In this document: positions 1 to 64,000 of the stretch, piece by piece | Layout of the letters: every line of letters begins with the position of its first letter | Numbering within the stretch: position 1 is the first letter of the stretch | Assembly (NCBI RefSeq): GCF_028736925.1 | Contig: NZ_JAQZAT010000015.1 | Span: forward strand, 1 to 64,000 | Origin: Flavivirga sp. 57AJ16 | GTDB lineage: Bacteria; Bacteroidota; Bacteroidia; Flavobacteriales; Flavobacteriaceae | Length of the DNA: 64,000 bases | Reading direction: 5' to 3' | Program-made: the position numbers and the translations under genes | Notes under the pieces: model-generated | What the model saw: the letters and a program-made list of their open reading frames with translations, nothing else | Database searches by the model: none | What the model was told of the DNA's origin: nothing

Positions 1-35
1 TTGGAGGTAAGTCACCAATAAAATATGCAGAAGAA

Positions 36-65
36 AATTCTCATGGGGCTAGCCCCATGAGAATT
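36..65. repeat. Perfect 30-bp palindrome
   Basis: Fifteen bases (half-site AATTCTCATGGGGCT) are followed directly by their exact reverse complement, with no spacer. It lies 11 bp upstream of the point where the Fic reading frame opens. It could be a recombination scar, a terminator-like hairpin or a MITE tip; the sequence does not decide between these. Confidence 0.85.
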
Positions 66-76
66 AAAAATAATAA

Positions 77-418
77 CTTTATAGAGATATTGGACAATTA
101 AGCAGTTCTAATCAAGGGAAGCTTACAGAAGGAGCTTGTGACGTAATCAACAATAAGAAAAGTATTTTTGAAAAAGCATTGCTTGCTCTGGTTTTAATTT
201 CCTATATCCAACCATTTATGGATGGTAACAAAAGAACGGCAAGAATTGTTAGCAATGCCATTTTAATAAATTACAATTATTGTCCTTTATCATTCAGAAC
301 CGTAGATTCCATAGATTACAAAAAGGCAATGTTGTTATTTTACGAACAGAACAACATTTCTAATTTCAAGAACATTTTTATTGAACAATTTGAATTTGCA
401 GTTAGAACATACTTTTAA
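77..418 (+). pseudogene. Fic-domain protein, C-terminal fragment
   Basis: The frame opens after a stop at 74-76 and runs 113 codons to a stop at 418. It carries the Fic core motif QPFMDGNKRTAR, which matches HxFx(D/E)GNxRxxR except that the catalytic His position is Gln. Fic enzymes normally transfer AMP or a related group to target proteins; without this His, activity is doubtful. No ATG is available, and the first usable start is TTG at 179. The usual N-terminal part of the family (about 200 residues) is missing and a 30-bp palindrome sits where it should join. I infer a truncated remnant, although Gln at this position may be native to a Bacteroidota subfamily. Confidence 0.6.
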
Positions 419-433
419 AGAAAAACGAGCTAC

Positions 434-631
434 AATCGAGTAGGTAAAGGGGAATCTCACCCCTAAACCTCTCACAGAACCGTACGTGAACTTTCTTCTA
501 TCGCTTCATGTACCTTAGTTACCGCTAGCACATTATAGTAGTGGTTTGATCAGTTCCCCTAAAAGCCCTGATCGGAAGACCTTCTTCCATCTTTATTTTA
601 GTTACGGTGTCTTTCGACACCTCACAGCACA
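434..631 (-). mobile_element. Group II intron-like 3' fragment (second copy)
   Basis: Read on the minus strand, this stretch begins GTGTGCTGTGAGG, which fits the GUGYG intron start. It contains CACGTACGGTTCTGTGAGAG, typical of the domain V/VI border, and ends in CCTACTCGAT. The upstream intron ends in the same CTACTCGAT, so the two remnants abut. At about 200 nt it is far too short for a complete intron and has no reverse transcriptase. The call rests on recognised motifs, not on a folded model. Confidence 0.4.
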
Positions 632-1315
632 CATCGAGTAGCCCGACATGATGAATAATCACCGTGTTGAGGCTCTCACACCACCCCCGCATCAAGTGCG
701 GGGGGTCTCGTATTCGGCGGTTCGTAAATCATCACGCCAAGGCTCTTTTCACCCTTGGCACTTTCTTCTAGTTTAGGCATAGGCTACCACTAATGCTCCT
801 ATGCGAGTTTTAAAGAGAATTACGCTCTGTCCTTCCTTACTCGTGAGACCTATGTGATTTTAAATCAACTCGTTTCCCGTAAGTACTATGTCCTCTGCTG
901 TCTTCTCCTTTATGCCAACTCGTGACTTTGGAGACCTCCCCAGGTAATGGCATCTTCTTTATTCACACATTCTTATTTTATATTATGGAGTTCATGATAA
1001 CGCTTCGCTAAATTCACTCAATCGCTGCTGTATCTACTTAAATACCCTTTTGATAATCTTTTGGGCATTACAATGATGTGCTTGCTTACCCGAGTCATTA
1101 TGCCTCTGTATACGGTTTCTGCTTGGCCTGTCCTGAGCTTGACTCAGGGTCTGTACCGAGTTTTGTAGTCTCGCTTTCTTCAGATAAAACCTCATGGTTT
1201 TCACCCTTGCGACTTACTAATGCTTCAAGACGTGACTCCTGCGCTTAAGGGACTTGCACCCTATAGATTAATTTCCTACTTTCACGTAAGAGAAAGATGC
1301 CCATGCTGGGCACAC
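632..1315 (-). mobile_element. ORF-less group II intron remnant
   Basis: On the minus strand the sequence starts with GTGTGCCCAGCATGGGCA, a group II 5' end (GUGYG). It continues with the domain I signature GGGTGCAAGTCCC and later shows a domain V-like 5' arm GAACCGCCGAATACGAGA and 3' arm GGTGGTGTGAGAG, then a domain VI-like segment ending GGGCTACTCGAT. The element is only about 680 nt and has no open frame for the usual 400-600 residue reverse transcriptase/maturase. The tip of the putative domain V is occupied by a GC-rich palindrome (683-704), so self-splicing looks unlikely. Boundaries are inferred from the terminal motifs. Confidence 0.5.
683..704. repeat. GC-rich hairpin inside the intron remnant
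   Basis: CCCCCGCA/TGCGGGGG arms surround a short TCAAG loop. This is strikingly GC-rich in a low-GC setting and sits where the apical part of group II domain V would be expected. It looks like an inserted palindromic repeat. Confidence 0.6.
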
Positions 1316-1500
1316 ACAATAAATATAAGCAATAGCGGTTTCTTTGGGAGTTCGAGCGATAGTGGTTCTAATCAACCCCGCCAAATCTACCGATTTGACT
1401 ATTTTAGTTTGTGTAGCTTTTGGCTGATTAATAACTTGATTCGAAACCACATTTAATTCCGCCACTGCTCATATTAAAACCGTTGTAAGCAAGCTGAAAA
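1316..1500. other. Flank of the intron remnant, no clear gene
   Basis: The minus strand is open for about 50 codons here (1465 down to 1317) and ends at the putative intron 5' border, so it may be a residual 5' exon. The translation resembles nothing I recognise. The segment closes at 1490-1500 with CAAGCTGAAAA, which recurs at 1815-1825. Confidence 0.35.
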
Positions 1501-1665
1501 ATGACATTCGAAAATTTAAATAAACATATTATTCCAATGACCGAATTCACTCTTAAGTGGAGATTTACGGAAGAAAAATATGATCGCTTGTCTGAACAAC
1601 ATTTGAATGCATTAAAACCGTTAGATAAAGTTGGAGCAGAATTTCTTGCTAATTTTTTAAGTTAA
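1501..1665 (+). CDS. Short unrecognised ORF, probably a truncated cassette gene
   Basis: A 54-codon frame begins with ATG directly after the motif CAAGCTGAAAA and ends in TAA. The product is acidic-basic mixed, soluble and without a signal peptide or membrane segment. It begins MTFENLNKHIIPMTEF, followed by a Trp/Arg/Phe-rich stretch. It looks like the N-terminus of a longer protein that now stops early. The same repeat stands just before the GNAT gene downstream, which suggests that both are units of one cassette-like arrangement. I do not recognise the family. Confidence 0.4.
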   Translation: MTFENLNKHIIPMTEFTLKWRFTEEKYDRLSEQHLNALKPLDKVGAEFLANFLS

Positions 1666-1805
1666 TTGCAAAGTCCATAGTGAATTCAACAAAGACGTGT
1701 ATAATTAACTGCAAGTACAAGCTTACTTACGAAAATCCTCGCGGATTTTTATTCGGTTTTTATTTACTAAATTGGGCAATTAAACCACGTAACAAACCAT
1801 ATACA

Positions 1806-1825
1806 CGTTGGCAACAAGCTGAAAA
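1806..1825 (+). repeat. Cassette-like boundary repeat
   Basis: CGTTGGCAACAAGCTGAAAA stands 7 bp before the GNAT start. A related copy at 1481-1500 stands directly before another ORF. GTTGGC here is inverted relative to GCCAAC at 2363-2368 just inside the GNAT stop. The pattern is reminiscent of cassette borders but does not fit the canonical integron attC core. Confidence 0.4.
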
Positions 1826-1832
1826 AATCGAA

Positions 1833-2384
1833 ATGCAGTTACAAAAGGCTATTATTAAAGACATCACCGAATTGAGAAAAATCTGTATTGATGCATATTC
1901 CAAAAATTTTTATGACCATTGGAATGAAGGTGGTCTTGAATGGTACTTGGAAAAAGAATTTAGTGCTGAAAGGCTCAAATTTGACCTGTTGGACAAAGAC
2001 ACAGAATACTATTTTATCAAACGGGGATTAAAAAATGTCGGATTTATAAAAATTAAAAATAACACGAACAAAGATTTGAACATAGAAAATGCGGTGGAAT
2101 TGGAAAAAATCTATGTTCTTCCTGAATGCAAGGGAATGGGGATTGGGAAATCCGCATTGACCGAAATCATAAAAAAGACCAAAGAACACGGCTATAAAAA
2201 TCTAATTTTATGTGTGATTGACACTAACGTAAATGCAATTGCATTCTATGAAAAACTTGGTTTCATATTCCATAGTAAGACCATTTTAGATATACCATAT
2301 TTTAAAGAGGAATTAAAAGGAATGAACCGAATGATTATACAATTGGACGAAAAAAGCCAGTTGCCAACAATGTATAACCGTTAG
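1833..2384 (+). CDS. GNAT family N-acetyltransferase
   Basis: A 183-residue cytoplasmic acetyltransferase of the GNAT fold, transferring acetyl from acetyl-CoA to an unknown amine. Motif A, the acetyl-CoA pyrophosphate loop, is at residues 92-107 (YVLPECKGMGIGKSAL). Motif B follows as N..A..FYEKLGF near 150. I chose ATG 1833 because the longer frame, open back to 1680, runs through an intergenic repeat (CGTTGGCAACAAGCTGAAAA at 1806-1825). The last residues of the protein are encoded by the downstream repeat that contains GCCAAC at 2363. The GTTGGC/GCCAAC ends make the gene look like a mobile cassette. Substrate cannot be deduced. Confidence 0.85.
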   Translation: MQLQKAIIKDITELRKICIDAYSKNFYDHWNEGGLEWYLEKEFSAERLKFDLLDKDTEYYFIKRGLKNVGFIKIKNNTNKDLNIENAVELEKIYVLPECKGMGIGKSALTEIIKKTKEHGYKNLILCVIDTNVNAIAFYEKLGFIFHSKTILDIPYFKEELKGMNRMIIQLDEKSQLPTMYNR

Positions 2385-2747
2385 CGGTCAGTTAAATCGA
2401 AACCTAAAATGACAGATATTAGACAACAGTTCATATAACTAATTCAAAACAGAAGTAAAGAAAACCCAGAATTCTTGAAAGATGACTTTACCAAAGGACG
2501 GATTGAAATGCAAACTTAACAAATGCAGCTGGTTCGAATCCTCAGAAGGCAATAAAAACCCTTTAACATATCAAAGATTATTTTTAGAATACACCAGTGT
2601 ACCTATTCCTTAAAAAATAGCTATCCGATCTACTCACTCTACAATTCCGATAAAAACCTAAAATATTATTCAATAAAAAAAAATATTAAGCGAAAATCAT
2701 ATATTTTTACGAGCCTTATTTAGGCATGGTTTGCAATTATGTAAATT
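2385..2747. other. Gene-free stretch with decayed ORF pieces
   Basis: After ACCG-TTAG-CGGT at 2377-2388 a short frame starts at ATG 2409 but meets a stop after 9 codons. A further open stretch (ENPEFLKDDFTKGRIEMQ) follows, so this looks like a broken small gene. The rest is AT-rich, with no convincing RNA gene or regulator site. Confidence 0.35.
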
Positions 2748-3338
2748 GTGTTAAGAACATATGAAAAATTGATTCAAGGGCTTTTGGATAAAGGTTTTGA
2801 ATCCGTAGATAACTGGCTTACAGATGATGAGCTAATAGGTCTTCGAAAATCCCTCTTAAAACACCAAGAAAATGATCATTTTCATTTTGCTGGTATAGGA
2901 AACAAGGAAAATCTTCAGACTTTAGAAAAAATTAGAAGTGATCGGATTTATTGGATTGATCCTTCAAAAGCTAATCCTTGGGAAGAAATCTTTTTTAAAA
3001 AAATTAATGATTATGTCGATTATTTAAATCGAACCTGTTATACAGGCATTAGGTCTTATGAATTTCAATATGCCATTTATGACATCGGTTCCTATTACAA
3101 GAAACATATCGATACATTTAAAAATGACGATAAAAGACAGTTTTCAATAGTTTTTTATATCTCTGACCATTGGAAACAAGGAGATGGAGGTGAATTAAAA
3201 CTTTATACCAACAATGCCGTTACAGAAATTCAACCTATTCCTGGTAAAATGGTTTTTTTTAAAAGCGATATGGCTCATGAGGTTTTAAAAAGCAATAGTA
3301 AAAGGTTGAGTATAACCGGCTGGTTGAAATCAAATTAG
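2748..3338 (+). CDS. 2OG-Fe(II) oxygenase (prolyl 4-hydroxylase-like)
   Basis: A 196-residue non-haem iron dioxygenase. The double-stranded beta-helix core shows the metal triad His120-x-Asp122 (KKHIDTF) and His177 (DMAHEV), with Arg186 (KRLSITGW) as the expected 2-oxoglutarate carboxylate ligand. Members of this family hydroxylate prolyl or related residues using O2 and 2-oxoglutarate; the substrate is unknown here. Start is GTG 2748: a stop lies just upstream in frame and the nearby ATG at 2761 is out of frame. No signal peptide, so cytoplasmic. It converges with the TonB-dependent receptor and stands alone. Confidence 0.85.
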   Translation: MLRTYEKLIQGLLDKGFESVDNWLTDDELIGLRKSLLKHQENDHFHFAGIGNKENLQTLEKIRSDRIYWIDPSKANPWEEIFFKKINDYVDYLNRTCYTGIRSYEFQYAIYDIGSYYKKHIDTFKNDDKRQFSIVFYISDHWKQGDGGELKLYTNNAVTEIQPIPGKMVFFKSDMAHEVLKSNSKRLSITGWLKSN

Positions 3339-3511
3339 TAAAACTGGCTATAACATTGTAAACTTAAGAAGTATAGATATCATTGCGGTTGAATTCCTTT
3401 ATAGGAATCATCACTTTTTCCCTATCCATAGGTTATAAGGAAAAGTCCATTGGGCGTTTTCCGCAACGAGCTATACACAAATCGTTAAACAAACTTTCTA
3501 AAAAGAGCAGG

Positions 3512-5665
3512 CTACAAATTATCCAACTGATTGCTTTTCTTATCCTCGCTAATGGTCCAAAAGAACCCTACAAAAAAGAATTGATCTGCAGCTGGTCGCA
3601 AAGCCCGTCTATTAAAATGACCATTTAAGTCTGGTGTATCGGCATATTGATACCCGTTAATATTTTTGAATCCCAAGACGTTGTTTACCGAGGCGTATAG
3701 GATCTTTTGCGGACTAATTAAGTAGGCCCAATTAATACTTAAACTATTATAAGGCTTTGTTTTATTGTTCAAAAACCCAGGTTCGTTTGGGTTGGTATAA
3801 GTCCTACCTGAAGCCAAGGCATAACTAAACCCAACCTGACTTCTCCAATCGTCGATCCAATATTTCCCAACCACAGATAAATTATGTGTATTAGCAAAAT
3901 TTGGTTGGGACTTAATGGGGTAGTTTTTATAGTTCCGTTTTGTATCCAAAAAGGAATAACTCAGCCAATAATCGAAACTTTTAATGCTTTTACTATCCCT
4001 CCAAAAGAAATCGATTCCCTTGGCAAAACCAGTGCCTTCATTATTATAATGACTATCAAAATTGGTAAACTCGGTATCATATTTCACTAAATGATCATAT
4101 GCCTTATAATAGGCTTCTGCTCTAAACAATCTTTTATCTGCATTATATTGATAATTAAAAATATAATGGGACGTATTTTGAGTTTTTAAAGTTTGATTAA
4201 ACTTTAGGATATGACTGGATGGGTTTTGGTAAAAATGACCATACGCCAATGACACCTGACTTTTACCAGACGTTTTATAAGCCAAAGACAGTCTTGGTGC
4301 TAAAGTAAAATCTTTAAAAAGCGCACTGTACTCCCCTCTTAATCCTGATTTAAATGCTAACTTTTTGGATATAAAAATATCAGCTTCAGCAAAAGCCGCA
4401 GCAATATTGTTATCATAACCATATACTGTATTACTAATACTAGTATCTGAATAGTTTTCCTTAAAATTGGTTGCAAAGTATTCTGATCCAAAATAAAGTT
4501 TCAATCGGTTACTGATCCTGTTTTTGAATGTCAATTTTGTATGTACCGAATTTTCAGTGTCCTTAATAGTCCTTTCAATAAAATCAAAATGATTCCTTGC
4601 ATGCGTATAGCTCACACCTCCAAATAATGTCCAGGTATCGTTTAAAACACCTTGGTATGAACCATTTATATAAACATTATTATTATCCAATTTAAAATGA
4701 ACGCCCTCACTGTTATTGATATCCTCTTGGATCAATTCAAAATTAGTCGTATCAAATGCCCCATAAAGCTTAAAGAGCCCAGCGTTTGTTTTCTTTCTAA
4801 AAACCGCTTCTCCCGATACCGTTTCAAAAGGTTTTATCCAATCGTTCCTATTTGAAGATATAGCATTATAGGGCGCTAAATTTATATAAGAGGCATTTAC
4901 GCTCAACGCGCTTTTTTCCCATTTCTGGGTATTTCCAAGTGTAGCTCCCACGCTCATAACGCCAATATCGGTCTTTTCTTGATCTGGTTCATCGATCGTA
5001 TTTAGTAATAGTACACTAGAAAGTGCCTGCCCAAACTCGGCCGAATAACCACCCGTAGAAAATGTAATCCCATCAAATAGAAATGGTGAGTAACGCCCTC
5101 GAGTTGGCGTGTTATTTGTTGTAGGCGTGTATGGCGTAAATACGCGAACTCCATCTATAAAAATTTGTGTTTCATTGGCATCGCCACCACGCACAAACAA
5201 TCGTCCATCCTCAGCTACCGTTGTTGTACCTGGCAATGTTTGCAACGCACCTACAAAATCACCTAAAGCACTTGCTGTAGTAACGACATCCAAAGGTTTT
5301 AACACATTCACTTTACTATGGTCTCCTGCCGAAAAAGTACCGGCAGACAGTACCACGGCATCTAAAGTATTCACATCTTCCCGAAGTTTGACAACAAGGT
5401 CTTTCATATAGGACACGTCTCCTACCATAGTGAATGTTTCATAAGACAAAAAAGAAACGATTAAAGTTTGCGTTCCTGTTTCGGTGGTGGTGAATGAAAA
5501 ACGACCTTTTTCATCTGTGGTACTCCCATCGTAAGTGCCTTCTAAATAAATGTTAGCACCTACTATGGGGTTGTTTTTCATGTTAAAAACTGTTCCATTA
5601 ATAGTTTTTTGGGCACTTATTTGAATCGATATTAATATAATAATGCTAGTTAAAATACATTTCAT
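3512..5665 (-). CDS. TonB-dependent outer-membrane receptor
   Basis: A 717-residue outer-membrane transporter. It has a signal peptide (MKCILTSIIILISIQISAQ), a CarboxypepD_reg-like beta-sandwich at about 20-105 (KTINGTVFNMKNNPIVGANI), a plug domain at about 125-235 (GDFVGALQTLPG, LFVRGGDANETQIFIDGVRV) and a beta-barrel to the C-terminus. The domain order is the normal one for Bacteroidota receptors. I chose ATG 5665 because the frame open to 5713 would place 16 unlikely residues before the signal peptide. No SusD-type partner is adjacent, so the ligand (siderophore, metal, peptide or glycan) is not indicated. A 12-bp palindrome TGCAAATTTGCA lies about 40 bp upstream of the start. Confidence 0.9.
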   Translation of the reverse strand: MKCILTSIIILISIQISAQKTINGTVFNMKNNPIVGANIYLEGTYDGSTTDEKGRFSFTTTETGTQTLIVSFLSYETFTMVGDVSYMKDLVVKLREDVNTLDAVVLSAGTFSAGDHSKVNVLKPLDVVTTASALGDFVGALQTLPGTTTVAEDGRLFVRGGDANETQIFIDGVRVFTPYTPTTNNTPTRGRYSPFLFDGITFSTGGYSAEFGQALSSVLLLNTIDEPDQEKTDIGVMSVGATLGNTQKWEKSALSVNASYINLAPYNAISSNRNDWIKPFETVSGEAVFRKKTNAGLFKLYGAFDTTNFELIQEDINNSEGVHFKLDNNNVYINGSYQGVLNDTWTLFGGVSYTHARNHFDFIERTIKDTENSVHTKLTFKNRISNRLKLYFGSEYFATNFKENYSDTSISNTVYGYDNNIAAAFAEADIFISKKLAFKSGLRGEYSALFKDFTLAPRLSLAYKTSGKSQVSLAYGHFYQNPSSHILKFNQTLKTQNTSHYIFNYQYNADKRLFRAEAYYKAYDHLVKYDTEFTNFDSHYNNEGTGFAKGIDFFWRDSKSIKSFDYWLSYSFLDTKRNYKNYPIKSQPNFANTHNLSVVGKYWIDDWRSQVGFSYALASGRTYTNPNEPGFLNNKTKPYNSLSINWAYLISPQKILYASVNNVLGFKNINGYQYADTPDLNGHFNRRALRPAADQFFFVGFFWTISEDKKSNQLDNL

Positions 5666-6115
5666 AGGTAATTTATTCTGTTGTTCATTTTTATTGATGA
5701 TGCAAATTTGCAACAGAACTCCAGCTAAATAAATTCAATATAACCGAACTGTATATTTTTAATGATGAATTGAATATCCGTGATAAAGCTGTGATGGTAA
5801 ATAATGTATTTTTTGAATGTAGATTTGCTTATCGTTGCTATTAATAAACAGGACGCTTTTACTCAACAAAAAGCATTTTAAAAACGAATGGCCTTAATTT
5901 TTTTTTGCTGTGATTTTTTAATAACTTTAAATGTGATTTTTTTATTTTCCAATAAAATTCACTGCCCATATTCTTTTTCAGGGATTTGCCGTATCACTCT
6001 GGGATAAAAGTATAAAAACTTATCATTTAATGCATCAAAAAAAAGCCATAGACAAAAACTATTAAACACATTCAAATTACTAATAATCAGTATTTAACAA
6101 ATAACACCTAGATTA
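5666..6115. other. Gene-free leader region between receptor and NDH-2
   Basis: It contains the presumed receptor promoter with the palindrome TGCAAATTTGCA at 5701-5712, whose minus strand gives CAAATTTG, one base from the TAnnTTTG consensus. The rest is poly-A/T-rich spacer. I see no ORF, RNA or repeat. Confidence 0.4.
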
Positions 6116-7393
6116 TTAGTTCAACTTTTTAAATGGTCTTATAATAAGCCGTGCAGCTTTGTCAAAATTAATATAATTATAGCCCCAATTAAAGAAAACA
6201 ATCACTCTATTTCTAAAACCGACCAATGCCATAAGGTGTACAAACATCCAGACAAACCAAGCAAAAAAACCTGCAAATCTAAAACGTTTTAAATCAACAA
6301 CGGCTTTATTTCTACCTACTGTAGCCATAGACCCCTTATCCTTATATTTAAATTTTTTCAGAGGTTTGCCTTCTATTAATTTTATAAGATTTTTTCCTAG
6401 AAGTTCACCTTGTTGAATAGCGGGCTGTGCTACTTGCGGATGGCCGTTTGGATAGTCATCGGTCTGCATCAAACAAATATCTCCTAAAGCAAAAATATTA
6501 TTATAACCTTCAACCTGATTATATTCATTTACTTTATATCTATTAGCTCGATCTATAAGCACATCTGCCTGAAGCCCCTTCACGGGATTTCCCGTAACAC
6601 CTGCTGCCCATATTAAAGTTTCAGACTGCAATTCTAAACTTAAATTGGTCTGCACTTTTTTACCATCGTAGTTTTTAACAAATGTATTGCAATGGACTAA
6701 AACACCTAGTTTGGAAAGAAATCCTGCTGCTTTTTTAGAAGCATGCTCACTCATAGTAGGTAAAACACGTGAACCTCCTTCTAATAAATATATTTGCATG
6801 TCACCCGGAATTAAATCTCGATAATCCCTAGGTAAAATATGGTTTTTAAGTTCAGCAATAGCACCTGCCAGCTCAACACCGGTTGGTCCTCCACCAACAA
6901 TAACAAAATTTAATAAAGCCTTACGTACCGCTTTATCATTAGTGATGGCTGCCTGCTCAAAATTCTGTAATATTAAACTACGAATATTTAAAGCTTGAGG
7001 CACTTTTTTCATAGGCATACCATATGTTTCAATGGATTTATTCCCAAAATAATTGGTCTTAGTTCCTGTGGCTATTACTAAATAATCATAACTTATATCA
7101 CCAATGCTTGTTATAAGTTCATTTTTTTCTGAATTAATAGAATCAACTTCAGCTAAACGAAAAAAGGTGTTTTTATGATTCTTTAATATTTTACGAAGCG
7201 GATACGCAATAGAATCCGGTTCTAGACCAGCTGAAGAAACTTGGTATAATAGCGGCTGAAAGGTATGGTAATTTCGCTTATCAATTAAAACAACCTGAAC
7301 GTTTTTATTTGCTATTTTTCTAGCAAAGTTAATGCCTGCAAAACCACCTCCAATAACAACAACTCTAGGTAAACTAGATGGGGGAATATTCAT
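6116..7393 (-). CDS. ndh: Type II NADH:quinone dehydrogenase (NDH-2)
   Basis: A 425-residue FAD flavoprotein that oxidises NADH and reduces menaquinone at the membrane without pumping protons. Two Rossmann motifs are visible: the FAD-binding VVVIGGGFAG at residues 11-20 and the NADH-binding FVIVGGGPTGVELAG near 165. The flavin-site motif TFQPLLYQVSSAGLEP and the late ALGD motif (NIFALGDICL) are also present. The hydrophobic and basic C-terminus (FAGFFAWFVWMFVHLMAL and beyond) should anchor it to the inner membrane. It is monocistronic with its own TATCTTTG promoter. It fits an aerobic chain that also uses the cbb3 oxidase encoded at 42-46 kb. Confidence 0.93.
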   Translation of the reverse strand: MNIPPSSLPRVVVIGGGFAGINFARKIANKNVQVVLIDKRNYHTFQPLLYQVSSAGLEPDSIAYPLRKILKNHKNTFFRLAEVDSINSEKNELITSIGDISYDYLVIATGTKTNYFGNKSIETYGMPMKKVPQALNIRSLILQNFEQAAITNDKAVRKALLNFVIVGGGPTGVELAGAIAELKNHILPRDYRDLIPGDMQIYLLEGGSRVLPTMSEHASKKAAGFLSKLGVLVHCNTFVKNYDGKKVQTNLSLELQSETLIWAAGVTGNPVKGLQADVLIDRANRYKVNEYNQVEGYNNIFALGDICLMQTDDYPNGHPQVAQPAIQQGELLGKNLIKLIEGKPLKKFKYKDKGSMATVGRNKAVVDLKRFRFAGFFAWFVWMFVHLMALVGFRNRVIVFFNWGYNYINFDKAARLIIRPFKKLN

Positions 7394-7412
7394 AGTAAAA
7401 TAAGATATGGTG

Positions 7413-7420
7413 CAAAGATA
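7413..7420 (-). promoter_or_regulatory. Bacteroidota -7 promoter element of ndh
   Basis: Minus-strand TATCTTTG matches TAnnTTTG exactly, 20 bp upstream of the ATG. Confidence 0.55.
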
Positions 7421-7823
7421 CTACACATAAATATTTTTAGCTATGAACTCATGGTATTTTAATAAAAGAATTTCTTAAAACTAACTATTCCTATCCAGTC
7501 GGCAGACAGTCCCGACGCAGAGCGTCGTGGAATGCTTTTCGATTAAAATTATCAAACATAGTTTGGTGTCTGTCCATAGCTATTTGTAAAAACTTTACGA
7601 CCAGACATCTAGTTTATAAACTCTTAATCATGCTGCCTTATGGAAAGCTAAACCTACATGCACCTCAGTTTGCCAATTAGTTACAATCAAATCCTTATGC
7701 GATGTTATAATAGCAAAGCGGTCTTATATCCTTAGCCGAACATTAACGATAAAAAGATTATTTTTACCCCCATTGTAACGTTTTAAAATTTTAGGCTACT
7801 TATACAGTAACTAAACCATCACA
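7421..7823. other. Gene-free spacer before the sigma factor gene
   Basis: Holds a short perfect hairpin CGACGC-AGA-GCGTCG at 7513-7527 and otherwise AT-rich DNA. No clear TAnnTTTG element directly precedes the sigma factor gene, which would be compatible with an autoregulated ECF promoter. No ORF is supported. Confidence 0.35.
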
Positions 7824-8318
7824 TTGAATAAAGAGTTAGAACACAGTTTTGTTGAATTGCTAGAAAAGCATCAAAATATTATACATAAAGTATGTCGTTT
7901 GTATACTAATAATTATGATGCTCACAATGATTTATTTCAAGAAATAACCATCCAACTTTGGAAAGCCTATCCTAAATTTCGAGGAGATGCCAAGTTTAGC
8001 ACTTGGATGTATAGGGTTGGTTTAAATACAGCAATTACACTTTATAGAAAATCAAAACGAACTATTAATACACAAGATTTTGATGGTGTTGAATTTAAGA
8101 TAAAAGCAGAGAATTATGATGATACGGAAGAACAGCAACTTAAAATACTTTACAAAGCTGTACATCAATTAAATGATATTGAAAAAGCACTTGTCTTCTT
8201 ATACTTAGAAGATAAAGACTATAGAGAAATTAGTGAAACTTTGGGAATTAGCGAAGTAAATGCGAGGGTAAAGATGAATAGAATAAAGACGAAGCTTAAA
8301 ACCATATTAAATCCGTAA
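7824..8318 (+). CDS. ECF RNA polymerase sigma-70 factor
   Basis: A 164-residue extracytoplasmic-function sigma factor. Region 2 spans about residues 12-80, with the -10 recognition core (DLFQEITIQLWKAYPKFRGDAKFSTWMYRVGLNTA). Region 4 spans about 105-160, with a helix-turn-helix (YREISETLGISEVNARVKMNR) that reads the -35. It starts with TTG 7824; there is no ATG nearby in frame. Four bases separate it from the membrane protein gene, so the two form an operon. That partner lacks an obvious zinc anti-sigma motif but is the best candidate for the sensor/anti-sigma. Its target genes are unknown. Confidence 0.9.
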   Translation: MNKELEHSFVELLEKHQNIIHKVCRLYTNNYDAHNDLFQEITIQLWKAYPKFRGDAKFSTWMYRVGLNTAITLYRKSKRTINTQDFDGVEFKIKAENYDDTEEQQLKILYKAVHQLNDIEKALVFLYLEDKDYREISETLGISEVNARVKMNRIKTKLKTILNP

Positions 8319-8322
8319 GACT

Positions 8323-8964
8323 ATGGATGAATTAGATTTATTAAAGAAGGATTGGAATAAGGATGACAATAATTATCCCAAGCTTACTTATAACGAAATA
8401 TATAAGATGATTTTAAAAAAATCATCCTCCATTGTTAAATGGATTTTTATAATTAGTTTACTGGAATTTGCTTTTTGGATATCTATATCTTTCTTATTAA
8501 AAGATACTGAGAGCATGAAACGCTATGAGGAGTTAGATACCGATCCTATTTTCATGCCCCTAATAGTCATTGGATATGTTATTTTGGCCTTTTTCTTTTA
8601 TTTGTTTTTTAGAAACTACAGAAGAATATCCACTACAGATAATGCGAAGGTACTCATGGAGAACATTCTCAAAACAAGAAAAACAGTAAAACAGTATGTC
8701 GCTTTTAATTTAATCTATTTAGTTGTGGCTACTTTTGCGGCTGTATTTGTTGAGTTGGGTCAAGATCAACTTATTATCGACCAAATAGAACAAGCAGCTG
8801 CCAATGGGGAAGTTTTTAAATTTTATGCCACATTTATAATAGCAGCCGTTTTATTTTTAGCATTAGCCATTGGATTATTGTTATTATTCTATTGGCTGGT
8901 TTATGGTATTTTATTAAAACGACTCAACCGAAATTATAAAGAATTAAAACGGTTGGAAATTTAA
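8323..8964 (+). CDS. Four-helix membrane protein, putative anti-sigma partner
   Basis: A 213-residue inner-membrane protein with an N-terminal cytoplasmic segment (about 37 residues, starting MDELDLLKKDWNKDD) and four hydrophobic helices near 38-59, 75-95, 128-146 and 168-197. The genetic link to the ECF sigma gene (4-bp spacing) and the soluble N-terminal tail fit the many Bacteroidota sigma/membrane-partner pairs. I see no HxxxCxxC zinc anti-sigma motif, so the function is inferred from position only. Its stop overlaps tail to tail by 4 bp with the rluE stop on the other strand. Confidence 0.75.
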   Translation: MDELDLLKKDWNKDDNNYPKLTYNEIYKMILKKSSSIVKWIFIISLLEFAFWISISFLLKDTESMKRYEELDTDPIFMPLIVIGYVILAFFFYLFFRNYRRISTTDNAKVLMENILKTRKTVKQYVAFNLIYLVVATFAAVFVELGQDQLIIDQIEQAAANGEVFKFYATFIIAAVLFLALAIGLLLLFYWLVYGILLKRLNRNYKELKRLEI

Positions 8965-9548
8965 AAAAATGCTCTAACCTCAACAACATCTCCTGGCATT
9001 GCAGCGCTAAGACGAATACTTCCTACTCGAACCCGTACCAATCGTAATGTTGGGAAACCAACTGCCGAAGTCATTTTTCGTACCTGTCTAAACTTACCTT
9101 CGGTTAAAGTTATTGACAACCATGATGTTGGTCCATGCCTGTCATCCCTTATTTTTTTTGAACGCTTTGGCAAATCTGGAACCTCTTTTAATTTAAAAGC
9201 TTTGCAAGGCCTTGTTTGGTATTTTTTACCATCAAAACCTATTTCTACCCCTTCTTTCAATAGCTGAATCGCTTCCTCGGAAATGTTTCCATCTACCTGT
9301 GCATAATATTCCTTTTCAACTTTTCGGCTATTAACAAAATCACTCATTTTGCCATCCGTAGTAAGTAATAATAAGCCCTCAGATTTTTCATCTAACCTAC
9401 CAATGGCCATAATCCCCTCAGGAAAATCATGAAGCGATCCTAAAAATTTCTTCGATTGCTGTTTGGAATCATGACTTTTAAACTGACTTAAATAGCCATC
9501 AGGTTTGTAAATCACAAAATGGCGATGCTCGCTTTTAGATACTTCCAT
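8961..9548 (-). CDS. rluE: 23S rRNA pseudouridine synthase RluE-type
   Basis: A 195-residue pseudouridine synthase of the RsuA/RluB/E/F family, isomerising a uridine in 23S rRNA in the cytoplasm. The catalytic Asp lies in the motif GRLDEKSEGLLLLTTDG (about residues 50-66). The KEYYAQVDG segment and the C-terminal TEGKFRQVRKM motif also match. There is no N-terminal S4 domain, as is normal for the short RluE type. The gene starts inside the end of topB (14-bp overlap, same strand), so it is translationally coupled downstream of topB. Confidence 0.88.
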   Translation of the reverse strand: MEVSKSEHRHFVIYKPDGYLSQFKSHDSKQQSKKFLGSLHDFPEGIMAIGRLDEKSEGLLLLTTDGKMSDFVNSRKVEKEYYAQVDGNISEEAIQLLKEGVEIGFDGKKYQTRPCKAFKLKEVPDLPKRSKKIRDDRHGPTSWLSITLTEGKFRQVRKMTSAVGFPTLRLVRVRVGSIRLSAAMPGDVVEVRAFF

Positions 9549-11832
9549 TTAAAATACTATAAACGAGTTCCCTAGTTGGTTTTTGTCCGTTTATTTTAGT
9601 CCTAACAGCATCAAAGGTCACTTTAAAATCACATCCGGATTTGTAATGGCTACACCCATAAGCCGTACTGCCTTTAATAACGGTTCCTTTCTTACATTTC
9701 GGGCAACTCAATTCGTCTGGGTTAGCTTTCTGGGAAGTTTTTTTTGGTTCTAATTTTAACTTGAATGCTTCATCAAAACGGAGCAAACCTTCCAACGTAC
9801 CAGAATCAGTTTTAAAACCTTTTAAATTAACCGTAGACCCTTTTTGAAGCAACCTGATATATTGCTTTTCGGAAATCTTTTTTCCGGCATAAGAAAAAGG
9901 CATTGTGAAATTACAGCCCGATTTATATGCGCTACACCCATAGGCTTTTTTCCCTTTCAAAACACTTCCTTGTTTACATTTTGGACATGTTTCGGCTGTA
10001 ATCCCTGCTGTCTTTTTTTTGACCGCTTGGGCTTCTCGGTTCTTTATTGTTATTGCATGAGATATATTAGCGCGTTTCGTTTCACTTCTCACCTCATACA
10101 CTAAAGCATCCACCATACGTTTCATGTTTTTTATAAACGCCCCGGCACTAAACGTTCCCTTCTCAATGTCTTTTAGTTGTTTTTCCCAAGAACCCGTGAG
10201 CTCGGCAGATTTTAATAAATCGTTTTGAATCGTATCAATAAGCTGTATGCCCGTAAGCGTAGGCAATACTTGTTTTTTATTACGCTTTATATATTTTCTT
10301 TTAAAAAGTGTTTCAATAATATTGGCACGCGTAGACGGCCTTCCAATACCATTTTCTTTCATCAATTCTCGCAAGTCTTCATCATCTACCTGTTTTCCTG
10401 CTGTTTCCATAGCACGCAATAAAGAGGCTTCTGTATATTGTTTAGGAGGTTTCGTTTCTTTTTCTAAAAACGAAGGTTCATGGGGCCCTTTCTCCCCTTT
10501 AGTAAATACGGGCAATAGTTTATCGTTCTTTGTCTCGTCGAGTGCCTTCGAAGTTTCAAAAACAATACGCCATCCTTTCTCTAAAACCTCTTTTCCCGTA
10601 GTTTTAAAGGATACATCTGCAGCCTTACCAACCACGGTAGTATTAGACACCAAGCAATCATCATAAAAAACAGCTATAAAGCGTTTTACTATAATATCGT
10701 AGACCTGTTGCTGATTATATTGCAAATTAATCTGAATACCCGTTGGGATAATAGCATGGTGATCTGTTACTTTTTTATCGTTGAAAACTTTAGTTGACTT
10801 TCTTATTTTCTTTCCTAAAAGTGACTGTGTCAACTTTGAATAATTTGTTAGCTTTTCAAGAATATTAGGTACCTTAGGATATATATCGTTTGGTAAAAAA
10901 GTAGTATCTACTCTAGGATAAGTAACCACCTTTTGTTCATATAATTTCTGAACAATCTTAAGCGTCTCATCTGCCGAAAACCCAAACTTAGTATTGCAAT
11001 ACACCTGCAACCCTGTTAAATCAAAGAGCTTTGGAGCATATTCTTTACCCTTTTTCTTTGTAATAGATGCTATTTCAAAATCACTTTCCTTGACTTTATT
11101 AGCTAACGTTTCCCCATCTTCCTTTTTCAAAAAGCGTCCCTCTTCATAACTAAACAACGTTTCCCTATATAACGTTTGTAATTCCCAATATGGCTGGGGC
11201 TTAAAGTTTTCAATGTCTTTAAATCTACTAACCACCATTGCTAATGTTGGTGTCTGTACACGACCAACCGACAACACTTGCTTATAACCACCATGTTTTA
11301 CAGTATACAATCTAGTGGCATTCATGCCGAGCAGCCAGTCACCAATAGCTCTGGAAAAACCTGCATAGTATAAATTATCGTAATCTGAAGCTGGTTTTAA
11401 GTTTTCAAATCCTTCTTTAATGGCTTCAGCAGTTAATGAAGAAATCCATAAGCGTTTTACTTCTCCTTTATAATTAGCTTCATTCATCACCCAACGCTGA
11501 ATCAATTCTCCTTCTTGACCAGCATCCCCACAATTTATAACAACATCTGCCTTATCGAATAGGCTTTTTACAATTTTAAATTGCTTTTGTATTCCTGAAT
11601 TAGAAACCACTTTTGTTTCAAACTTTTCAGGCAACATAGGTAGATTATTTAAGTCCCAACTTTTCCAATATGGTTTATAATCGTTAGGCTCCTTTAAAGT
11701 ACATAAATGTCCAAAGGTATAAGTAATAGCATAACCATTACCTTCGTAATAGCCATCACGTTTGGTGCTAGCTCCTAAAACAGAAGCAATCTCACGCGCT
11801 ACGCTTGGCTTTTCGGCAATACAGACCTTCAT
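9535..11832 (-). CDS. topB: DNA topoisomerase III (type IA)
   Basis: A 765-residue enzyme that cleaves and passes single DNA strands. The N-terminal Toprim domain begins MKVCIAEKPSVAREI and includes the acidic metal site (INCGDAGQEGELIQRW near 100-115). The active-site Tyr is in VTYPRVDTTFLP (near 307). Two C-terminal C4 zinc ribbons follow: CPKCKQGSVLKGKKAYGC and CPKCKKGTVIKGSTAYGC, each ending in a second Cys with FxxxF. Toprim, catalytic gate and tandem zinc ribbons in that order give the full normal length. It overlaps rluE downstream. Confidence 0.95.
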   Translation of the reverse strand: MKVCIAEKPSVAREIASVLGASTKRDGYYEGNGYAITYTFGHLCTLKEPNDYKPYWKSWDLNNLPMLPEKFETKVVSNSGIQKQFKIVKSLFDKADVVINCGDAGQEGELIQRWVMNEANYKGEVKRLWISSLTAEAIKEGFENLKPASDYDNLYYAGFSRAIGDWLLGMNATRLYTVKHGGYKQVLSVGRVQTPTLAMVVSRFKDIENFKPQPYWELQTLYRETLFSYEEGRFLKKEDGETLANKVKESDFEIASITKKKGKEYAPKLFDLTGLQVYCNTKFGFSADETLKIVQKLYEQKVVTYPRVDTTFLPNDIYPKVPNILEKLTNYSKLTQSLLGKKIRKSTKVFNDKKVTDHHAIIPTGIQINLQYNQQQVYDIIVKRFIAVFYDDCLVSNTTVVGKAADVSFKTTGKEVLEKGWRIVFETSKALDETKNDKLLPVFTKGEKGPHEPSFLEKETKPPKQYTEASLLRAMETAGKQVDDEDLRELMKENGIGRPSTRANIIETLFKRKYIKRNKKQVLPTLTGIQLIDTIQNDLLKSAELTGSWEKQLKDIEKGTFSAGAFIKNMKRMVDALVYEVRSETKRANISHAITIKNREAQAVKKKTAGITAETCPKCKQGSVLKGKKAYGCSAYKSGCNFTMPFSYAGKKISEKQYIRLLQKGSTVNLKGFKTDSGTLEGLLRFDEAFKLKLEPKKTSQKANPDELSCPKCKKGTVIKGSTAYGCSHYKSGCDFKVTFDAVRTKINGQKPTRELVYSILNGSI

Positions 11833-12032
11833 TAATTTACGATTATATTTTTATATATAAGAATACGCAAAATAAGGATTTTGATATTGATTTTGAAAAG
11901 GAATTATTAGGAGTTATTAACGATAAATCCAACATCAGGATCTTTTTATTTTTATTATTAAAATTTAAGCTTTAAACTTTAATAATTTTTCTTAGCTTCG
12001 TAATGAATTAATGAAAAAGCCCCTTTTCAAAA

Positions 12033-12326
12033 ATGACCAAAATAACCTATGCCCTAATAGCACTATGCCTTAGTGTGTATTATAGTTCCGGACAAATAGG
12101 TGTTGGAACAACAAACCCCGACCCTTCGTCCATTTTAGATATTACATCTACCAGTCAAGGATTCTTAGCCCCTAGAATGACACAGAGCCAAAGAGATACA
12201 ATTGGTTGGTATTATCCATGTTACTTCAATAGGCATAATAACAATTTTTATGGAGGCATTCCTCTCGAAAATTCAGCAACAGATTATGCTCAATTGTTAT
12301 TGGGCAACAGACCCCAAACGACTTAG
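12033..12326 (+). pseudogene. Internally deleted paralogue of the fibrinogen-like protein
   Basis: The 97-codon frame has the same signal peptide and GVGTTNPDPSSILD start as the gene at 12428. After TQSQRD it jumps to IGWYYPCYF...YGGI, which aligns with the last 35 residues of the full gene (IGRYYPRYS...WGGI...). About 280 internal codons, including the fibrinogen-like domain, are therefore missing. The upstream leader (AAAAAGCCCCTTTTCAAAAA) is repeated before both genes. It keeps an open frame and could still yield a small exported peptide, but it reads as a deletion derivative of a tandem duplicate. Confidence 0.8.
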
Positions 12327-12427
12327 TTAACTTACAAGTAATACAATAGCGTTAAATTATTTAAAATTAAACAACATCAATTAATTTTTACTACTTTATT
12401 TTTTAATGAAAAAGCCCCTTTTCAAAA

Positions 12428-13582
12428 ATGATCAAAATCCATTATGTATTAATAACACTATGTCTTAGTGTGTATTATAGTTTCGGACAAGTAGGTGTCG
12501 GAACAACAAACCCCGACCCCTCGTCCATTTTAGATGTTACATCTACAAATCAAGGACTCTTAGTCCCCAGAATGACACAGAGCCAAAGAGATGCCATAAC
12601 CACTCCTGCCGAAGGATTGTTAATATACAATCTGGACAGCAATTGTTTTCAATACCACAATGGCACAACATGGTCCGATTGCTTAGGTGAATCCCAACAA
12701 GCAAATAAGTTAAACTGCAATTCAATTAATGCTAACGGAAATTATGCAGTTGGAGAAACACTAACAAGTGCTAATACAATAACCATAGATGTTTTAGTTA
12801 ATTCTTATGATACATATACCATCAGCACAAATACCGTTAATGGTTATAGTTTCTCTACTTCTGGAACGTTTTCATCCTTAGGTGTCCATACCATAACATT
12901 AACAGGCTCCGGCATCCCTATAGCTGAACAAACAGATACTTTCACCATAGATTTTTCAGGAAATGGCTCCACCTGTAATGTGGATATCAGGGTAACGAAT
13001 GGGTTTTTAGCAAATTGCTTAGCTTATCTAAATGCTGGATTTACAACAGATGGGATATACACTATTGATTCAGATGGTGCCGGAGGCAACTCAGCCTATG
13101 ATTGTTATTGCGACATGACCAATGACGGTGGTGGGTGGACGCTTATTTTTAATCACAACATTGCTGGCGGATATTGGACAGGCAATGAAGCCCGTGATGG
13201 GCACAATATTAATGCGCCTGGATTAACAACAAATAAATACTCGATATTAAACAAAATGAGCGAGATAAAAAGTGCAACGGATTATGAGTTTAGACTACAT
13301 TACCCTTCTGTGGGACTCACTAACCATTGGTCACAAACATTTGACCCCAGAAGCGGAAGAACTCCAACGAACCCCAACCCAGTTACTGGATATAACCCAA
13401 TTAGCATTGATGTGAGTAGCGATAATTGGGGAGGTATTGAGTTTTCTGGAAATTCTACTTACCTAGGAGGTAGTATTGGTCGATATTACCCAAGATACTC
13501 CATAGGACTTGAAGTAAACTGGTGGGGTGGTATACGTGCAGGATCAACCACAACAGATCACACACAATTATTTGTTAGATAA
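12428..13582 (+). CDS. Exported fibrinogen-like domain protein
   Basis: A 384-residue surface or secreted protein. It has a signal peptide (MIKIHYVLITLCLSVYYSFGQ), then the Bacteroidota head segment VGVGTTNPDPSSILDVTS...GLLIYN at about 22-80, a Thr/Ser-rich beta region, and a C-terminal fibrinogen-beta/gamma-like fold from about 198. That fold shows CYCDMTNDGGGWTLIFN, the hallmark C-x-M-x-x-GGGWT pattern. Such proteins are generally thought to bind glycans or act as adhesins; no enzyme motif is visible. The shared 5' leader with the truncated copy at 12033 shows that the locus was duplicated. Confidence 0.75.
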   Translation: MIKIHYVLITLCLSVYYSFGQVGVGTTNPDPSSILDVTSTNQGLLVPRMTQSQRDAITTPAEGLLIYNLDSNCFQYHNGTTWSDCLGESQQANKLNCNSINANGNYAVGETLTSANTITIDVLVNSYDTYTISTNTVNGYSFSTSGTFSSLGVHTITLTGSGIPIAEQTDTFTIDFSGNGSTCNVDIRVTNGFLANCLAYLNAGFTTDGIYTIDSDGAGGNSAYDCYCDMTNDGGGWTLIFNHNIAGGYWTGNEARDGHNINAPGLTTNKYSILNKMSEIKSATDYEFRLHYPSVGLTNHWSQTFDPRSGRTPTNPNPVTGYNPISIDVSSDNWGGIEFSGNSTYLGGSIGRYYPRYSIGLEVNWWGGIRAGSTTTDHTQLFVR

Positions 13583-13888
13583 ACAACCTAAGGTCGCCAA
13601 CGTAAGCATTTGTATATAAATCTGAATATAGAAATTTGTACGTTTTAAAATTGAACTTTTCTAGGATCGACAGCAATTGTTGTTGGATTGCTTAGTCCTA
13701 TTCTGGTTATATGACTTCTCCTATCATTGCCATGACTCGGTCTGCTAAATTGTTATTTTTAAGTCATGGCAACAGTAGGAGGCATGCATTATGTTATAAA
13801 GAGCCATAAACTAAAGGAAAAATAAAAATCTTTAATTTCGAAAAAGTATTAGAATAAGCCACTTTTCCCTTCTACATGAAAAATTTGA
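13583..13888. other. Gene-free spacer with a long hairpin
   Basis: Between the convergent fibrinogen-like and plsC genes. Apart from a large stem-loop at 13718-13781 I see no ORF or RNA signature. Confidence 0.5.
13718..13781. repeat. 64-nt imperfect hairpin
   Basis: Arms CTCCTA+TTGCCATGACT and AGTCATGGCAA+TAGGAG pair over 17 bp with a 3-nt internal loop and a 24-nt apical loop. There is no U-run, so it is not a standard terminator. It could be a decayed mobile-element end or an RNA structure. Confidence 0.6.
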
Positions 13889-14686
13889 TTACCACTCACG
13901 CTTTTTATTAAGCTCTTCGAGCGCTTCTAATTCTTTTTGGGGGATTACTTTTAAAAAAGATGGATGTTGTTCGATAGCATATTCGATTTTTTTCACAATC
14001 TCATTGGTAGTTTCATTATCGTAGTCGATCTCTAAAGGTTCTTTAATCTCAAAAGATTGTAAAATATTTTTCTTTTTAATACGTAATCCTTTTTTATCAA
14101 AAGAGCGCCTAAAGCCATCAATAACAATAGGCACTACAATAGGTTTGTATCGCTTAATAATATGGGCAGTTCCTTTTCTTATGGGTTTAAAGGGCGTTGT
14201 TGTACCTTGAGGAAATGTAATCACCCAACCATCGTCTAAAGCCTTTCCGATACTGGAAATATCACTCATCTTGACTTGCCTGTTCACATCTTGTCCTTCA
14301 GACCTCCACGTACGTTCAATACTAATAGAACCAACATAAGCCAGTATTTTAGGCAATAGGCCCGCTTTCATAGTTTCCTTGGCCGCTACATAATAGATAT
14401 TCAACTTAGGATTCCATAAATACCCTACATTTTTTATAGAATCCACACGTCCACTTAAGCTGGCGTTAAAGACGTGGAACATAGCCACAACATCGGCAAA
14501 GTAAGTTTGATGATTCGAAATAAACAGTACATTGGTATCTGGTAAGTTTTTAATAATTTCAGAGCCTTCTATCTGTAACTCGTTAAACCCTCTAAAACGA
14601 CTATGGGTTAATGTGCCTAAAATTCTAATAAGCCACTTTTTTAAAAATAATATATGTCCGAATGGATTTCTTTTAAACAATCCCAT
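13889..14686 (-). CDS. plsC: 1-acyl-sn-glycerol-3-phosphate acyltransferase family protein
   Basis: A 265-residue PlsC-type acyltransferase that should convert lysophosphatidate to phosphatidate or acylate a related lipid at the inner membrane. Block I is ISNHQTYFADV (near 56-66). Here Asp is six residues after His (HX5D), one more than the textbook HX4D. Block III is FPQGTTTPF, in place of the usual FPEGTRS, with Gln for Glu. Block IV is VVPIVI. It is downstream of a Nudix gene but has its own TATTTTTG promoter at 14718-14725. The motif shifts suggest a Bacteroidota subfamily whose acceptor may differ. Confidence 0.82.
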   Translation of the reverse strand: MGLFKRNPFGHILFLKKWLIRILGTLTHSRFRGFNELQIEGSEIIKNLPDTNVLFISNHQTYFADVVAMFHVFNASLSGRVDSIKNVGYLWNPKLNIYYVAAKETMKAGLLPKILAYVGSISIERTWRSEGQDVNRQVKMSDISSIGKALDDGWVITFPQGTTTPFKPIRKGTAHIIKRYKPIVVPIVIDGFRRSFDKKGLRIKKKNILQSFEIKEPLEIDYDNETTNEIVKKIEYAIEQHPSFLKVIPQKELEALEELNKKREW

Positions 14687-14717
14687 AAATCACGCGTCAA
14701 AATTGATTGGTTAAATG

Positions 14718-14725
14718 CAAAAATA
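14718..14725 (-). promoter_or_regulatory. -7 promoter element of plsC
   Basis: Minus-strand TATTTTTG fits TAnnTTTG, 32 bp before the plsC ATG. Confidence 0.5.
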
Positions 14726-14739
14726 ACAAATCTATTAAA

Positions 14740-15381
14740 CTACATGTATGGTTTTAACAAGTCTTTAATTTCACTTAGCACCATAGCGGTTGCTCCCCAT
14801 ACAATATGCCCATTTAATTTAAACGCAGGAACCTCAACTTCAGCACTATATGAGGTCGATACTTTTTTAGTGATCACTATACCATCATCTAACAAGTGTT
14901 GTAGATCAATTTCAATAATAGCTTCCACCTCATCCTCTTGTTTAATAAAACTTGGTGTATAGCTAGTAGTCCCCAAAAAAGGTTGTACATAAAAATTACT
15001 GGGCGGAATATAAACTTGAGATAATTTGCGAATAATTTTTATGGCATCCATAGGCACACCAACTTCTTCAAACGTCTCTCTTACTGCTGCTACCTCTAAC
15101 GAAGTATCTTGCTTTTCCAATTTTCCTCCAGGAAATGCAATTTGTGCCGAATGCACACCTTTATATGTTTTTCTTAAAATGAGCACAAATTTTGTCTGTT
15201 TAGTTATATCCGGATAAAACAGCATCAATACCCCTGCCCTTTTGGCCTTTTTTATGGCCTCTTTTTGTTTTTCCATAAGAGATCTTCGAAAAGGTGGCAC
15301 CATTTTAAAGTGGGACGATTCGGCTGGAAGCGCTATATTCTTTACTTTTGAAGTTAATTTTAAAAATTCATCAAAATTCAT
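14740..15381 (-). CDS. Nudix hydrolase, CoA pyrophosphatase type
   Basis: A 213-residue Nudix enzyme of the NudL/CoAse group, predicted to split CoA or its derivatives into acyl-phosphopantetheine and 3',5'-ADP. The Nudix box starts at PGGKLEKQD and ends VRETFEEVGV (about residues 89-112), giving the GX5EX7REUXEEXGU spacing. The CoAse-specific LVVL/LRKTYKGVHSAQIAFPGG motif lies just before it. I chose ATG 15381, as the longer open frame to 15588 is antisense to the cyclophilin gene. Its start codon is only 4 bp from that of the divergent gene, so its promoter must lie inside the neighbour. Confidence 0.85.
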   Translation of the reverse strand: MNFDEFLKLTSKVKNIALPAESSHFKMVPPFRRSLMEKQKEAIKKAKRAGVLMLFYPDITKQTKFVLILRKTYKGVHSAQIAFPGGKLEKQDTSLEVAAVRETFEEVGVPMDAIKIIRKLSQVYIPPSNFYVQPFLGTTSYTPSFIKQEDEVEAIIEIDLQHLLDDGIVITKKVSTSYSAEVEVPAFKLNGHIVWGATAMVLSEIKDLLKPYM

Positions 15382-15385
15382 ATCT

Positions 15386-16090
15386 ATGAGGCTCGTATTT
15401 CTTTTATGTATCTTTTTTTTATTTCTGAACTGTGAAGATAAAAAAACTAAAAAGAAAATTATTACCGAAACTACGGTAACTAAACAGGAGAAAAAAGAAA
15501 TTACAAAAGACACTATTAAAGAAGTTAAAAGAGCATTTCCTAAGTTAGATTCAAAAAGTGCTATGGCCTTTTTTATGGAGTACGACAAACATCATAAAGA
15601 AAATAAAGTACGCATTACTACAGATTTTGGAATTATTGATATCTTGTTATTTAACGAAACAAAATTCCATCGTTCCAACTTCATCTTCTTAACAAAACAG
15701 AAATATTTTAACGGTACACAGTTTTATAGGGTTATCAATAACTATATAGTGCAAGCGGGCAATAGCGATGACAAAAAAACAGCTAGGAAACGTGCCCATA
15801 TTGGAAGGTACTTATTACCGCCTGATACAAAACGAGGGTTTAAGCATGATAGAGGTGCCGTATCGATGCCCAGCAGTGAAATTAACAACCCGTATAAATT
15901 AGCATCGCCTTTTGAGTTTTTTATTGTACAACAAAAGGGCGGTGCCCATTTTTTAGATGGTGACTACACTATCTTTGGTAAAGTAATAAGAGGTATGGAT
16001 GTTGTTGATAAAATTGCTGCCGTTGAAACCGATGATGGGGATTGGCCCGATAAAAATATTTACATTAGAAACGCCGAGATTATTGATTAG
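15386..16090 (+). CDS. Cyclophilin-type peptidyl-prolyl isomerase lipoprotein
   Basis: A 234-residue periplasmic or surface lipoprotein. It has a short signal with lipobox FLFLNC (Cys near 16), a Lys/Glu-rich linker to about 70, and a cyclophilin fold with FHRSNFIFLTKQKYFNGTQFYRVI, the family pattern for FxRVI near the active Arg. FEFFIVQQ and HFLDGDYTIFGKVI complete the fold. It should catalyse cis-trans isomerisation of Xaa-Pro bonds and help fold envelope proteins. The insertion DKKTARKRAHIGRYLLPPD is typical of Bacteroidota versions. It is divergent from the Nudix gene with 4 bp between the start codons. Confidence 0.88.
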   Translation: MRLVFLLCIFFLFLNCEDKKTKKKIITETTVTKQEKKEITKDTIKEVKRAFPKLDSKSAMAFFMEYDKHHKENKVRITTDFGIIDILLFNETKFHRSNFIFLTKQKYFNGTQFYRVINNYIVQAGNSDDKKTARKRAHIGRYLLPPDTKRGFKHDRGAVSMPSSEINNPYKLASPFEFFIVQQKGGAHFLDGDYTIFGKVIRGMDVVDKIAAVETDDGDWPDKNIYIRNAEIID

Positions 16091-16423
16091 TTATTGACCT
16101 AAGGTCGATTATTATTTCACTAACTATATCGTTGTCCGATAGCACCTTTCGTTTCCAGTTTATGAGCATTCTAAGATAAAAACTCACATCGAAGAGACAT
16201 GCTATATTTTACATTCAAATTGATTTCATATTTACCTCTCGACCCAAAATTCACCAAATAAAAGTTTTAATACTGTTTATAACGATTACAAAAACATGTA
16301 CTTAGCTTGATTGGAGTCGTTTAAATCACTTCATTAACAAAATTTAAACTTCTACTGTTTTATTCAATTTGAAAATCCTTTTTAATTTCATACTTTGCAT
16401 ACAATAAACTATTCACATAGCAA
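16091..16423. other. Gene-free region before the acyl-CoA synthetase gene
   Basis: AT-rich, with no ORF. TACTTTG at about 16393, 25 bp before the start codon, resembles a -7 element with a one-base-shorter spacer. No operator or RNA structure is evident. Confidence 0.3.
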
Positions 16424-18193
16424 ATGGTAGATATTACAAGAATTTTTGATTTTCCATATTATCAGTTAGAAACGTATAATTTAGATAAAGTATTCACCTC
16501 TAAGTATAATGGTAAATGGCATTCTATTTCAACTCAAGAATATATTAATCAAGCTAATGCTATTAGCAGGGGCTTGTTACGTTTGGGTGTGCAACCAAAT
16601 GATAAAATAGCTATTATTTCTTCAACAAATAGAACCGAATGGAATGTTTTAGACATTGGAGTACTTCAAACCGGCGCGCAAAATGTACCAATTTATCCAA
16701 CCATTGCCGCTGAAGATTACGAATACATTTTAAACCATTCTGAATCTATCTATTGTTTTGTTTCTGATGCTGAAGTTTTGGACAAGTTAAACACGATCAA
16801 AAGCAATACAAAACTTAAGGGTGTTTATACTTTTAATGATATTAAAGGTGAAGAAAGCTGGAAAGCCGTTTTAAAATTAGGTGAAGACACCAGTAATCAA
16901 AACGAAGTTGATGCCAGGAAAGAAGCTGTTAAACCTCATGATTTAGCCACTTTAATTTATACCTCGGGCACTACAGGGAAACCAAAAGGCGTGATGCTAT
17001 CCCACAACAACCTAGTATCTAATGTATTGGACAGTTTACCTAGGGTTCCTTTAGAAATAGGTAAATCTAAAGCATTAAGCTTCTTACCCGTATGTCATGT
17101 GTTTGAAAGAATGATATTATACCTATATCAATATTGTGGTATAGAAATATATTTTGCTGAAAGTCTTGAAACTATAAGTGATAACTTAAAAGAAATCAAA
17201 CCAAATATCATAACAGCCGTACCTAGGCTTTATGAAAAAATGTATGATAAAATAATCGCCAAGGGAACAGAATTAAAAGGCATAAAAAAAATATTGTTTT
17301 TCTGGGCCGTAAACTTAGGTTTAAAATATGAGCCTTATGGTAAAAATGGCTGGTGGTATGAATTTCAATTAAAAATAGCGAACAAACTTATCTTTAATAA
17401 ATGGCGGGAAGCCTTAGGAGGAAATATTAACACGTTGGTATCTGGAAGTGCCGCACTGCAACAACGATTAATCAGGGTGTTTTCTGCTGCGAAAATGGAA
17501 ATACTCGAAGGGTATGGATTAACAGAAACATCTCCTGTAATTTCTGTAAATTGTCCGTTTAATAAAGGTATTAAGATTGGAACTGTTGGTCGCATTATAG
17601 ATAACGTTGAAGTTAAAATAGCTAGTGATGGAGAAATTTTAGTAAAAGGTCCTAATGTCATGCTCGGCTATTTTAAAGACCCTGAGAGAACTAAGGAAGT
17701 TATGACCGAAGACTATTTCCATACTGGTGATATTGGAGAAATAGATAGCGATAATTTCTTAAAAATCACCGACCGTAAAAAAGAAATGTTCAAAACATCC
17801 GGTGGAAAATACGTAGCCCCCTCATTATTAGAAAATCAATTCAAACAATCAAGATTTATTGAACAAATAATGATTATTGGAGAAGGTGAGAAAATGCCTG
17901 CTGCATTAATTCAACTTAATTTTGAATTTGCTAAAGAATGGGCAAGACGACATGGTATAACATTCCAATCTAACAACGACATGATCACCAATCCTCAATT
18001 ATTAGAGCGGATTCAAGAAGAAATTGACGCAGCCAACAGACATTTTGGTAAATGGGAACAAATTAAAAAATTCGAAATCACCCAAGATATCTGGTCTATT
18101 GATTCTGGTCATTTAACGCCTACCATGAAAATGAGAAGAAAAGTAATTAAAGCAAAATATACAGATTTAATAGAAAAAATCTACAGATCATAA
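16424..18193 (+). CDS. fadD: Long-chain acyl-CoA synthetase
   Basis: A 589-residue AMP-forming ligase that activates long-chain fatty acids to acyl-CoA, usually membrane-associated. The ATP-binding P-loop motif is LIYTSGTTGKPKGVMLSHNN (near 177-196). Motif A5 is EGYGLTETSPVIS, the adenylate-binding YFHTGDIG is near 428, and the catalytic C-terminal Lys region ends in GHLTPTMKMRRKVI. It directly precedes the MarR/fad cluster in the same orientation, so it likely feeds substrate to that pathway, although a 235-bp gap with its own promoter separates them. Confidence 0.92.
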   Translation: MVDITRIFDFPYYQLETYNLDKVFTSKYNGKWHSISTQEYINQANAISRGLLRLGVQPNDKIAIISSTNRTEWNVLDIGVLQTGAQNVPIYPTIAAEDYEYILNHSESIYCFVSDAEVLDKLNTIKSNTKLKGVYTFNDIKGEESWKAVLKLGEDTSNQNEVDARKEAVKPHDLATLIYTSGTTGKPKGVMLSHNNLVSNVLDSLPRVPLEIGKSKALSFLPVCHVFERMILYLYQYCGIEIYFAESLETISDNLKEIKPNIITAVPRLYEKMYDKIIAKGTELKGIKKILFFWAVNLGLKYEPYGKNGWWYEFQLKIANKLIFNKWREALGGNINTLVSGSAALQQRLIRVFSAAKMEILEGYGLTETSPVISVNCPFNKGIKIGTVGRIIDNVEVKIASDGEILVKGPNVMLGYFKDPERTKEVMTEDYFHTGDIGEIDSDNFLKITDRKKEMFKTSGGKYVAPSLLENQFKQSRFIEQIMIIGEGEKMPAALIQLNFEFAKEWARRHGITFQSNNDMITNPQLLERIQEEIDAANRHFGKWEQIKKFEITQDIWSIDSGHLTPTMKMRRKVIKAKYTDLIEKIYRS

Positions 18194-18375
18194 CTTAACC
18201 CCGTATTATGCATTAAAAAACCTATGGCACCATAGAACTAATTAAAAAACTAGTATCTTGCTATACTTTCTTGGTTTTATTGTATATATGAGATTCTAAT
18301 GCAGAATACAGGTTAAAGATCACGAAACACATTTTCAATACTCTCTCAATTAAATTGTGTTAAGTTTTACATCAA

Positions 18376-18397
18376 TTTATTATGCATGCATAATAAA
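18376..18397. promoter_or_regulatory. 22-bp perfect palindrome, probable MarR operator
   Basis: The half-site TTTATTATGCA is followed by its exact complement. It sits 6 bp upstream of the -7 element TATATTTG and so overlaps the -33 region. That is the position expected for an operator through which the downstream MarR-type protein controls its own beta-oxidation operon. Confidence 0.65.
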
Positions 18398-18403
18398 ATT
18401 TTA

Positions 18404-18411
18404 TATATTTG
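18404..18411 (+). promoter_or_regulatory. -7 promoter element of the fad operon
   Basis: TATATTTG matches TAnnTTTG exactly, with the start codon 17 bp downstream. Confidence 0.65.
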
Positions 18412-18428
18412 GTCACCAACTGAATATT

Positions 18429-18872
18429 ATGAAAGATAAAACTATTGACTATATACTAAGAACGACATGGCTTGCAGTCCAAAAAATGTACAATGAAGAA
18501 GCTGCAAAATTTGAAAGCACTATGGCAACCGGGTTCACTTTATTGAGTATAGACCCAGAAAAAGGTACACCTTCAACTGCTTTAGGGCCTAAAATGGGAA
18601 TGGAAGCCACTAGTTTATCTAGAATATTAAAAACTATGGAATATAAAGGACTCATTGAACGCAAACCCAATCCAGAAGATGGTCGTGGTGTGATCATTTC
18701 CCTTACCGAATGTGGCCTTGAAAAAAGGGGCTATTCAAGGGATAAGGTTTTAACATTTAACGAAGCTATACGAGATAATATATCAGAAGAAAAATTGAAA
18801 AGTTTTTACGAAGTAGCCGAAGTTATAAATGATATGGTAACAAATAAAAAAATATATAATCAAAACGATTAG
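18429..18872 (+). CDS. MarR-family transcriptional regulator of fatty-acid oxidation
   Basis: A 147-residue winged-helix regulator. The DNA-binding helix region is LGPKMGMEATSLSRILKTMEYKGLIER and the wing is PNPEDGRGVIISLTECG (about 57-103). I chose ATG 18429, as it follows the promoter by 17 bp; the frame open to 18357 would begin upstream of the promoter. It is the first gene of a probable operon with the HADH/ECH fusion (9-bp spacing), thiolase and acyl-CoA dehydrogenase. By analogy with other fad-linked regulators it probably senses fatty acyl-CoA and represses this operon; the ligand is an inference. Confidence 0.88.
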   Translation: MKDKTIDYILRTTWLAVQKMYNEEAAKFESTMATGFTLLSIDPEKGTPSTALGPKMGMEATSLSRILKTMEYKGLIERKPNPEDGRGVIISLTECGLEKRGYSRDKVLTFNEAIRDNISEEKLKSFYEVAEVINDMVTNKKIYNQND

Positions 18873-18881
18873 TAGTATAAA

Positions 18882-21290
18882 ATGAGTAAACGTAGAATAA
18901 AAAAAGTGGCCATTATAGGCTCTGGTATTATGGGTAGCGGTATTGCTTGCCATTTTGCTAATATTGGCGTAGATGTTTTATTACTTGACATTGTTCCAAG
19001 AGAACTCAATGAAAAAGAAAAATATAAAGGTTTAACACTTGAAGATAAAGTAGTTAGAAACAGATTGGTTAACGATGCACTCGCAACATCATTAAAATCA
19101 AAACCCTCCCCTATTTATCATCCAAAATTTGCAAACCGTATTACAACAGGCAATCTGGAAGACGATATTGCGAAAGTAGCAGAGGTTGATTGGATCATGG
19201 AGGTCGTCGTTGAACGATTAGATATAAAACAACAGGTTTTCGAATCACTTGAAAAGTACAGGACCCCAGGAACTTTAATTACAAGTAATACGTCTGGTAT
19301 TCCTATTAAGTTTATGAGCAAAGGTCGTAGTGAAGACTTTCAGAAGCATTTCTGCGGAACACACTTTTTTAATCCTGCTCGCTACTTAAAATTATTTGAA
19401 ATCATTCCTGGCCCTAAAACAGATCCTTCGGTTTTAGAGTTTCTTAATGGTTATGGGGAGCAGTTTTTGGGAAAAACATCTGTAGTCGCTAAAGACACCC
19501 CTGCTTTTATTGGAAACCGTATTGGTATTTTTAGTATCATGAGTTTATTCCATACCGTTAAGGACATGGGATTAACGATTGAAGAAATTGATAAATTATC
19601 AGGCCCCGTTATTGGCAGACCTAAATCTGCAACATTTAGAACCGTTGATGTTGTTGGTTTAGATACTTTGGTTCATGTCGCAAACGGCATTGCAGAAAAC
19701 TGTAAAGATGATGAACGCTTAGCGCTTTTTAAATTACCGGATTTCATCAACACTATGATGGAAAACAAATGGTTAGGAAGCAAAACCGGACAAGGATTTT
19801 ATAAGAAAACCGTTTCTGATGAAGGCAAAAAAGAAATTCTATCCTTAGATTTAAATACCTTAGAATACCGTTCTGCACAAAAGGCAAAATTCGCTACTCT
19901 GGAACTTACTAAAACCATCGATAAGGTTGTGGATCGATTTAAAGTACTGGTCTCTGGCAAGGATAAAGCAGGTGAATTTTATAGAAAAAGCTTTGCTGCT
20001 TTATTCGCCTATGTTTCTAATCGTATTCCCGAAATAACAGACGAACTATATAAGATCGATGATGCGATGAAAGCTGGTTTTGGTTGGGAACATGGCCCTT
20101 TCCAAATTTGGGATGCTATAGGTGTTGAAAAAGGTATAGAAATAATAAAAGCTGAAGGCTTAACGCCAGCTGCTTGGGTGAACGATATGCTAGCCGCTGG
20201 AAGCAAATCTTTTTATTCTGTTAAAGAAGGGGCTACTTATGCTTACGATATTCCAAAGAAAACACAAGAAAAAATACCAGGCCAGGATGCGTTTATCATC
20301 TTGGACAATATTAGACAATCTAATGAAGTATTTAAAAACTCAGGGGTCGTTATTGAAGATTTAGGAGACGGCATATTAAACTGCGAATTCCAATCTAAAA
20401 TGAATACCATTGGAGGTGATGTTTTAGCAGGACTTAATAAAGCGATCGATTTAGCTGAAAAAGAATACCAAGGGCTCATTGTTGCTAATCAAGGTCCTAA
20501 TTTTTCAGTTGGCGCTAACATCGGTATGATTTTCATGATGGCGGTTGAACAGGAATATGAAGAGCTTAATGCGGCCATCAAGTATTTTCAAGATACCATG
20601 ATGCGTATGCGCTACTCCTCCATTCCAACCATTTCGGCACCACATGGCATGTCTTTAGGAGGTGCCTGCGAATTATCTATGCACGCCGATAAAGTAGTGG
20701 CAGCTGCCGAAACCTATATTGGCTTAGTTGAATTTGGTGTAGGCGTTATTCCTGGTGGTGCTGGTTCTAAAGAAATGGCCTTAAGAGCTTCTGATACGTT
20801 TAGAAAAGGTGATGTAGAATTAAACATCTTACAAGAATATTTTTTAACTATCGGTATGGCCAAAGTGGCAACGTCTGCTTATGAAGCTTTTGATATGGGC
20901 GTGCTCCAAAAAGGCAAAGACATTGTTGTTATTAATAAGGACAGACAAATAGCTACTGCAAAAGCACATGCAAAATTAATGGCAGAAGCCGGTTATACAC
21001 AGCCCATAAAACGCAACGATGTAAAAGTGCTCGGAAAACAAGCATTGGGCATGTTTTTAGTGGGCACCGACTCTATGGAAGCTGCAAACTACATAAGTGA
21101 GCATGACCATAAAATAGCAAACAAATTAGCTTATGTTATGGCTGGAGGCGATTTATCAGAACCTACTTTAGTAAGCGAACAATACCTATTGGATCTTGAG
21201 CGCGAAGCCTTCTTAAGTTTATGTACAGAACGTAAAACCCTAGAACGCATTCAGCATATGTTGAAGACGGGGAAACCACTTCGTAATTAG
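18882..21290 (+). CDS. fadB: 3-hydroxyacyl-CoA dehydrogenase/enoyl-CoA hydratase fusion
   Basis: An 802-residue bifunctional beta-oxidation enzyme. The dehydrogenase is N-terminal (NAD-binding VAIIGSGIMGSGIACHFA at 7-24; catalytic His region HFFNPARYLKLFEIIPG). The enoyl-CoA hydratase/crotonase domain is C-terminal (oxyanion-hole segments SVGANIGM and MSLGGACELSMHADKVVA; catalytic Glu region GLVEFGVGVIPGGAG). This order is reversed relative to E. coli FadB and is the usual one in Bacteroidota and many other bacteria. It hydrates enoyl-CoA and oxidises 3-hydroxyacyl-CoA to 3-ketoacyl-CoA for the thiolase encoded next. Confidence 0.94.
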   Translation: MSKRRIKKVAIIGSGIMGSGIACHFANIGVDVLLLDIVPRELNEKEKYKGLTLEDKVVRNRLVNDALATSLKSKPSPIYHPKFANRITTGNLEDDIAKVAEVDWIMEVVVERLDIKQQVFESLEKYRTPGTLITSNTSGIPIKFMSKGRSEDFQKHFCGTHFFNPARYLKLFEIIPGPKTDPSVLEFLNGYGEQFLGKTSVVAKDTPAFIGNRIGIFSIMSLFHTVKDMGLTIEEIDKLSGPVIGRPKSATFRTVDVVGLDTLVHVANGIAENCKDDERLALFKLPDFINTMMENKWLGSKTGQGFYKKTVSDEGKKEILSLDLNTLEYRSAQKAKFATLELTKTIDKVVDRFKVLVSGKDKAGEFYRKSFAALFAYVSNRIPEITDELYKIDDAMKAGFGWEHGPFQIWDAIGVEKGIEIIKAEGLTPAAWVNDMLAAGSKSFYSVKEGATYAYDIPKKTQEKIPGQDAFIILDNIRQSNEVFKNSGVVIEDLGDGILNCEFQSKMNTIGGDVLAGLNKAIDLAEKEYQGLIVANQGPNFSVGANIGMIFMMAVEQEYEELNAAIKYFQDTMMRMRYSSIPTISAPHGMSLGGACELSMHADKVVAAAETYIGLVEFGVGVIPGGAGSKEMALRASDTFRKGDVELNILQEYFLTIGMAKVATSAYEAFDMGVLQKGKDIVVINKDRQIATAKAHAKLMAEAGYTQPIKRNDVKVLGKQALGMFLVGTDSMEAANYISEHDHKIANKLAYVMAGGDLSEPTLVSEQYLLDLEREAFLSLCTERKTLERIQHMLKTGKPLRN

Positions 21291-21439
21291 AAGCCCTCTG
21301 TCTTCGGCATCTCCCCATTGGGGAGAACCATAAAAAACAAATAGATCTATATTTTGAATAAAAAAATTGAAATTAACATATAAATAAAATCCTATTGACC
21401 CCTAATAGGAATTCCCCCTTTGGGGGTTAGGGGGCTAAT
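21291..21439. repeat. Spacer with two REP-like hairpins
   Basis: Contains CTCCCC-ATT-GGGGAG at 21311-21325 and CCCCC-TTT-GGGGG at 21414-21426. The latter is followed by TTAGGGGGCT, the tail seen on other copies at 31454-31483 and 31565-31594. The second hairpin is 13 bp before the thiolase ATG and may affect its translation. Confidence 0.6.
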
Positions 21440-22630
21440 ATGAAACAGGCATATATAGTAAAAGCATACAGAACAGCAGTTGGCAAAGCCCCAAAGGGTG
21501 TCTTTCGTTTTAAAAGAACTGACGAATTGGCTGCAGAAACCATTCAATACATGATGAAGGAATTACCCCAGTTAGACAAAACTCGCATTGACGATGTTAT
21601 TGTTGGTAATGCGATGCCAGAAGGATCTCAGGGTTTAAATATGGCACGCCTTATCTCTTTAATGGGATTAAACAGTGTGGATATTCCAGGAGTGACCGTA
21701 AATCGTTTTTGCTCATCGGGTATTGAAACCATTGGTATTGCCACTGCAAAAATACAATCTGGAATGGCCGATTGCATTATTGCCGGAGGTGCAGAAAGTA
21801 TGAGCGCCGTACCGATGACAGGTTTTAAACCTGAATTAAATTACGACATTGCAAAAGCTGGTCACGAAGATTATTATTGGGGCATGGGAAATACTGCAGA
21901 AGCCGTTGCCAACCAATTTAAAGTATCTCGTGAAGATCAAGATGAGTTTGCTTATAATTCGCATATGAAAGCTTTAAAAGCACAAGCTGAAGATCGTTTT
22001 CAAGATCAAATCGTACCTATTAAAGTGGAACAAACTTATATTGATTCAAATGGTAAAAAAGCCAATAAATCATATACGGTAACAAAAGATGAAGGTCCTC
22101 GCGCCGGAACAAGTTTAGAAGCTCTAGCTAAGTTAAGGCCCGTTTTCGCTCAAGGCGGTAGTGTCACTGCTGGAAACTCTTCACAAATGAGTGATGGTGC
22201 AGCCTTTGTAATGGTCATGAGTGAAGCCATGGTAAAAGAATTAAACCTAGAACCAATAGCACGTTTAGTAAACTATGCAGCAGCAGGTGTAGAACCACGT
22301 ATCATGGGAATCGGTCCCGTAAAAGCCATACCAAAAGCATTAAAACAAGCTGGTTTACAACAATCAGATTTAGAGCTTATCGAATTAAATGAAGCATTCG
22401 CATCGCAATCTTTAGCGGTCATTAGAGAATTAAATCTCAACCCGGATATTGTAAACGTGAATGGAGGTGCCATAGCATTAGGACATCCACTTGGTTGTAC
22501 AGGAGCCAAATTATCTGTGCAACTCTTTGATGAAATGCGTAAACGCCATATGAAAGGAAAATATGGAGCAGTTACCATGTGTGTAGGAACAGGCCAGGGA
22601 GCCTGTGGTATTTTTGAGTTTTTGAATTAA
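21440..22630 (+). CDS. fadA: Acetyl-CoA acyltransferase (3-ketoacyl-CoA thiolase)
   Basis: A 396-residue degradative thiolase that splits 3-ketoacyl-CoA with CoA into acetyl-CoA and a shortened acyl-CoA. The nucleophilic Cys is in VNRFCSSGIE (near 92), the catalytic His is in NGGAIALGHPLGCTGA (near 350), and the second Cys is in MCVGTGQGACG (near 381). The length and all three motifs are standard. It is in line with the HADH/ECH fusion and the acyl-CoA dehydrogenase, separated from each by about 150-180 bp of repeat-bearing spacer, so read-through transcription is likely but internal promoters are possible. Confidence 0.95.
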   Translation: MKQAYIVKAYRTAVGKAPKGVFRFKRTDELAAETIQYMMKELPQLDKTRIDDVIVGNAMPEGSQGLNMARLISLMGLNSVDIPGVTVNRFCSSGIETIGIATAKIQSGMADCIIAGGAESMSAVPMTGFKPELNYDIAKAGHEDYYWGMGNTAEAVANQFKVSREDQDEFAYNSHMKALKAQAEDRFQDQIVPIKVEQTYIDSNGKKANKSYTVTKDEGPRAGTSLEALAKLRPVFAQGGSVTAGNSSQMSDGAAFVMVMSEAMVKELNLEPIARLVNYAAAGVEPRIMGIGPVKAIPKALKQAGLQQSDLELIELNEAFASQSLAVIRELNLNPDIVNVNGGAIALGHPLGCTGAKLSVQLFDEMRKRHMKGKYGAVTMCVGTGQGACGIFEFLN

Positions 22631-22806
22631 AGCCCCTTTGCCTACGGCATTTCCCCAAAGGGGAAAATAAAATAGCACCGTAGTTTAACCAAAAAGGTAG
22701 ATTTAAAAAAAAGTTAAAAATAGGATAGTGCAAATTTTAAAATAACGTACAATTAAAATACCCGACAAATCCCCTTTCTTTCGGAAAGGGTAAGGGATAG
22801 AAACAA
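22631..22806. repeat. Spacer with two REP-like hairpins
   Basis: TTCCCC-AAA-GGGGAA at 22651-22665 and CCCTTTC-TTTCG-GAAAGGG at 22772-22790 sit between thiolase and acyl-CoA dehydrogenase. They resemble the hairpins before the thiolase gene. Confidence 0.55.
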
Positions 22807-24618
22807 ATGGAAGCAACAGAAAAAGAATTATTAAGAGGAGGTCAATTCCTTGTAAGAGAAACCAATTGTGAAGATGTATTCACTCCTGAAGATTTCAATG
22901 AGGATCAGTTAATGATGAAAGAAGCTGTAACTGAATTTGTTGACAGGGAAATTTGGGCTAATAAAGCCCAATTTGAAAAAAAGGACTATGCGTTAACGGA
23001 GTCCTGTATGCGAAAAGCTGGAGAACTTGGGTTCTTAAGCGTCTCCGTTCCCGAAGCCTATGGTGGTATGGGCATGGGCTTTGTAGACACTATGCTTGTT
23101 TGCGATTATATTTCTGGTGCCACTGGCTCATTTAGTACAGCTTTTGGTGCACATACCGGAATTGGTACCATGCCCATTACGCTTTATGGTACCGAGGAAC
23201 AAAAACAAAAATATGTCCCCAAATTAGCTTCTGGCGAATGGTTTGGTTCATATTGCTTAACAGAGCCCAGTGCTGGTAGTGATGCCAATTCAGGTAAAAC
23301 AAAAGCCGTACTTTCCGAAGACGGAAAAAGCTACAGCATTACAGGGCAAAAAATGTGGATTTCCAATGCTGGTTTTTGTAGTTTAATGATTGTTTTTGCC
23401 CGTATTGAAGACGATAAGAACATTACTGGATTTATAGTAGAATACGACCCTGAGAATCCTAATGGCATTACTATGGGAGAAGAAGAGCATAAACTGGGGA
23501 TCCGTGCATCATCTACAAGACAGGTTTTCTTTAATGAGACTGTTGTCCCTATTGAAAATATGCTATCCACAAGAGGTAATGGATTTAAAATAGCCATGAA
23601 TGCCTTAAATATTGGCAGAATAAAACTTGCAGCAGCTTGTTTGGATGCACAGCGCCGTGTTATAACAGAATCCATAAAATATGCCAACGAGCGTATTCAA
23701 TTTAAAACACCCATTTCCAGTTTTGGAGCTATTCGCCAGAAAATAGCAGAAATGGCAACGAACTGCTGGGTAGGAGAAGCTGCAAGCTATAGAGCTGCAA
23801 AAAACATAGAAGACCGTATTCTTTTACGTCGTAATAACGGAAAAGACACCCACCAAGAAGCTGAATTAAAAAGTGTCGAAGAATATGCTATTGAATGTTC
23901 TATTTTAAAAGTCGCTGTTTCTGAATATACACAAAGATGTACCGATGAAGGTATCCAAATATTTGGAGGCATGGGCTTCTCTGAAGAAACGCCTATAGAA
24001 TCAGCATGGCGAGATGCCCGTATAGCAAGAATTTATGAAGGTACCAATGAAATAAATAGGATGCTTTCAATTGGTATGCTTATTAAAAAAGCCATGAAAG
24101 GCCATGTAGATGTTTTAACGCCGGCCATGGCTGTTAAAGAGGAGTTGGTAGGCATTCCATCTTTTGAAGTACCTGACTATTCTGAGCTGTTTTCTGAAGA
24201 AAAAAACATCATACAAAACCTTAAAAAACTCTTCTTAATGGTAGCTGGAGCTGCTTTACAGAAGTATGGCGAAAAAATTGAAGAACAGCAGCAACTCATG
24301 TTGGCAGCATCAGATATTTTAATACAAATATACATTGCTGAATCTGCTATTTTACGTGCTGAAAAAATGGCCAAGAAAGAAGGTGAAGCCACAGTTAAAG
24401 AACAGATTGCTATGGCTAAATTAAACTTATTCCATGCTATAGATGTTATTGAAACTGCAGGTAAACATTCCATCATTTCATTTTCCACTGGCGATGAGCA
24501 ACGTATGATGCTCATGGGGTTAAAACGTTATATTAAATATGTTAATATGCCAAATATTATAGAACTAAGAAATATTATAGCAGACAAAGTAACTAAAGAA
24601 AATAAATACTGTTTTTAG
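22807..24618 (+). CDS. Acyl-CoA dehydrogenase
   Basis: A 603-residue FAD enzyme for the first step of beta-oxidation. The acyl-CoA dehydrogenase fold covers about 20-430. FAD/substrate motifs YCLTEPSAGSDA and MWISNAGFC are present, as is the Glu-bearing loop ARIYEGTNEINRML, which carries the catalytic base in long-chain members. An extra 170-residue C-terminal helical domain, as in VLCAD/ACAD9-like and other membrane-associated forms, explains the length. It is the last gene of the fad cluster and is followed by a terminator at 24653. Confidence 0.93.
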   Translation: MEATEKELLRGGQFLVRETNCEDVFTPEDFNEDQLMMKEAVTEFVDREIWANKAQFEKKDYALTESCMRKAGELGFLSVSVPEAYGGMGMGFVDTMLVCDYISGATGSFSTAFGAHTGIGTMPITLYGTEEQKQKYVPKLASGEWFGSYCLTEPSAGSDANSGKTKAVLSEDGKSYSITGQKMWISNAGFCSLMIVFARIEDDKNITGFIVEYDPENPNGITMGEEEHKLGIRASSTRQVFFNETVVPIENMLSTRGNGFKIAMNALNIGRIKLAAACLDAQRRVITESIKYANERIQFKTPISSFGAIRQKIAEMATNCWVGEAASYRAAKNIEDRILLRRNNGKDTHQEAELKSVEEYAIECSILKVAVSEYTQRCTDEGIQIFGGMGFSEETPIESAWRDARIARIYEGTNEINRMLSIGMLIKKAMKGHVDVLTPAMAVKEELVGIPSFEVPDYSELFSEEKNIIQNLKKLFLMVAGAALQKYGEKIEEQQQLMLAASDILIQIYIAESAILRAEKMAKKEGEATVKEQIAMAKLNLFHAIDVIETAGKHSIISFSTGDEQRMMLMGLKRYIKYVNMPNIIELRNIIADKVTKENKYCF

Positions 24619-24652
24619 TATCAATAAAATAATTTGTGACTAACTCAATTTT

Positions 24653-24688
24653 AAAAACGCTCCGGACTTATTTTCGCAGCGTTTTTTT
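24653..24688 (+). terminator. Rho-independent terminator of the fad cluster
   Basis: AAAAACGCT and AGCGTTTTT arms with a 16-nt loop are followed by further T residues, 34 bp after the stop codon. Confidence 0.7.
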
Positions 24689-24769
24689 ATTTTATACCGC
24701 TTCTCATTTGAACTGGCATTATGTTAAACTTGGAAAATATGTCCCTGTTTTAAATATCGCATACGTCTT

Positions 24770-24932
24770 ATACCAATTATGAATTAAAATGAGCTACAGA
24801 AAACGATATTGCTTATTTGTTTTAGCCTGCTGCGAGTTATTTGCATAGCCTAAGCTATGGAAATGATGAGTAAAGTGATAAAACAAATTAATGAATGAGT
24901 TTGAATAGCGTATTTTAATTCATAATTGGTAT
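24770..24932. mobile_element. 163-bp MITE-like full-length hairpin
   Basis: The 21-bp ends (half ATACCAATTATGAATTAAAA) are exact inverted repeats. Inner arms (TTATTTGTTTTA against TAAAACAAAT) and a central CATAGC-CTAA-GCTATG also pair, all centred on about 24851. The whole element is therefore one imperfect palindrome without coding capacity. A lone copy of the end lies at 56606-56622. Confidence 0.75.
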
Positions 24933-25033
24933 TAATAATATAAACCAACTAGAGATCAACCATGATCTTACTTAAATTTAACTATATTTATATCAGATCG
25001 AGCGCAGGTTTAACCAACTTAAAACTTAAGATT

Positions 25034-25516
25034 ATGAAAGTATCTATTATAATTGCATTGGTAACAATGGCCACCTTTTCTAGTTTATCCTGTAAAGCAC
25101 AAGTTGAAAAAACACTAAAACCAAAATTAGAAAACATCTCTTGGATTTCCGGTCAATGGAAAGGAGAAGCTTTTGGAGGCCAAGTAGAAGAAAATTGGAG
25201 CAAACCATCTGGTGGCTCCATGATGGCAACTTTTAAACTCATTAACAATAATGCCGTATCATTTTATGAAATCGAAATAATTCGTGAAATAGAAAACACC
25301 CTTATTCTTCAATTAAAGCATTTTAATAACGATTTAACAGGATGGGAAACAAAAGATGAAACAGTAGATTTTCCTCTTAAAGAAATAACCGCTAATAAAG
25401 TTGTTTTTGAAGGCATGTCCTTTGAAAAAATAAGTAACAATGAAATGAACGTATATGTTGATATACATAAAAAAAATGGTTCTATAGAAACCGTTAAGTT
25501 TAATTATACCAAATAA
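25034..25516 (+). CDS. DUF6265-like lipoprotein
   Basis: A 160-residue exported protein with a lipobox ending SSLSC (Cys near 19). After that comes a small beta-barrel-like domain opening with ISWISGQWKGEAFGG and EENWSKPSGGSMMATF, the Trp/Gly pattern of DUF6265 proteins. No catalytic residues are recognisable and the role is unknown. I chose ATG 25034 because the signal peptide begins there; the frame open to 24962 adds 24 unsuited residues. It stands alone between the MITE and a SnoaL-like gene. Confidence 0.7.
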   Translation: MKVSIIIALVTMATFSSLSCKAQVEKTLKPKLENISWISGQWKGEAFGGQVEENWSKPSGGSMMATFKLINNNAVSFYEIEIIREIENTLILQLKHFNNDLTGWETKDETVDFPLKEITANKVVFEGMSFEKISNNEMNVYVDIHKKNGSIETVKFNYTK

Positions 25517-25597
25517 TAGACAATAAATACATGAAGCTAATAGATTAACATGACCCTGGGTTTATTTTCGTTATCTTTAAAACATTAATTTTCGGTC

Positions 25598-26347
25598 ATG
25601 AAGTCTATCGTTTCTATTTTATTTATTTGCTTAGCCTTATCGCTCTTTTCCCAATCAAATTCTAACAATAACACAAATAAAGAACATGCAGCTCTAATTG
25701 TACAAAAACATATAGCTCCCTTTAACAATAGGGATTTAGAACAATTTATCAATGCTTTTGATGCGAATGTTTCCGTAAACAAGTTTCCAAACGATACCAT
25801 GTACCTGGGCCGTGACAAACTAAAGGAAAATTATGCACGTTTTTTTAAAGAAAATAAAAAATCAAATGTTAAGGTACTAAACAGAATGGTTCTCAAAAAT
25901 ACAGTGGTCGATGAAGAATTGAGTACCATAAATTATAGGACCGATCGCCATATCACTATTTATAAAACAGATCATGAAGCTATCCATTCCATGACTTTTT
26001 TGCATAACTCTAAAACGACTTCAAATCCAGAGCGTGTTGTTAACAAACAGCTAGAAGCTTATAACAAAAGGGATATAGGGGCATTTGTGGCAACGTATTC
26101 CAGTAATATTAAACTATACAGGTATCCAAATGACCTAATTTCTGAAGGCCACCAAGCCATCCGTACAGCATATGTCTCATTCTTTGAAAAAGCACCAGAT
26201 TTGAATGCTCAAATTGTAAATAGAATGGTATTGGGCAATAAAGTAATTGATAATGAAAAAGTTACTTTTAATGGTAATACTTTTTATGCAATTGCCATTT
26301 ATGAAGTTCAAAACGAAAAAATCACAAAAGTCACATTCATTCAATAA
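25598..26347 (+). CDS. Exported tandem SnoaL/NTF2-like domain protein
   Basis: A 249-residue protein with a signal peptide (MKSIVSILFICLALSLFSQ) and two homologous SnoaL/NTF2-like cone domains at about 30-135 and 140-249. The duplication is plain: PFNNRDLEQFINAFDANVSV..FPNDTMYLGRDKLKENYARFF matches AYNKRDIGAFVATYSSNIKL..YPNDLISEGHQAIRTAYVSFF, and NRMVL occurs in both. Such domains bind small hydrophobic ligands or act as isomerase-like scaffolds; no activity can be assigned. A TATCTTTA -7-like element lies at 25572-25579. It precedes the M28 peptidase gene by 4 bp, so the two are probably cotranscribed. Confidence 0.8.
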   Translation: MKSIVSILFICLALSLFSQSNSNNNTNKEHAALIVQKHIAPFNNRDLEQFINAFDANVSVNKFPNDTMYLGRDKLKENYARFFKENKKSNVKVLNRMVLKNTVVDEELSTINYRTDRHITIYKTDHEAIHSMTFLHNSKTTSNPERVVNKQLEAYNKRDIGAFVATYSSNIKLYRYPNDLISEGHQAIRTAYVSFFEKAPDLNAQIVNRMVLGNKVIDNEKVTFNGNTFYAIAIYEVQNEKITKVTFIQ

Positions 26348-26351
26348 AAAA

Positions 26352-27707
<1,356 letters not shown>

Positions 27708-27740
27708 AAACATTAACAAATCCTTAAGAACCTTTTTATT

Positions 27741-27748
27741 TAATTTTG
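27741..27748 (+). promoter_or_regulatory. -7 promoter element of the M1 peptidase gene
   Basis: TAATTTTG matches TAnnTTTG, 16 bp before the ATG. Confidence 0.55.
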
Positions 27749-27764
27749 AGCAAAAGCTAAAATA

Positions 27765-29411
27765 ATGACCTATCGTTTATATCTATTATACCTTTTATTA
27801 GTAATGCCATGTGTTTCCATAAGCGCCCAAGGGTTACTTTCAGAAAAAAACAATTTTACCAGACAGGACACCTTAAGAGGTTCTATAACCCCAGAACGTT
27901 CCTGGTGGGATTTAAATTATTATCACTTGGATATTAAGGTAGATCCAGATAAAAAATTCATTTCTGGAAAAAACACCATTCAGTATACCGTTTTAAAGGA
28001 TCATTCTGTGATGCAAATTGATTTGCAGGCACCTCTAAACCTTACCAAAGCCATTCAGAACGATAAAGAATTAAAAATAAAACATGATGGTAATGCCCAT
28101 TTTATAAATCTTATTGAAAAACAAAAAATAGGAGACATATATACTATTGAGATCCATTATCAAGGCAATCCAAAAGAAGCTGTTAGAGCACCTTGGGATG
28201 GTGGGATTTCATGGAAAAAAGACCAAAACGGAAACCATTTTGTAGCGTCTTCTTGCCAAGGTTTAGGTGCTAGTGTGTGGTGGCCCTGTAAAGACCATAT
28301 GTATGATGAAGTAGACAGTATGCTTATTAGTGTAAATGTACCTAAAAACTTAATGAATGTTTCTAATGGCCGATTAAGACGTGTAGAACAATATACCGAT
28401 ACAAAAACATATAGTTGGTTTGTTAAAAACCCTATAAATAATTATGGTGTTAATATAAATATTGGCGATTATGCTAACTTCTCGGAAGTCTATAATGGGC
28501 TAGGCGGACATTTAGATATGGATTATTATGTGCTTAAGGACAATCTTGAAAAAGCCAAAGAACAGTTTAAGCAAGCACCAAAAATGATGAAAGCTTTCGA
28601 GCATTGGTTTGGCCAGTACCCCTTTTATGCAGACAGTTTTAAACTAGTTGAAGTACCTTATTTAGGCATGGAACACCAAAGTAGTGTGACTTATGGAAAT
28701 GGTTATAAAAATGGTTATTTGGGTAATGATCTATCGGGCACAGGTTGGGGTTTAAAATTCGACTTCATTATTATTCATGAAGCGGGACATGAATGGTTCG
28801 CAAATAACATTACAAACAAGGATGCTGCAGATATGTGGATTCATGAAGGTTTTACGACGTACTCTGAAAATTTATTTCTGGATTATTATTATGGAAAAAA
28901 AGCGTCTGCTGATTATGTTATTGGTACTAGAAAAAACATTCAAAACGATAGGCCTTTAATTGGACATTATGGTGTAAATAGTGAAGGTTCAGGAGATATG
29001 TACTATAAAGGTGCCAATATGCTACATACGCTTAGGCAACTTATTGAAGATGATGAAAAATGGCGGCAAATTTTACGTGGATTAAATAAAGATTTCTTTC
29101 ATCAAACGGTGACGACACAACAAATCGAAAATTATTTAAGTGATAAAACAGGTATAGATCTCACAGAATTTTTTAATCAATACCTAAGAACCACAAAAAT
29201 CCCAACACTTGAATATGCCATTGATAAAAATGAATTAAAATATCGTTGGACCCATATTGTTGATAAATTCGATATGCCCATTCAAGTTCGTATTAATGGA
29301 AATGAGCAATGGTTATTTCCGAAATCCGATTGGCAAAAAATAACATCAGAATTAAACATTGTATCATTTGAAGTCGATCGGGATTTTTATATTGATGTAA
29401 ACAAACTTTAA
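27765..29411 (+). CDS. M1-family aminopeptidase, exported
   Basis: A 548-residue gluzincin peptidase with a signal peptide (MTYRLYLLYLLLVMPCVSISAQ). The substrate-binding GAMEN-like motif is YLGMEHQS, the zinc motif is IIHEAGHEWF, and the third ligand is the Glu of WIHEGFTTYSE, 18 residues on. It lacks the C-terminal ERAP-like domain of long M1 enzymes, which is normal for short Bacteroidota and LTA4H-like forms. It should remove N-terminal residues from peptides in the periplasm or outside. Five bases separate it from the YdeI-like gene. Confidence 0.92.
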   Translation: MTYRLYLLYLLLVMPCVSISAQGLLSEKNNFTRQDTLRGSITPERSWWDLNYYHLDIKVDPDKKFISGKNTIQYTVLKDHSVMQIDLQAPLNLTKAIQNDKELKIKHDGNAHFINLIEKQKIGDIYTIEIHYQGNPKEAVRAPWDGGISWKKDQNGNHFVASSCQGLGASVWWPCKDHMYDEVDSMLISVNVPKNLMNVSNGRLRRVEQYTDTKTYSWFVKNPINNYGVNINIGDYANFSEVYNGLGGHLDMDYYVLKDNLEKAKEQFKQAPKMMKAFEHWFGQYPFYADSFKLVEVPYLGMEHQSSVTYGNGYKNGYLGNDLSGTGWGLKFDFIIIHEAGHEWFANNITNKDAADMWIHEGFTTYSENLFLDYYYGKKASADYVIGTRKNIQNDRPLIGHYGVNSEGSGDMYYKGANMLHTLRQLIEDDEKWRQILRGLNKDFFHQTVTTQQIENYLSDKTGIDLTEFFNQYLRTTKIPTLEYAIDKNELKYRWTHIVDKFDMPIQVRINGNEQWLFPKSDWQKITSELNIVSFEVDRDFYIDVNKL

Positions 29412-29416
29412 GAATA

Positions 29417-29989
29417 TTGGAAATTACCGAGCTATATTTTAAAACAGATACCGAATGGCGTGACTGGTTGCACGCAAACCACAATATCTCTAAAGGTGTT
29501 TACCTCATCTTTTATAAAGTGGAAAATAAAGAAGCCTCCATGCGCTGGGAAGAAGCTGTAAAAGTAGCACTTTGTTATGGTTGGATAGATTCCACAGTAA
29601 AAAGTCTGGGTCATGGAAAGCGCCGACAACGCTTCTCTCCTAGAAATCCAAAAAGTGTATGGAGTGCCTTGAACAAAAGGTACATAGAAGAATTAACCGC
29701 CAATAATTTAATGCACAAAAGCGGTCTTAAAATTATTGAAACCGGAAAACAAAATGGGTCGTGGACCGCTCTGGACGAGGTTGAAAAAGGCATCATTCCA
29801 GAAGCATTACAATTGGCCTTTGATAAAAACCCCACAGCCTTTAACAACTATAACAATTTTGCACCTTCATACAGAAAAGGGTATCTATATTGGGTCAGCC
29901 AGGCCAAAAGAGAAGAAACCAAACAAAAGCGTATTTCTGAAATTATAAAGCTTTGCGAAGCCAATATAAAAGACAGAGGGGGTTGGTAA
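29417..29989 (+). CDS. YdeI/OmpD-associated family protein
   Basis: A 190-residue cytoplasmic protein with the conserved segments ITELYFKTDTEWRDWL, GWIDSTVKSL.HGKRRQRFSPRNPKS and the C-terminal helical YdeI block (SYRKGYLYWVSQAKREETKQKRI). The family is known mainly from an E. coli member linked to OmpD/OmpC expression and peptide or polymyxin tolerance; biochemistry is unclear. It starts with TTG 29417, 5 bp after the M1 stop, so it is translated from the same mRNA. A second YdeI-type gene with a different N-terminal domain is at 53446. It converges with moxR with a 1-bp gap. Confidence 0.8.
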   Translation: MEITELYFKTDTEWRDWLHANHNISKGVYLIFYKVENKEASMRWEEAVKVALCYGWIDSTVKSLGHGKRRQRFSPRNPKSVWSALNKRYIEELTANNLMHKSGLKIIETGKQNGSWTALDEVEKGIIPEALQLAFDKNPTAFNNYNNFAPSYRKGYLYWVSQAKREETKQKRISEIIKLCEANIKDRGGW

Positions 29990-29990
29990 G

Positions 29991-31448
29991 CTAGATGCCG
30001 CTTATAAAACTCCCATAAGGGTCTTTAAACTGAATGCCCTCTGTAAATCTCTGTTTGCTCAATTGTTTATATTCCACTAAAGCCCAAAGTACAAACTCCT
30101 TCATAAAATAACGATCCTGTTTAGATACATTGGGTTGGTATGCACCTAACAAATCATCTAACGGGGAAATAGCATCCAACACACGCCTATATTCTTTATC
30201 ACGTAAATCATCCAACAGCTCAAAACCATCTTTCTGATTAAAAAACCAGGATACAATAGCATCATAAGGGCTTTCATCCTCTTGCTTTTTTAGCTTTTCT
30301 ATCTTTGGAAAAAATTCACCAAACAAGCTCTTAACAGCTTCGCCTATTAAATTATAGGCAACCACTGCCGCTCCCTCCTGCTCGCCTTCATAAACCAATT
30401 CTACTTTTCCTGTAATAGAGGGAATAATACCCACAAAATCGCTTAAACGTAACATAGTTGTTTTATCGCCCGATATCAAGACCCTACGTTCGGCTGTGCT
30501 TAACAAATTTTCTAATGCTGTAATACTCAATCGTGCGCTTACACCACTTTTAACATCTATAAAATCATTTTTACGAGCTTCAAAAACTATTTGTTCCAAT
30601 AAATCCCTGGCCAAATCGGGAACTAAAACAGTCTGCTTTTGACCTTCCGCTAATTTGGCTTCCTGTTCTGTTATTAACCGGGCCGTTTCTATATCTATTG
30701 GGTAATGTGTTAAAATTTGAGAGCCTATTCTATCTTTTAAAGGGGTTACAATACTTCCCCTATTGGTATAATCTTCGGGATTTGCCGTAAATAAAAACTG
30801 AATATCCAATGGTAAACGTAATTTGAAGCCTCTAATTTGAATATCGCCCTCTTGCAAAATATTGAATAATGCCACTTGAATTCTAGCTTGCAAATCGGGC
30901 AATTCATTAATTACAAAAATACAACGATTTGCTCTTGGTATCATACCATAATGAATCACGCGATCGTCTGCATAGCTTAATTTTAAATTAGCAGCTTTAA
31001 TAGGATCTACATCGCCAATAATATCAGCTACCGTGACATCTGGTGTTGCCAATTTTTCTGCAAAACGCTCGCTCCTATGCAACCATGAAATAGGTGTATC
31101 GTCCCCTTTTTCCTTTATCAGTTCCACTGCAAACCTTGAAATAGGTTGCAACGGATCATCATTAATCTCGGAGCCCTCAACATAAGGAATATAGTCGTCC
31201 AGTAAGTTCAACATTAAACGGGCCAAACGTGTTTTTGCCTGTCCCCGTAACCCTAAAAGATTGATGTTATGACGTGATAGAATAGCACGTTCCAACTCAG
31301 GAATCACGGTATTTTCGTAACCGTGAACCCCTTCAAAGGTTGTTTCTTTATTTTTTATTTTCTGAATGAGATTGGCTCTCAATTCATCTTTAATAGATTT
31401 AGGTTGATAACCTGCTTTTTTTAATTCGCCTAATGTTTTTATGTCCAT
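29991..31448 (-). CDS. MoxR-type AAA+ ATPase
   Basis: A 485-residue AAA+ protein of the MoxR/magnesium-chelatase class, probably a chaperone that works with the VWA protein encoded upstream. Walker A is LLGLRGQAKTRLA (near 43-55), with Ala where GKT usually has Gly. Walker B is CIFVINELPDLQ, with Asn-Glu in place of Asp-Glu. Sensor 1 is FTANPEDYTNRGSIV, followed by the lid and an extra C-terminal region of about 150 residues (SPYDAIVSWFFNQKDG and beyond). The divergences resemble the GxxGxxKT form found in this subfamily. Order on the transcript is vwa then moxR. Confidence 0.87.
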   Translation of the reverse strand: MDIKTLGELKKAGYQPKSIKDELRANLIQKIKNKETTFEGVHGYENTVIPELERAILSRHNINLLGLRGQAKTRLARLMLNLLDDYIPYVEGSEINDDPLQPISRFAVELIKEKGDDTPISWLHRSERFAEKLATPDVTVADIIGDVDPIKAANLKLSYADDRVIHYGMIPRANRCIFVINELPDLQARIQVALFNILQEGDIQIRGFKLRLPLDIQFLFTANPEDYTNRGSIVTPLKDRIGSQILTHYPIDIETARLITEQEAKLAEGQKQTVLVPDLARDLLEQIVFEARKNDFIDVKSGVSARLSITALENLLSTAERRVLISGDKTTMLRLSDFVGIIPSITGKVELVYEGEQEGAAVVAYNLIGEAVKSLFGEFFPKIEKLKKQEDESPYDAIVSWFFNQKDGFELLDDLRDKEYRRVLDAISPLDDLLGAYQPNVSKQDRYFMKEFVLWALVEYKQLSKQRFTEGIQFKDPYGSFISGI

Positions 31449-31592
31449 ATTTGCCTCTCCCTAACCCTCTCCAAAAGAGAGGGAACTGTTATGGGGTGTA
31501 TTATGATTTAACTTTATTTTTTTACTAAAATTTTCTTTTAAAAAATTTGATAAAAGTATTTGCTCCTCCCCTTCGGGGAGGTTGGGTGGGGC
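31449..31592. repeat. Spacer carrying two opposed REP-like elements
   Basis: CCCTCTC-CAAAA-GAGAGGG at 31465-31483 has its G-rich tail pointing left (CCTAA on the + strand). CCTCCCC-TTC-GGGGAGG at 31565-31581 carries the tail TTGGGTGGGGCTTA to the right. They lie between the vwa and moxR genes and may form processing signals. Confidence 0.6.
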
Positions 31593-32720
31593 TTACCCCC
31601 TAATCCGCTTCTTTCTATTCGTTTCATAATCTTCAAAAATCATTTCTCCCAATCCTTTCAACCCAGTATAAAATGCCTTGCCTTGATTGGCATAGGTAAA
31701 CTCCCTTACAAACTGCATCAAATAAGGATCTTGAGCAATCATAAATGTTGTAATAGGAATATGTAAGCGCCTTGCCTGCTGTGCCATCGCATAACACTTA
31801 TTTACAATGTGCTTATCCAGTCCATTACTGTTTTTATAGTACTGACCATCGGGCAAACGCAAACAGCTAGGCTTCCCATCCGTAATCATAAAAATTTGCT
31901 TGTTGGTATTTCTTTTTCTTCGTAGTAAATCCATTGCCAATTGTAAACCGGCGACCGTATTAGTATGGTACGGCCCTACTTTTAAATAAGGCAGATCTTT
32001 AATTTCAATCTGCCAGGCATCATTGCCAAAAACCAAAATATCCAAGGTATCCTTTGGATAGCGCGTCGTAATTAATTCGGCCAATGCCATAGCCACTTTT
32101 TTAGCTGGCGTAATACGATCTTCACCATAAAGAATCATACTGTGGCTGATATCGATCATTAAAACTGTGCTCATTTGTGATTTATGGAGTGTTTCTTCAA
32201 CCACCAAGTCTTCTTCCGACAGGTTAAAATCTCCAATACCGTGACTGATCTGGGCATTTTTTAAACTTTCGGTCATAGATACTTTATCTAAAGCATCCCC
32301 AAATTGATAATTTCTATACGCACCTGTATGCTCATCCCCTAACCCTATGCCTTTACTCTTATGGTTGCCTTGTCCGCTACGTTTAATCTTCCCAAAAATA
32401 TGATCTAAAGCTTGCTGGCGAATAGCACGCTCCGTTTTTGCGGTAATTGTCATCCCCCCGTTACCATCAGGATCTATGGCTTCTCTTATATAGCCCTTCT
32501 TTTTTAAATCCTCAATAAAATCATCAACAGTATAGTCATCGGTGCTAAGTTTATATTCCTTGTCCAATTCCCGCAACCAATCAATAGCTTCGTCAAAATC
32601 ACCCGAAGTGTACGTAATAAGTTCTTTGAAAACCTCAAAAAAATTATCAAACGGCGATTGATAAGGCTTTTCATATTTTTTAAATACGAATCCTTTCCTT
32701 ATGGCTTTATCATTTCTCAT
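31593..32720 (-). CDS. VWA-domain protein, MoxR partner
   Basis: A 375-residue cytoplasmic protein with a C-terminal von Willebrand A domain. The MIDAS is visible as MIDISHSM (DxSxS, near 193-200), a Thr in the NTVAG loop, and the distal Asp of FMITDGKPS. The N-terminal 170 residues are basic and helical (EAIDWLRELDKEYKLSTDD) with a Gly-rich linker. MoxR-VWA pairs assemble or activate metal-containing or other client complexes; no client gene is next to this one. It is the promoter-proximal gene of the pair, with a TATTTTTA -7-like element about 15 bp upstream. Confidence 0.85.
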   Translation of the reverse strand: MRNDKAIRKGFVFKKYEKPYQSPFDNFFEVFKELITYTSGDFDEAIDWLRELDKEYKLSTDDYTVDDFIEDLKKKGYIREAIDPDGNGGMTITAKTERAIRQQALDHIFGKIKRSGQGNHKSKGIGLGDEHTGAYRNYQFGDALDKVSMTESLKNAQISHGIGDFNLSEEDLVVEETLHKSQMSTVLMIDISHSMILYGEDRITPAKKVAMALAELITTRYPKDTLDILVFGNDAWQIEIKDLPYLKVGPYHTNTVAGLQLAMDLLRRKRNTNKQIFMITDGKPSCLRLPDGQYYKNSNGLDKHIVNKCYAMAQQARRLHIPITTFMIAQDPYLMQFVREFTYANQGKAFYTGLKGLGEMIFEDYETNRKKRIRG

Positions 32721-32801
32721 AGCCCTATAAAAATACTATATTTTTCTATAATATTATATTAACATCTCATTAAGAATCTCACATTTAGTTTTTCTTATCT
32801 T

Positions 32802-32821
32802 TATTCGGATTAATCCGAATA
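32802..32821. promoter_or_regulatory. 20-bp perfect palindrome over the start of transcription
   Basis: TATTCGGATTAATCCGAATA is its own complement and ends 4 bp before the ATG of the BNR-repeat gene. The -7-like TATCTTTA at 32796-32803 would start transcription inside the palindrome. It could be an operator or a 5' mRNA hairpin that masks the start codon. Confidence 0.55.
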
Positions 32822-32825
32822 TATA

Positions 32826-35800
32826 ATGAAAAGAACCTTTTTTTTATTGACACTATTAGCTTCAATCCCTATATTATCCCAAGAATTCTCAATGGACTTA
32901 TTAAAAAGCATGCCCCCGCGAAACGTGGGTCCTGGTGGCATGTCCGGTCGTGTCACAGCCATTGATGTTGTGCTTTCTAACCCAGATATCATGTATGTAG
33001 GGACTGCTTCTGGTGGTTTATGGAAATCTACTTCTGGAGGTATTAAATGGGAGCCTATTTTTGATAAAGAGGTTACTGCTTCTATTGGAGCCGTTGCCAT
33101 TCAACAATCTAACCCAAGTGTGATCTGGGCCGGAACTGGAGAGGGCAATCCAAGAAATAGTTTAAATGGGGGTTATGGTATATACAAATCATTAGATGGA
33201 GGCAAAAATTGGAAATTAATGGGTTTGGAAAAAACACGCCATATCCACCGTGTTGTTATCGACCCAACAAACCCTAACATCGTTTATGTGGCTGCTATTG
33301 GCTCGCCTTGGGGGATGCATCCAGAACGTGGCATATACAAAACGACTGATGGAGGCAAGACATGGAACAACATATTATTCGTCAATAATAAAACTGGAGC
33401 AGCCGACTTGGTCATGGATCCAACAAATCCCAATAAATTAATTGCAGCCATGTGGGAACATAAACGAGATCCCTGGTTTTTTAATTCAGGAGGTACAGGT
33501 TCTGGGCTGCACATGACACATGATGGCGGTGAAACATGGAAAAAACTAACCGACGAAGACGGCTTACCGGATGGACATTTAGGACGTATAGGTATTGCCA
33601 TTGCTGCCAACAAACCCAATACTATTTATGCGCTTATTGAAGCTAAAAAAAATGCGCTCTATAAAAGCGAGGATGGTGGTTTTAAATGGCAAAAAATAAA
33701 TGATAAAAATGGTATTGGTAATCGGCCTTTTTATTATTCTGAAATCTATGTAGATCCACAAAACGAAAATCGCATTTACTCGGTATTCACCTATGTAAAT
33801 GTTAGTGAAGATGGTGGCAAAAACTTTTCTCAGCTCATGCCAGCCTATGGTGCTAATAATGGTATTCACCCAGACCATCATGCCTGGTGGATACATCCTA
33901 CCAATGGTGATTTTATGATCGATGGTAATGATGGTGGATTGAACATTACTAAAGATGGTGGTAAAACATGGCGGTTTATAGGAAACCTACCTGTGTCGCA
34001 ATTTTATCACATAAACGTAGATAATGATGTGCCATATAATATTTATGGAGGCATGCAAGACAATGGTTCCTGGAAAGGTCCTGCTTATGTTTGGCGTTCA
34101 CAAGGTATTAGAAACTCTTATTGGCAAGAAATAAGTTTTGGTGATGGTTTCGATGTGATCCCAGACAAAGAGGATGCTCGATTTGGTTGGTCTATGAGTC
34201 AGCAAGGTTACGTAAGTAGGTACGATGCTGAAACCGGAAATAATTATTTAGTAAAACCGACGCATCCCAATGCCGACATAAAACTTAGGTTTAACTGGAA
34301 CGCTGCTATTAATATAGATCCTTTTAATTCCAGTACCCTTTATTTCGGAAGTCAATTTGTTCACAAATCTACAGATAAGGGTTTAACATGGACGATTATT
34401 TCTGAAGATCTAACAACAAACGATCCGGAAAAACAAAAACAAAGCGAAAGTGGCGGGTTAACAATGGATGCTACTGGGGCAGAAAACCACTGTACCATCC
34501 TAGTTATTGAACCTTCTCCACTGGAAAAGGATATGCTCTGGATTGGTACAGATGATGGTCGTGTGCACATTACTCAAAATGGCGGACAGACTTACACCGA
34601 TGTTACAAAAAATATTAAAGACCTACCTCCGGGAAGTTGGATTCCTCAAATAAAGGCATCCAATAAAAATAAAGGTGAAGCACTTTTAATAGCCAATGAT
34701 TATAGACGTTTTAACTACACCCCTTATGCCTATAGAACTAAAAACTATGGCAAAACATGGCAACGTATTGTCGATGCTAAGGATGTAAAGAGCTATACCT
34801 TAGCAATAGTAGAAGATATTGAAAATCCTAATCTGTTATTTTTGGGAACAGATGATGGCTTGTACATATCATTAGATGCAGGAAACAAATGGACTAAATG
34901 GACAGAAGGCTTCCCTACTGTTCCTGTAAAAGATTTAGTTATTCACCCGCGTGAGCATGATTTAATAATTGGAACCTTTGGCCGTGCTGCATGGGTTTTA
35001 GATGACATTCGTCCATTACGGGCCATGGCTAAAAACCAGCAAGTCCTTACCCAAAAATTAGAGTTATTCCAACCTCCCACAGCTTATCTGGCCGCTTATC
35101 AACAACCAACTGGAACGCGCTTTGGCGGTGATGCGATATATCATGGCGAAAACAGAAAAGCAGGCGCACAAATAGCCTATTATGTAACCATTGATAACAA
35201 AGAGGCGTCTAATGAAAAGGAGGACGAAACAAAGAATGGTATTGATGACGAAAAGGAGGGTGAAGATGAAGAACATTCAAATGATGATGACCAAAAAGAT
35301 AATGAGAACCTGAATCAAGTTCAGGTTAAATGGGATTCATTGACTATGAAAATTTATGACGAAGACCGTTTAATTAGAACATTAAAACAAAAAGCACCCG
35401 AAGAAACCGGGGTATATAAATGGACTTGGCATATGAATGAAAAAGGGCCAGATAGAGCGTCTCGAAGGATTAGCAAAAGCACTAATGAACCAGGAGGCGT
35501 TAGAGCAAAACCTGGAACCTATAAAATAGTGTTGAATTTTGGAGATCAAAGCTCGGAAGCAATGATTACCATCAAAAATGATCCACGTTTAAACAAATCG
35601 GATCATGCCATCAATGCGGTATACAATGCTTCAAAAGACATTGAAAACATGCTACAAACCACAGCAGATGTTGTCAAGCAATTGGTTGAGAGTAAACAAA
35701 TTGCCGAAAAGTATCAATCCGAATTAAAAAAATTGGATAAAGAATTATACAAAGACCAAATAAAAGCTTCAAAGGATATAACTAAGAAGATGGACAATAT

Positions 35801-36086
35801 CATTAATTTATTTTTAGGAAAAGAAGATAAAAGACAAGGCATCACCCGTAATCCAGAAGCCACTATCACCCAGCGCATAAATCAAGCCTATAGCTATGTA
35901 ACATCTAGACAAAATGGATTGACCTCAACAGAAACCACGCTCATAGAACATGCAAAAGAAGCTTTAAAAAATGGGATGAACAAAACAAATATATTTTTTA
36001 ATGAAGACTGGAAAACCTACAAAAATTTGGTAGAAAGCATAAAACTATCCCCATTTAAAGATGTGAAATCATTTAAAACCAATTAA
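32826..36086 (+). CDS. Exported BNR/VPS10-like beta-propeller protein
   Basis: A 1086-residue secreted protein with a signal peptide (MKRTFFLLTLLASIPILSQ). About eleven Asp-box-type repeats follow (for example KSLDGGKNWKL, KTTDGGKTWNN, THDGGETWKK, KSEDGGFKWQK, ITKDGGKTWRF, RTKNYGKTWQR), forming one or two beta-propellers over residues 40-740. A strongly acidic Asp/Glu stretch at about 795-835, a beta-sandwich and a helical C-terminus follow. Such proteins are annotated as sortilin or glycosyl-hydrolase-like, but no catalytic centre is evident and no function is proven. The S9 peptidase gene starts 2 bp after its stop, so the two probably act together on extracellular protein. Confidence 0.82.
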   Translation: MKRTFFLLTLLASIPILSQEFSMDLLKSMPPRNVGPGGMSGRVTAIDVVLSNPDIMYVGTASGGLWKSTSGGIKWEPIFDKEVTASIGAVAIQQSNPSVIWAGTGEGNPRNSLNGGYGIYKSLDGGKNWKLMGLEKTRHIHRVVIDPTNPNIVYVAAIGSPWGMHPERGIYKTTDGGKTWNNILFVNNKTGAADLVMDPTNPNKLIAAMWEHKRDPWFFNSGGTGSGLHMTHDGGETWKKLTDEDGLPDGHLGRIGIAIAANKPNTIYALIEAKKNALYKSEDGGFKWQKINDKNGIGNRPFYYSEIYVDPQNENRIYSVFTYVNVSEDGGKNFSQLMPAYGANNGIHPDHHAWWIHPTNGDFMIDGNDGGLNITKDGGKTWRFIGNLPVSQFYHINVDNDVPYNIYGGMQDNGSWKGPAYVWRSQGIRNSYWQEISFGDGFDVIPDKEDARFGWSMSQQGYVSRYDAETGNNYLVKPTHPNADIKLRFNWNAAINIDPFNSSTLYFGSQFVHKSTDKGLTWTIISEDLTTNDPEKQKQSESGGLTMDATGAENHCTILVIEPSPLEKDMLWIGTDDGRVHITQNGGQTYTDVTKNIKDLPPGSWIPQIKASNKNKGEALLIANDYRRFNYTPYAYRTKNYGKTWQRIVDAKDVKSYTLAIVEDIENPNLLFLGTDDGLYISLDAGNKWTKWTEGFPTVPVKDLVIHPREHDLIIGTFGRAAWVLDDIRPLRAMAKNQQVLTQKLELFQPPTAYLAAYQQPTGTRFGGDAIYHGENRKAGAQIAYYVTIDNKEASNEKEDETKNGIDDEKEGEDEEHSNDDDQKDNENLNQVQVKWDSLTMKIYDEDRLIRTLKQKAPEETGVYKWTWHMNEKGPDRASRRISKSTNEPGGVRAKPGTYKIVLNFGDQSSEAMITIKNDPRLNKSDHAINAVYNASKDIENMLQTTADVVKQLVESKQIAEKYQSELKKLDKELYKDQIKASKDITKKMDNIINLFLGKEDKRQGITRNPEATITQRINQAYSYVTSRQNGLTSTETTLIEHAKEALKNGMNKTNIFFNEDWKTYKNLVESIKLSPFKDVKSFKTN

Positions 36087-36088
36087 AT

Positions 36089-38035
36089 ATGAATAAACTA
36101 CTAACCTTAATGCTTCTTGTTTTGTTTATCTCTTGTAAAAAAGAGAAACAAAACAAAGAAACCGCTCTTAATTTAAAAGCGTACACCATTGAACAGTTCA
36201 TGGATAATGAAGCTGTAAGTGGAGGAAGTTTTTCTCCGGACAAATCAAAATTATTAGTCTCTAGTAATCGATCTGGCATTTATAATATGTATACAGTTCC
36301 AACAAAGGGCGGCGACTTTACACCTATAACCGCTTCAGATTCTTCATCTATTTTTGCTATCTCGTACTTTCCAAACGATGAGCGTATGCTGTATAGAGCC
36401 GATGGTAATGGTGATGAAATTTACCATTTATATTCACGGGATACAGATGGTACCATTACAGAATTAACGCCAGATAAAGGAGCAAGAGCTTCTTTTTACG
36501 GTTGGTCCCACGATGGCAAAAGCTTTGCTTATGGCTCTAATAAAAGAGACAAACGCTATATGGATATTTACGAAATGAGCTTGGATGGCATGTCTTCTAA
36601 GCTCATTTACCAAAACGACGAAGGTTATAGCCTAAATGCTATTTCCAGTAATAAAAACCTCATCGCTTTTAGTAAACCAATAAACACAAATGATAGTGAC
36701 ATTTTCATTTATAACAGAACGGATAAATCACTTGTCAAAGTAAACGAAAATCAGAGCAGTAACTCTGCCCAAGATTTCTCTTTAAACAATGAAACCCTTT
36801 ATTATACTACAGATGATGGTGCAGAGTTTTCGTATCTCATGAAATATAATATCGCTACGGGTGAAAAGGAAAAAGTTTTGGAAAGACCTTGGGACATAAG
36901 CGGTATTTATTTTACCCATAATGAGAAGTACATGGTAATTTTTATAAATGAAGATGCTAAAAACTCTATAGAAATACTGGATATGTCTTCTGGCAAAAAC
37001 CTAAAGCTTCCAGATTTTCAAAACGGTAGCATAACCAGTATTGGTATTTCCAGAGATGAAACGATGATGCGCATGTATGTTGGTGGCTCAAATAGTCCTT
37101 CAAATTTATTCACTTACAATTTTGCCACTAAAGAGCAACATCAGCTTACTAATGTCCTTAATAAGGATATAGACCCAAATCATTTAGTAACAGCTAAAGT
37201 GATTAGGTATAAATCTTTTGATGGTGTTGAAATTCCTGCCATTTATTATTTACCGCATCAAGCATCGGCAGAAAATAAAGTGCCCGCTCTTGTTTTAGTA
37301 CATGGTGGTCCTGGCGGGCAAAGCAGACAAAACTTTAATTCTCTAACGCAATATCTTGTTAACCATGGCTATGCTGTACTCGCTGTAAACAATCGAGGAA
37401 GTAGTGGTTACGGTAAAACATTTTTTCAAATGGATGATCTAAATCATGGTGAAAAAGATTTGCAAGATTGTGTAGAAGGTAAAAATTGGTTAACCTCACA
37501 GCCAGAAATTGATGCCCATAAAATTGGCATTATGGGTGGGTCTTATGGTGGATACATGACGATGGCTGCCTTAACTTACACCCCAGAAGAATTTGCCGTA
37601 GGTGTTAACCTGTTTGGTGTTACAAACTGGATGCGTACGCTTAAAAGCATTCCGCCATGGTGGGAATCTTTTAAAGAGGCGCTTTACAAAGAATTAGGAA
37701 ACCCTCATACAGCAGATTCTATAAGACTACATAGAATATCTCCTTTATTCCATACCGATAAAGTAACGAAACCTTTAATTGTTTTGCAAGGTGCTAAAGA
37801 CCCTAGGGTTTTACAAGTAGAGTCTGATGAAATCGTTTCTGGTGTTCGTAAAAATGGGGTTCCTGTTGAGTATGTTCTATTTGAAGATGAAGGGCATGGT
37901 TTTGTAAAAAAAGAAAATCAAATTGAAGCTTACAGCAGTATTCTCAAATTTTTAGACACCTATCTTAAAAAAGAAAATGCGCCCATAGATGGTGAAATTC
38001 CTGTAAAGGAAATAGAAGCTGAAGCAGTAAACTAG
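36089..38035 (+). CDS. S9 prolyl-oligopeptidase-type lipoprotein
   Basis: A 648-residue serine peptidase of family S9 (acylaminoacyl-peptidase/DPP-like). It has a lipoprotein signal (LMLLVLFISC, Cys near 16), a WD40-like beta-propeller of about 40-375 with SFSPDKSKLLVSSNRSG-type repeats, then an alpha/beta-hydrolase. The hydrolase shows LVHGGPGGQSR (oxyanion), the nucleophile in MGGSYGGYM, Asp in QGAKDPRVL and His in DEGHGF. It should cleave oligopeptides in the periplasm or at the surface. Translation is likely coupled to the BNR-repeat gene (2-bp gap). Confidence 0.93.
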   Translation: MNKLLTLMLLVLFISCKKEKQNKETALNLKAYTIEQFMDNEAVSGGSFSPDKSKLLVSSNRSGIYNMYTVPTKGGDFTPITASDSSSIFAISYFPNDERMLYRADGNGDEIYHLYSRDTDGTITELTPDKGARASFYGWSHDGKSFAYGSNKRDKRYMDIYEMSLDGMSSKLIYQNDEGYSLNAISSNKNLIAFSKPINTNDSDIFIYNRTDKSLVKVNENQSSNSAQDFSLNNETLYYTTDDGAEFSYLMKYNIATGEKEKVLERPWDISGIYFTHNEKYMVIFINEDAKNSIEILDMSSGKNLKLPDFQNGSITSIGISRDETMMRMYVGGSNSPSNLFTYNFATKEQHQLTNVLNKDIDPNHLVTAKVIRYKSFDGVEIPAIYYLPHQASAENKVPALVLVHGGPGGQSRQNFNSLTQYLVNHGYAVLAVNNRGSSGYGKTFFQMDDLNHGEKDLQDCVEGKNWLTSQPEIDAHKIGIMGGSYGGYMTMAALTYTPEEFAVGVNLFGVTNWMRTLKSIPPWWESFKEALYKELGNPHTADSIRLHRISPLFHTDKVTKPLIVLQGAKDPRVLQVESDEIVSGVRKNGVPVEYVLFEDEGHGFVKKENQIEAYSSILKFLDTYLKKENAPIDGEIPVKEIEAEAVN

Positions 38036-38361
38036 ATGAAATAAAAAACGATGTCTAAAAAGTAATCTATTTTGTTCATTCAGAGCATTCCGACTGTTGT
38101 CGGAATGCTCTGAATGAACAACTATAAATTGTATATATGAAAACACGTATAAAGGTAGACTCGTGCTAAAAATTATAACTAGTGTATGGAAAAAGACGCA
38201 ATGATGTAACGTTGAATAATAGTAGTTGTGTGTCATTCAGAAGGAGGGACCTGAAGAATCTGTGTGAACTTATTAAAAGATTCTTCGCTGTGCTCTGAAT
38301 GACAAATAGCTGCGCTCTGAATGACACTTTTTACCTTTTTTTATTTTAGATAGACCGATCT
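38036..38361. repeat. Intergenic hairpins of the TCATTCAGA repeat family
   Basis: A perfect stem-loop with 23-bp arms (38072-38094/38099-38121; start TTGTTCATTCAGAGCATTCC, loop TGTT) sits in the spacer. Further copies of GTCATTCAGA at 38232 and of its complement TCTGAATGAC at 38297 and 38314 follow, around the core ATTCTTCG. These dispersed repeats are common between genes in flavobacteria. The first hairpin may also end transcription from either side. Confidence 0.7.
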
Positions 38362-39039
38362 TTATTCTATTCGCTTTAAACCTTCTAGACTTTCAATCTT
38401 TATTTGCTTGCCAATAGTAGAAATGAGTCCTTCTTTTTTAAATTGGGACAAGACTCTTATGGCAGACTCTGTAGCGGTACCAACTATATTGGCAAAATCT
38501 TCACGGGACAACAAAACACTAAGTGTACCATCTGGATTCACTCCAAAACTATCATGTATATATATTAATGTTTCTGCTAAACGTTGTCTTACGGATTTTT
38601 GAGCCATATTAACGATAATATCATCAGCTTCTTTTAAATCGTGTGCCATATCCTGCAAAACATCAAATGAAAACTTCGGGTTCTTTTGAAGGTCTGCCAT
38701 TATTTCACTTTTAGGTATAAAACAGACTTCCATATCATTTAAAGCCGTTGCCTGTAAATTAGAACTTTCGTTGCTTATCAAAGAACGCTGACCTAACAAT
38801 TGGCCTTTAACAACCATTTTTACGATTTGATCTTTACCATTTTCACTTAATTTAGAAAGTTTACAAATACCATCTTTAACGCAATAAACGCCATTTACAG
38901 CATCTCCTTCTTCAAAAATGACCGTGCCTTTTTTTATGATGTGAGAAGTTTTACAATTAGAAATACGTACCAACTCCTCTTTGGTCAAAGACTTAAGCGA
39001 ATTAAATTGCTTAATAATACATTGTTCACATTTGCTCAT
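38362..39039 (-). CDS. Fnr/Crp-family oxygen-responsive regulator
   Basis: A 225-residue regulator with a cyclic-nucleotide-type beta-roll (20-120), a dimerisation helix and a C-terminal winged helix. The helix-turn-helix LSREDFANIVGTATESAIRV aligns with Fnr, keeping Glu209 and Arg213 equivalents but with Ile for Ser212. Cys4 and Cys7 (CEQC), Cys29 and Cys106 (EVCFIPK, aligned to E. coli FNR Cys122 in VCEIPF) could hold an Fe-S cluster. It is divergent from ccoI, and ATGAY-N4-RTCAT palindromes precede ccoI, ccoS and hemN. I infer that it activates the cbb3 and haem genes at low oxygen. Confidence 0.88.
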   Translation of the reverse strand: MSKCEQCIIKQFNSLKSLTKEELVRISNCKTSHIIKKGTVIFEEGDAVNGVYCVKDGICKLSKLSENGKDQIVKMVVKGQLLGQRSLISNESSNLQATALNDMEVCFIPKSEIMADLQKNPKFSFDVLQDMAHDLKEADDIIVNMAQKSVRQRLAETLIYIHDSFGVNPDGTLSVLLSREDFANIVGTATESAIRVLSQFKKEGLISTIGKQIKIESLEGLKRIE

Positions 39040-39077
39040 ATATAATTAATTACCCATGAAGTAAAAATAAAGAAAAC

Positions 39078-39091
39078 ATGACAATTATCAT
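39078..39091 (+). promoter_or_regulatory. Fnr-type box upstream of ccoI
   Basis: ATGAC-AATT-ATCAT. Its centre is 36.5 bp upstream of the G at 39121 that ends GATTTTTG (39114-39121), a one-mismatch TAnnTTTG. This is the same spacing as at ccoS and hemN. Confidence 0.65.
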
Positions 39092-39147
39092 ATGATAAAG
39101 TGAAATCATTTATGATTTTTGTTGCAGGTATAAATGAGCAAATAATA

Positions 39148-41523
39148 ATGAGCAACAACACATGTTTTCATTGTGGGCTAGATGCTACAGCCTCTACAAT
39201 AACATTTGATAATAAATCATTCTGTTGTAATGGTTGTAAAACTGTTTACGAAATTTTCTCTGTAAACGATTTAACCTGTTACTACGATTTACAACAGGCA
39301 CCTGGAGCAACCCCTAAAGATATTGAAGGCAAATACAATTTTTTGGATAATGCTAAAATTGTTGAACAACTATTGGAGTTTAATAACGACGACACTCAAA
39401 TAGTCACTTTATATATCCCACATATTCATTGTAGTTCGTGCATCTGGATTCTAGAAAATTTAAATAAGCTGAATCCATCAATAAGTTCGTCTATAGTCAA
39501 TTTTGGTAAAAAAAATGTTCGAGTCACTTTTAATAGTGAATCGCTCACACTAAAAAACTTGGTTGCTTTATTAAGCAGTATCGGCTACGAACCTTTTATA
39601 AGTTTAGACGATTATAGTGTTGGCAAAAAACATACAGATCGCTCCCTGATATACAAATTGGGAGTCGCTGGTTTTGCCTTTGGAAATGTGATGTTTTTAT
39701 CATTCCCGGAGTACTTTCAAGTAGATGGTTTTTGGATAGAAAAATATAAACCCCTTTTTAGATGGCTCATGTTTTTCTTTTCGCTTCCTGTTGTTTTTTA
39801 TTCGGCACAAGATTATTTTATTTCTGCATTTAAAGGACTTCGATCTAAAATTTTAAATATCGATGTGCCTATCGCTTTAGGTGTTTTGGTATTATTTGTT
39901 AGAAGTTCTACTGAAATTATCTTTAATGTAGGTTCTGGTTTTTTTGATAGCTTAACCGGGCTTATCTTCTTTCTCTTACTGGGAAAGTTTTTTCAACAAA
40001 AAACATATACCTTTTTATCCTTTGAACGCGATTACAAATCGTATTTCCCTATCGGAATTACAAAAATAACAACAGAAGGGACAGAAGAATCCATACAAGT
40101 ATATGACATCGAAAAAGGCGACCGATTACTTATTAGAAATGAGGAGCTCATTCCCGTAGACTGTATTTTAATAAAAGGAACAGCACACATAGATTATAGC
40201 TTTGTAACGGGGGAATCCAAAACAGTATCAAAACAATCGGGCGATAAATTGTTTGCTGGCGGAAAACAATTAGATGGTAGCATTGAAGTAGATGTACTAA
40301 AATCGGTGGAACAGAGTTACCTGACACAACTTTGGAGTAACGATGTGTTTAAAAAAGACAAAGCATCATCATTTACAAATATTACCAATAGCATTAGTAA
40401 GCGCTTTACAATTGCCATTTTACTCATTGCATTAATCACTACTTCATTTTGGTTGTTAACAGACGCCAGTAAAGCATTAAATGTTTTTACTTCTGTATTG
40501 ATTATAGCCTGTCCATGTGCCATTGCCTTATCTGCTCCTTTCACTTTTGGAAATATATTACGCATTCTGGGCAAGAAAAAGTTCTATTTAAAAAATGCCA
40601 GTGTCATTGAGCAATTGTCTAAAATAAACACCATCATTTTTGATAAAACCGGTACCATAACTGTCAACAAGAAAACAACTATAAACTATGAAGGCTACGA
40701 GTTCTCTTTAGATGAAGAAACCTTATTAAAAAGCACATTACGAGGATCCAATCACCCATTAAGTCGATCGCTATACAATATCTTAAATAAACATGACATT
40801 GTCGATTTAGATACTTATAAAGAATTTTCAGGAAAGGGTATTGAAGCACAATATAAAAACCGTAAGATAAAAATAGGATCGGCTCCTTTTGTTGGTCATA
40901 CGAGTGACACGGCAACATTAAATACTACGGTGCACGTAAGTACCAATAACCAATATAAAGGCAAGTTTACATTCTACAATGCCTATAGAAAAGGAATATC
41001 ACAGCTATTCAATGCGCTTAAAGAAACCTATGACCTAGTTATTCTTTCTGGTGATAATGCAGGGGAAAAGGATAACTTAACAAAGCTACTTCCCACTAAA
41101 ACAAAGCTACTTTTCAATCAAAAACCAGAAGACAAATTAGAATACATTAAATACCATCAAGATGAAGGTGCCCATGTATTAATGATAGGCGATGGACTAA
41201 ACGATGCCGGCGCATTAGCGCAAAGTCATGTTGGTATTGTTATTTCGGAAAATGTAAACGTATTTTCCCCTGCCTGTGACGCTATTTTAGACGCTTCAAA
41301 ATTCGACCAATTATTTAATTATATAAAAATATCCAAATCCGCTATAAAAATTATTAAATGGAGTTTTTTACTCTCGTTCATATATAATAGTATCGGGCTC
41401 TATTTTGCAGTAACTGGTCAGTTAGCCCCCGTTGTAGCAGCTATACTAATGCCGCTCAGTTCCATTAGTATTGTCGCTTTTACAACGATAGCAACCAATA
41501 TTATTGGGCGCAAATTAGAATAA
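39148..41523 (+). CDS. ccoI: Copper-transporting P1B-type ATPase CcoI/FixI
   Basis: A 791-residue inner-membrane heavy-metal ATPase that supplies copper for cbb3 oxidase assembly. The N-terminal cysteine cluster (CFHCG..CCNGC) is typical of CcoI. It is followed by an HMA domain (HCSSCIWILENL), about eight membrane helices, the ion-site motif ACPCAIALS, the phosphorylation site DKTGT and the hinge GDGLNDAGAL. I chose ATG 39148, the first that leaves the promoter and Fnr box outside the gene. It is divergent from the fnr-like gene and upstream of the cco operon. Confidence 0.94.
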   Translation: MSNNTCFHCGLDATASTITFDNKSFCCNGCKTVYEIFSVNDLTCYYDLQQAPGATPKDIEGKYNFLDNAKIVEQLLEFNNDDTQIVTLYIPHIHCSSCIWILENLNKLNPSISSSIVNFGKKNVRVTFNSESLTLKNLVALLSSIGYEPFISLDDYSVGKKHTDRSLIYKLGVAGFAFGNVMFLSFPEYFQVDGFWIEKYKPLFRWLMFFFSLPVVFYSAQDYFISAFKGLRSKILNIDVPIALGVLVLFVRSSTEIIFNVGSGFFDSLTGLIFFLLLGKFFQQKTYTFLSFERDYKSYFPIGITKITTEGTEESIQVYDIEKGDRLLIRNEELIPVDCILIKGTAHIDYSFVTGESKTVSKQSGDKLFAGGKQLDGSIEVDVLKSVEQSYLTQLWSNDVFKKDKASSFTNITNSISKRFTIAILLIALITTSFWLLTDASKALNVFTSVLIIACPCAIALSAPFTFGNILRILGKKKFYLKNASVIEQLSKINTIIFDKTGTITVNKKTTINYEGYEFSLDEETLLKSTLRGSNHPLSRSLYNILNKHDIVDLDTYKEFSGKGIEAQYKNRKIKIGSAPFVGHTSDTATLNTTVHVSTNNQYKGKFTFYNAYRKGISQLFNALKETYDLVILSGDNAGEKDNLTKLLPTKTKLLFNQKPEDKLEYIKYHQDEGAHVLMIGDGLNDAGALAQSHVGIVISENVNVFSPACDAILDASKFDQLFNYIKISKSAIKIIKWSFLLSFIYNSIGLYFAVTGQLAPVVAAILMPLSSISIVAFTTIATNIIGRKLE

Positions 41524-42119
41524 GGGCTATAACACAGAGATACACTGAGTTTTCACGGAGGCTCACAAAGGTATTTGTAATAAACTCTGTGCGACTCTGT
41601 GAAACAATTAAAGGCTATAGCACAGAGGCGCACTGAGCTTTCACGGAGACCCGCAAAGACAGTTGTAATATTATAATGAGATCGATGGTAATGGAATCAA
41701 AACTCTGCGAAACTCTGTGAAATAACTAGAATAAGGGCTATGACACAGAGATGCACTGAGTTTTCGCAGAGACCCACAAAGGTCATTTGCAATACTCTAA
41801 TGAGATCGATGGTAATGGAATCCAAACTCTGCGAAACTCTGTGAAATAACTAGAATAAGGGCTATGACACAGAGATGCACTGAGTTTTCGCAGAGACCCA
41901 CAAAGGTCATTTGCAATACTCTAATGAGATCGATGGTAATGGAATCCAAACTCTGCGAAACTTTGTGATGCTCTGCGAAACTCTGTGAAACAACCAGAAT
42001 AAGGGTTATAACACAGAGATACACTGAGTTTTCACGGAGACCCGCAAAGACAGTTGTAATATTATAATGAGATCGATGGTAATGGAATCAAAACTCTACG
42101 AAACTCCGTGAAACAACCA
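41522..42119. repeat. Five tandem ~120-bp repeats between ccoI and ccoS
   Basis: Units begin AAGG(G)YTAT at 41522, 41611, 41733, 41857 and 42001. Units three and four share a 124-bp period and near identity. The first is shortened to about 89 bp and the fourth is lengthened by 20 bp through a small internal duplication. Each unit includes CACAGAG near its start and CTCTGCGAAACTCTGTG near its end, which can pair. No coding signal; the array lies directly upstream of the Fnr box of ccoS. Confidence 0.85.
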
Positions 42120-42141
42120 AATTGGAAATAAATAATGAAAC

Positions 42142-42155
42142 ATGATAAATATCAT
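42142..42155 (+). promoter_or_regulatory. Fnr-type box upstream of ccoS
   Basis: ATGAT-AAAT-ATCAT, a perfect 5-4-5 palindrome. Its centre (42148.5) is 36.5 bp from the last G of the promoter TAATTTTG, placing it near -42. Confidence 0.75.
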
Positions 42156-42177
42156 TTTTTAACAATAGGTATGACAG

Positions 42178-42185
42178 TAATTTTG
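42178..42185 (+). promoter_or_regulatory. -7 promoter element of the cco operon
   Basis: TAATTTTG matches TAnnTTTG, 21 bp before the ccoS ATG. Confidence 0.65.
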
Positions 42186-42205
42186 AACCATAACTTCAAA
42201 TAGGT

Positions 42206-42400
42206 ATGAGTGTTATTTATATTTTATTAGCTATAAGTATTATTGTAGCTGTTGGTTTCTTTATAGCCTTTATTATGGCTGTAAAAAAAGGACAGTACGA
42301 TGATAGCTATACCCCTTCTGTAAGGATGTTATTTGAAGATGAGCTCGTTAAAGAAAATTCCAATAAAACAATACTAAACAAAAAAGATCAACAACTATGA
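42206..42400 (+). CDS. ccoS: cbb3 oxidase assembly protein CcoS
   Basis: A 64-residue protein with one N-terminal membrane helix (VIYILLAISIIVAVGFFIAFIMAV) followed by the conserved GQYDD segment and a charged tail. CcoS is needed to insert haem b and CuB into the catalytic subunit. The size, motif and position before ccoNO fit. Its stop overlaps the ATG of a 21-codon frame (ATGA). Confidence 0.9.
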   Translation: MSVIYILLAISIIVAVGFFIAFIMAVKKGQYDDSYTPSVRMLFEDELVKENSNKTILNKKDQQL

Positions 42401-42462
42401 CCATGAAATCGCCATCACAAAAATTAATTAGAAAACCAATCCTAAATTTGGCGATTGCATAA
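42397..42462 (+). CDS. Possible 21-codon coupled ORF after ccoS
   Basis: The frame starts at an ATG overlapping the ccoS stop (ATGA) and ends TAA at 42462. The product is short, basic and not recognised. The sequence also holds an AATCGCCA/TGGCGATT inverted repeat, so an mRNA hairpin is an alternative explanation. Coding status is uncertain. Confidence 0.25.
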   Translation: MTMKSPSQKLIRKPILNLAIA

Positions 42463-42492
42463 GACATTTGAAAATCAAATAAACAATCCATT

Positions 42493-44685
42493 ATGAAAAT
42501 GCAGCAATTTCATTACGATAATAAAATCGTTAAAAATTTCTTATACGCCACCATGCTTTGGGGGGTTGTAGGGATGTTGGTAGGTCTACTACTGGCATTC
42601 ATGTTTTTATTCCCTAATCTAACCGACGGTATTTCATGGCTTAGCTTTGGTCGATTAAGGCCATTACATACCAATGCCGTAATTTTTGCTTTTGTTGGTA
42701 ATGCCATTTTTGCAGGAGTTTACTATTCCACACAACGTCTGTTAAAAGCTAGAATGTTTAATGACACCTTAAGTAAAATTAACTTTTGGGGCTGGCAACT
42801 TATTATTGTAGGTGCTGCAATCACTTTACCTTTGGGTTATACAACATCAAAAGAATATGCAGAGTTAGAATGGCCCTTTGATATTGCTATTGCAATTGTT
42901 TGGGTTGTTTTTGGATGGAATTTAATAGGTACGATCTTAAAAAGAAGACAGCGCCATTTATATGTTGCTATTTGGTTTTATATAGCCACATTCGTTACCG
43001 TTGCTGTACTTCATATTTTTAATAGTTTGGAATTACCTGTTAGTGCATTAAAAAGTTACTCGGTATATGCAGGCGTACAAGATGCTTTAGTACAATGGTG
43101 GTATGGGCACAATGCTGTAGCATTCTTTTTAACGACCCCCTTTTTAGGGCTTATGTATTATTTTATTCCTAAAGCAGCCAACAGACCCATATATTCTTAT
43201 AGGCTATCCATAGTGCACTTCTGGTCATTGATCTTTATATACATTTGGGCAGGCCCTCATCACCTATTGTATACAGCCTTGCCAGAATGGGCTCAAAACT
43301 TAGGTGTGGCTTTTTCGGTGATGCTATTGATGCCATCTTGGGGCGGTATGATAAACGGCCTTTTAACGCTTCGAGGTGCTTGGGACAAAGTGCGTACAGA
43401 TCCCGTTTTAAAATTTATGGTAGTAGCCATTACCGGGTATGGTATGGCAACCTTTGAAGGCCCGACACTTTCGCTTAAAAATGTAAATGCCATTGCACAC
43501 TTTACAGACTGGATTATTGCGCATGTACACGTAGGCGCCTTAGCATGGAATGGGTTCCTAACCTTTGGTATGGTATACTGGTTAGTGCCTAGGCTTTTTA
43601 AAACAAAACTATTCTCTGTTGGACTGGCCAATCTGCATTTCTGGATTGGCACACTGGGCATTATTATGTATGCCTTACCAATGTATGTTGCTGGCTTTAC
43701 ACAAGCGAGTATGTGGAAGCAATTCAATCCCGATGGTACATTGGTTTATGGCAATTTCTTAGAAACTGTTACAGAAATCATTCCCATGTACTGGATGCGT
43801 GCCATTGGAGGAACGCTATTCATTACAGGTATGCTAATTATGATTTACAATGTTATGGTAACCATTAAAAAAGGCAGCAAGGTTGAAAATGAATTGGCCG
43901 AAGCACCAGCTCTAGAGCGTGTTACCAAAAAACGTACTGCAAGTGAAGGATGGCACACTTGGTTAGAACGTAGACCAATTCAGTTAACACTTTTAGCAAC
44001 AGTGGCCATTTTAATAGGTGGCATTATTCAAATTGTACCAACCATTATGGTGAAATCCAATATTCCTACGATAGCCAGTGTAAAACCCTATACCCCTTTA
44101 GAATTAGAAGGTCGTGATATTTATATCCGTGAAGGCTGTGTAGGCTGCCATTCACAAATGATTCGCCCTTTTAGAAGTGAAGTAGAACGATATGGCGACT
44201 ATTCAAAAGCAGGAGAATTTGTTTACGACCATCCATTTCTGTGGGGCAGCAAACGTACCGGACCGGATTTACATAGAGTAGGTGGTAAATATTCTGATAA
44301 TTGGCACTTTAACCACATGTACGATCCGCAAAGTACCTCATCAGGATCCATTATGCCCCGTTATCCATGGTTAATAACCGGCAGTAGCAGTAAGTTGGAC
44401 AAATCTATGACTGAGTCTAAAATGAAAGCAATGGTATCATTAGGGGTTCCCTATACCGAAGAAGACATTACCAATGCTCAGCAAGATATGCTAGCACAAG
44501 GCACGCAAATAGAACAAAACCTGTATTCAGATCCCGATTTTGCCAATACATATGAAGCCGATAAAAAATATGCTTCCGAAAATGGCGAAGATTTTGTTGA
44601 AATGAAAAACAGGGAAATTGTGGCTCTTATAGCTTACTTACAACGTTTAGGAACCGATATCAAGGTAGAAACAGCACAAAAATAA
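42493..44685 (+). CDS. ccoNO: cbb3-type cytochrome c oxidase, fused subunits I and II
   Basis: A 730-residue membrane protein that reduces O2 to water with high affinity and pumps protons. The N-terminal CcoN part (about 1-480, twelve helices) shows haem and CuB His ligands in [24 protein letters not shown] and [13 protein letters not shown] membrane-anchored CcoO part follows from about 490 with one c-type haem motif, GCVGCHSQ, near 550, and a distal Met region SIMPRYPWL. CcoN-CcoO fusion is normal in Bacteroidota. It is the main structural gene of the Fnr-controlled operon. Confidence 0.96.
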
Positions 44686-44703
44686 CCATCAAAAACAATA
44701 CGC

Positions 44704-44901
44704 ATGTTAAAATTTGTAAAAAACCATATGGAGAGTATCACAGGCATCGAAATTTATCCGATGCTCTCTTTGCTCATCTTTTTTATATTTTTTGTGGTCC
44801 TTTTTTGGTGGGTTATCACTGCTAAAAAAGACTATATAAAAACCGTAAGTAACATTCCGTTAGACAACCACCACAATAACCAAAATGACGATATATCATG
44901 A
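44704..44901 (+). CDS. ccoQ: CcoQ-like cbb3 oxidase subunit IV
   Basis: A 65-residue protein with one membrane helix (YPMLSLLIFFIFFVVLFWWVIT) and a short polar tail. It lies between ccoNO and ccoP, as expected for CcoQ, which stabilises the complex. CcoQ sequences are poorly conserved, so the call leans on size, topology and place. Its stop overlaps the ATG of a 30-codon frame that leads into ccoP. Confidence 0.85.
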   Translation: MLKFVKNHMESITGIEIYPMLSLLIFFIFFVVLFWWVITAKKDYIKTVSNIPLDNHHNNQNDDIS

Positions 44902-44990
44902 AACCGACTGTTCAAAGCACAAGTTCATATTTGAATAAAATCGGAGATTGCATTTGTACATTAAAAAACAATAAAAAAACCATCAAATGA
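44898..44990 (+). CDS. Possible 30-codon ORF bridging ccoQ and ccoP
   Basis: The ATG overlaps the ccoQ stop (ATGA at 44898-44901) and its TGA overlaps the ccoP ATG (ATGA at 44987-44990). Ribosomes could therefore pass from ccoQ through this frame into ccoP without leaving the mRNA. The peptide is polar, with two Cys (GDCIC), and matches nothing I know. It may serve only as a translational coupler. Confidence 0.4.
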   Translation: MKPTVQSTSSYLNKIGDCICTLKNNKKTIK

Positions 44991-45877
44991 AAAAATTAAT
45001 CCCATCCTGGATACGAGTTCCAATAGTGTTCTTTATTATTTTTGGAACTGTTGAATATTTTGTAGACTCAGGAGATAAACCTGCATTTGTAGAATATCCG
45101 ATTATCTTACTTTTTCTTTTCTTAGTATTATTGATATTAATTGCCATTGAAGCCATTGTTAGTGCCTTAGAAAATATCATGCTGCAAAAGTTGGACGAAG
45201 AAGCTAGAGCAAGATTTTTACAGGAAAGACAGTATCGATTTACTTGGTTTAAAAACACCTATGCAAAGCTTCTTGGACAAAAACCAATTGAAGAAGAAGC
45301 CGAAATCATATTAGATCATAATTATGATGGTATAAAAGAACTGGATAATAACCTCCCACCTTGGTGGTTATATGGTTTTTACATGTCTATTATTTTCGCA
45401 GCTGTTTATTTATTAAAATATCATGTTTTTAATGGTGACACTCAAATCGATGAATTAGAAACCGAACTAGCAGAAGCAAAAACGGCTATTGAAGCTTATA
45501 AAAAAACGGCTAAAGATTTAGTAGATATAAATACGGTTACATTACTTACCGAAGCTGCAGACTTAAATGCAGGTAAAAAGATATTCGAAACCACATGTGT
45601 TGCTTGTCATATGGCCGATGGCGGTGGTGGTATTGGCCCAAACTTAACCGATCAAAATTGGATCTTAGGGGGCGATATAAAAAGCGTGTTTAGAACAGTA
45701 TCTGAAGGAGGCCGTTCTGGTAAAGGTATGATTGCCTGGAAGCAGCAACTAAAACCGTTAGAAATAGCACAAGTAGCAAGCTATGTTTTAACATTTCAAG
45801 GAACAACACCTGCCAATCCTAAAGCTCCAGAAGGTGACATATGGGTAGATAAAAATGCGCAAACAAATGAAAACTAG
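44987..45877 (+). CDS. ccoP: cbb3 oxidase subunit III CcoP, mono-haem
   Basis: A 296-residue membrane-bound cytochrome c. Two hydrophobic helices lie near 8-25 and 36-60. A third after the N(x)LPPWW motif (DNNLPPWWLYGFYMSIIFA, near 115-140) is the CcoP anchor, followed by a periplasmic domain with one CVACH haem site near 205 and the Met ligand in GMIAWK. Classical CcoP has two haems; a single site is common in Bacteroidota. It passes electrons to CcoO. A 15-bp hairpin follows the gene. Confidence 0.92.
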   Translation: MKKLIPSWIRVPIVFFIIFGTVEYFVDSGDKPAFVEYPIILLFLFLVLLILIAIEAIVSALENIMLQKLDEEARARFLQERQYRFTWFKNTYAKLLGQKPIEEEAEIILDHNYDGIKELDNNLPPWWLYGFYMSIIFAAVYLLKYHVFNGDTQIDELETELAEAKTAIEAYKKTAKDLVDINTVTLLTEAADLNAGKKIFETTCVACHMADGGGGIGPNLTDQNWILGGDIKSVFRTVSEGGRSGKGMIAWKQQLKPLEIAQVASYVLTFQGTTPANPKAPEGDIWVDKNAQTNEN

Positions 45878-45929
45878 TACTATTCAAGTAGACTCCCTAA
45901 CAACTTCGTCTAACTAGAATGAACAAAAT

Positions 45930-45966
45930 TAAGACCAGTCAGGTTTTAAAGACCTGACTGGTCTTA
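45930..45966 (+). terminator. Hairpin between ccoP and ccoG
   Basis: TAAGACCAGTCAGGT and its complement form a perfect 15-bp stem with a 7-nt loop (TTTAAAG). It lacks a long U-run, so it may attenuate or stabilise the upstream oxidase mRNA rather than fully terminate. Confidence 0.5.
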
Positions 45967-45980
45967 CAAAGCAAAAAATT

Positions 45981-47405
45981 TTGGAAACGCCAGAAAATGA
46001 AACATTCAGAGACTCTATAGGTACGGTTACCGAAGAAGGTAAACGTGCTTGGGTATTTCCAAAAAAACCCAGCGGAACATTTTATAAATACCGAAAATGG
46101 GTAAGTTATGGATTGCTGGCCTTTTTATTACTGTCTCCTTTTATAAAGATTAATGGGAATCAGTTTTTAATGTTCAATGTTTTAGAACGTCGTTTTAATA
46201 TTTTTGGATTTCCATTCTGGCCACAAGACTTTCATTTGTTTGTGGTCTCAATGATTATTGGTGTCATTTTCATTACACTTTTTACGGTGGCGTTTGGTAG
46301 GATTTTCTGTGGGTGGATCTGTCCTCAAACCATTTTTATGGAAATGGTCTTTCGTAGAATTGAATATTGGATCGAAGGTGATAGAGGCAAACAAATAAGA
46401 TTATCGAAACAACCGTGGAACGCAGAAAAAATTAGAAAAAAAGGATTAAAACTAGCCATATTTCTTATTATTTCTTTCATTATTTCTAATGTGTTTTTGG
46501 CATACTTAATTGGAAGCGATAAACTTATTCAATACATAATCGATGGGCCTTTTAACCACATAAGCACCCTAATTTCATTGACCATTTTTACGGCAGTATT
46601 TTATTTTGTTTTTGCATGGTTTAGAGAACAGGTTTGTATTATCGCTTGTCCTTATGGCAGATTACAAGGTGTGCTTTTAGACACCAAATCGATTGTTGTT
46701 GCCTACGATCATAAACGAGGTGAAGGAGAAAATGGCAGAAAGAAATTTAGAAAAAATGAAGACAGACAAACTTTAGGACATGGTGATTGTATTGATTGTT
46801 TTCAATGTGTCCATGTATGTCCAACTGGAATTGACATTAGAAACGGCACACAATTAGAGTGTGTAAACTGTACTGCCTGTATCGATGCATGTGATCATAT
46901 TATGGAAAGCATCGATCTCCCAAAAGGATTGATTAGATATACCAGTGAAGATAATATTGAAAAGAAAACACCTTTTAAATTAACAGCAAGGATAAAAGGC
47001 TACATTGCGGTTCTTTCTATTCTAATTGGCCTGCTAACCGGTATGCTGTTTTTAAGAAATGATGTAGAAGCCAATGTACTAAGGTTACCTGGCCAATTGT
47101 ACGAACATAAAGAAAATAACATAATAAGCAATGTCTTTACGTATAAATTGGTTAATAAAACAACGAAAGACATTCATGATGTTAGTTTTAAATTAATGTC
47201 GCATAAAGGAAATTTAAAATTGGTAGCTACCCACGATAGTTTTGTAGTACCAAGTCAAGGTATTTCAGAAGGAACATTATTTGTAGAGATTAATAACTCG
47301 GCCTTAACAGGTGATAGAAATAAAATAAAAATAGGCGTATATGCAGGTGATAAATTAATCGAGACGACAACAGCCAATTTTTTGGGACCGAGAAGTTATA
47401 AGTAA
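45981..47405 (+). CDS. ccoG: CcoG/RdxA cupric reductase, cbb3 assembly
   Basis: A 474-residue membrane protein that reduces Cu(II) to Cu(I) for oxidase assembly. It has about five helices, with FCGWICPQTIFMEMVFR and CIIACPYGRLQ between them. A bacterial 2x[4Fe-4S] ferredoxin domain follows, with CIDCFQCVHVCPTGIDIR and CVNCTACIDACD (near 265-305). A C-terminal immunoglobulin-like domain (IG_CcoG) occupies about 350-474. The start is TTG 45981, just after the hairpin; no ATG is closer in frame. Confidence 0.93.
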   Translation: METPENETFRDSIGTVTEEGKRAWVFPKKPSGTFYKYRKWVSYGLLAFLLLSPFIKINGNQFLMFNVLERRFNIFGFPFWPQDFHLFVVSMIIGVIFITLFTVAFGRIFCGWICPQTIFMEMVFRRIEYWIEGDRGKQIRLSKQPWNAEKIRKKGLKLAIFLIISFIISNVFLAYLIGSDKLIQYIIDGPFNHISTLISLTIFTAVFYFVFAWFREQVCIIACPYGRLQGVLLDTKSIVVAYDHKRGEGENGRKKFRKNEDRQTLGHGDCIDCFQCVHVCPTGIDIRNGTQLECVNCTACIDACDHIMESIDLPKGLIRYTSEDNIEKKTPFKLTARIKGYIAVLSILIGLLTGMLFLRNDVEANVLRLPGQLYEHKENNIISNVFTYKLVNKTTKDIHDVSFKLMSHKGNLKLVATHDSFVVPSQGISEGTLFVEINNSALTGDRNKIKIGVYAGDKLIETTTANFLGPRSYK

Positions 47406-47470
47406 AATAAATTGAATATTAACTAAAAAGGAGATTCCCTCCTTCGAGGGAATGACAAAAGAATATAGTT

Positions 47471-47917
47471 ATGAAAATAAACTGGGGAACAGGTATCGTA
47501 ATGGCCTTTATAGGTTTTATAAGCTTTATAATGTATTTTATTATTACAATGAACGTAAATGATGCTTATGACCACGATTTAGTGACAGAAGATTATTATG
47601 CCGAAGAATTAGCATATCAAAAAGATATTGATAAGCTAAAAAATGCTAAAAACCTGGGCGAAAACATTACCTATAAAAAAACTGTCGAAGGATTAATTAT
47701 TCAATTCCCTAAGGCTATAGACTTTAAAAAAATCACTGGAAAAATATTCCTATATAGACCATCTAACAAACACTTGGATTTTGATACCATTATTTCATTA
47801 TCCAAGCCTTATTTGCTCATACCTGACAATCGTTTGGTAGATGGTCGTTGGAATATTAAAATTGATTGGCAATATAACGGCATCTCTTATTTATTTAAAG
47901 AATCCATTAATTATTAA
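47471..47917 (+). CDS. ccoH: FixH/CcoH family protein
   Basis: A 148-residue protein with one N-terminal helix (GIVMAFIGFISFIMYFIIT) and a periplasmic domain with DHDLVTEDYYAEELAYQKDIDK, the conserved DLV..DYY motif of FixH. The family is needed for stable cbb3 complexes. It lies between ccoG and the SafE gene, with only 2 bp to the latter. Confidence 0.88.
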   Translation: MKINWGTGIVMAFIGFISFIMYFIITMNVNDAYDHDLVTEDYYAEELAYQKDIDKLKNAKNLGENITYKKTVEGLIIQFPKAIDFKKITGKIFLYRPSNKHLDFDTIISLSKPYLLIPDNRLVDGRWNIKIDWQYNGISYLFKESINY

Positions 47918-47919
47918 AC

Positions 47920-48621
47920 ATGTTAATTTCGGCATTCATATTAGGGCTTTTAGGAAGTTTTCACTGTTTGGGCATGTGTGGCCCCATTGCTTTTATGCTC
48001 CCTTTAGACCGAACAAATGCCTTTAAAAAAGCATCTCAGATCACTACTTATCATCTTGGGAGGCTATTAGCTTATAGTATTATTGGCTTAGTGTTTGGGA
48101 GTATTGGTAAGAGCCTGTATATTTTTGGGTTTCAACAACAACTTTCTATTATCACTGGGTTTTTAATGATTTTGATTGTTTTAATCCCACAAAGAACATT
48201 TAGCAAGTATAACTTCTCAAAACCTATTTATAAGCTTATTTCTAAAGTAAAATCCGCTTTGGGACATGCTTTAAAAAAGAAAACTTCCGATACGTTTTTA
48301 ACCATCGGTTTCTTAAACGGTTTTTTACCTTGTGGACTTGTTTATATGGCTTTATTTGGAGCCATTGCTGGTGGAGATATATTAAAAGGTAGCTTCTATA
48401 TGGCTGCTTTTGGTTTAGGCACCCTACCATTAATGACCGCTGCTATTTACTTTAGTAACTTTTTAAAAGGCACAGCCAGACAAAAAATACAAAAAGCAAT
48501 TCCAGTTTTTGTGGTCCTTATTGGCTGTCTTTTTGTTCTTCGAGGTTTGGGACTTGGAATACCTTACCTTTCCCCAACCCCTATTTTAAATAGTGTTTCT
48601 AGTGCCATTGAATGTCATTAA
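47920..48621 (+). CDS. SafE/TauE-type membrane protein of the cco cluster
   Basis: A 233-residue protein with six predicted helices. It opens with FILGLLGSFHCLGMCGPIAFML, which carries the His-Cys-x-x-Met-Cys pattern of the cbb3-linked SafE family, and has a second half with GFLNGFLPCGLVYMALFGA. Members next to ccoGHS are thought to take part in copper handling or oxidase maturation. It is the last cco gene, starting 2 bp after ccoH. Confidence 0.85.
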   Translation: MLISAFILGLLGSFHCLGMCGPIAFMLPLDRTNAFKKASQITTYHLGRLLAYSIIGLVFGSIGKSLYIFGFQQQLSIITGFLMILIVLIPQRTFSKYNFSKPIYKLISKVKSALGHALKKKTSDTFLTIGFLNGFLPCGLVYMALFGAIAGGDILKGSFYMAAFGLGTLPLMTAAIYFSNFLKGTARQKIQKAIPVFVVLIGCLFVLRGLGLGIPYLSPTPILNSVSSAIECH

Positions 48622-49137
48622 CCATGAAAGGATTAACATCCAATACTGAGCTGTCAATTTTTCAAGGCACCTAATAACTTACTGATTTTCATTACATTTA
48701 CCCCGATTTCTCTTTTTTATAGTATGGATATAAGAATTGGCCAAATCAATAATACCTTTAATAATAACAGAATTTACCTTGATTATAAGACACTTTTACA
48801 GGTACTCATCTTGACTTTTTCTATTTCCTAAAACCTGCAGGCAGGCAGGAATGGCTCATATTTGTTCATATTTCGTTCCTTTTCTTATTCGTAACGAAGT
48901 TATGACTTTCAAAAAGTGCCTTATCTGAACAAATTTTAGCTCATTTTAGTTCACTTAACTCTTATTATCATAAATCGGAGTTCATGAATCTTCGATTTCG
49001 GTTAAAAACAAAAAGTCAAGATGAGTTCTATTTTAGAAAATTTATTATCTTTAAAAACAGTAGATTTTTTTCAATAAAAAAACCAGCAACAAGTAATACG
49101 CACATCCTTGAGCATAATTTTAAAAACCAAAATTTGA
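48622..49137. other. Gene-free spacer after the cco operon
   Basis: AT-rich, with a CCTGCAGGCAGGCAGG repeat at 48834-48849 and TCATATTTGTTCATATTTCG-type duplications nearby. A 68-codon frame at 48984 overlaps the next gene out of phase and looks spurious. I see no RNA gene. Confidence 0.35.
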
Positions 49138-49977
49138 ATGAAAACAACAATTTTTTACTTCCTATTGTCTTTGACCTTAATTGCCTGTAACAGCAAAACC
49201 GCTTCTTCAGAAAAAGTCGATAATACTACAACACCAAAAAAAGACATACAAAAAAGTATCATTGATCTATCGCATACCTATTCTAGCGAGACTATTTATT
49301 GGGTAACCTCGCAAGAGTTTAAATTGGATACCGTATATAATGGGCAAACGGATAAAGGGTATTATTATTCGGCCAATAATTTTTGTACTGCAGAACATGG
49401 AGGTACTCATATAGATGCCCCCATTCACTTTGTTGAAAATGGCCAAACTGTAGATGAAATAGCTCTCGAAAAATTAATTGGAAATGCCGTCAAGATCGAT
49501 GTATATTCAAAGGCCATTAACAATCCTAACTATCTAGTGAGTATTGAAGATCTTAAGGCTTGGGAAATAAGTCAAGATATGACCATCCCAGAGGGAAGTA
49601 TTGTTCTATTACAAACGGGCTTTTCAAAATATTATCCCGACAAGATCAAATACTTAGGAACGGATAAACGCGGAGAAGATGCCATTAAGTTATTGCACTT
49701 TCCAGGACTTTCTCCAGACGCAGCCAAATGGTTAATACAAAATCGTAATATTAAATCTATAGGTATTGATACCCCTAGTATTGATTACGGACAATCCGAA
49801 TCCTTTGAAAGCCATATTGCTCTTTTAGAGAAAAATATTCCTGTTTTCGAAAACCTCACCAATCTGGATAAATTGCCTTTAAAAGGGTTTGAAATAATTG
49901 CCTTACCTATGAAAATAGAAGGCGGAAGTGGAGCGCCTTTAAGGATCATAGCCATGGTAAATGACAGGCAAAAATAA
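49138..49977 (+). CDS. Cyclase-family (kynurenine formamidase-like) lipoprotein
   Basis: A 279-residue metal-dependent hydrolase with a lipoprotein signal (SLTLIACNSK, Cys near 18). The signature AEHGGTHIDAPIHFV (HxGTHxDxPxH, near 90-105) supplies the metal ligands, and SIGIDTPSIDYG and GFEIIALPMKIEGGSGAPLR complete the fold. Related enzymes hydrolyse N-formylkynurenine or cyclic imides/isatin. An exported lipoprotein form is unusual for tryptophan catabolism, so the substrate is uncertain. It stands alone and converges with the uspA gene. Confidence 0.82.
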   Translation: MKTTIFYFLLSLTLIACNSKTASSEKVDNTTTPKKDIQKSIIDLSHTYSSETIYWVTSQEFKLDTVYNGQTDKGYYYSANNFCTAEHGGTHIDAPIHFVENGQTVDEIALEKLIGNAVKIDVYSKAINNPNYLVSIEDLKAWEISQDMTIPEGSIVLLQTGFSKYYPDKIKYLGTDKRGEDAIKLLHFPGLSPDAAKWLIQNRNIKSIGIDTPSIDYGQSESFESHIALLEKNIPVFENLTNLDKLPLKGFEIIALPMKIEGGSGAPLRIIAMVNDRQK

Positions 49978-50070
49978 CCACATACACAGATATATTAAAA
50001 AGGTATTAAATCCCAGGGCAAGCCCTGATTCCTGAAAAATGGACCTTAGGGGCGATATAACTTATAAAAA

Positions 50071-50098
50071 GGCGATCTAAAAATAAATGTAGATCGCC
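50071..50098 (-). terminator. Terminator of the uspA gene
   Basis: GGCGATCTA and TAGATCGCC arms enclose a 10-nt loop. On the minus strand the stem is followed by TTTTTATAAG, giving a proper U-run 58 bp after the uspA stop. Confidence 0.7.
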
Positions 50099-50156
50099 CA
50101 TTCTCAATAATGAATCACTAGCAATTAATACCATTTCCCTTTTGAAAGGGTATCCT

Positions 50157-50987
50157 CTAAATTTTAAATGTTATTACTGGTAAGGTTGAATGATTTGCAA
50201 CATCTTCACCGACACTTCCTTGAAAAAAATGGGATAGCCCTTTTCTTCCATGTGTGGGAATGGCAATTAAATCTGCTCCTATTTTAATTGAAGCACTTAA
50301 AATGCCATCCTCAACGATGTAATCTGAAGTATAATGAACAGCATCCATTCTATCTAAATTTCCATCAGCTTTGGTAAAGAAGTTAACAGCAAGCCTTTCT
50401 ATTTCTGAAGCGCTTTTAAATCGGTCATTTGGCAAATTCACATGAACCAAATACAATTTAGAACCCATCTTATCAAACATTTTAACGGCATTCAAATAAG
50501 CCGTAATGGAATCCTCTGAAAAATCGCAAGCATAGGCCACCACCTCAAAATTAACCTGGGGCACATGATCCTTAACGACCAATACCGGAATATCTGCATG
50601 TCTCACAACACGTTCTGTATTAGAGCCAATAAAAAATTCCTTAACACCACTGGTTCCATGGGATCCTATGACTATAAGATCTGCATCATACTTTTTTGCA
50701 ATGTTATTAACTTCGCTAAACACCTTAAAATGCTTAACAATTGGTGTTACTTTAATATCTTTTAGATAATCTTTTTTAAGAAAATCTTCAAATCTTTGTT
50801 CTGCCAATTTTAAAAAATAAATTATTTTTTGAGGTTGTTCGCCTCCTGCTGTAAGTATAACTTCAGACATTTCTAACATATGTAACGCTAGCAATTCAGC
50901 ATCATGCTTTTTTGCCAACTTTGCTGCTGCATTTAAAGCGTATTCTGAATGTTCAGAAAAATCTATCGGTACAATAATCTTCTTCAT
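50157..50987 (-). CDS. Tandem UspA-domain universal stress protein
   Basis: A 276-residue cytoplasmic protein with two Usp domains (about 1-145 and 150-276). Both keep ATP-type loops: GSHGTSGVKEFFIGSNTERV in the first and PTHGRKGLSHFFQGSVGEDV in the second. Usp proteins respond to starvation, low oxygen or other stress. Its place beside the cbb3 and hemN genes suggests an oxygen-limitation role. An AGGAT-ATTT-ATCCT palindrome lies upstream at 51037-51050 but differs from the Fnr boxes and lacks their promoter spacing. Confidence 0.9.
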   Translation of the reverse strand: MKKIIVPIDFSEHSEYALNAAAKLAKKHDAELLALHMLEMSEVILTAGGEQPQKIIYFLKLAEQRFEDFLKKDYLKDIKVTPIVKHFKVFSEVNNIAKKYDADLIVIGSHGTSGVKEFFIGSNTERVVRHADIPVLVVKDHVPQVNFEVVAYACDFSEDSITAYLNAVKMFDKMGSKLYLVHVNLPNDRFKSASEIERLAVNFFTKADGNLDRMDAVHYTSDYIVEDGILSASIKIGADLIAIPTHGRKGLSHFFQGSVGEDVANHSTLPVITFKI

Positions 50988-51151
50988 ATTTTTTAGTTTT
51001 ATAATGAATATCTTTTTACTTCATGTTCCTAAATTAAGGATATTTATCCTACATTATCATAAGCGTATAGCCAAAAGGTTTAAACCCACCTTTTAGCGTC
51101 ACAACACCATGACATGGATCCCTTTGTTAAGCATCAAGGTTTTCTTTTTAG

Positions 51152-52516
51152 TTAAACCGTCTTAGAAAACAACTGGGTATCTGGCTGTTTTCTTTGTAAT
51201 AATAGATCAAAAGCCATACAAATGTTTCTAACAAATGGCCGGCCTTTTTTGGTTACTTGAATGGTGTTGGAACCAACCTTAAGCAATCCATCTACTTCCA
51301 TTTCTTTTAACCGGTCAATAACATCTGGTAATCCATTAAAATCAAGATTGTTTTGTTCCCAGGTCGTCTTAAAGCGACACATTAAATTAAGTATATGCTC
51401 TCTTATAATTAAATCTTCCTCATTGAGAATATGCCCTCTATAAACTGGTAAAATATTATCTTTTAATAAATCATGGTAGGCTTCGATACTTTTAACGTTT
51501 TGAGAAAATCCGTACCAACTATCACTAATAGATGATACACCTAAACCAATCATAACCTGAGTTTTCGAAGCTGTATATCCCATAAAGTTTCGATGCAAGT
51601 GATCATTTACCATAGACTCATATAACGAGTCTGTAGTTAAAGCAAAATGATCCATCCCTATGTCACTGTAACCAACTTCGGAAAGTAATTGTTTACCCAA
51701 TTCATACTGTTGCCTTTTTAATTCGGCAGATGGTAAATCGGAATCATGAAATCCGCGTTGGCCGTTCCCTTTCATCCATGGCACATGAGCATAACTATAA
51801 AATGCCAATCTATCTGGGAGTAATGTTTTTGTTTTTAAAATAGTTTCTTTTACATGCTCTAAAGTTTGAAACGGTAAACCAAAAATAATATCATGACCAA
51901 TCGAAGTATATCCAATATCCCTGGCCATATCGGTTGCCCGTTTTACATTTTCAAAGGGTTGAATTCTATGGATCGCTTTTTGTACTGCTTCATTATAATC
52001 TTGTACACCATAGCTCACCCTTCTAAATCCAACATCATAAAGTGCTTGTAAATGTCCTCGAGTGGTATTATTGGGGTGTCCCTCAAAACTAAACTCATGG
52101 TCATTTGCAAGTATGGAGTGTTTTAAGATGCCCTTAATCAATCGCTGCAAATTTTCAGGCCTAAAAAAAGTAGGTGTACCACCTCCTAAGTGCAGTTCTT
52201 TAACAATGGGTTTTTCATCAAATAATGCTAAGTATAAATCCCACTCTTTTAGAACAGCATCAATATAGGGAGACTCAACACTATGTTGTTTTGTAATACG
52301 CTTATTACACCCGCAAAACGTACACAAACTCTCGCAATATGGCAAGTGAATATAAAGGCTTATACCTTCTTCCGAATTACTTTCTTTATAGGATTGTATT
52401 AAAGACGACTTCCATTTTTTTAAAGAAAATGTCTCATTGTTCCAATAAGGAACGGTTGGATAACTCGTATAACGAGGCCCAGCAATATTGTATTTATTTA
52501 CTAAAGAATTTAACAT
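51152..52516 (-). CDS. hemN: Oxygen-independent coproporphyrinogen III oxidase
   Basis: A 454-residue radical-SAM enzyme that converts coproporphyrinogen III to protoporphyrinogen IX without O2. The cluster motif is YCESLCTFCGCNKR (CxxxCxFC plus a further Cys, near 57-70). GGGTPTFF, the HemN-typical NxxSYGVQD variant (RVSYGVQDYNEAV) and the C-terminal HemN domain follow. I prefer ATG 52516 over the ATG 9 bp upstream, as MLNSLVNKYNIAGPRYTSYP is the usual N-terminus. An Fnr box and TATTTTTG promoter precede it, consistent with haem supply for the cbb3 oxidase at low oxygen. Confidence 0.94.
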   Translation of the reverse strand: MLNSLVNKYNIAGPRYTSYPTVPYWNNETFSLKKWKSSLIQSYKESNSEEGISLYIHLPYCESLCTFCGCNKRITKQHSVESPYIDAVLKEWDLYLALFDEKPIVKELHLGGGTPTFFRPENLQRLIKGILKHSILANDHEFSFEGHPNNTTRGHLQALYDVGFRRVSYGVQDYNEAVQKAIHRIQPFENVKRATDMARDIGYTSIGHDIIFGLPFQTLEHVKETILKTKTLLPDRLAFYSYAHVPWMKGNGQRGFHDSDLPSAELKRQQYELGKQLLSEVGYSDIGMDHFALTTDSLYESMVNDHLHRNFMGYTASKTQVMIGLGVSSISDSWYGFSQNVKSIEAYHDLLKDNILPVYRGHILNEEDLIIREHILNLMCRFKTTWEQNNLDFNGLPDVIDRLKEMEVDGLLKVGSNTIQVTKKGRPFVRNICMAFDLLLQRKQPDTQLFSKTV

Positions 52517-52533
52517 ACCTAACATTTATATTT

Positions 52534-52541
52534 CAAAAATA
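52534..52541 (-). promoter_or_regulatory. -7 promoter element of hemN
   Basis: Minus-strand TATTTTTG matches TAnnTTTG, 17 bp before the preferred hemN ATG. Confidence 0.6.
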
Positions 52542-52563
52542 TAACATAGTATACTTTAAAAAT

Positions 52564-52577
52564 ATGACATATGTCAT
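52564..52577 (-). promoter_or_regulatory. Fnr-type box upstream of hemN
   Basis: ATGAC-ATAT-GTCAT, a perfect palindrome. Its centre (52570.5) is 36.5 bp from the last base of the hemN -7 element, exactly as at ccoS and ccoI. It may also affect the divergent YceI gene. Confidence 0.75.
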
Positions 52578-52642
52578 AACGAACATTTGCAATTCGATTA
52601 TTATTAGCTTAATTTCACATCGCCAAAAAAAACAACAAAAAA

Positions 52643-53263
52643 ATGAAGAGAGCAATCATCTTATTAATAGTTATTTCTATGGGAATAACTTCATGTAAAC
52701 AAAAAAAAGAAACAAAAACAGAGGCGCCGACCCAAGTAGAAACAACAGAAAAGTTTGTAGTTAAACCTGAGGCAACATCAGTAAAATGGACCGCTTATAA
52801 GACTACTGAAAAAAAAGGGGTAGCTGGTGAGTTTGCTATTTTAAATTTTGAAAATAAAGAAGGTGCTACGCCCCAAGAAGCTTTAAACAATTTAAACTTT
52901 TCGATCCCTGTAAGTAGTTTATTTACTAAAGATGAAGCTCGCGATGCTAAATTAAAAGAGTTTTTCTTTGGAGCTATGTTAGATACCGAACTTTTAAAAG
53001 GTACCATTAAGTATACTAATAATGTATGCGTGGCTTCTATTACCATGAATGGTGTGACGCATGATCTACCATTAAAGGTTGATATAACAGATGAGAGACG
53101 TGTAAGCATGGTTGGTACAATGAATCTTAAAGACTGGGATGCCTTAGGAGCTTTAGAGTCTATTAATAAAGCTTGTTTTGATTTACACAAAGGGCCTGAT
53201 GGCGTTAGTAAAACTTGGGAAGATGTAGCTATAGAAGTAAATACATTTCTTCGCAAAAGTTAA
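52643..53263 (+). CDS. YceI-like lipoprotein
   Basis: A 206-residue exported lipoprotein (ISMGITSCKQKK, Cys near 18) with a YceI lipocalin-like barrel from about 38: ATSVKWTAYKTTEKKGVAGEF, SLFTKDEARDAKLKEFFF and GVTHDLPLKVDI. YceI proteins bind isoprenoid quinones or similar lipids; one link to respiration would be quinone handling in the periplasm. It is divergent from hemN, with the Fnr box in the shared 126-bp gap, so co-regulation is possible. A strong terminator follows. Confidence 0.85.
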   Translation: MKRAIILLIVISMGITSCKQKKETKTEAPTQVETTEKFVVKPEATSVKWTAYKTTEKKGVAGEFAILNFENKEGATPQEALNNLNFSIPVSSLFTKDEARDAKLKEFFFGAMLDTELLKGTIKYTNNVCVASITMNGVTHDLPLKVDITDERRVSMVGTMNLKDWDALGALESINKACFDLHKGPDGVSKTWEDVAIEVNTFLRKS

Positions 53264-53296
53264 TAAAACACCTATTTTTATTATATAATTCATATT

Positions 53297-53320
53297 AAAG
53301 CTACTTATTAAAGTAGCTTT
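53297..53320 (+). terminator. Rho-independent terminator of the YceI gene
   Basis: AAAGCTACTT-ATTA-AAGTAGCTTT forms a 10-bp perfect stem with a T-rich run directly after it. Confidence 0.9.
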
Positions 53321-53445
53321 TTTATTTAATCATATTACTATAAAAAGGATTAAATGGCATGCATAAACACAGAATGTCTGTATCAACTTTTTTTCGTTAA
53401 CTTAGTAACGTGCCCCCATTGATGTACAAACCTTTAAAATAGTAA

Positions 53446-54045
53446 ATGAAAAAAATCAATTCTGTTGAAGAATACATAGAAGAACATGCTCATTTTAGTG
53501 AAGCACTCGTTTTGTTACGGGATATTATTAACAGGACTGAATGTGTTGAAACTATAAAATGGAATGCACCTGTTTATACTATAAACAATAAAAATGTTTT
53601 AGGTCTAGGCGCATTCAAAAATCATTTTGGTATTTGGTTCTTTAATGGTGTATTTCTAAAGGACAAACATAACATACTTGTAAATGCCCAGGAAAACAAA
53701 ACGAAGGCGTTAAGGCAAATGCGTTTTGAATCTGTTTCTGAAATTGATGAAAATATTATTTTGGATTACATCAAAGAAGCTATCGAAAATCAAAAGTTAG
53801 GCAAAGAAATAAAACCTGATCGCAATAAAAAAGAGACTGTTATTCCTAAGGAATTAAATGATTTATTAGCAAAAAACAAGGGGTTAAAAAACAGCTTTGA
53901 ATCTTTATCTCCTTATAAACAGCGAGAATACTGTGAATATATCGACAGTGCAAAACGTGAAACGACCAAACAAACCCGTTTAGAAAAAATCACACCCATG
54001 ATTTTGCAAAACATAGGTTTAAACGATAAATATAAAAACTGCTAA
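53446..54045 (+). CDS. DUF1801/YdeI fusion protein
   Basis: A 199-residue cytoplasmic protein. The N-terminal half (1-115) resembles DUF1801/YdhG-type proteins (CVETIKWNAPVYTINNKNVLGLGAFKNHFGIWFF). The C-terminal 65 residues form the YdeI helical block (LSPYKQREYCEYIDSAKRETTKQTRLEKI), as also seen in the 29417 gene. The family has been linked to resistance to bacteriocins or antimicrobial peptides, but the mechanism is unknown. It stands alone, downstream of a terminator. Confidence 0.8.
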   Translation: MKKINSVEEYIEEHAHFSEALVLLRDIINRTECVETIKWNAPVYTINNKNVLGLGAFKNHFGIWFFNGVFLKDKHNILVNAQENKTKALRQMRFESVSEIDENIILDYIKEAIENQKLGKEIKPDRNKKETVIPKELNDLLAKNKGLKNSFESLSPYKQREYCEYIDSAKRETTKQTRLEKITPMILQNIGLNDKYKNC

Positions 54046-54326
54046 GCTATCACAACTTGTAATAGGCTGTCATTTCATGAACGAGGTCTCATTTTATTGT
54101 TCCTGGTCATTTCGAATCTTTCGACCTAAGCCTGTATCGAGCGGAGTCGAGATGCTCAAGACAGGCTAAAGTAAGAAATCACATCACCAGAATAGAGTCA
54201 AGCAATAAGCAATTGATCTTGATCTCAAAAAGTCCCTGATTAATCCTTAAATAAAAAGAGCCCGATATATGATATCGAGCTCTTTACATTAATTTTTTAA
54301 GATTTGGTTTTGTCTGATTTCTTTTC
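54046..54326. repeat. Spacer with dispersed repeat and bidirectional terminator
   Basis: GCCTGT..ACAGGC arms around ATCGAGCGGAGTCGAGATG (about 54129-54167) form a dispersed flavobacterial hairpin. A related CCTGTCCTGAGC..CTCAGG copy occurs inside the intron remnant near 1130. The terminator at 54255-54285 follows. Confidence 0.5.
54255..54285 (-). terminator. Terminator for the small conserved gene
   Basis: AAAGAGCCCGATAT and ATATCGAGCTCTTT form a 14-bp stem with one mismatch and a 3-nt loop. On the minus strand it runs into TTTTTATTTA. It may work in both directions. Confidence 0.75.
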
Positions 54327-54524
54327 TTATGTTTTTAAATAAATTAAACATTGATTTAACTCAGGGTTCTGCTGTACAAGAGAATGAATAAATATTTTAA
54401 GCTCTTCTATCTCATAAGGTAGTAAACGCTGTACCGCCTTTTGTACTTCTTTGCAAAACAACGTCGTATCAAAACTGACTTTTCTAAGTACAGTTTTAGT
54501 ATACTCTAGCATTGCTCTTGCCAT
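54327..54524 (-). CDS. Small conserved flavobacterial protein
   Basis: A 65-residue soluble protein starting MARAMLEYTKTVLRKVSFD, mostly alpha-helical and without signal peptide, with a pattern (ELxKALxRLLPYEIEELKxFI...NPELNQCLIYL) that I recall in many Flavobacteriia. No function is known to me. It has its own terminator and sits between the DUF1801/YdeI gene and the AIM24 gene. Confidence 0.75.
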   Translation of the reverse strand: MARAMLEYTKTVLRKVSFDTTLFCKEVQKAVQRLLPYEIEELKIFIHSLVQQNPELNQCLIYLKT

Positions 54525-54652
54525 AATTTATGTTATAAGGTTTAGGTTTGTGTAAAAAAGTAGATTTTTTTTATAAGCGATGTCTTTTGATTAGTGAACT
54601 TAAAATTAATGAAAAATTACATAAGTTTTTTTATTTTAAAAAAATTTAACAT

Positions 54653-55453
54653 TTAAAAACGATTGTCTCCATCCAGTAAATCCCCTAAACCTCCTAAAAT
54701 ACTACCTTCTCCCTTATCCTTACCGCCTCCTCGTGGAGCTGATGCCAAAACACGTCCCGCCAATCTACTAAATGGTAATGATTGGATATAAACGACTCCT
54801 GGTCCTTGTAGTTTCGCAAAGAACAGTCCCTCTCCACCAAAAATAGTGTTCTTAATACCACCAACAAATTCTATATCGTAGTCTACGCCCTGAGTAAAGC
54901 CAACGATGCACCCTGTATCTACTTTTAGTGTTTCTCCCGCTTGTAATTCTTTTTTGGCCATCGTTCCACCTGCATGAACAAATGCCATACCATCTCCTTC
55001 TAGTTTTTGCATGATGAAACCTTCACCACCAAATAAACCCCTTCCTAATTTTTTCGAAAACTCAATACCGATACTTACGCCCTTAGCAGCACATAAAAAA
55101 GCATCCTTTTGACAAATAAACTTCCCTCCAAATGCTGTTAAATCTATTGGTAAAATTTTTCCAGGATATGGTGAAGCAAAAGATACATTTCGTTTACCGA
55201 CCAAGTTATTATAAAAAGCGGTCATGAATAAACTCTCTCCAGTAAGAATACGTTTTCCTGCGCCCAGGATTTTACCTAAAAATCCAGAATCTTTTTGAGA
55301 GCCATCACCAAAAATGGTTTCCATTTTTATACCATCGTCCATCATCATAAAACTGCCCGCTTCAGCAATAACACCTTCATCCGGATCAAGCTCAATTTCT
55401 ACATATTGCATCTCTTCTCCGTATATTCTATAATCAATTTCGTGTGCTGTCAT
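54653..55453 (-). CDS. AIM24/TIGR00266 family protein
   Basis: A 266-residue beta-rich protein with repeated Gly-rich strands ([65 protein letters not shown]). This is the two-layer barrel of the AIM24 family, and the Gly-rich C-terminus ([19 protein letters not shown]) is also typical. It has no signal peptide. Bacterial members have no established biochemical role; relatives have been linked to stress and membrane association. The gene is single, with a repeat-filled spacer upstream. Confidence 0.88.
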
Positions 55454-55540
55454 TTTTTATTGTTTTTTGTTGATTTGTTTATTTGTTGATTTGTTTTAGG
55501 TTTTGTTACAAAAATTATAAAATTCCAATTAATTATTCCT

Positions 55541-55822
55541 CAGAGATTCGCAAAGCTTGCTCAGAGATTCGCAGAGAAAAGACCTACCAAACACTCCCTA
55601 CTCCCTACTCCCTACTCCCTACTCCCTACTCCCTACTCTACTTCCTAATACCTCATCCCTAATGGCTACTCCCCATCTATTCCACAGAGACTCACAAAGT
55701 CAGCACAGAGACTCACAAAGAAAAGACCCAATACCTACTACCTAATCCCTACTTCCCTACTGCCAACTGAACACTGAATACTGAACACTGAGCACTGAAT
55801 ACTGAATACTGAACACTGAACA
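55541..55822. repeat. Compound repeat block with two heptanucleotide arrays
   Basis: The block CAGAGATTCGCAAAG is repeated after 21 bp (55541, 55562), ends AAAAGACC, and is followed by CTCCCTA x6 (55594-55635). A diverged second block, CACAGAGACTCACAAAG repeated after 21 bp (55683, 55704), ends AAAAGACCC and is followed by degenerate CTACCTAATCCCTA and then CTGAAYA x8 (55767-55822). The last array touches the stop codon of the DUF4442 gene. Confidence 0.85.
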
Positions 55823-56278
55823 TTACCCTTTCACCTTAATACTCCATTCAAAATTAAAGCTAGAAACTTCTAACTCCTCTTCGTTTACACCAATGGATTT
55901 CACCCAAATAGTTTGTCCTTCTCCTGTTTCTATGGCTTTTTTTATAGCTTCCTCTATATCCTTGCCATCATAACAAGTAAAGGTTATTCTCCCAACCGCC
56001 TTTTTGGTAAATGTTGCTTTGTTTGAGGTCACTAACATAGAAATATGCTTTCCAGATGCTTTAATTTTTGAAACCATTAGAGCACCCGTTGAAAACTCTG
56101 CTGCCATTCCCTGCACCGCCCAAAACATAGATTTAAATGGATTTTTATTTATCCATTTGTACCTCACCGTTACTATGCACTTATTAGTATCTATATATTT
56201 TGTTCTAATTCCACAAAAATACGCAGCGGGTAATTTAAAGATCATAAAGGCATTTAGTTTTCTGGGTGTTATATCCAT
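55823..56278 (-). CDS. DUF4442 hotdog-fold protein
   Basis: A 151-residue cytoplasmic protein of the hotdog thioesterase superfamily (DUF4442): the NKNPFKSMFWAVQGMAAEFSTG helix segment carries the conserved Asn-Pro and central helix. The substrate is unknown, possibly an acyl-CoA. Its stop is flush against the CTGAAYA array, so repeat expansion or contraction leaves the protein intact. A TAAATTTG promoter element lies at 56313-56320. Confidence 0.8.
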   Translation of the reverse strand: MDITPRKLNAFMIFKLPAAYFCGIRTKYIDTNKCIVTVRYKWINKNPFKSMFWAVQGMAAEFSTGALMVSKIKASGKHISMLVTSNKATFTKKAVGRITFTCYDGKDIEEAIKKAIETGEGQTIWVKSIGVNEEELEVSSFNFEWSIKVKG

Positions 56279-56312
56279 ATTAACAGTTTATTTTTTCTAC
56301 CCTCAATAACAA

Positions 56313-56320
56313 CAAATTTA
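56313..56320 (-). promoter_or_regulatory. -7 promoter element of the DUF4442 gene
   Basis: Minus-strand TAAATTTG matches TAnnTTTG, 35 bp before the ATG. Confidence 0.5.
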
Positions 56321-56605
56321 AACATTATTTAATAGCCGTAATTATTAGAAGTAAAAACACCATAAATCCTTTTAATTATAGTGTCGTAGTACAGACAGGC
56401 CTATTATGACTAACCGTAATGTAGAGCTCGCAACTTTTTTAGAGCAATTAGAAGAGTACTATTAATGCTTTTTAGTTACATTAAAAACAACAATATTTTA
56501 TTATTAATCAGTTTATTTGGGTGAGATTGACTATTTGGCCATCCTATACAACCTTAGACTTTTTTACGATTTAATTAAGCCTTTAAAACAGTAGGAAATG
56601 GAGTA

Positions 56606-56622
56606 ATACCAATTATGAATTA
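56606..56622 (+). repeat. Solo end of the MITE found at 24770
   Basis: ATACCAATTATGAATTA is identical to the first 17 bases of the 163-bp hairpin element, with no matching right end nearby. Confidence 0.6.
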
Positions 56623-56704
56623 GAAAAATGTTTCTTAGACTTTACCCCCTCTTTTTAATTTCATGCGTTTTAATAATAGAAAGATGAATTAAAAAATTTC
56701 TGTT

Positions 56705-56809
56705 ATGAAACAAAGAAGAAGAAACAAATTACTAAGGTTGGTAAAAAAAATATTAAATATAACAAAAGCTATAGTTGAAATAATTTTAATAATAGTAAAA
56801 AACCTGTAG
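56705..56809 (+). CDS. Possible 34-residue cationic membrane peptide
   Basis: ATG to TAG encodes a strongly basic N-terminus (MKQRRRNK) followed by a hydrophobic helix rich in Ile and Leu (IVEIILIIVKNL at the end). This composition resembles small membrane-active peptides. The stop abuts the stop of a second tiny ORF on the opposite strand. Chance ORFs this short are frequent in AT-rich DNA, so the evidence is only compositional. Confidence 0.3.
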   Translation: MKQRRRNKLLRLVKKILNITKAIVEIILIIVKNL

Positions 56810-56932
56810 TTATGTTAATAGAAAATAAAAAATGGTCACAATTACGATAACAATTAAAACTTTTAAGCCTGTTTTTGTTTCAAAAAACATTTGAACAAAA
56901 ATTTCTACTAAAAATTTAAGAAAAGACTCCAT
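56810..56932 (-). CDS. Possible 40-residue single-helix membrane peptide
   Basis: On the minus strand, ATG to TAA encodes an amphipathic start (MESFLKFLVEIFVQMFFETK) and a hydrophobic tail (VLIVIVIVTIFYFLL). It ends exactly where the opposite-strand peptide gene ends. No ribosome-binding or promoter signal is clear, and coding status is uncertain. Confidence 0.3.
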   Translation of the reverse strand: MESFLKFLVEIFVQMFFETKTGLKVLIVIVIVTIFYFLLT

Positions 56933-57126
56933 GATGAATAATATGTATAAATATGAAAGTTACAATTCAATCAATCTGTAATCAATCAAACATACCATTG
57001 CGGATACATAGCTATCCCTCTATTTTCTCTTTTGTATATCACAAAAAATTTCAATTTTCCTAACCAGTACTTCTAAACAATAACTGGCACAATTTGTTTC
57101 TAAAAGAAAATACTATCTTCGAATCT

Positions 57127-57134
57127 TACATTTG
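57127..57134 (+). promoter_or_regulatory. -7 promoter element of the M20 deacylase gene
   Basis: TACATTTG matches TAnnTTTG. Transcription from it would begin near 57141, too close to the ATG at 57144, so it supports the later start at 57201. Confidence 0.55.
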
Positions 57135-57200
57135 TACAACTACATGAGCCATAATAATATTGAAAACAATCTAGATAAAACAATAATTAAAAATATAACA

Positions 57201-58367
57201 ATGACGGTAGAAGACATCTTAACTAAACTCGTTTCATTTCCGGTATTGGGAGGGGAAAGTAATTTAAGCATCATCAATTGGATTAAAGATTATATTGAAT
57301 CCCATAATGTAACCGTCTATATGGTTCCTAATGAAGAAGGGAACAAAGCATCTTTACATTGCAGAATCGGACCAGCTGTAGATGGAGGCCTTATACTTTC
57401 AGGTCACACCGACGTGGTTCCTGTTGAAGGCCAAGATTGGGACACCAATCCGTTTGAATTAGTTGATAAAGGTGATGGCAAACTTTACGGTAGAGGTTCT
57501 TGTGATATGAAAGGCTTTCTTGCTACCTGTCTCGTCATGTTGCCGGAAATGGTAAAGACCAATTTAATCAAACCCATATATTTTGCGTTCTCTTATGATG
57601 AAGAAGTTGGTTGTTTGGCAGCACCGGATTTGATAGAACATATAAAAACAACCTATACTGAAACTCCAAAATATGCAATTATAGGCGAACCTACTCTTAT
57701 GGAGCCAATCGTTGGACAAAAAGGTATTTATATTTTAGAAACGGCTGTTAAAGGTTCTGCAGGACACAGCAGCAGAATTAAACAAGAAGTAAGTGCCATT
57801 CACGAATCTGCGAGACTTATACTATGGCTAGAAAATAAAATGAACGATTTAATCGATGCTGGTCGAATGGACAATCGTTTTAATCCGCCACATACCTCAA
57901 TTCATATTGGACAATTTAAAGGTGGTATTGCTCCAAATGTTATTGCGGACAAAGCTTCTTTTTTTTGGGATTTACGTGCAATCCCAATGGATGACACTAA
58001 AAGTATTGTTGCTGAATTTGATGCACATTGTAGAACACGAGAACAAGAACTCAAAACTATATATCCCGATTTTAAAATTAAAACAGTGGAAAGCCATTGG
58101 CCTGTACCACCATTAAACACTAAAGAAACGGATAATGTGGTGTCATTAATAAAAAAAATATCAGGACACTCAAAATTAAATACCGTTGCCTATGCCTCTG
58201 AGGCTGGTCAATTTAAAAATGGTGGCTTCCAGAGTGTTATCTGTGGGCCTGGTTCTATTATTCAAGCTCATAGAGCCAATGAGTTTATCGCTAAAGACGA
58301 ATTGAAAAAAGGCATGGAAATGATTTCTAAATTAATTATAGAAATGTCACATCCTGATTTTACATAA
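57201..58367 (+). CDS. argE: M20-family deacylase (acetylornithine deacetylase-like)
   Basis: A 388-residue di-zinc hydrolase. The metal ligands are SGHTDVVP (His), YGRGSCDMKG (bridging Asp), DEEVGC (catalytic Glu and ligand Glu), IGEPT and the late His of QAHRANEF. The dimerisation insert carries GSAGHSS. It is closest in pattern to ArgE-type acetylornithine deacetylases, which release ornithine from N-acetylornithine, but no arg gene is adjacent and N-acyl specificity is uncertain. I chose ATG 57201 from the promoter position and the family N-terminus; starts at 57132 or 57144 are possible. Confidence 0.83.
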   Translation: MTVEDILTKLVSFPVLGGESNLSIINWIKDYIESHNVTVYMVPNEEGNKASLHCRIGPAVDGGLILSGHTDVVPVEGQDWDTNPFELVDKGDGKLYGRGSCDMKGFLATCLVMLPEMVKTNLIKPIYFAFSYDEEVGCLAAPDLIEHIKTTYTETPKYAIIGEPTLMEPIVGQKGIYILETAVKGSAGHSSRIKQEVSAIHESARLILWLENKMNDLIDAGRMDNRFNPPHTSIHIGQFKGGIAPNVIADKASFFWDLRAIPMDDTKSIVAEFDAHCRTREQELKTIYPDFKIKTVESHWPVPPLNTKETDNVVSLIKKISGHSKLNTVAYASEAGQFKNGGFQSVICGPGSIIQAHRANEFIAKDELKKGMEMISKLIIEMSHPDFT

Positions 58368-58567
58368 GTCAAAGTTAGAATACTTAATGACCAATCGGAA
58401 ATAGGCTAATTTTATTAAAAGATTTATTTTTTGAAAAGATTCCCATTTACTTTTTACGAGATAGCATCTTATTATCAGTCGATTAAAGCTATCTCTATAA
58501 AAAAGTAAAATGTTAATATTTTGTTAAATTTAAGTACTATGCGTAACATAATACCTTCTTTTAGACA

Positions 58568-58575
58568 TATATTTG
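58568..58575 (+). promoter_or_regulatory. -7 promoter element of the DUF4870 gene
   Basis: TATATTTG matches TAnnTTTG, 29 bp before the ATG. Confidence 0.6.
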
Positions 58576-58604
58576 TATAAGAAACTATTATATGTTTTAA
58601 AACC

Positions 58605-59051
58605 ATGTTAGACAATCATCAAAAAAACATTGCAACATTTATTCATTTATCAACCTTTAGCAGGTTTATAATACCATTTGGAAATTTGATTGGTCCTATT
58701 ATTCTTTGGGTTGCTAATAAGGATAAGTCAGAATTTGTAGATAGGCATGGCAAACAGGCTATCAATTTTCAAATCAGTATTTTACTATACGCGCTTATTT
58801 TAGGAACCTTGACCATTCCATTTTTTATTTTTAAAATATTTAATGGCATCGACTTTATAGATTTTCATGGGTTTCATGATTTTCATATCAATATTGGCAA
58901 GCCTTCTCCTCTACTCTATATTGGTGGTAGCTTAGGGGTTTTGGCCATTATAGGTTTCATACTGGAACTTGTGTTTATTATCAATGCAAGCTTAAAAGCT
59001 AGAGACGGGGAGCTATACAATTATCCATTAACAATCCATTTTTTAAAATAA
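58605..59051 (+). CDS. DUF4870 membrane protein
   Basis: A 148-residue inner-membrane protein with three to four helices and the DUF4870 signature (FVDRHGKQAINFQISILLYALI, near 45-66). The family is often found beside PspC/PadR genes, as here, and may take part in envelope homeostasis, but its biochemistry is unknown. It heads a probable operon with padR, pspC and the GIN gene. Confidence 0.85.
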   Translation: MLDNHQKNIATFIHLSTFSRFIIPFGNLIGPIILWVANKDKSEFVDRHGKQAINFQISILLYALILGTLTIPFFIFKIFNGIDFIDFHGFHDFHINIGKPSPLLYIGGSLGVLAIIGFILELVFIINASLKARDGELYNYPLTIHFLK

Positions 59052-59147
59052 TATATACCAAGAGCTTAGCTCAAGTATATGTCAATTTTTCATCAATATA
59101 ATCAATCAAAAAATGAACAGTTTCATAATATTAAAACGCTTTAGAAT

Positions 59148-59489
59148 ATGAAGATAGAAAACACAAAAGCACAAATGCGCAAAGGAGTGTTGGAATTTTG
59201 CATACTTTCTGTCTTAAAAGACGACGATGCTTATGTAGCAGAAATTTTAGGCACCCTTAAAAATGCTAAGCTGCTTGTAGTAGAAGGGACTATTTACCCT
59301 TTACTAACCCGACTTAAAAATGCAGGACTTTTAAACTACAGATGGGAAGAGTCGACCTCTGGACCTCCAAGAAAATATTATGGATTAACAGAAACAGGGA
59401 AATTGTTTCTTAAAGAATTAAATACGACCTGGAGTGAATTACAAAACGCAGTAAACATAGTAACAAGCCAAAAAACAACAAAAAAATGA
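59148..59489 (+). CDS. PadR-family transcriptional regulator
   Basis: A 113-residue winged-helix repressor with the PadR pattern KGVLEFCILSVLKDDDAYVAEIL, VVEGTIYPLLTRLKNAGLLNYRW and the wing GPPRKYYGLTETG. It overlaps the PspC-domain gene by 4 bp (ATGA), a common PadR-PspC pairing in Bacteroidota, so it probably represses this operon in response to an envelope signal. No operator palindrome is obvious upstream. Confidence 0.92.
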   Translation: MKIENTKAQMRKGVLEFCILSVLKDDDAYVAEILGTLKNAKLLVVEGTIYPLLTRLKNAGLLNYRWEESTSGPPRKYYGLTETGKLFLKELNTTWSELQNAVNIVTSQKTTKK

Positions 59490-61312
59490 ATAAAACTGTC
59501 AACATAAATTTAGCTGGTATATTTTTTCATATCGATGAAGATGCATACTTAAAATTACAACGCTATCTTGAGGCTATAAAACGTTCATTTACAGATTCTC
59601 AAGGGCGCACTGAGATCATATCGGATATTGAGGCGCGGATTGCAGAACTTTTTAATGATCGCGTACAGAATAATAAAGAAGTTATACGTATTAAGGAAGT
59701 AGATGAAGTTATTTCAATCATGGGACAACCAGAAGATTATTTGGTTGATGATGAAATTTTTGAAGACGAACCTCAAACATCTTATAAACGTAAAACCTCA
59801 CCTTCTAAAAAACTATTCAGGGATACAGACAATTCCTATGTTGGAGGGGTATCATCTGGATTAGCACATTACTTCGGTATTGATGCTATTTGGATTCGTT
59901 TAGCCTGGATTATCCTAATCTTTGGAGCTGGTACAGGATTTCTTTTGTATATTTTGTTATGGGTTTTAGTGCCCGAAGCAAAAACAACGGCAGAGAAAAT
60001 AATGATGACGGGGGAACCCGTTACTATTAGTAACATTGAAAAAAAAATTAAAGACGGTTTTGAAAACGTAACAGATGTTGCCAAAAATGTCACCGATTCT
60101 GTTGGTGCTGCGGCTAAAAATGTTTCAAATTCTGTTTCAAACGCAGCGAAAAATGTAGATTTTCAAAAGCAAGGAAATAGGATAAAATCAAGTTCTAAAA
60201 CATTTTTTGATACACTTGGAGAAGTGATTATGTTCTTTTTTAAAGTGTTTGCCAAATTTATTGGGGTTATACTGCTCTTTACAGGAGCAATAACGATTAT
60301 ATCTTTAATAATTGCTTTATTTTCTTTAGGCGTAGTTAATGTTATTCATATTCCCGGTCTTGATCTCATTGATGTTTTTAACACGGGAAATACACCTGTA
60401 TGGTTAGTATCTTTATTTACCTTTTTCACAGTTGGAATCCCTTTCTTTTTTCTGTTCTATTTAGGATTAAAAATATTGATAAACAACCTGAAGTCTATTG
60501 GTAATATTGCTAAATTCACCTTACTAGGTTTGTGGTTGATATCTATTATTGGTTTAATCGTTATAGGCATAAGGCAAGCGAGCGAACACACTTTCGACGA
60601 ACGTGTTATTGCAAAGCATGAATTAAACATCACCGCAAATGATACGCTAAAAATTAAAATGGCAGAAAATGATTTTTATGTAAACAGTTATTATAGAAAC
60701 CATTCGTTTAAAGTATTAAATAACGAAAATGGAGAAAAAACGATTTATAGATCGGATGTTAGAATTATAGTTAAATCTACTACCGATTCTTTGGCCAGAA
60801 TAGGTATTGAAAAAAGTGCTGATGGCAGTAATTATGAAAAAGCTATTGAACGTGCCAAAAATATAAGTTACAACTATGCCTTTAATGGACATGAATTATT
60901 ATTGGATTCTTATTTAGCTACCCCTGTAGAAAACAAATTTAGTGACCAGGAAATCGTTGTTATTCTTTATTTACCAGAAGGAAGTATTGTTTATTTTAAT
61001 AATAACACCAAGCCCTTTTTAAACTATAGAACCTATAATGGAAACATTGTATCCTCAAGTGATGCTAACCATTATTTACAAATCACTGATGATGGTATTA
61101 CATGTTTGGACTGTCCCATAGAAGAATCTTCTAGTGTAGAGATCGACATTCATGGCGATGATTCCAGCGTTAAATTAGATAGTAATGGCTTAGAGATAAA
61201 AGATGATGACGTCAACATAAAAGTAAATGCAAAAGGTATTTCTGGAGAAGATGATGCTATTAAAGTTAAAATAGATTCTAGCGGTATTAATATAAAATCA
61301 AAAGACAATTAA
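59486..61312 (+). CDS. PspC-domain multi-pass membrane protein
   Basis: A 608-residue protein. The N-terminal cytoplasmic segment begins MNKTVNINLAGIFFHIDEDA and has a helical DIEARIAELF motif. A PspC domain lies at about 110-165 (SYVGGVSSGLAHYFGIDAIWIRLAWIILIF). A Val/Asn-rich amphipathic stretch (KNVTDSVGAAAKNVSNSVSN) follows, then three further helices at about 245-365 and a beta-rich external C-terminus. PspC proteins sense or counter membrane stress. It is translationally coupled to padR and precedes the GIN-domain lipoprotein. Confidence 0.88.
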   Translation: MNKTVNINLAGIFFHIDEDAYLKLQRYLEAIKRSFTDSQGRTEIISDIEARIAELFNDRVQNNKEVIRIKEVDEVISIMGQPEDYLVDDEIFEDEPQTSYKRKTSPSKKLFRDTDNSYVGGVSSGLAHYFGIDAIWIRLAWIILIFGAGTGFLLYILLWVLVPEAKTTAEKIMMTGEPVTISNIEKKIKDGFENVTDVAKNVTDSVGAAAKNVSNSVSNAAKNVDFQKQGNRIKSSSKTFFDTLGEVIMFFFKVFAKFIGVILLFTGAITIISLIIALFSLGVVNVIHIPGLDLIDVFNTGNTPVWLVSLFTFFTVGIPFFFLFYLGLKILINNLKSIGNIAKFTLLGLWLISIIGLIVIGIRQASEHTFDERVIAKHELNITANDTLKIKMAENDFYVNSYYRNHSFKVLNNENGEKTIYRSDVRIIVKSTTDSLARIGIEKSADGSNYEKAIERAKNISYNYAFNGHELLLDSYLATPVENKFSDQEIVVILYLPEGSIVYFNNNTKPFLNYRTYNGNIVSSSDANHYLQITDDGITCLDCPIEESSSVEIDIHGDDSSVKLDSNGLEIKDDDVNIKVNAKGISGEDDAIKVKIDSSGINIKSKDN

Positions 61313-61414
61313 CAATTCATCAATAAAAACAAACAATTCAGACATTTAAATTACTAATCGACAATCCTTAATTAGATCTTTGAAAAAAAAACATCAATCA
61401 AAAAACGAACAACC

Positions 61415-62143
61415 ATGGCAACACTAGTAAAGTTTATTTTAGCAACTATTTTAAGCTTAACACTTTTTTCATGCAATTTCGATATGAACTTCAATACTGG
61501 AGTTCGCGGAAATGGAAAGGTTATAACAGAAGAAAGAACAATTAATGAGCCTTTTTCAACTATTAAAGCTACCGAGGGATTAGATGTATATCTAACACAA
61601 AGCGATAACGAAAAGATCTTCGTTGAAGCTGATGAAAATCTACACGATCTTATTCTAGTAGAAGTAGTGAATGGTACTTTAAAAATACATACCAAAGAAA
61701 GTATTGGCAGAGCTACATCAAAAAAGGTTAAAGTAAGTTTTAAAGATATTTCAAGTATCGTATCTACCAGCGGAAGTGATGTATATGCTACAAATGTGAT
61801 AACTACTGAAAATTTAGAGCTTAAATCGACCAGTGGTAGCGATATGAAACTTGAAGTAAACACCTCTGTACTAAATTGCAAGTCGACTAGCGGTAGCGAT
61901 TTAAGATTATCTGGAAAAACAGTTAAACTTGTTGCAGAAGCTACCAGCGGTAGCGACATTAAAGCTGCCGATTTAATTGCTGAATCCAGTCATGTACAAG
62001 CAACAAGTGGTGCAGATATTACTGTAAACACATCCAGAGAACTTACAGCAAAGGCAACAAGCGGTGGTGATATAAAATATTACGGAAATCCAGAAAAAGT
62101 AGATAAAAACAATAGCACTTCAGGTAGTATAAGAAAACAATAA
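61415..62143 (+). CDS. GIN-domain (DUF2807) lipoprotein
   Basis: A 242-residue exported lipoprotein (LSLTLFSCNF, Cys near 20) with a right-handed beta-helix GIN domain. The repeated STSGSD/ATSGSD turns (about seven copies from residue 115 on) mark the coils. The family is widespread in Bacteroidota next to PspC and PadR genes; it probably scaffolds or senses at the cell surface, with no known enzyme activity. It is the last gene of the DUF4870-padR-pspC group. Confidence 0.88.
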   Translation: MATLVKFILATILSLTLFSCNFDMNFNTGVRGNGKVITEERTINEPFSTIKATEGLDVYLTQSDNEKIFVEADENLHDLILVEVVNGTLKIHTKESIGRATSKKVKVSFKDISSIVSTSGSDVYATNVITTENLELKSTSGSDMKLEVNTSVLNCKSTSGSDLRLSGKTVKLVAEATSGSDIKAADLIAESSHVQATSGADITVNTSRELTAKATSGGDIKYYGNPEKVDKNNSTSGSIRKQ

Positions 62144-62779
62144 ACCAACTTTATAGTACTCGGTACCGCAACCATTCCTATTCCCGATCCCAAAGGGCCT
62201 ACCATTTCGTAGATTTAGGAATGGAAAATTTGATATGGACCTGTTCAATTGGCATTGTTAACCCTGATCACGAGGCTTGCAATAGAAAATGTTTTTTTAT
62301 TTCGAAACAAATTTGAATTATAGTGTGCTTATATGAAATAGAAAACATGTACTCAGCTTCCTGCCGGTGACTAATGTGCGTACACAAATAAAGCACAAAA
62401 AAAAGATTGGACACGAATGGCACAAATTTTCACAAATTATTCAGACTATTGACAGATTTCAAGCCTATATAGTCTAGGGATTCATATTCATGCTGTGTCC
62501 AATCTATACCATAAAGTATTGGATTCGTGTGAATTTGTGCCATTCGTGTCTTTTTTATAGATGTGTACTCACGGTAGCTGCCAGCGAGGCAGGGACTGGG
62601 TATAAAAGTATTGCTAAAACAAAAATGGACACAGTTCCTCCCGATTTTACATGTCCAGATATAAATGTATCCCTTAGCTCTTTTAAGGGAATCCTCAATT
62701 AAAAAAAACAGGGGCAGCCCTTAGCCTTGACGAGCAGATTCTTCAGGGCGTTCTTAAAAAAGTTTTAAGGTCATTTCCA
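62144..62779. other. Repeat-rich junk between the GIN gene and the IS remnant
   Basis: Contains the inverted repeat GACACGAATGGCACAAATT (62410-62428) and its exact complement (62532-62550) around 103 bp of unrecognised DNA, plus CCTGCCGG-type repeats. A 70-codon frame at 62490 crosses these repeats and I do not trust it as a gene. Confidence 0.45.
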
Positions 62780-63412
62780 AAGTGGGAGCTAGTCCGTGGG
62801 ATACGTATGGAATATAATATCCCTATTAACCGTTGTGTGAAATGAATGCTTTTACATAAAGTGTTTATTATTAAATCGTAGCTCCATATAGACAGCCTGG
62901 TGATGGTAGCGCTTCCAGTTTACATAAGGCCTGGAGTATGGCATGGGTTTTGTTAACGTTCAGTTATATAAAGGGAGGCGCTTAGGGCTTTAACCGTAGT
63001 AGTTAATTATAGTAAAACACCCTGCCATTGGAGCGGGACAATCCTTAAAAGGAAGCAATTTTGCAAATATTATGGAAAGGATTAGCTTTAAAAACGGTAT
63101 TTTTCCAAAGCACATCAAAGTGGATAATGGAAATAAATTTATTAGTATGGGCATCAAGTAGAACCAGACTTCTAAAGACCAGGAAAATCTACAGACAACC
63201 CTTTTATAGAGAGCTTTAATGGCTCTTTTAGAAATGACTGTTTAAACGTAAATTGATTCCTAAAAATGGAAGGTGCACAGGAAAGACCAGATATATGGAG
63301 AGCGGTTTATAACAATTTCAAACCTCATGGTGCATTGGATAACATACCTCCCAATGTGTACATTAAGATGAACAAAAATAGCTCGGATTCTCTACTTTTA
63401 ACTGATTCTTAA
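62780..63412 (+). pseudogene. Decayed IS3-family transposase (OrfB)
   Basis: Frame-by-frame translation recovers DDE integrase pieces: EYNIPINRC, LEYGMGFVNVQLYKGRRLGL, GQSLKGSNFANIMERI, FPKHIKVDNGNKFISM, RPGKSTDNPFIESFNGSFRN, and RAVYNNFKPHGALDNIPPN before a final stop at 63412. Several in-frame stops, at least two frameshifts and a deletion between the second and third catalytic segments make it inactive. The right end of the element probably lies near GAGGGGGCA at 63418-63426; the left end is not evident. Only one transposase fragment is seen in the window. Confidence 0.8.
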
Positions 63413-63616
63413 CATAAGAGGGGGCAAAATATTTTTTTAAGAGAACTTTAACAGAGCCTTTATAGGGGTAAATAGATAAAATGTCGACTTAATATTATAT
63501 AGACACCGTTTTAATAAAAAATAAATAGATGAAACGCCCATGAGAATTGCTTTCACACACACGAGGATGATTATCAAGACGTTCCATATGACCTCTAAAA
63601 CAATAAAAATAAACAT

Positions 63617-64000
63617 ATGAAACGTATTCTTTTGCATGTATTAGTTAGTGCCTTTTGTTTTAATGCCTTAGCACAAAACTTAAATTTGAATGCCCCGCTA
63701 CCAGTAGATCAAAGTATTAAAAAAGGTGTTTTGCCCAATGGCATGACTTATTACATTCACAATACAGATGTTACAAAAGATGTTGCCAGTTATTATATTA
63801 TTCAAAATGTTGGTTCTGTTCTAGAAAATGACGAACAGCAAGGCTTAGCCCATTTCTTAGAACATATGGCATTTAATGGTACCGAAAATTTTGTTGGTAA
63901 AGGCATTTTAAACACACTGCAAAAACATGGACTTGTTTTTGGAAGGGATATTAATGCTTATACCTCTTTTGATGAAACCGTATATAATATAAATAATATC
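63617..64000 (+). CDS. M16-family zinc peptidase, 5' part
   Basis: The first 128 codons of an exported M16 (pitrilysin-type) peptidase, cut by the window edge. It has a signal peptide (MKRILLHVLVSAFCFNALAQ), then LPNGMTYYIHNTD and the inverted zinc motif HFLEHMAFNGT (HxxEH, near 87-91), followed by DINAYTSFDETVY. Such enzymes degrade oligopeptides in the periplasm. The full-length protein is usually about 900 residues in Bacteroidota. Confidence 0.92.
   Translation, partial: MKRILLHVLVSAFCFNALAQNLNLNAPLPVDQSIKKGVLPNGMTYYIHNTDVTKDVASYYIIQNVGSVLENDEQQGLAHFLEHMAFNGTENFVGKGILNTLQKHGLVFGRDINAYTSFDETVYNINNI

Follow-up and report, generated by a model that had tools for sequence, protein, structure and literature searches.

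A predicted operator at one fixed promoter distance upstream of low-oxygen respiratory genes in marine flavobacteria

In marine flavobacteria, genes for oxygen scavenging and nitrogen-oxide breathing appear to be turned on through one operator at a fixed distance from the promoter, and the protein that reads it looks to be FNR-like or, in relatives, a second protein wired to a different oxygen sensor. In the window, the whole stretch of 64,000 nucleotides from Flavivirga sp. 57AJ16 that was analysed, three palindromes of the form ATGAY-N4-RTCAT are very probably the operators of one low-oxygen regulon under a class II activator of the Crp/Fnr type. The computed steps of this reading are the motif, its placement in a single phase, its conservation across genera, the gene set and a site number that rises with the presence of the regulator. 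In the proposed mechanism, the Crp/Fnr-type protein encoded in the window would bind the palindrome centred at -41.5, upstream of the -7 box for the Bacteroidota housekeeping sigma factor, and activate in class II fashion. It would sense oxygen, probably through a [4Fe-4S] cluster with Cys4, Cys7, Cys53 and Cys106 as its ligands. In oxygen the cluster would be lost and the regulon turned off, and as oxygen falls the high-affinity cbb3 oxidase, its copper pump, oxygen-free haem synthesis, NirK, NosZ and Pta would be made.

In a sequence scan of the window, all three palindromes were exact matches to ATGAYNNNNRTCAT, at the positions given in an earlier note on this DNA, and each ends 22 bp before the first base of a -7 octamer. 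The distance of 36.5 bp that the note had put between each palindrome centre and the final G of the octamer (39121, 42185, 52534) was recomputed and is correct. Its description of the octamers as TAnnTTTG-type elements holds for ccoS and hemN and fails for ccoI, where GATTTTTG is degenerate. The note's sole Crp/Fnr-type gene of the window, the regulator gene, is alone among the genome's four HTH_Crp_2 matches in lying on this contig. If the -7 box spans -12 to -5, as the main text of PMC9723704 places it in Flavobacterium psychrophilum, the operator centre would fall at -41.5, the class II position, counted from predicted transcription starts. A fourth exact palindrome (37434-37447) was rejected as an operator, being unphased and within an ORF (36089-38035). 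Class II autoactivation of the regulator gene was likewise rejected, the minus-strand octamer 22 bp from the ccoI palindrome, GGGTAATT, being no -7 box.

Table. Positions in the window of the putative operators, their -7 elements and the genes around them
Feature	Positions	Strand	Remarks
Crp/Fnr-type regulator, 225 aa, putative low-oxygen activator	38362..39039	-	ORF; Pfam cNMP_binding and HTH_Crp_2
Putative operator ATGACAATTATCAT	39078..39091	+	upstream of ccoI, between ccoI and the regulator gene; exact palindrome
ccoI -7 element GATTTTTG	39114..39121	+	gap 22 from operator; off the TAnnTTTG pattern
ccoI-type copper P-ATPase	39148..41523	+	first in-frame ATG after the promoter, leader ~22 nt; start from sequence
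Putative operator ATGATAAATATCAT	42142..42155	+	upstream of ccoS-NO-Q-P; exact, phased match
ccoS -7 element TAATTTTG	42178..42185	+	gap 22; fits TAnnTTTG
ccoS, 65 codons including stop	42206..42400	+	read from sequence; named by position and by eye
ccoNO fusion, cbb3 oxidase subunits I/II	42493..44685	+	ORF, NCBIfam and Pfam
ccoP-like diheme cytochrome c	44987..45877	+	same putative operon as ccoNO; ORF, named by eye
ccoG-like ferredoxin-type protein	45981..47405	+	same putative operon as ccoNO; ORF, named by eye
Universal stress protein	50157..50987	-	downstream of hemN, possibly same transcript; ORF and Pfam
hemN, oxygen-independent coproporphyrinogen III oxidase	51152..52525	-	TIGR00538, 429 bits vs 325 cut-off
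hemN -7 element TATTTTTG	52534..52541	-	gap 22; fits TAnnTTTG
Putative operator ATGACATATGTCAT	52564..52577	-	upstream of hemN; exact, phased match

Taken alone, the palindrome was discarded as evidence. The genome of 4.92 Mb holds 58 exact copies against 30 of the control used for pattern counts, a reversed pattern of the same base composition, and with at most one mismatch the window holds 16 against 10.1 expected, a number equalled in 7 of 100 shuffles and not significant. Combined with TAnnTTTG at a gap of 18-28, the palindrome was found eight times in the genome and the control never. Seven of the eight lie at gap 22, where 0.083 were expected from the density of TAnnTTTG in the window (binomial P ~4e-12). 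The genome search at fixed promoter phase suggested in the earlier note thus leads to ccoSNOQP, hemN, cytochrome c/nosZ, nirK and pta, along with a thioredoxin gene and a small protein. The note's proposal of one low-oxygen regulon joining copper delivery, cbb3 oxidase and haem synthesis is supported, the phase being repeated in other genera together with a large part of the genes. A regulon wider than first proposed is also supported, one that would take in denitrification, acetate formation and redox proteins. Other matches with one mismatch (34 in the genome, 17 in the control) were left out of regulon membership.

The same phase was found among relatives. In 60 Flavobacteriaceae genomes, 213 of the 324 matches over 31 gaps fell at gap 22, where the control gave 1; the other 30 gaps averaged 3.7 matches each, and the per-gap mean of the reversed control was 1.4. 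The upstream arrangement of ccoNO (exact palindrome, gap 22 and NAnnTTTG, at most 700 bp upstream) was kept in 74 of the 76 related loci that reach ccoNO. Near the regulator gene, 67 of 80 related loci have an exact palindrome at most 400 bp from its start and the other 13 no perfect one; of these 67, 64 have TTTG at the place of the ccoI -7 element, all have A at -11 and one has T at -12. In only 69 of the 80 does ccoI lie divergent from the regulator gene and no more than 500 bp away. Outside the own genome, 56 of 99 sites precede an ORF matching a reference protein (longest ORF starting within 400 nt of the site, blastp E <= 1e-5); the reference proteins come from own-genome targets or from the receiver-Crp locus described below, and some Usp and kinase matches are only 24-33% identical. 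The other 43 precede genes beyond the reference set, some without a clear oxygen link. AGGTA after the -7 box was considered as a second shared element and rejected, with 17 of the 99 sites against ~3.7 expected, perhaps owing to orthologous ccoS promoters.

The number of sites also follows the regulators, of which relatives carry the FNR type of the window, a receiver-Crp protein, both or neither. Kinship being ignored, the family averages 3.5 sites per genome with the FNR type only (n=24), 6.6 with both (n=13), 2.9 with receiver-Crp only (n=11) and 0.9 with neither (n=10). Class-wide, again ignoring kinship, 26 genomes with both hold 80 sites and 34 genomes with neither hold 1, as many as the control in 119 genomes. 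Where an ortholog of the window regulator is present, phased sites occur in 36 of 37 genomes, the exception (G026) having no exact one. Phased sites without either regulator occur in G048 (6), G051 (2) and G023 (1); the G048 assembly is 82% complete with 6% contamination. It is hardly credible that base composition or an extended promoter motif could have produced the phased pattern as a side effect, with no operator behind it: the palindrome is indeed A+T-rich and common, and its window count is within chance, but the reversed pattern of identical composition almost vanishes at gap 22, the sites nearly disappear class-wide where both regulator types are absent, and the targets recur.

The regulator contains a cNMP-binding-like beta-roll and a Crp helix-turn-helix (PF00027 and PF13545, both above the Pfam cut-off). 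The best of 13 NCBIfam families is Fnr, at 91.1 bits against a cut-off of 228, which is missed. Its closest solved chain by sequence is 2gau, a Crp/Fnr protein of Porphyromonas gingivalis, and an AlphaFold2 model of low confidence (pLDDT 69) gave Crp/FNR structures as Foldseek matches. Cys4, Cys7, Cys53 and Cys106 are present in every one of the 37 distinct family orthologs and of the 19 class-level homologs whose locus was available. Cys4, Cys7 and Cys106 align with Cys20, Cys23 and Cys122 of Escherichia coli FNR, while the position of FNR Cys29 is an asparagine (N13 in the regulator) in 81 of 81 close orthologs. The regulator's own Cys29 and Cys59 were rejected as the missing ligand, because just 21 and 27 of the 37 have them. 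In the same model, Cys53 lies in strand 50-56 and Cys106 in strand 103-109, which we take to be neighbouring strands in CRP. FixK and FixKf are Crp/Fnr proteins without cluster cysteines, a description that does not apply to this protein with its four.

Judged from its sequence, the regulator is thus FNR-like and not a canonical FNR, because Cys29 is missing and the operator is ATGAY-N4-RTCAT. With FNR of E. coli and Aliivibrio fischeri it shares the Crp/Fnr fold, two N-terminal cysteines and one core cysteine (as aligned for E. coli), a TGA/TCA operator core with a 4-bp spacer, and respiratory and haem targets. The class II position of FNR is -41.5, where the centres of the predicted operators would also fall. 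It differs from FNR in its invariant Cys53, in its recognition helix (E191, I194 and R195, or E..IR, instead of E..SR), in the TAnnTTTG element at -7 and in its operator, which for FNR is TTGAT-N4-ATCAA in the available text of PMC1274295. The absence of the Cys29 equivalent, and the haem binding or redox sensing of other Bacteroidota Crp/Fnr proteins (PgRsp, HcpR) in the texts available on them, would fit a sensor of redox state, nitric oxide or haem that acts on the same operator and by the same class II mechanism. Such a sensor is unlikely, given that the four invariant cysteines are the number for a [4Fe-4S] cluster, that three of them align with FNR ligand positions and that many targets are oxygen-limitation genes. 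Oxygen sensing is preferred, and it predicts a novel set of cysteines as ligands of an oxygen-sensing cluster.

A paralog on another contig (C10) is a 262-aa open frame with the same E..IR residues, a cysteine-rich N-terminus (C-x2-C-x4-C) and the best HTH_Crp_2 match in the genome. Its gene adjoins a nitrate-transport-like gene, named by eye. Were the own-genome operators read by this paralog, or by both proteins, the regulon would answer nitrogen oxides as well as oxygen; shared recognition residues, N-terminal cysteines and HTH_Crp_2 rank, and the presence of nirK and nosZ among the targets, speak for this. It is nevertheless quite improbable: it is the window regulator whose ortholog neighbours ccoI in 69 of the 80 related loci and is accompanied by phased sites in all but one genome, the paralog lacks Cys53, and only 9 of 60 genomes have a listed match in its range (134-149 bits), these being of types not individually checked and at least one (G031) without N-terminal cysteines. 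The window regulator, rather than the paralog, would then bind the sites of its own genome and act as activator. That the window sites belong to this one regulator we only infer, since the paralog shares E..IR and the receiver-Crp protein is a probable second reader.

The receiver-Crp proteins of related genomes combine Response_reg, cNMP_binding and HTH_Crp_2 domains, have recognition residues E..IR as in the regulator, and probably read the same operator there. A kinase gene adjoins theirs in 9 of 9 loci opened, with PAS, HisKA and HATPase domains. The PAS domain of the one kinase compared (locus L199) had DosP and FixL as first matches and aligns at the YRHEH histidines of FixL; the kinase of L197 looks different. 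We give an even chance to one ancient Bacteroidota low-oxygen operator (ATGAY-N4-RTCAT, centre -41.5) served by two sensors that can replace each other and whose DNA-reading domains are sisters. One would be an FNR-like Fe-S protein with rearranged ligands (two N-terminal cysteines with Cys53 and Cys106 of the beta-roll), the other a receiver-Crp protein that receives its phosphate from a FixL-like haem kinase encoded next to it, as FixJ and FixK in one chain; lineages would keep one, both or neither while the core targets stay constant. The same sites are thereby predicted to be read by two different oxygen sensors.

In Alphaproteobacteria, similar targets (cco, haem genes, nir, nos) have one of two readers, an Fe-S Crp/Fnr protein or one that lacks the cysteines and stands under two-component control, according to the available text of PMC4999443. 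Compared with FnrN and FixK as described there, the present system belongs to another phylum with another operator and promoter, and, unlike in FixLJ-FixK, receiver and Crp domain are in one protein, with no need of a separate FixJ. Within the phylum, HcpR, PgRsp and CrpPg of P. gingivalis are Crp/Fnr proteins too, but no cbb3 regulon was found in the portions of their texts compared. The operator of the HcpR2 branch is GTAAC-N4-GTTAC, and in most Bacteroides and in P. gingivalis its predicted regulon has no members but hcp genes (PMC1274295, available text).

No paper was found with the operator motif strings, nor any published account, for Flavobacteriaceae, of an oxygen regulon of the FNR type, of its operator or of a class II activator position, in the literature searched, subscription journals being largely outside it. 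The sigma-A promoters SM1-3 of F. psychrophilum have the TAnnTTTG -7 box, and its cbb3 oxidase and haem-pathway genes go up under oxygen limitation; the terms 'crp' and 'palindrom' are absent from that main text (PMC9723704). This induction lends independent support to co-regulation and none to the identity of the regulator. The Bacteroidota promoter is unusual in having TAnnTTTG at -7, and from the conserved distance it seems that class II geometry has been retained with a different sigma factor. An operator computable in one phase makes the low-oxygen and N2O-reduction regulon readable directly from flavobacterial genomes.

Translation of hemN more likely begins at the ATG at 52516, given the inferred transcription start at ~52529 and the starts of orthologs. 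As for the universal stress protein gene downstream of hemN, other Usp-type genes are preceded by a phased operator in relatives.

The three palindromes ATGAC-AATT-ATCAT (ccoI), ATGAT-AAAT-ATCAT (ccoS-NO-Q-P) and ATGAC-ATAT-GTCAT (hemN) that the earlier note had reported are all at the stated coordinates in the window, and the single distance that it had claimed between palindrome and -7 box was confirmed, the gap to the octamer being 22 bp at all three operators. Its TAnnTTTG-type -7 boxes were also found, except at ccoI, where the octamer is GATTTTTG. With the -7 box at -12 to -5, where excerpts of PMC9723704 place it in flavobacterial sigma-A promoters, the operator centre would lie at -41.5 in all three window promoters. 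In relatives, the ccoI box carries T at -12 in 1/67, A at -11 in 67/67 and TTTG in 64/67, and such regular degeneracy at the first base would suit an activator-dependent promoter. Directly after the inferred ccoI transcription start, the stretch AGGTATAAATGAGCAAAT is strongly conserved in many of the loci L086-L165, though it lies 5' of the start codon, and it is perhaps an initial-transcript or translation element. With its start at 52525, the hemN ORF would begin about 4 nt from the inferred start of transcription, and ortholog starts agree better with the ATG at 52516.

In the 4.92-Mb genome, the palindrome alone is present in 58 copies versus 30 for the reversed control. A genome-wide search for the palindrome followed by TAnnTTTG at gaps 18-28 gave 8 matches and none for the control, and 7 of these have gap 22, for which 0.083 were expected (Table). 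Allowing one mismatch in the -7 box adds ccoI and a site on C11. The earlier note had also pointed to the Crp/Fnr gene next to the ccoI palindrome; its inference of a regulon is supported, and the regulon is wider than had been claimed. Of the side observations, an intact copy of the rrf2-like gene was seen behind a phased site in a related genome (G017, L260), and another Crp-type regulator lies about 2.4 kb from the TGACTTAAGTCAC site, which possibly belongs to a separate regulon sharing the phase.

Table. Phased sites and other features in the Flavivirga genome (G000; C7 is the contig of the window) and, in the last row, in related genomes
Feature	Location	Gap (bp)	Gene behind or remark
Regulator gene	window 38362..39039, minus		Crp/Fnr-type, divergent from ccoI
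AGGTATAAATGAGCAAAT	window 39126-39143		after inferred ccoI transcription start
hemN ORF	window 51152-52525
Site	C7	22	cbb3 oxidase
Site	C7	22	hemN
Site	C14:66065	22	cytochrome c, then a nosZ start
Site	C15	22	copper nitrite reductase NirK
Site	C2	22	phosphate acetyltransferase (409 bits vs cut-off 418, 473 residues scored)
Site	C1	22	thioredoxin-family protein, PF14595
Site	C14:58418	22	131-aa protein without family match
Site	C14	23	divergent from nosZ operon; rrf2-like gene behind (L022:1569 onward), interrupted by stops
Site, one mismatch in -7 box	C11:54025		Usp-like gene, then cytochrome-like gene (by eye)
Site, variant palindrome TGACTTAAGTCAC	C23:136059-138667 (L031/L056)	22	metallo-beta-lactamase-fold gene (by eye)
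C10 paralog	C10:33379-34014 (L053)		Crp/Fnr-type
Palindromes at gaps 34-38, examples	G044:C1:37799; G044:C1:38892; G044:C2:155918; G017:C8:34060; G019:C17:11124; G034:C1:1100148	34-38	related genomes

The phase is conserved across the family. In 60 Flavobacteriaceae genomes, own included, a search over 31 gaps gave 324 matches versus 44 for the reversed control. The exact gap-22 search gave 213 matches in 50 of the genomes and a single control match, and the mean over the other gaps was 3.7. Among the 150 matches listed by the 31-gap search, 90 are at gap 22 and 7 at gap 23. A mild excess of palindromes was also observed at gaps 34-38 (16 among the 150 listed); several of them are alike in sequence ahead of the -7 box, and they could represent a second operator position, farther from the promoter. 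In 80 loci retrieved by regulator similarity, ccoI is divergent from the regulator within 500 bp in 69. An exact palindrome is found no more than 400 bp from where the regulator gene begins in 67, and 64 of these 67 also have TTTG at gap 22. Ahead of ccoNO, palindrome, gap 22 and NAnnTTTG were found in 74 of the 76 loci that extend so far. In the 13 loci that have no exact palindrome near the regulator, the closest match in this 400-bp stretch departs from it by one base in 4, by two in 8 and by three in 1; only two (L114 and L165) have a site near the regulator with TTTG at gap 22.

The regulator has a Crp/Fnr fold by domain families, and its nearest relatives (92-97% identical) are from Flavivirga species and uncultured Flavobacteriaceae. 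Compared with E. coli FNR, its C4, C7 and C106 align with Cys20, Cys23 and Cys122, whereas Cys29 has no counterpart. C4, C7, C53 and C106 are invariant in 37/37 distinct family orthologs and in 19/19 class-level homologs (drawn from 49 genomes with a match, 2 of the 19 from the own family), and would together hold a cluster; C29 (21/37) and C59 (27/37) are variable among the family orthologs. Two shortened relatives from small genomes (L206 and L207, in G043 and G020) keep all four cysteines, with an N-terminal C-x2-C and a third cysteine nearby; by eye, cytochrome oxidase genes adjoin one and a nirK-like gene the other. In the recognition helix, E191, I194 and R195 (E..IR) are invariant in both sets. 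E. coli FNR has S in place of I194, a difference that may be linked to the altered outer base of the operator. We regard the regulator as probably FNR-like in its working, but do not class it as a canonical FNR, because the Cys29 ligand is lacking, the operator is not that of FNR and the best NCBIfam model, Fnr, scores 91 bits, far under its cut-off of 228. The literature searched contained no published ATGAY-N4-RTCAT operator or FNR-type regulon in Flavobacteriaceae. In the excerpts consulted, HcpR-type proteins have different motifs (PMC1274295) and a Flavobacteriales Crp/Fnr homolog is predicted to be MalR-like and carbon-sensing (PMC8510549).

Examination of genomes with sites but without an ortholog of the regulator led to a protein of about 350 aa, termed receiver-Crp, with Response_reg, cNMP_binding and HTH_Crp_2 domains in 4/4 examined. 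It is adjoined by a histidine-kinase gene in 9/9 loci opened, and Usp-like genes flank several of them. For the PAS domain of one kinase (L199), the nearest solved structures are those of DosP and FixL, and it lines up with FixL at the YRHEH histidines; the L197 kinase has a different build. In one FastTree tree of 68 rows, all 30 rows of receiver-Crp proteins (26 distinct) fall into a single clade (support 0.996) adjoining the FNR-type side, and E. coli FNR lies outside. E..IR is present in 30/30 rows; cysteine is found at positions 4, 7 and 53 in 0/30 each and at 106 in 11/30. In relatives, receiver-Crp is a probable second reader of the operator. FnrN and FixLJ-FixK systems are described as varying or substituting for one another in Alphaproteobacteria (PMC4999443). 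In the own genome, no receiver-Crp was found at E <= 1e-70, and all four HTH_Crp_2 proteins have 211-249 aa. In another genome (L216, G007:C24), receiver-Crp and PAS kinase genes stand, by eye, amid Usp-like genes, with a di-iron repair-type gene and one resembling quinol nitric oxide reductase downstream; these surroundings hint at a part in handling NO.

Site number follows regulator content. In the 60 family genomes, sites per genome are 3.5 with the FNR-type only (24 genomes), 6.6 with both (13), 2.9 with receiver-Crp only (11), 0.9 with neither (10) and 0.5 with short variants (2); genomes with and without either regulator differ by a Mann-Whitney P of 2e-5, which ignores relatedness. In 119 genomes of the class, with a wider FNR-type set (E <= 1e-45) and at most the best 17 receiver-Crp candidates per genome scored, counts that likewise ignore relatedness were 80 sites in 26 genomes with both types, 31 in 23 with FNR-type only, 22 in 36 with receiver-Crp only and 1 in 34 with neither; the control matched once. 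Exceptions exist: sites are absent from G026 and G022, each of which has a regulator, and present in G048, G051 and G023, which have neither; in the class, 23 of the 36 receiver-Crp-only genomes are without an exact site.

For 99 sites (100 stretches, one duplicate), the gene behind was taken to be the longest same-strand ORF whose start is no more than 400 nt from the -7 box, a rule that may skip ccoS and other short first genes. These genes were named by blastp (E <= 1e-5) to own-genome targets and receiver-Crp and kinase proteins. The chosen ORF begins within 260 nt in 93/99. In FNR-type-only genomes (19 genomes, 70 sites), 43 targets match: ccoNO 13, hemN 8, thioredoxin-like 6, cytochrome c (nos) 6, pta 3, nirK 2, ccoI 2, Usp 2 and rrf2 1; two sites have no ORF under this rule. 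In receiver-Crp-only genomes (9 genomes, 29 sites), 13 match: cytochrome c (nos) 4, Usp 4, hemN 2, ccoNO 1, thioredoxin-like 1 and PAS kinase 1. Four of the six Usp matches (25-33% identity) and the PAS kinase (24%) are weak. According to excerpts of PMC9723704, oxygen limitation induces cbb3 and haem genes in F. psychrophilum. Other genes behind the sites, identified by eye with checks on some of them, include quinolinate synthase NadA, methylmalonyl-CoA epimerase, a pyridine-nucleotide oxidoreductase, a ribosome-hibernation-type protein and an Mrp-type iron-sulfur carrier; NorC and truncated haemoglobin were named by eye and had no match in the NCBIfam search.

Finally, the own genome encodes a Crp/Fnr paralog on C10 with an N-terminal C-x2-C-x4-C and E..IR, which forms a long branch within the FNR-type side of the tree. 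It adjoins a nitrate-transport-like gene (by eye) and may be a nitrate regulator or a second oxygen regulator.
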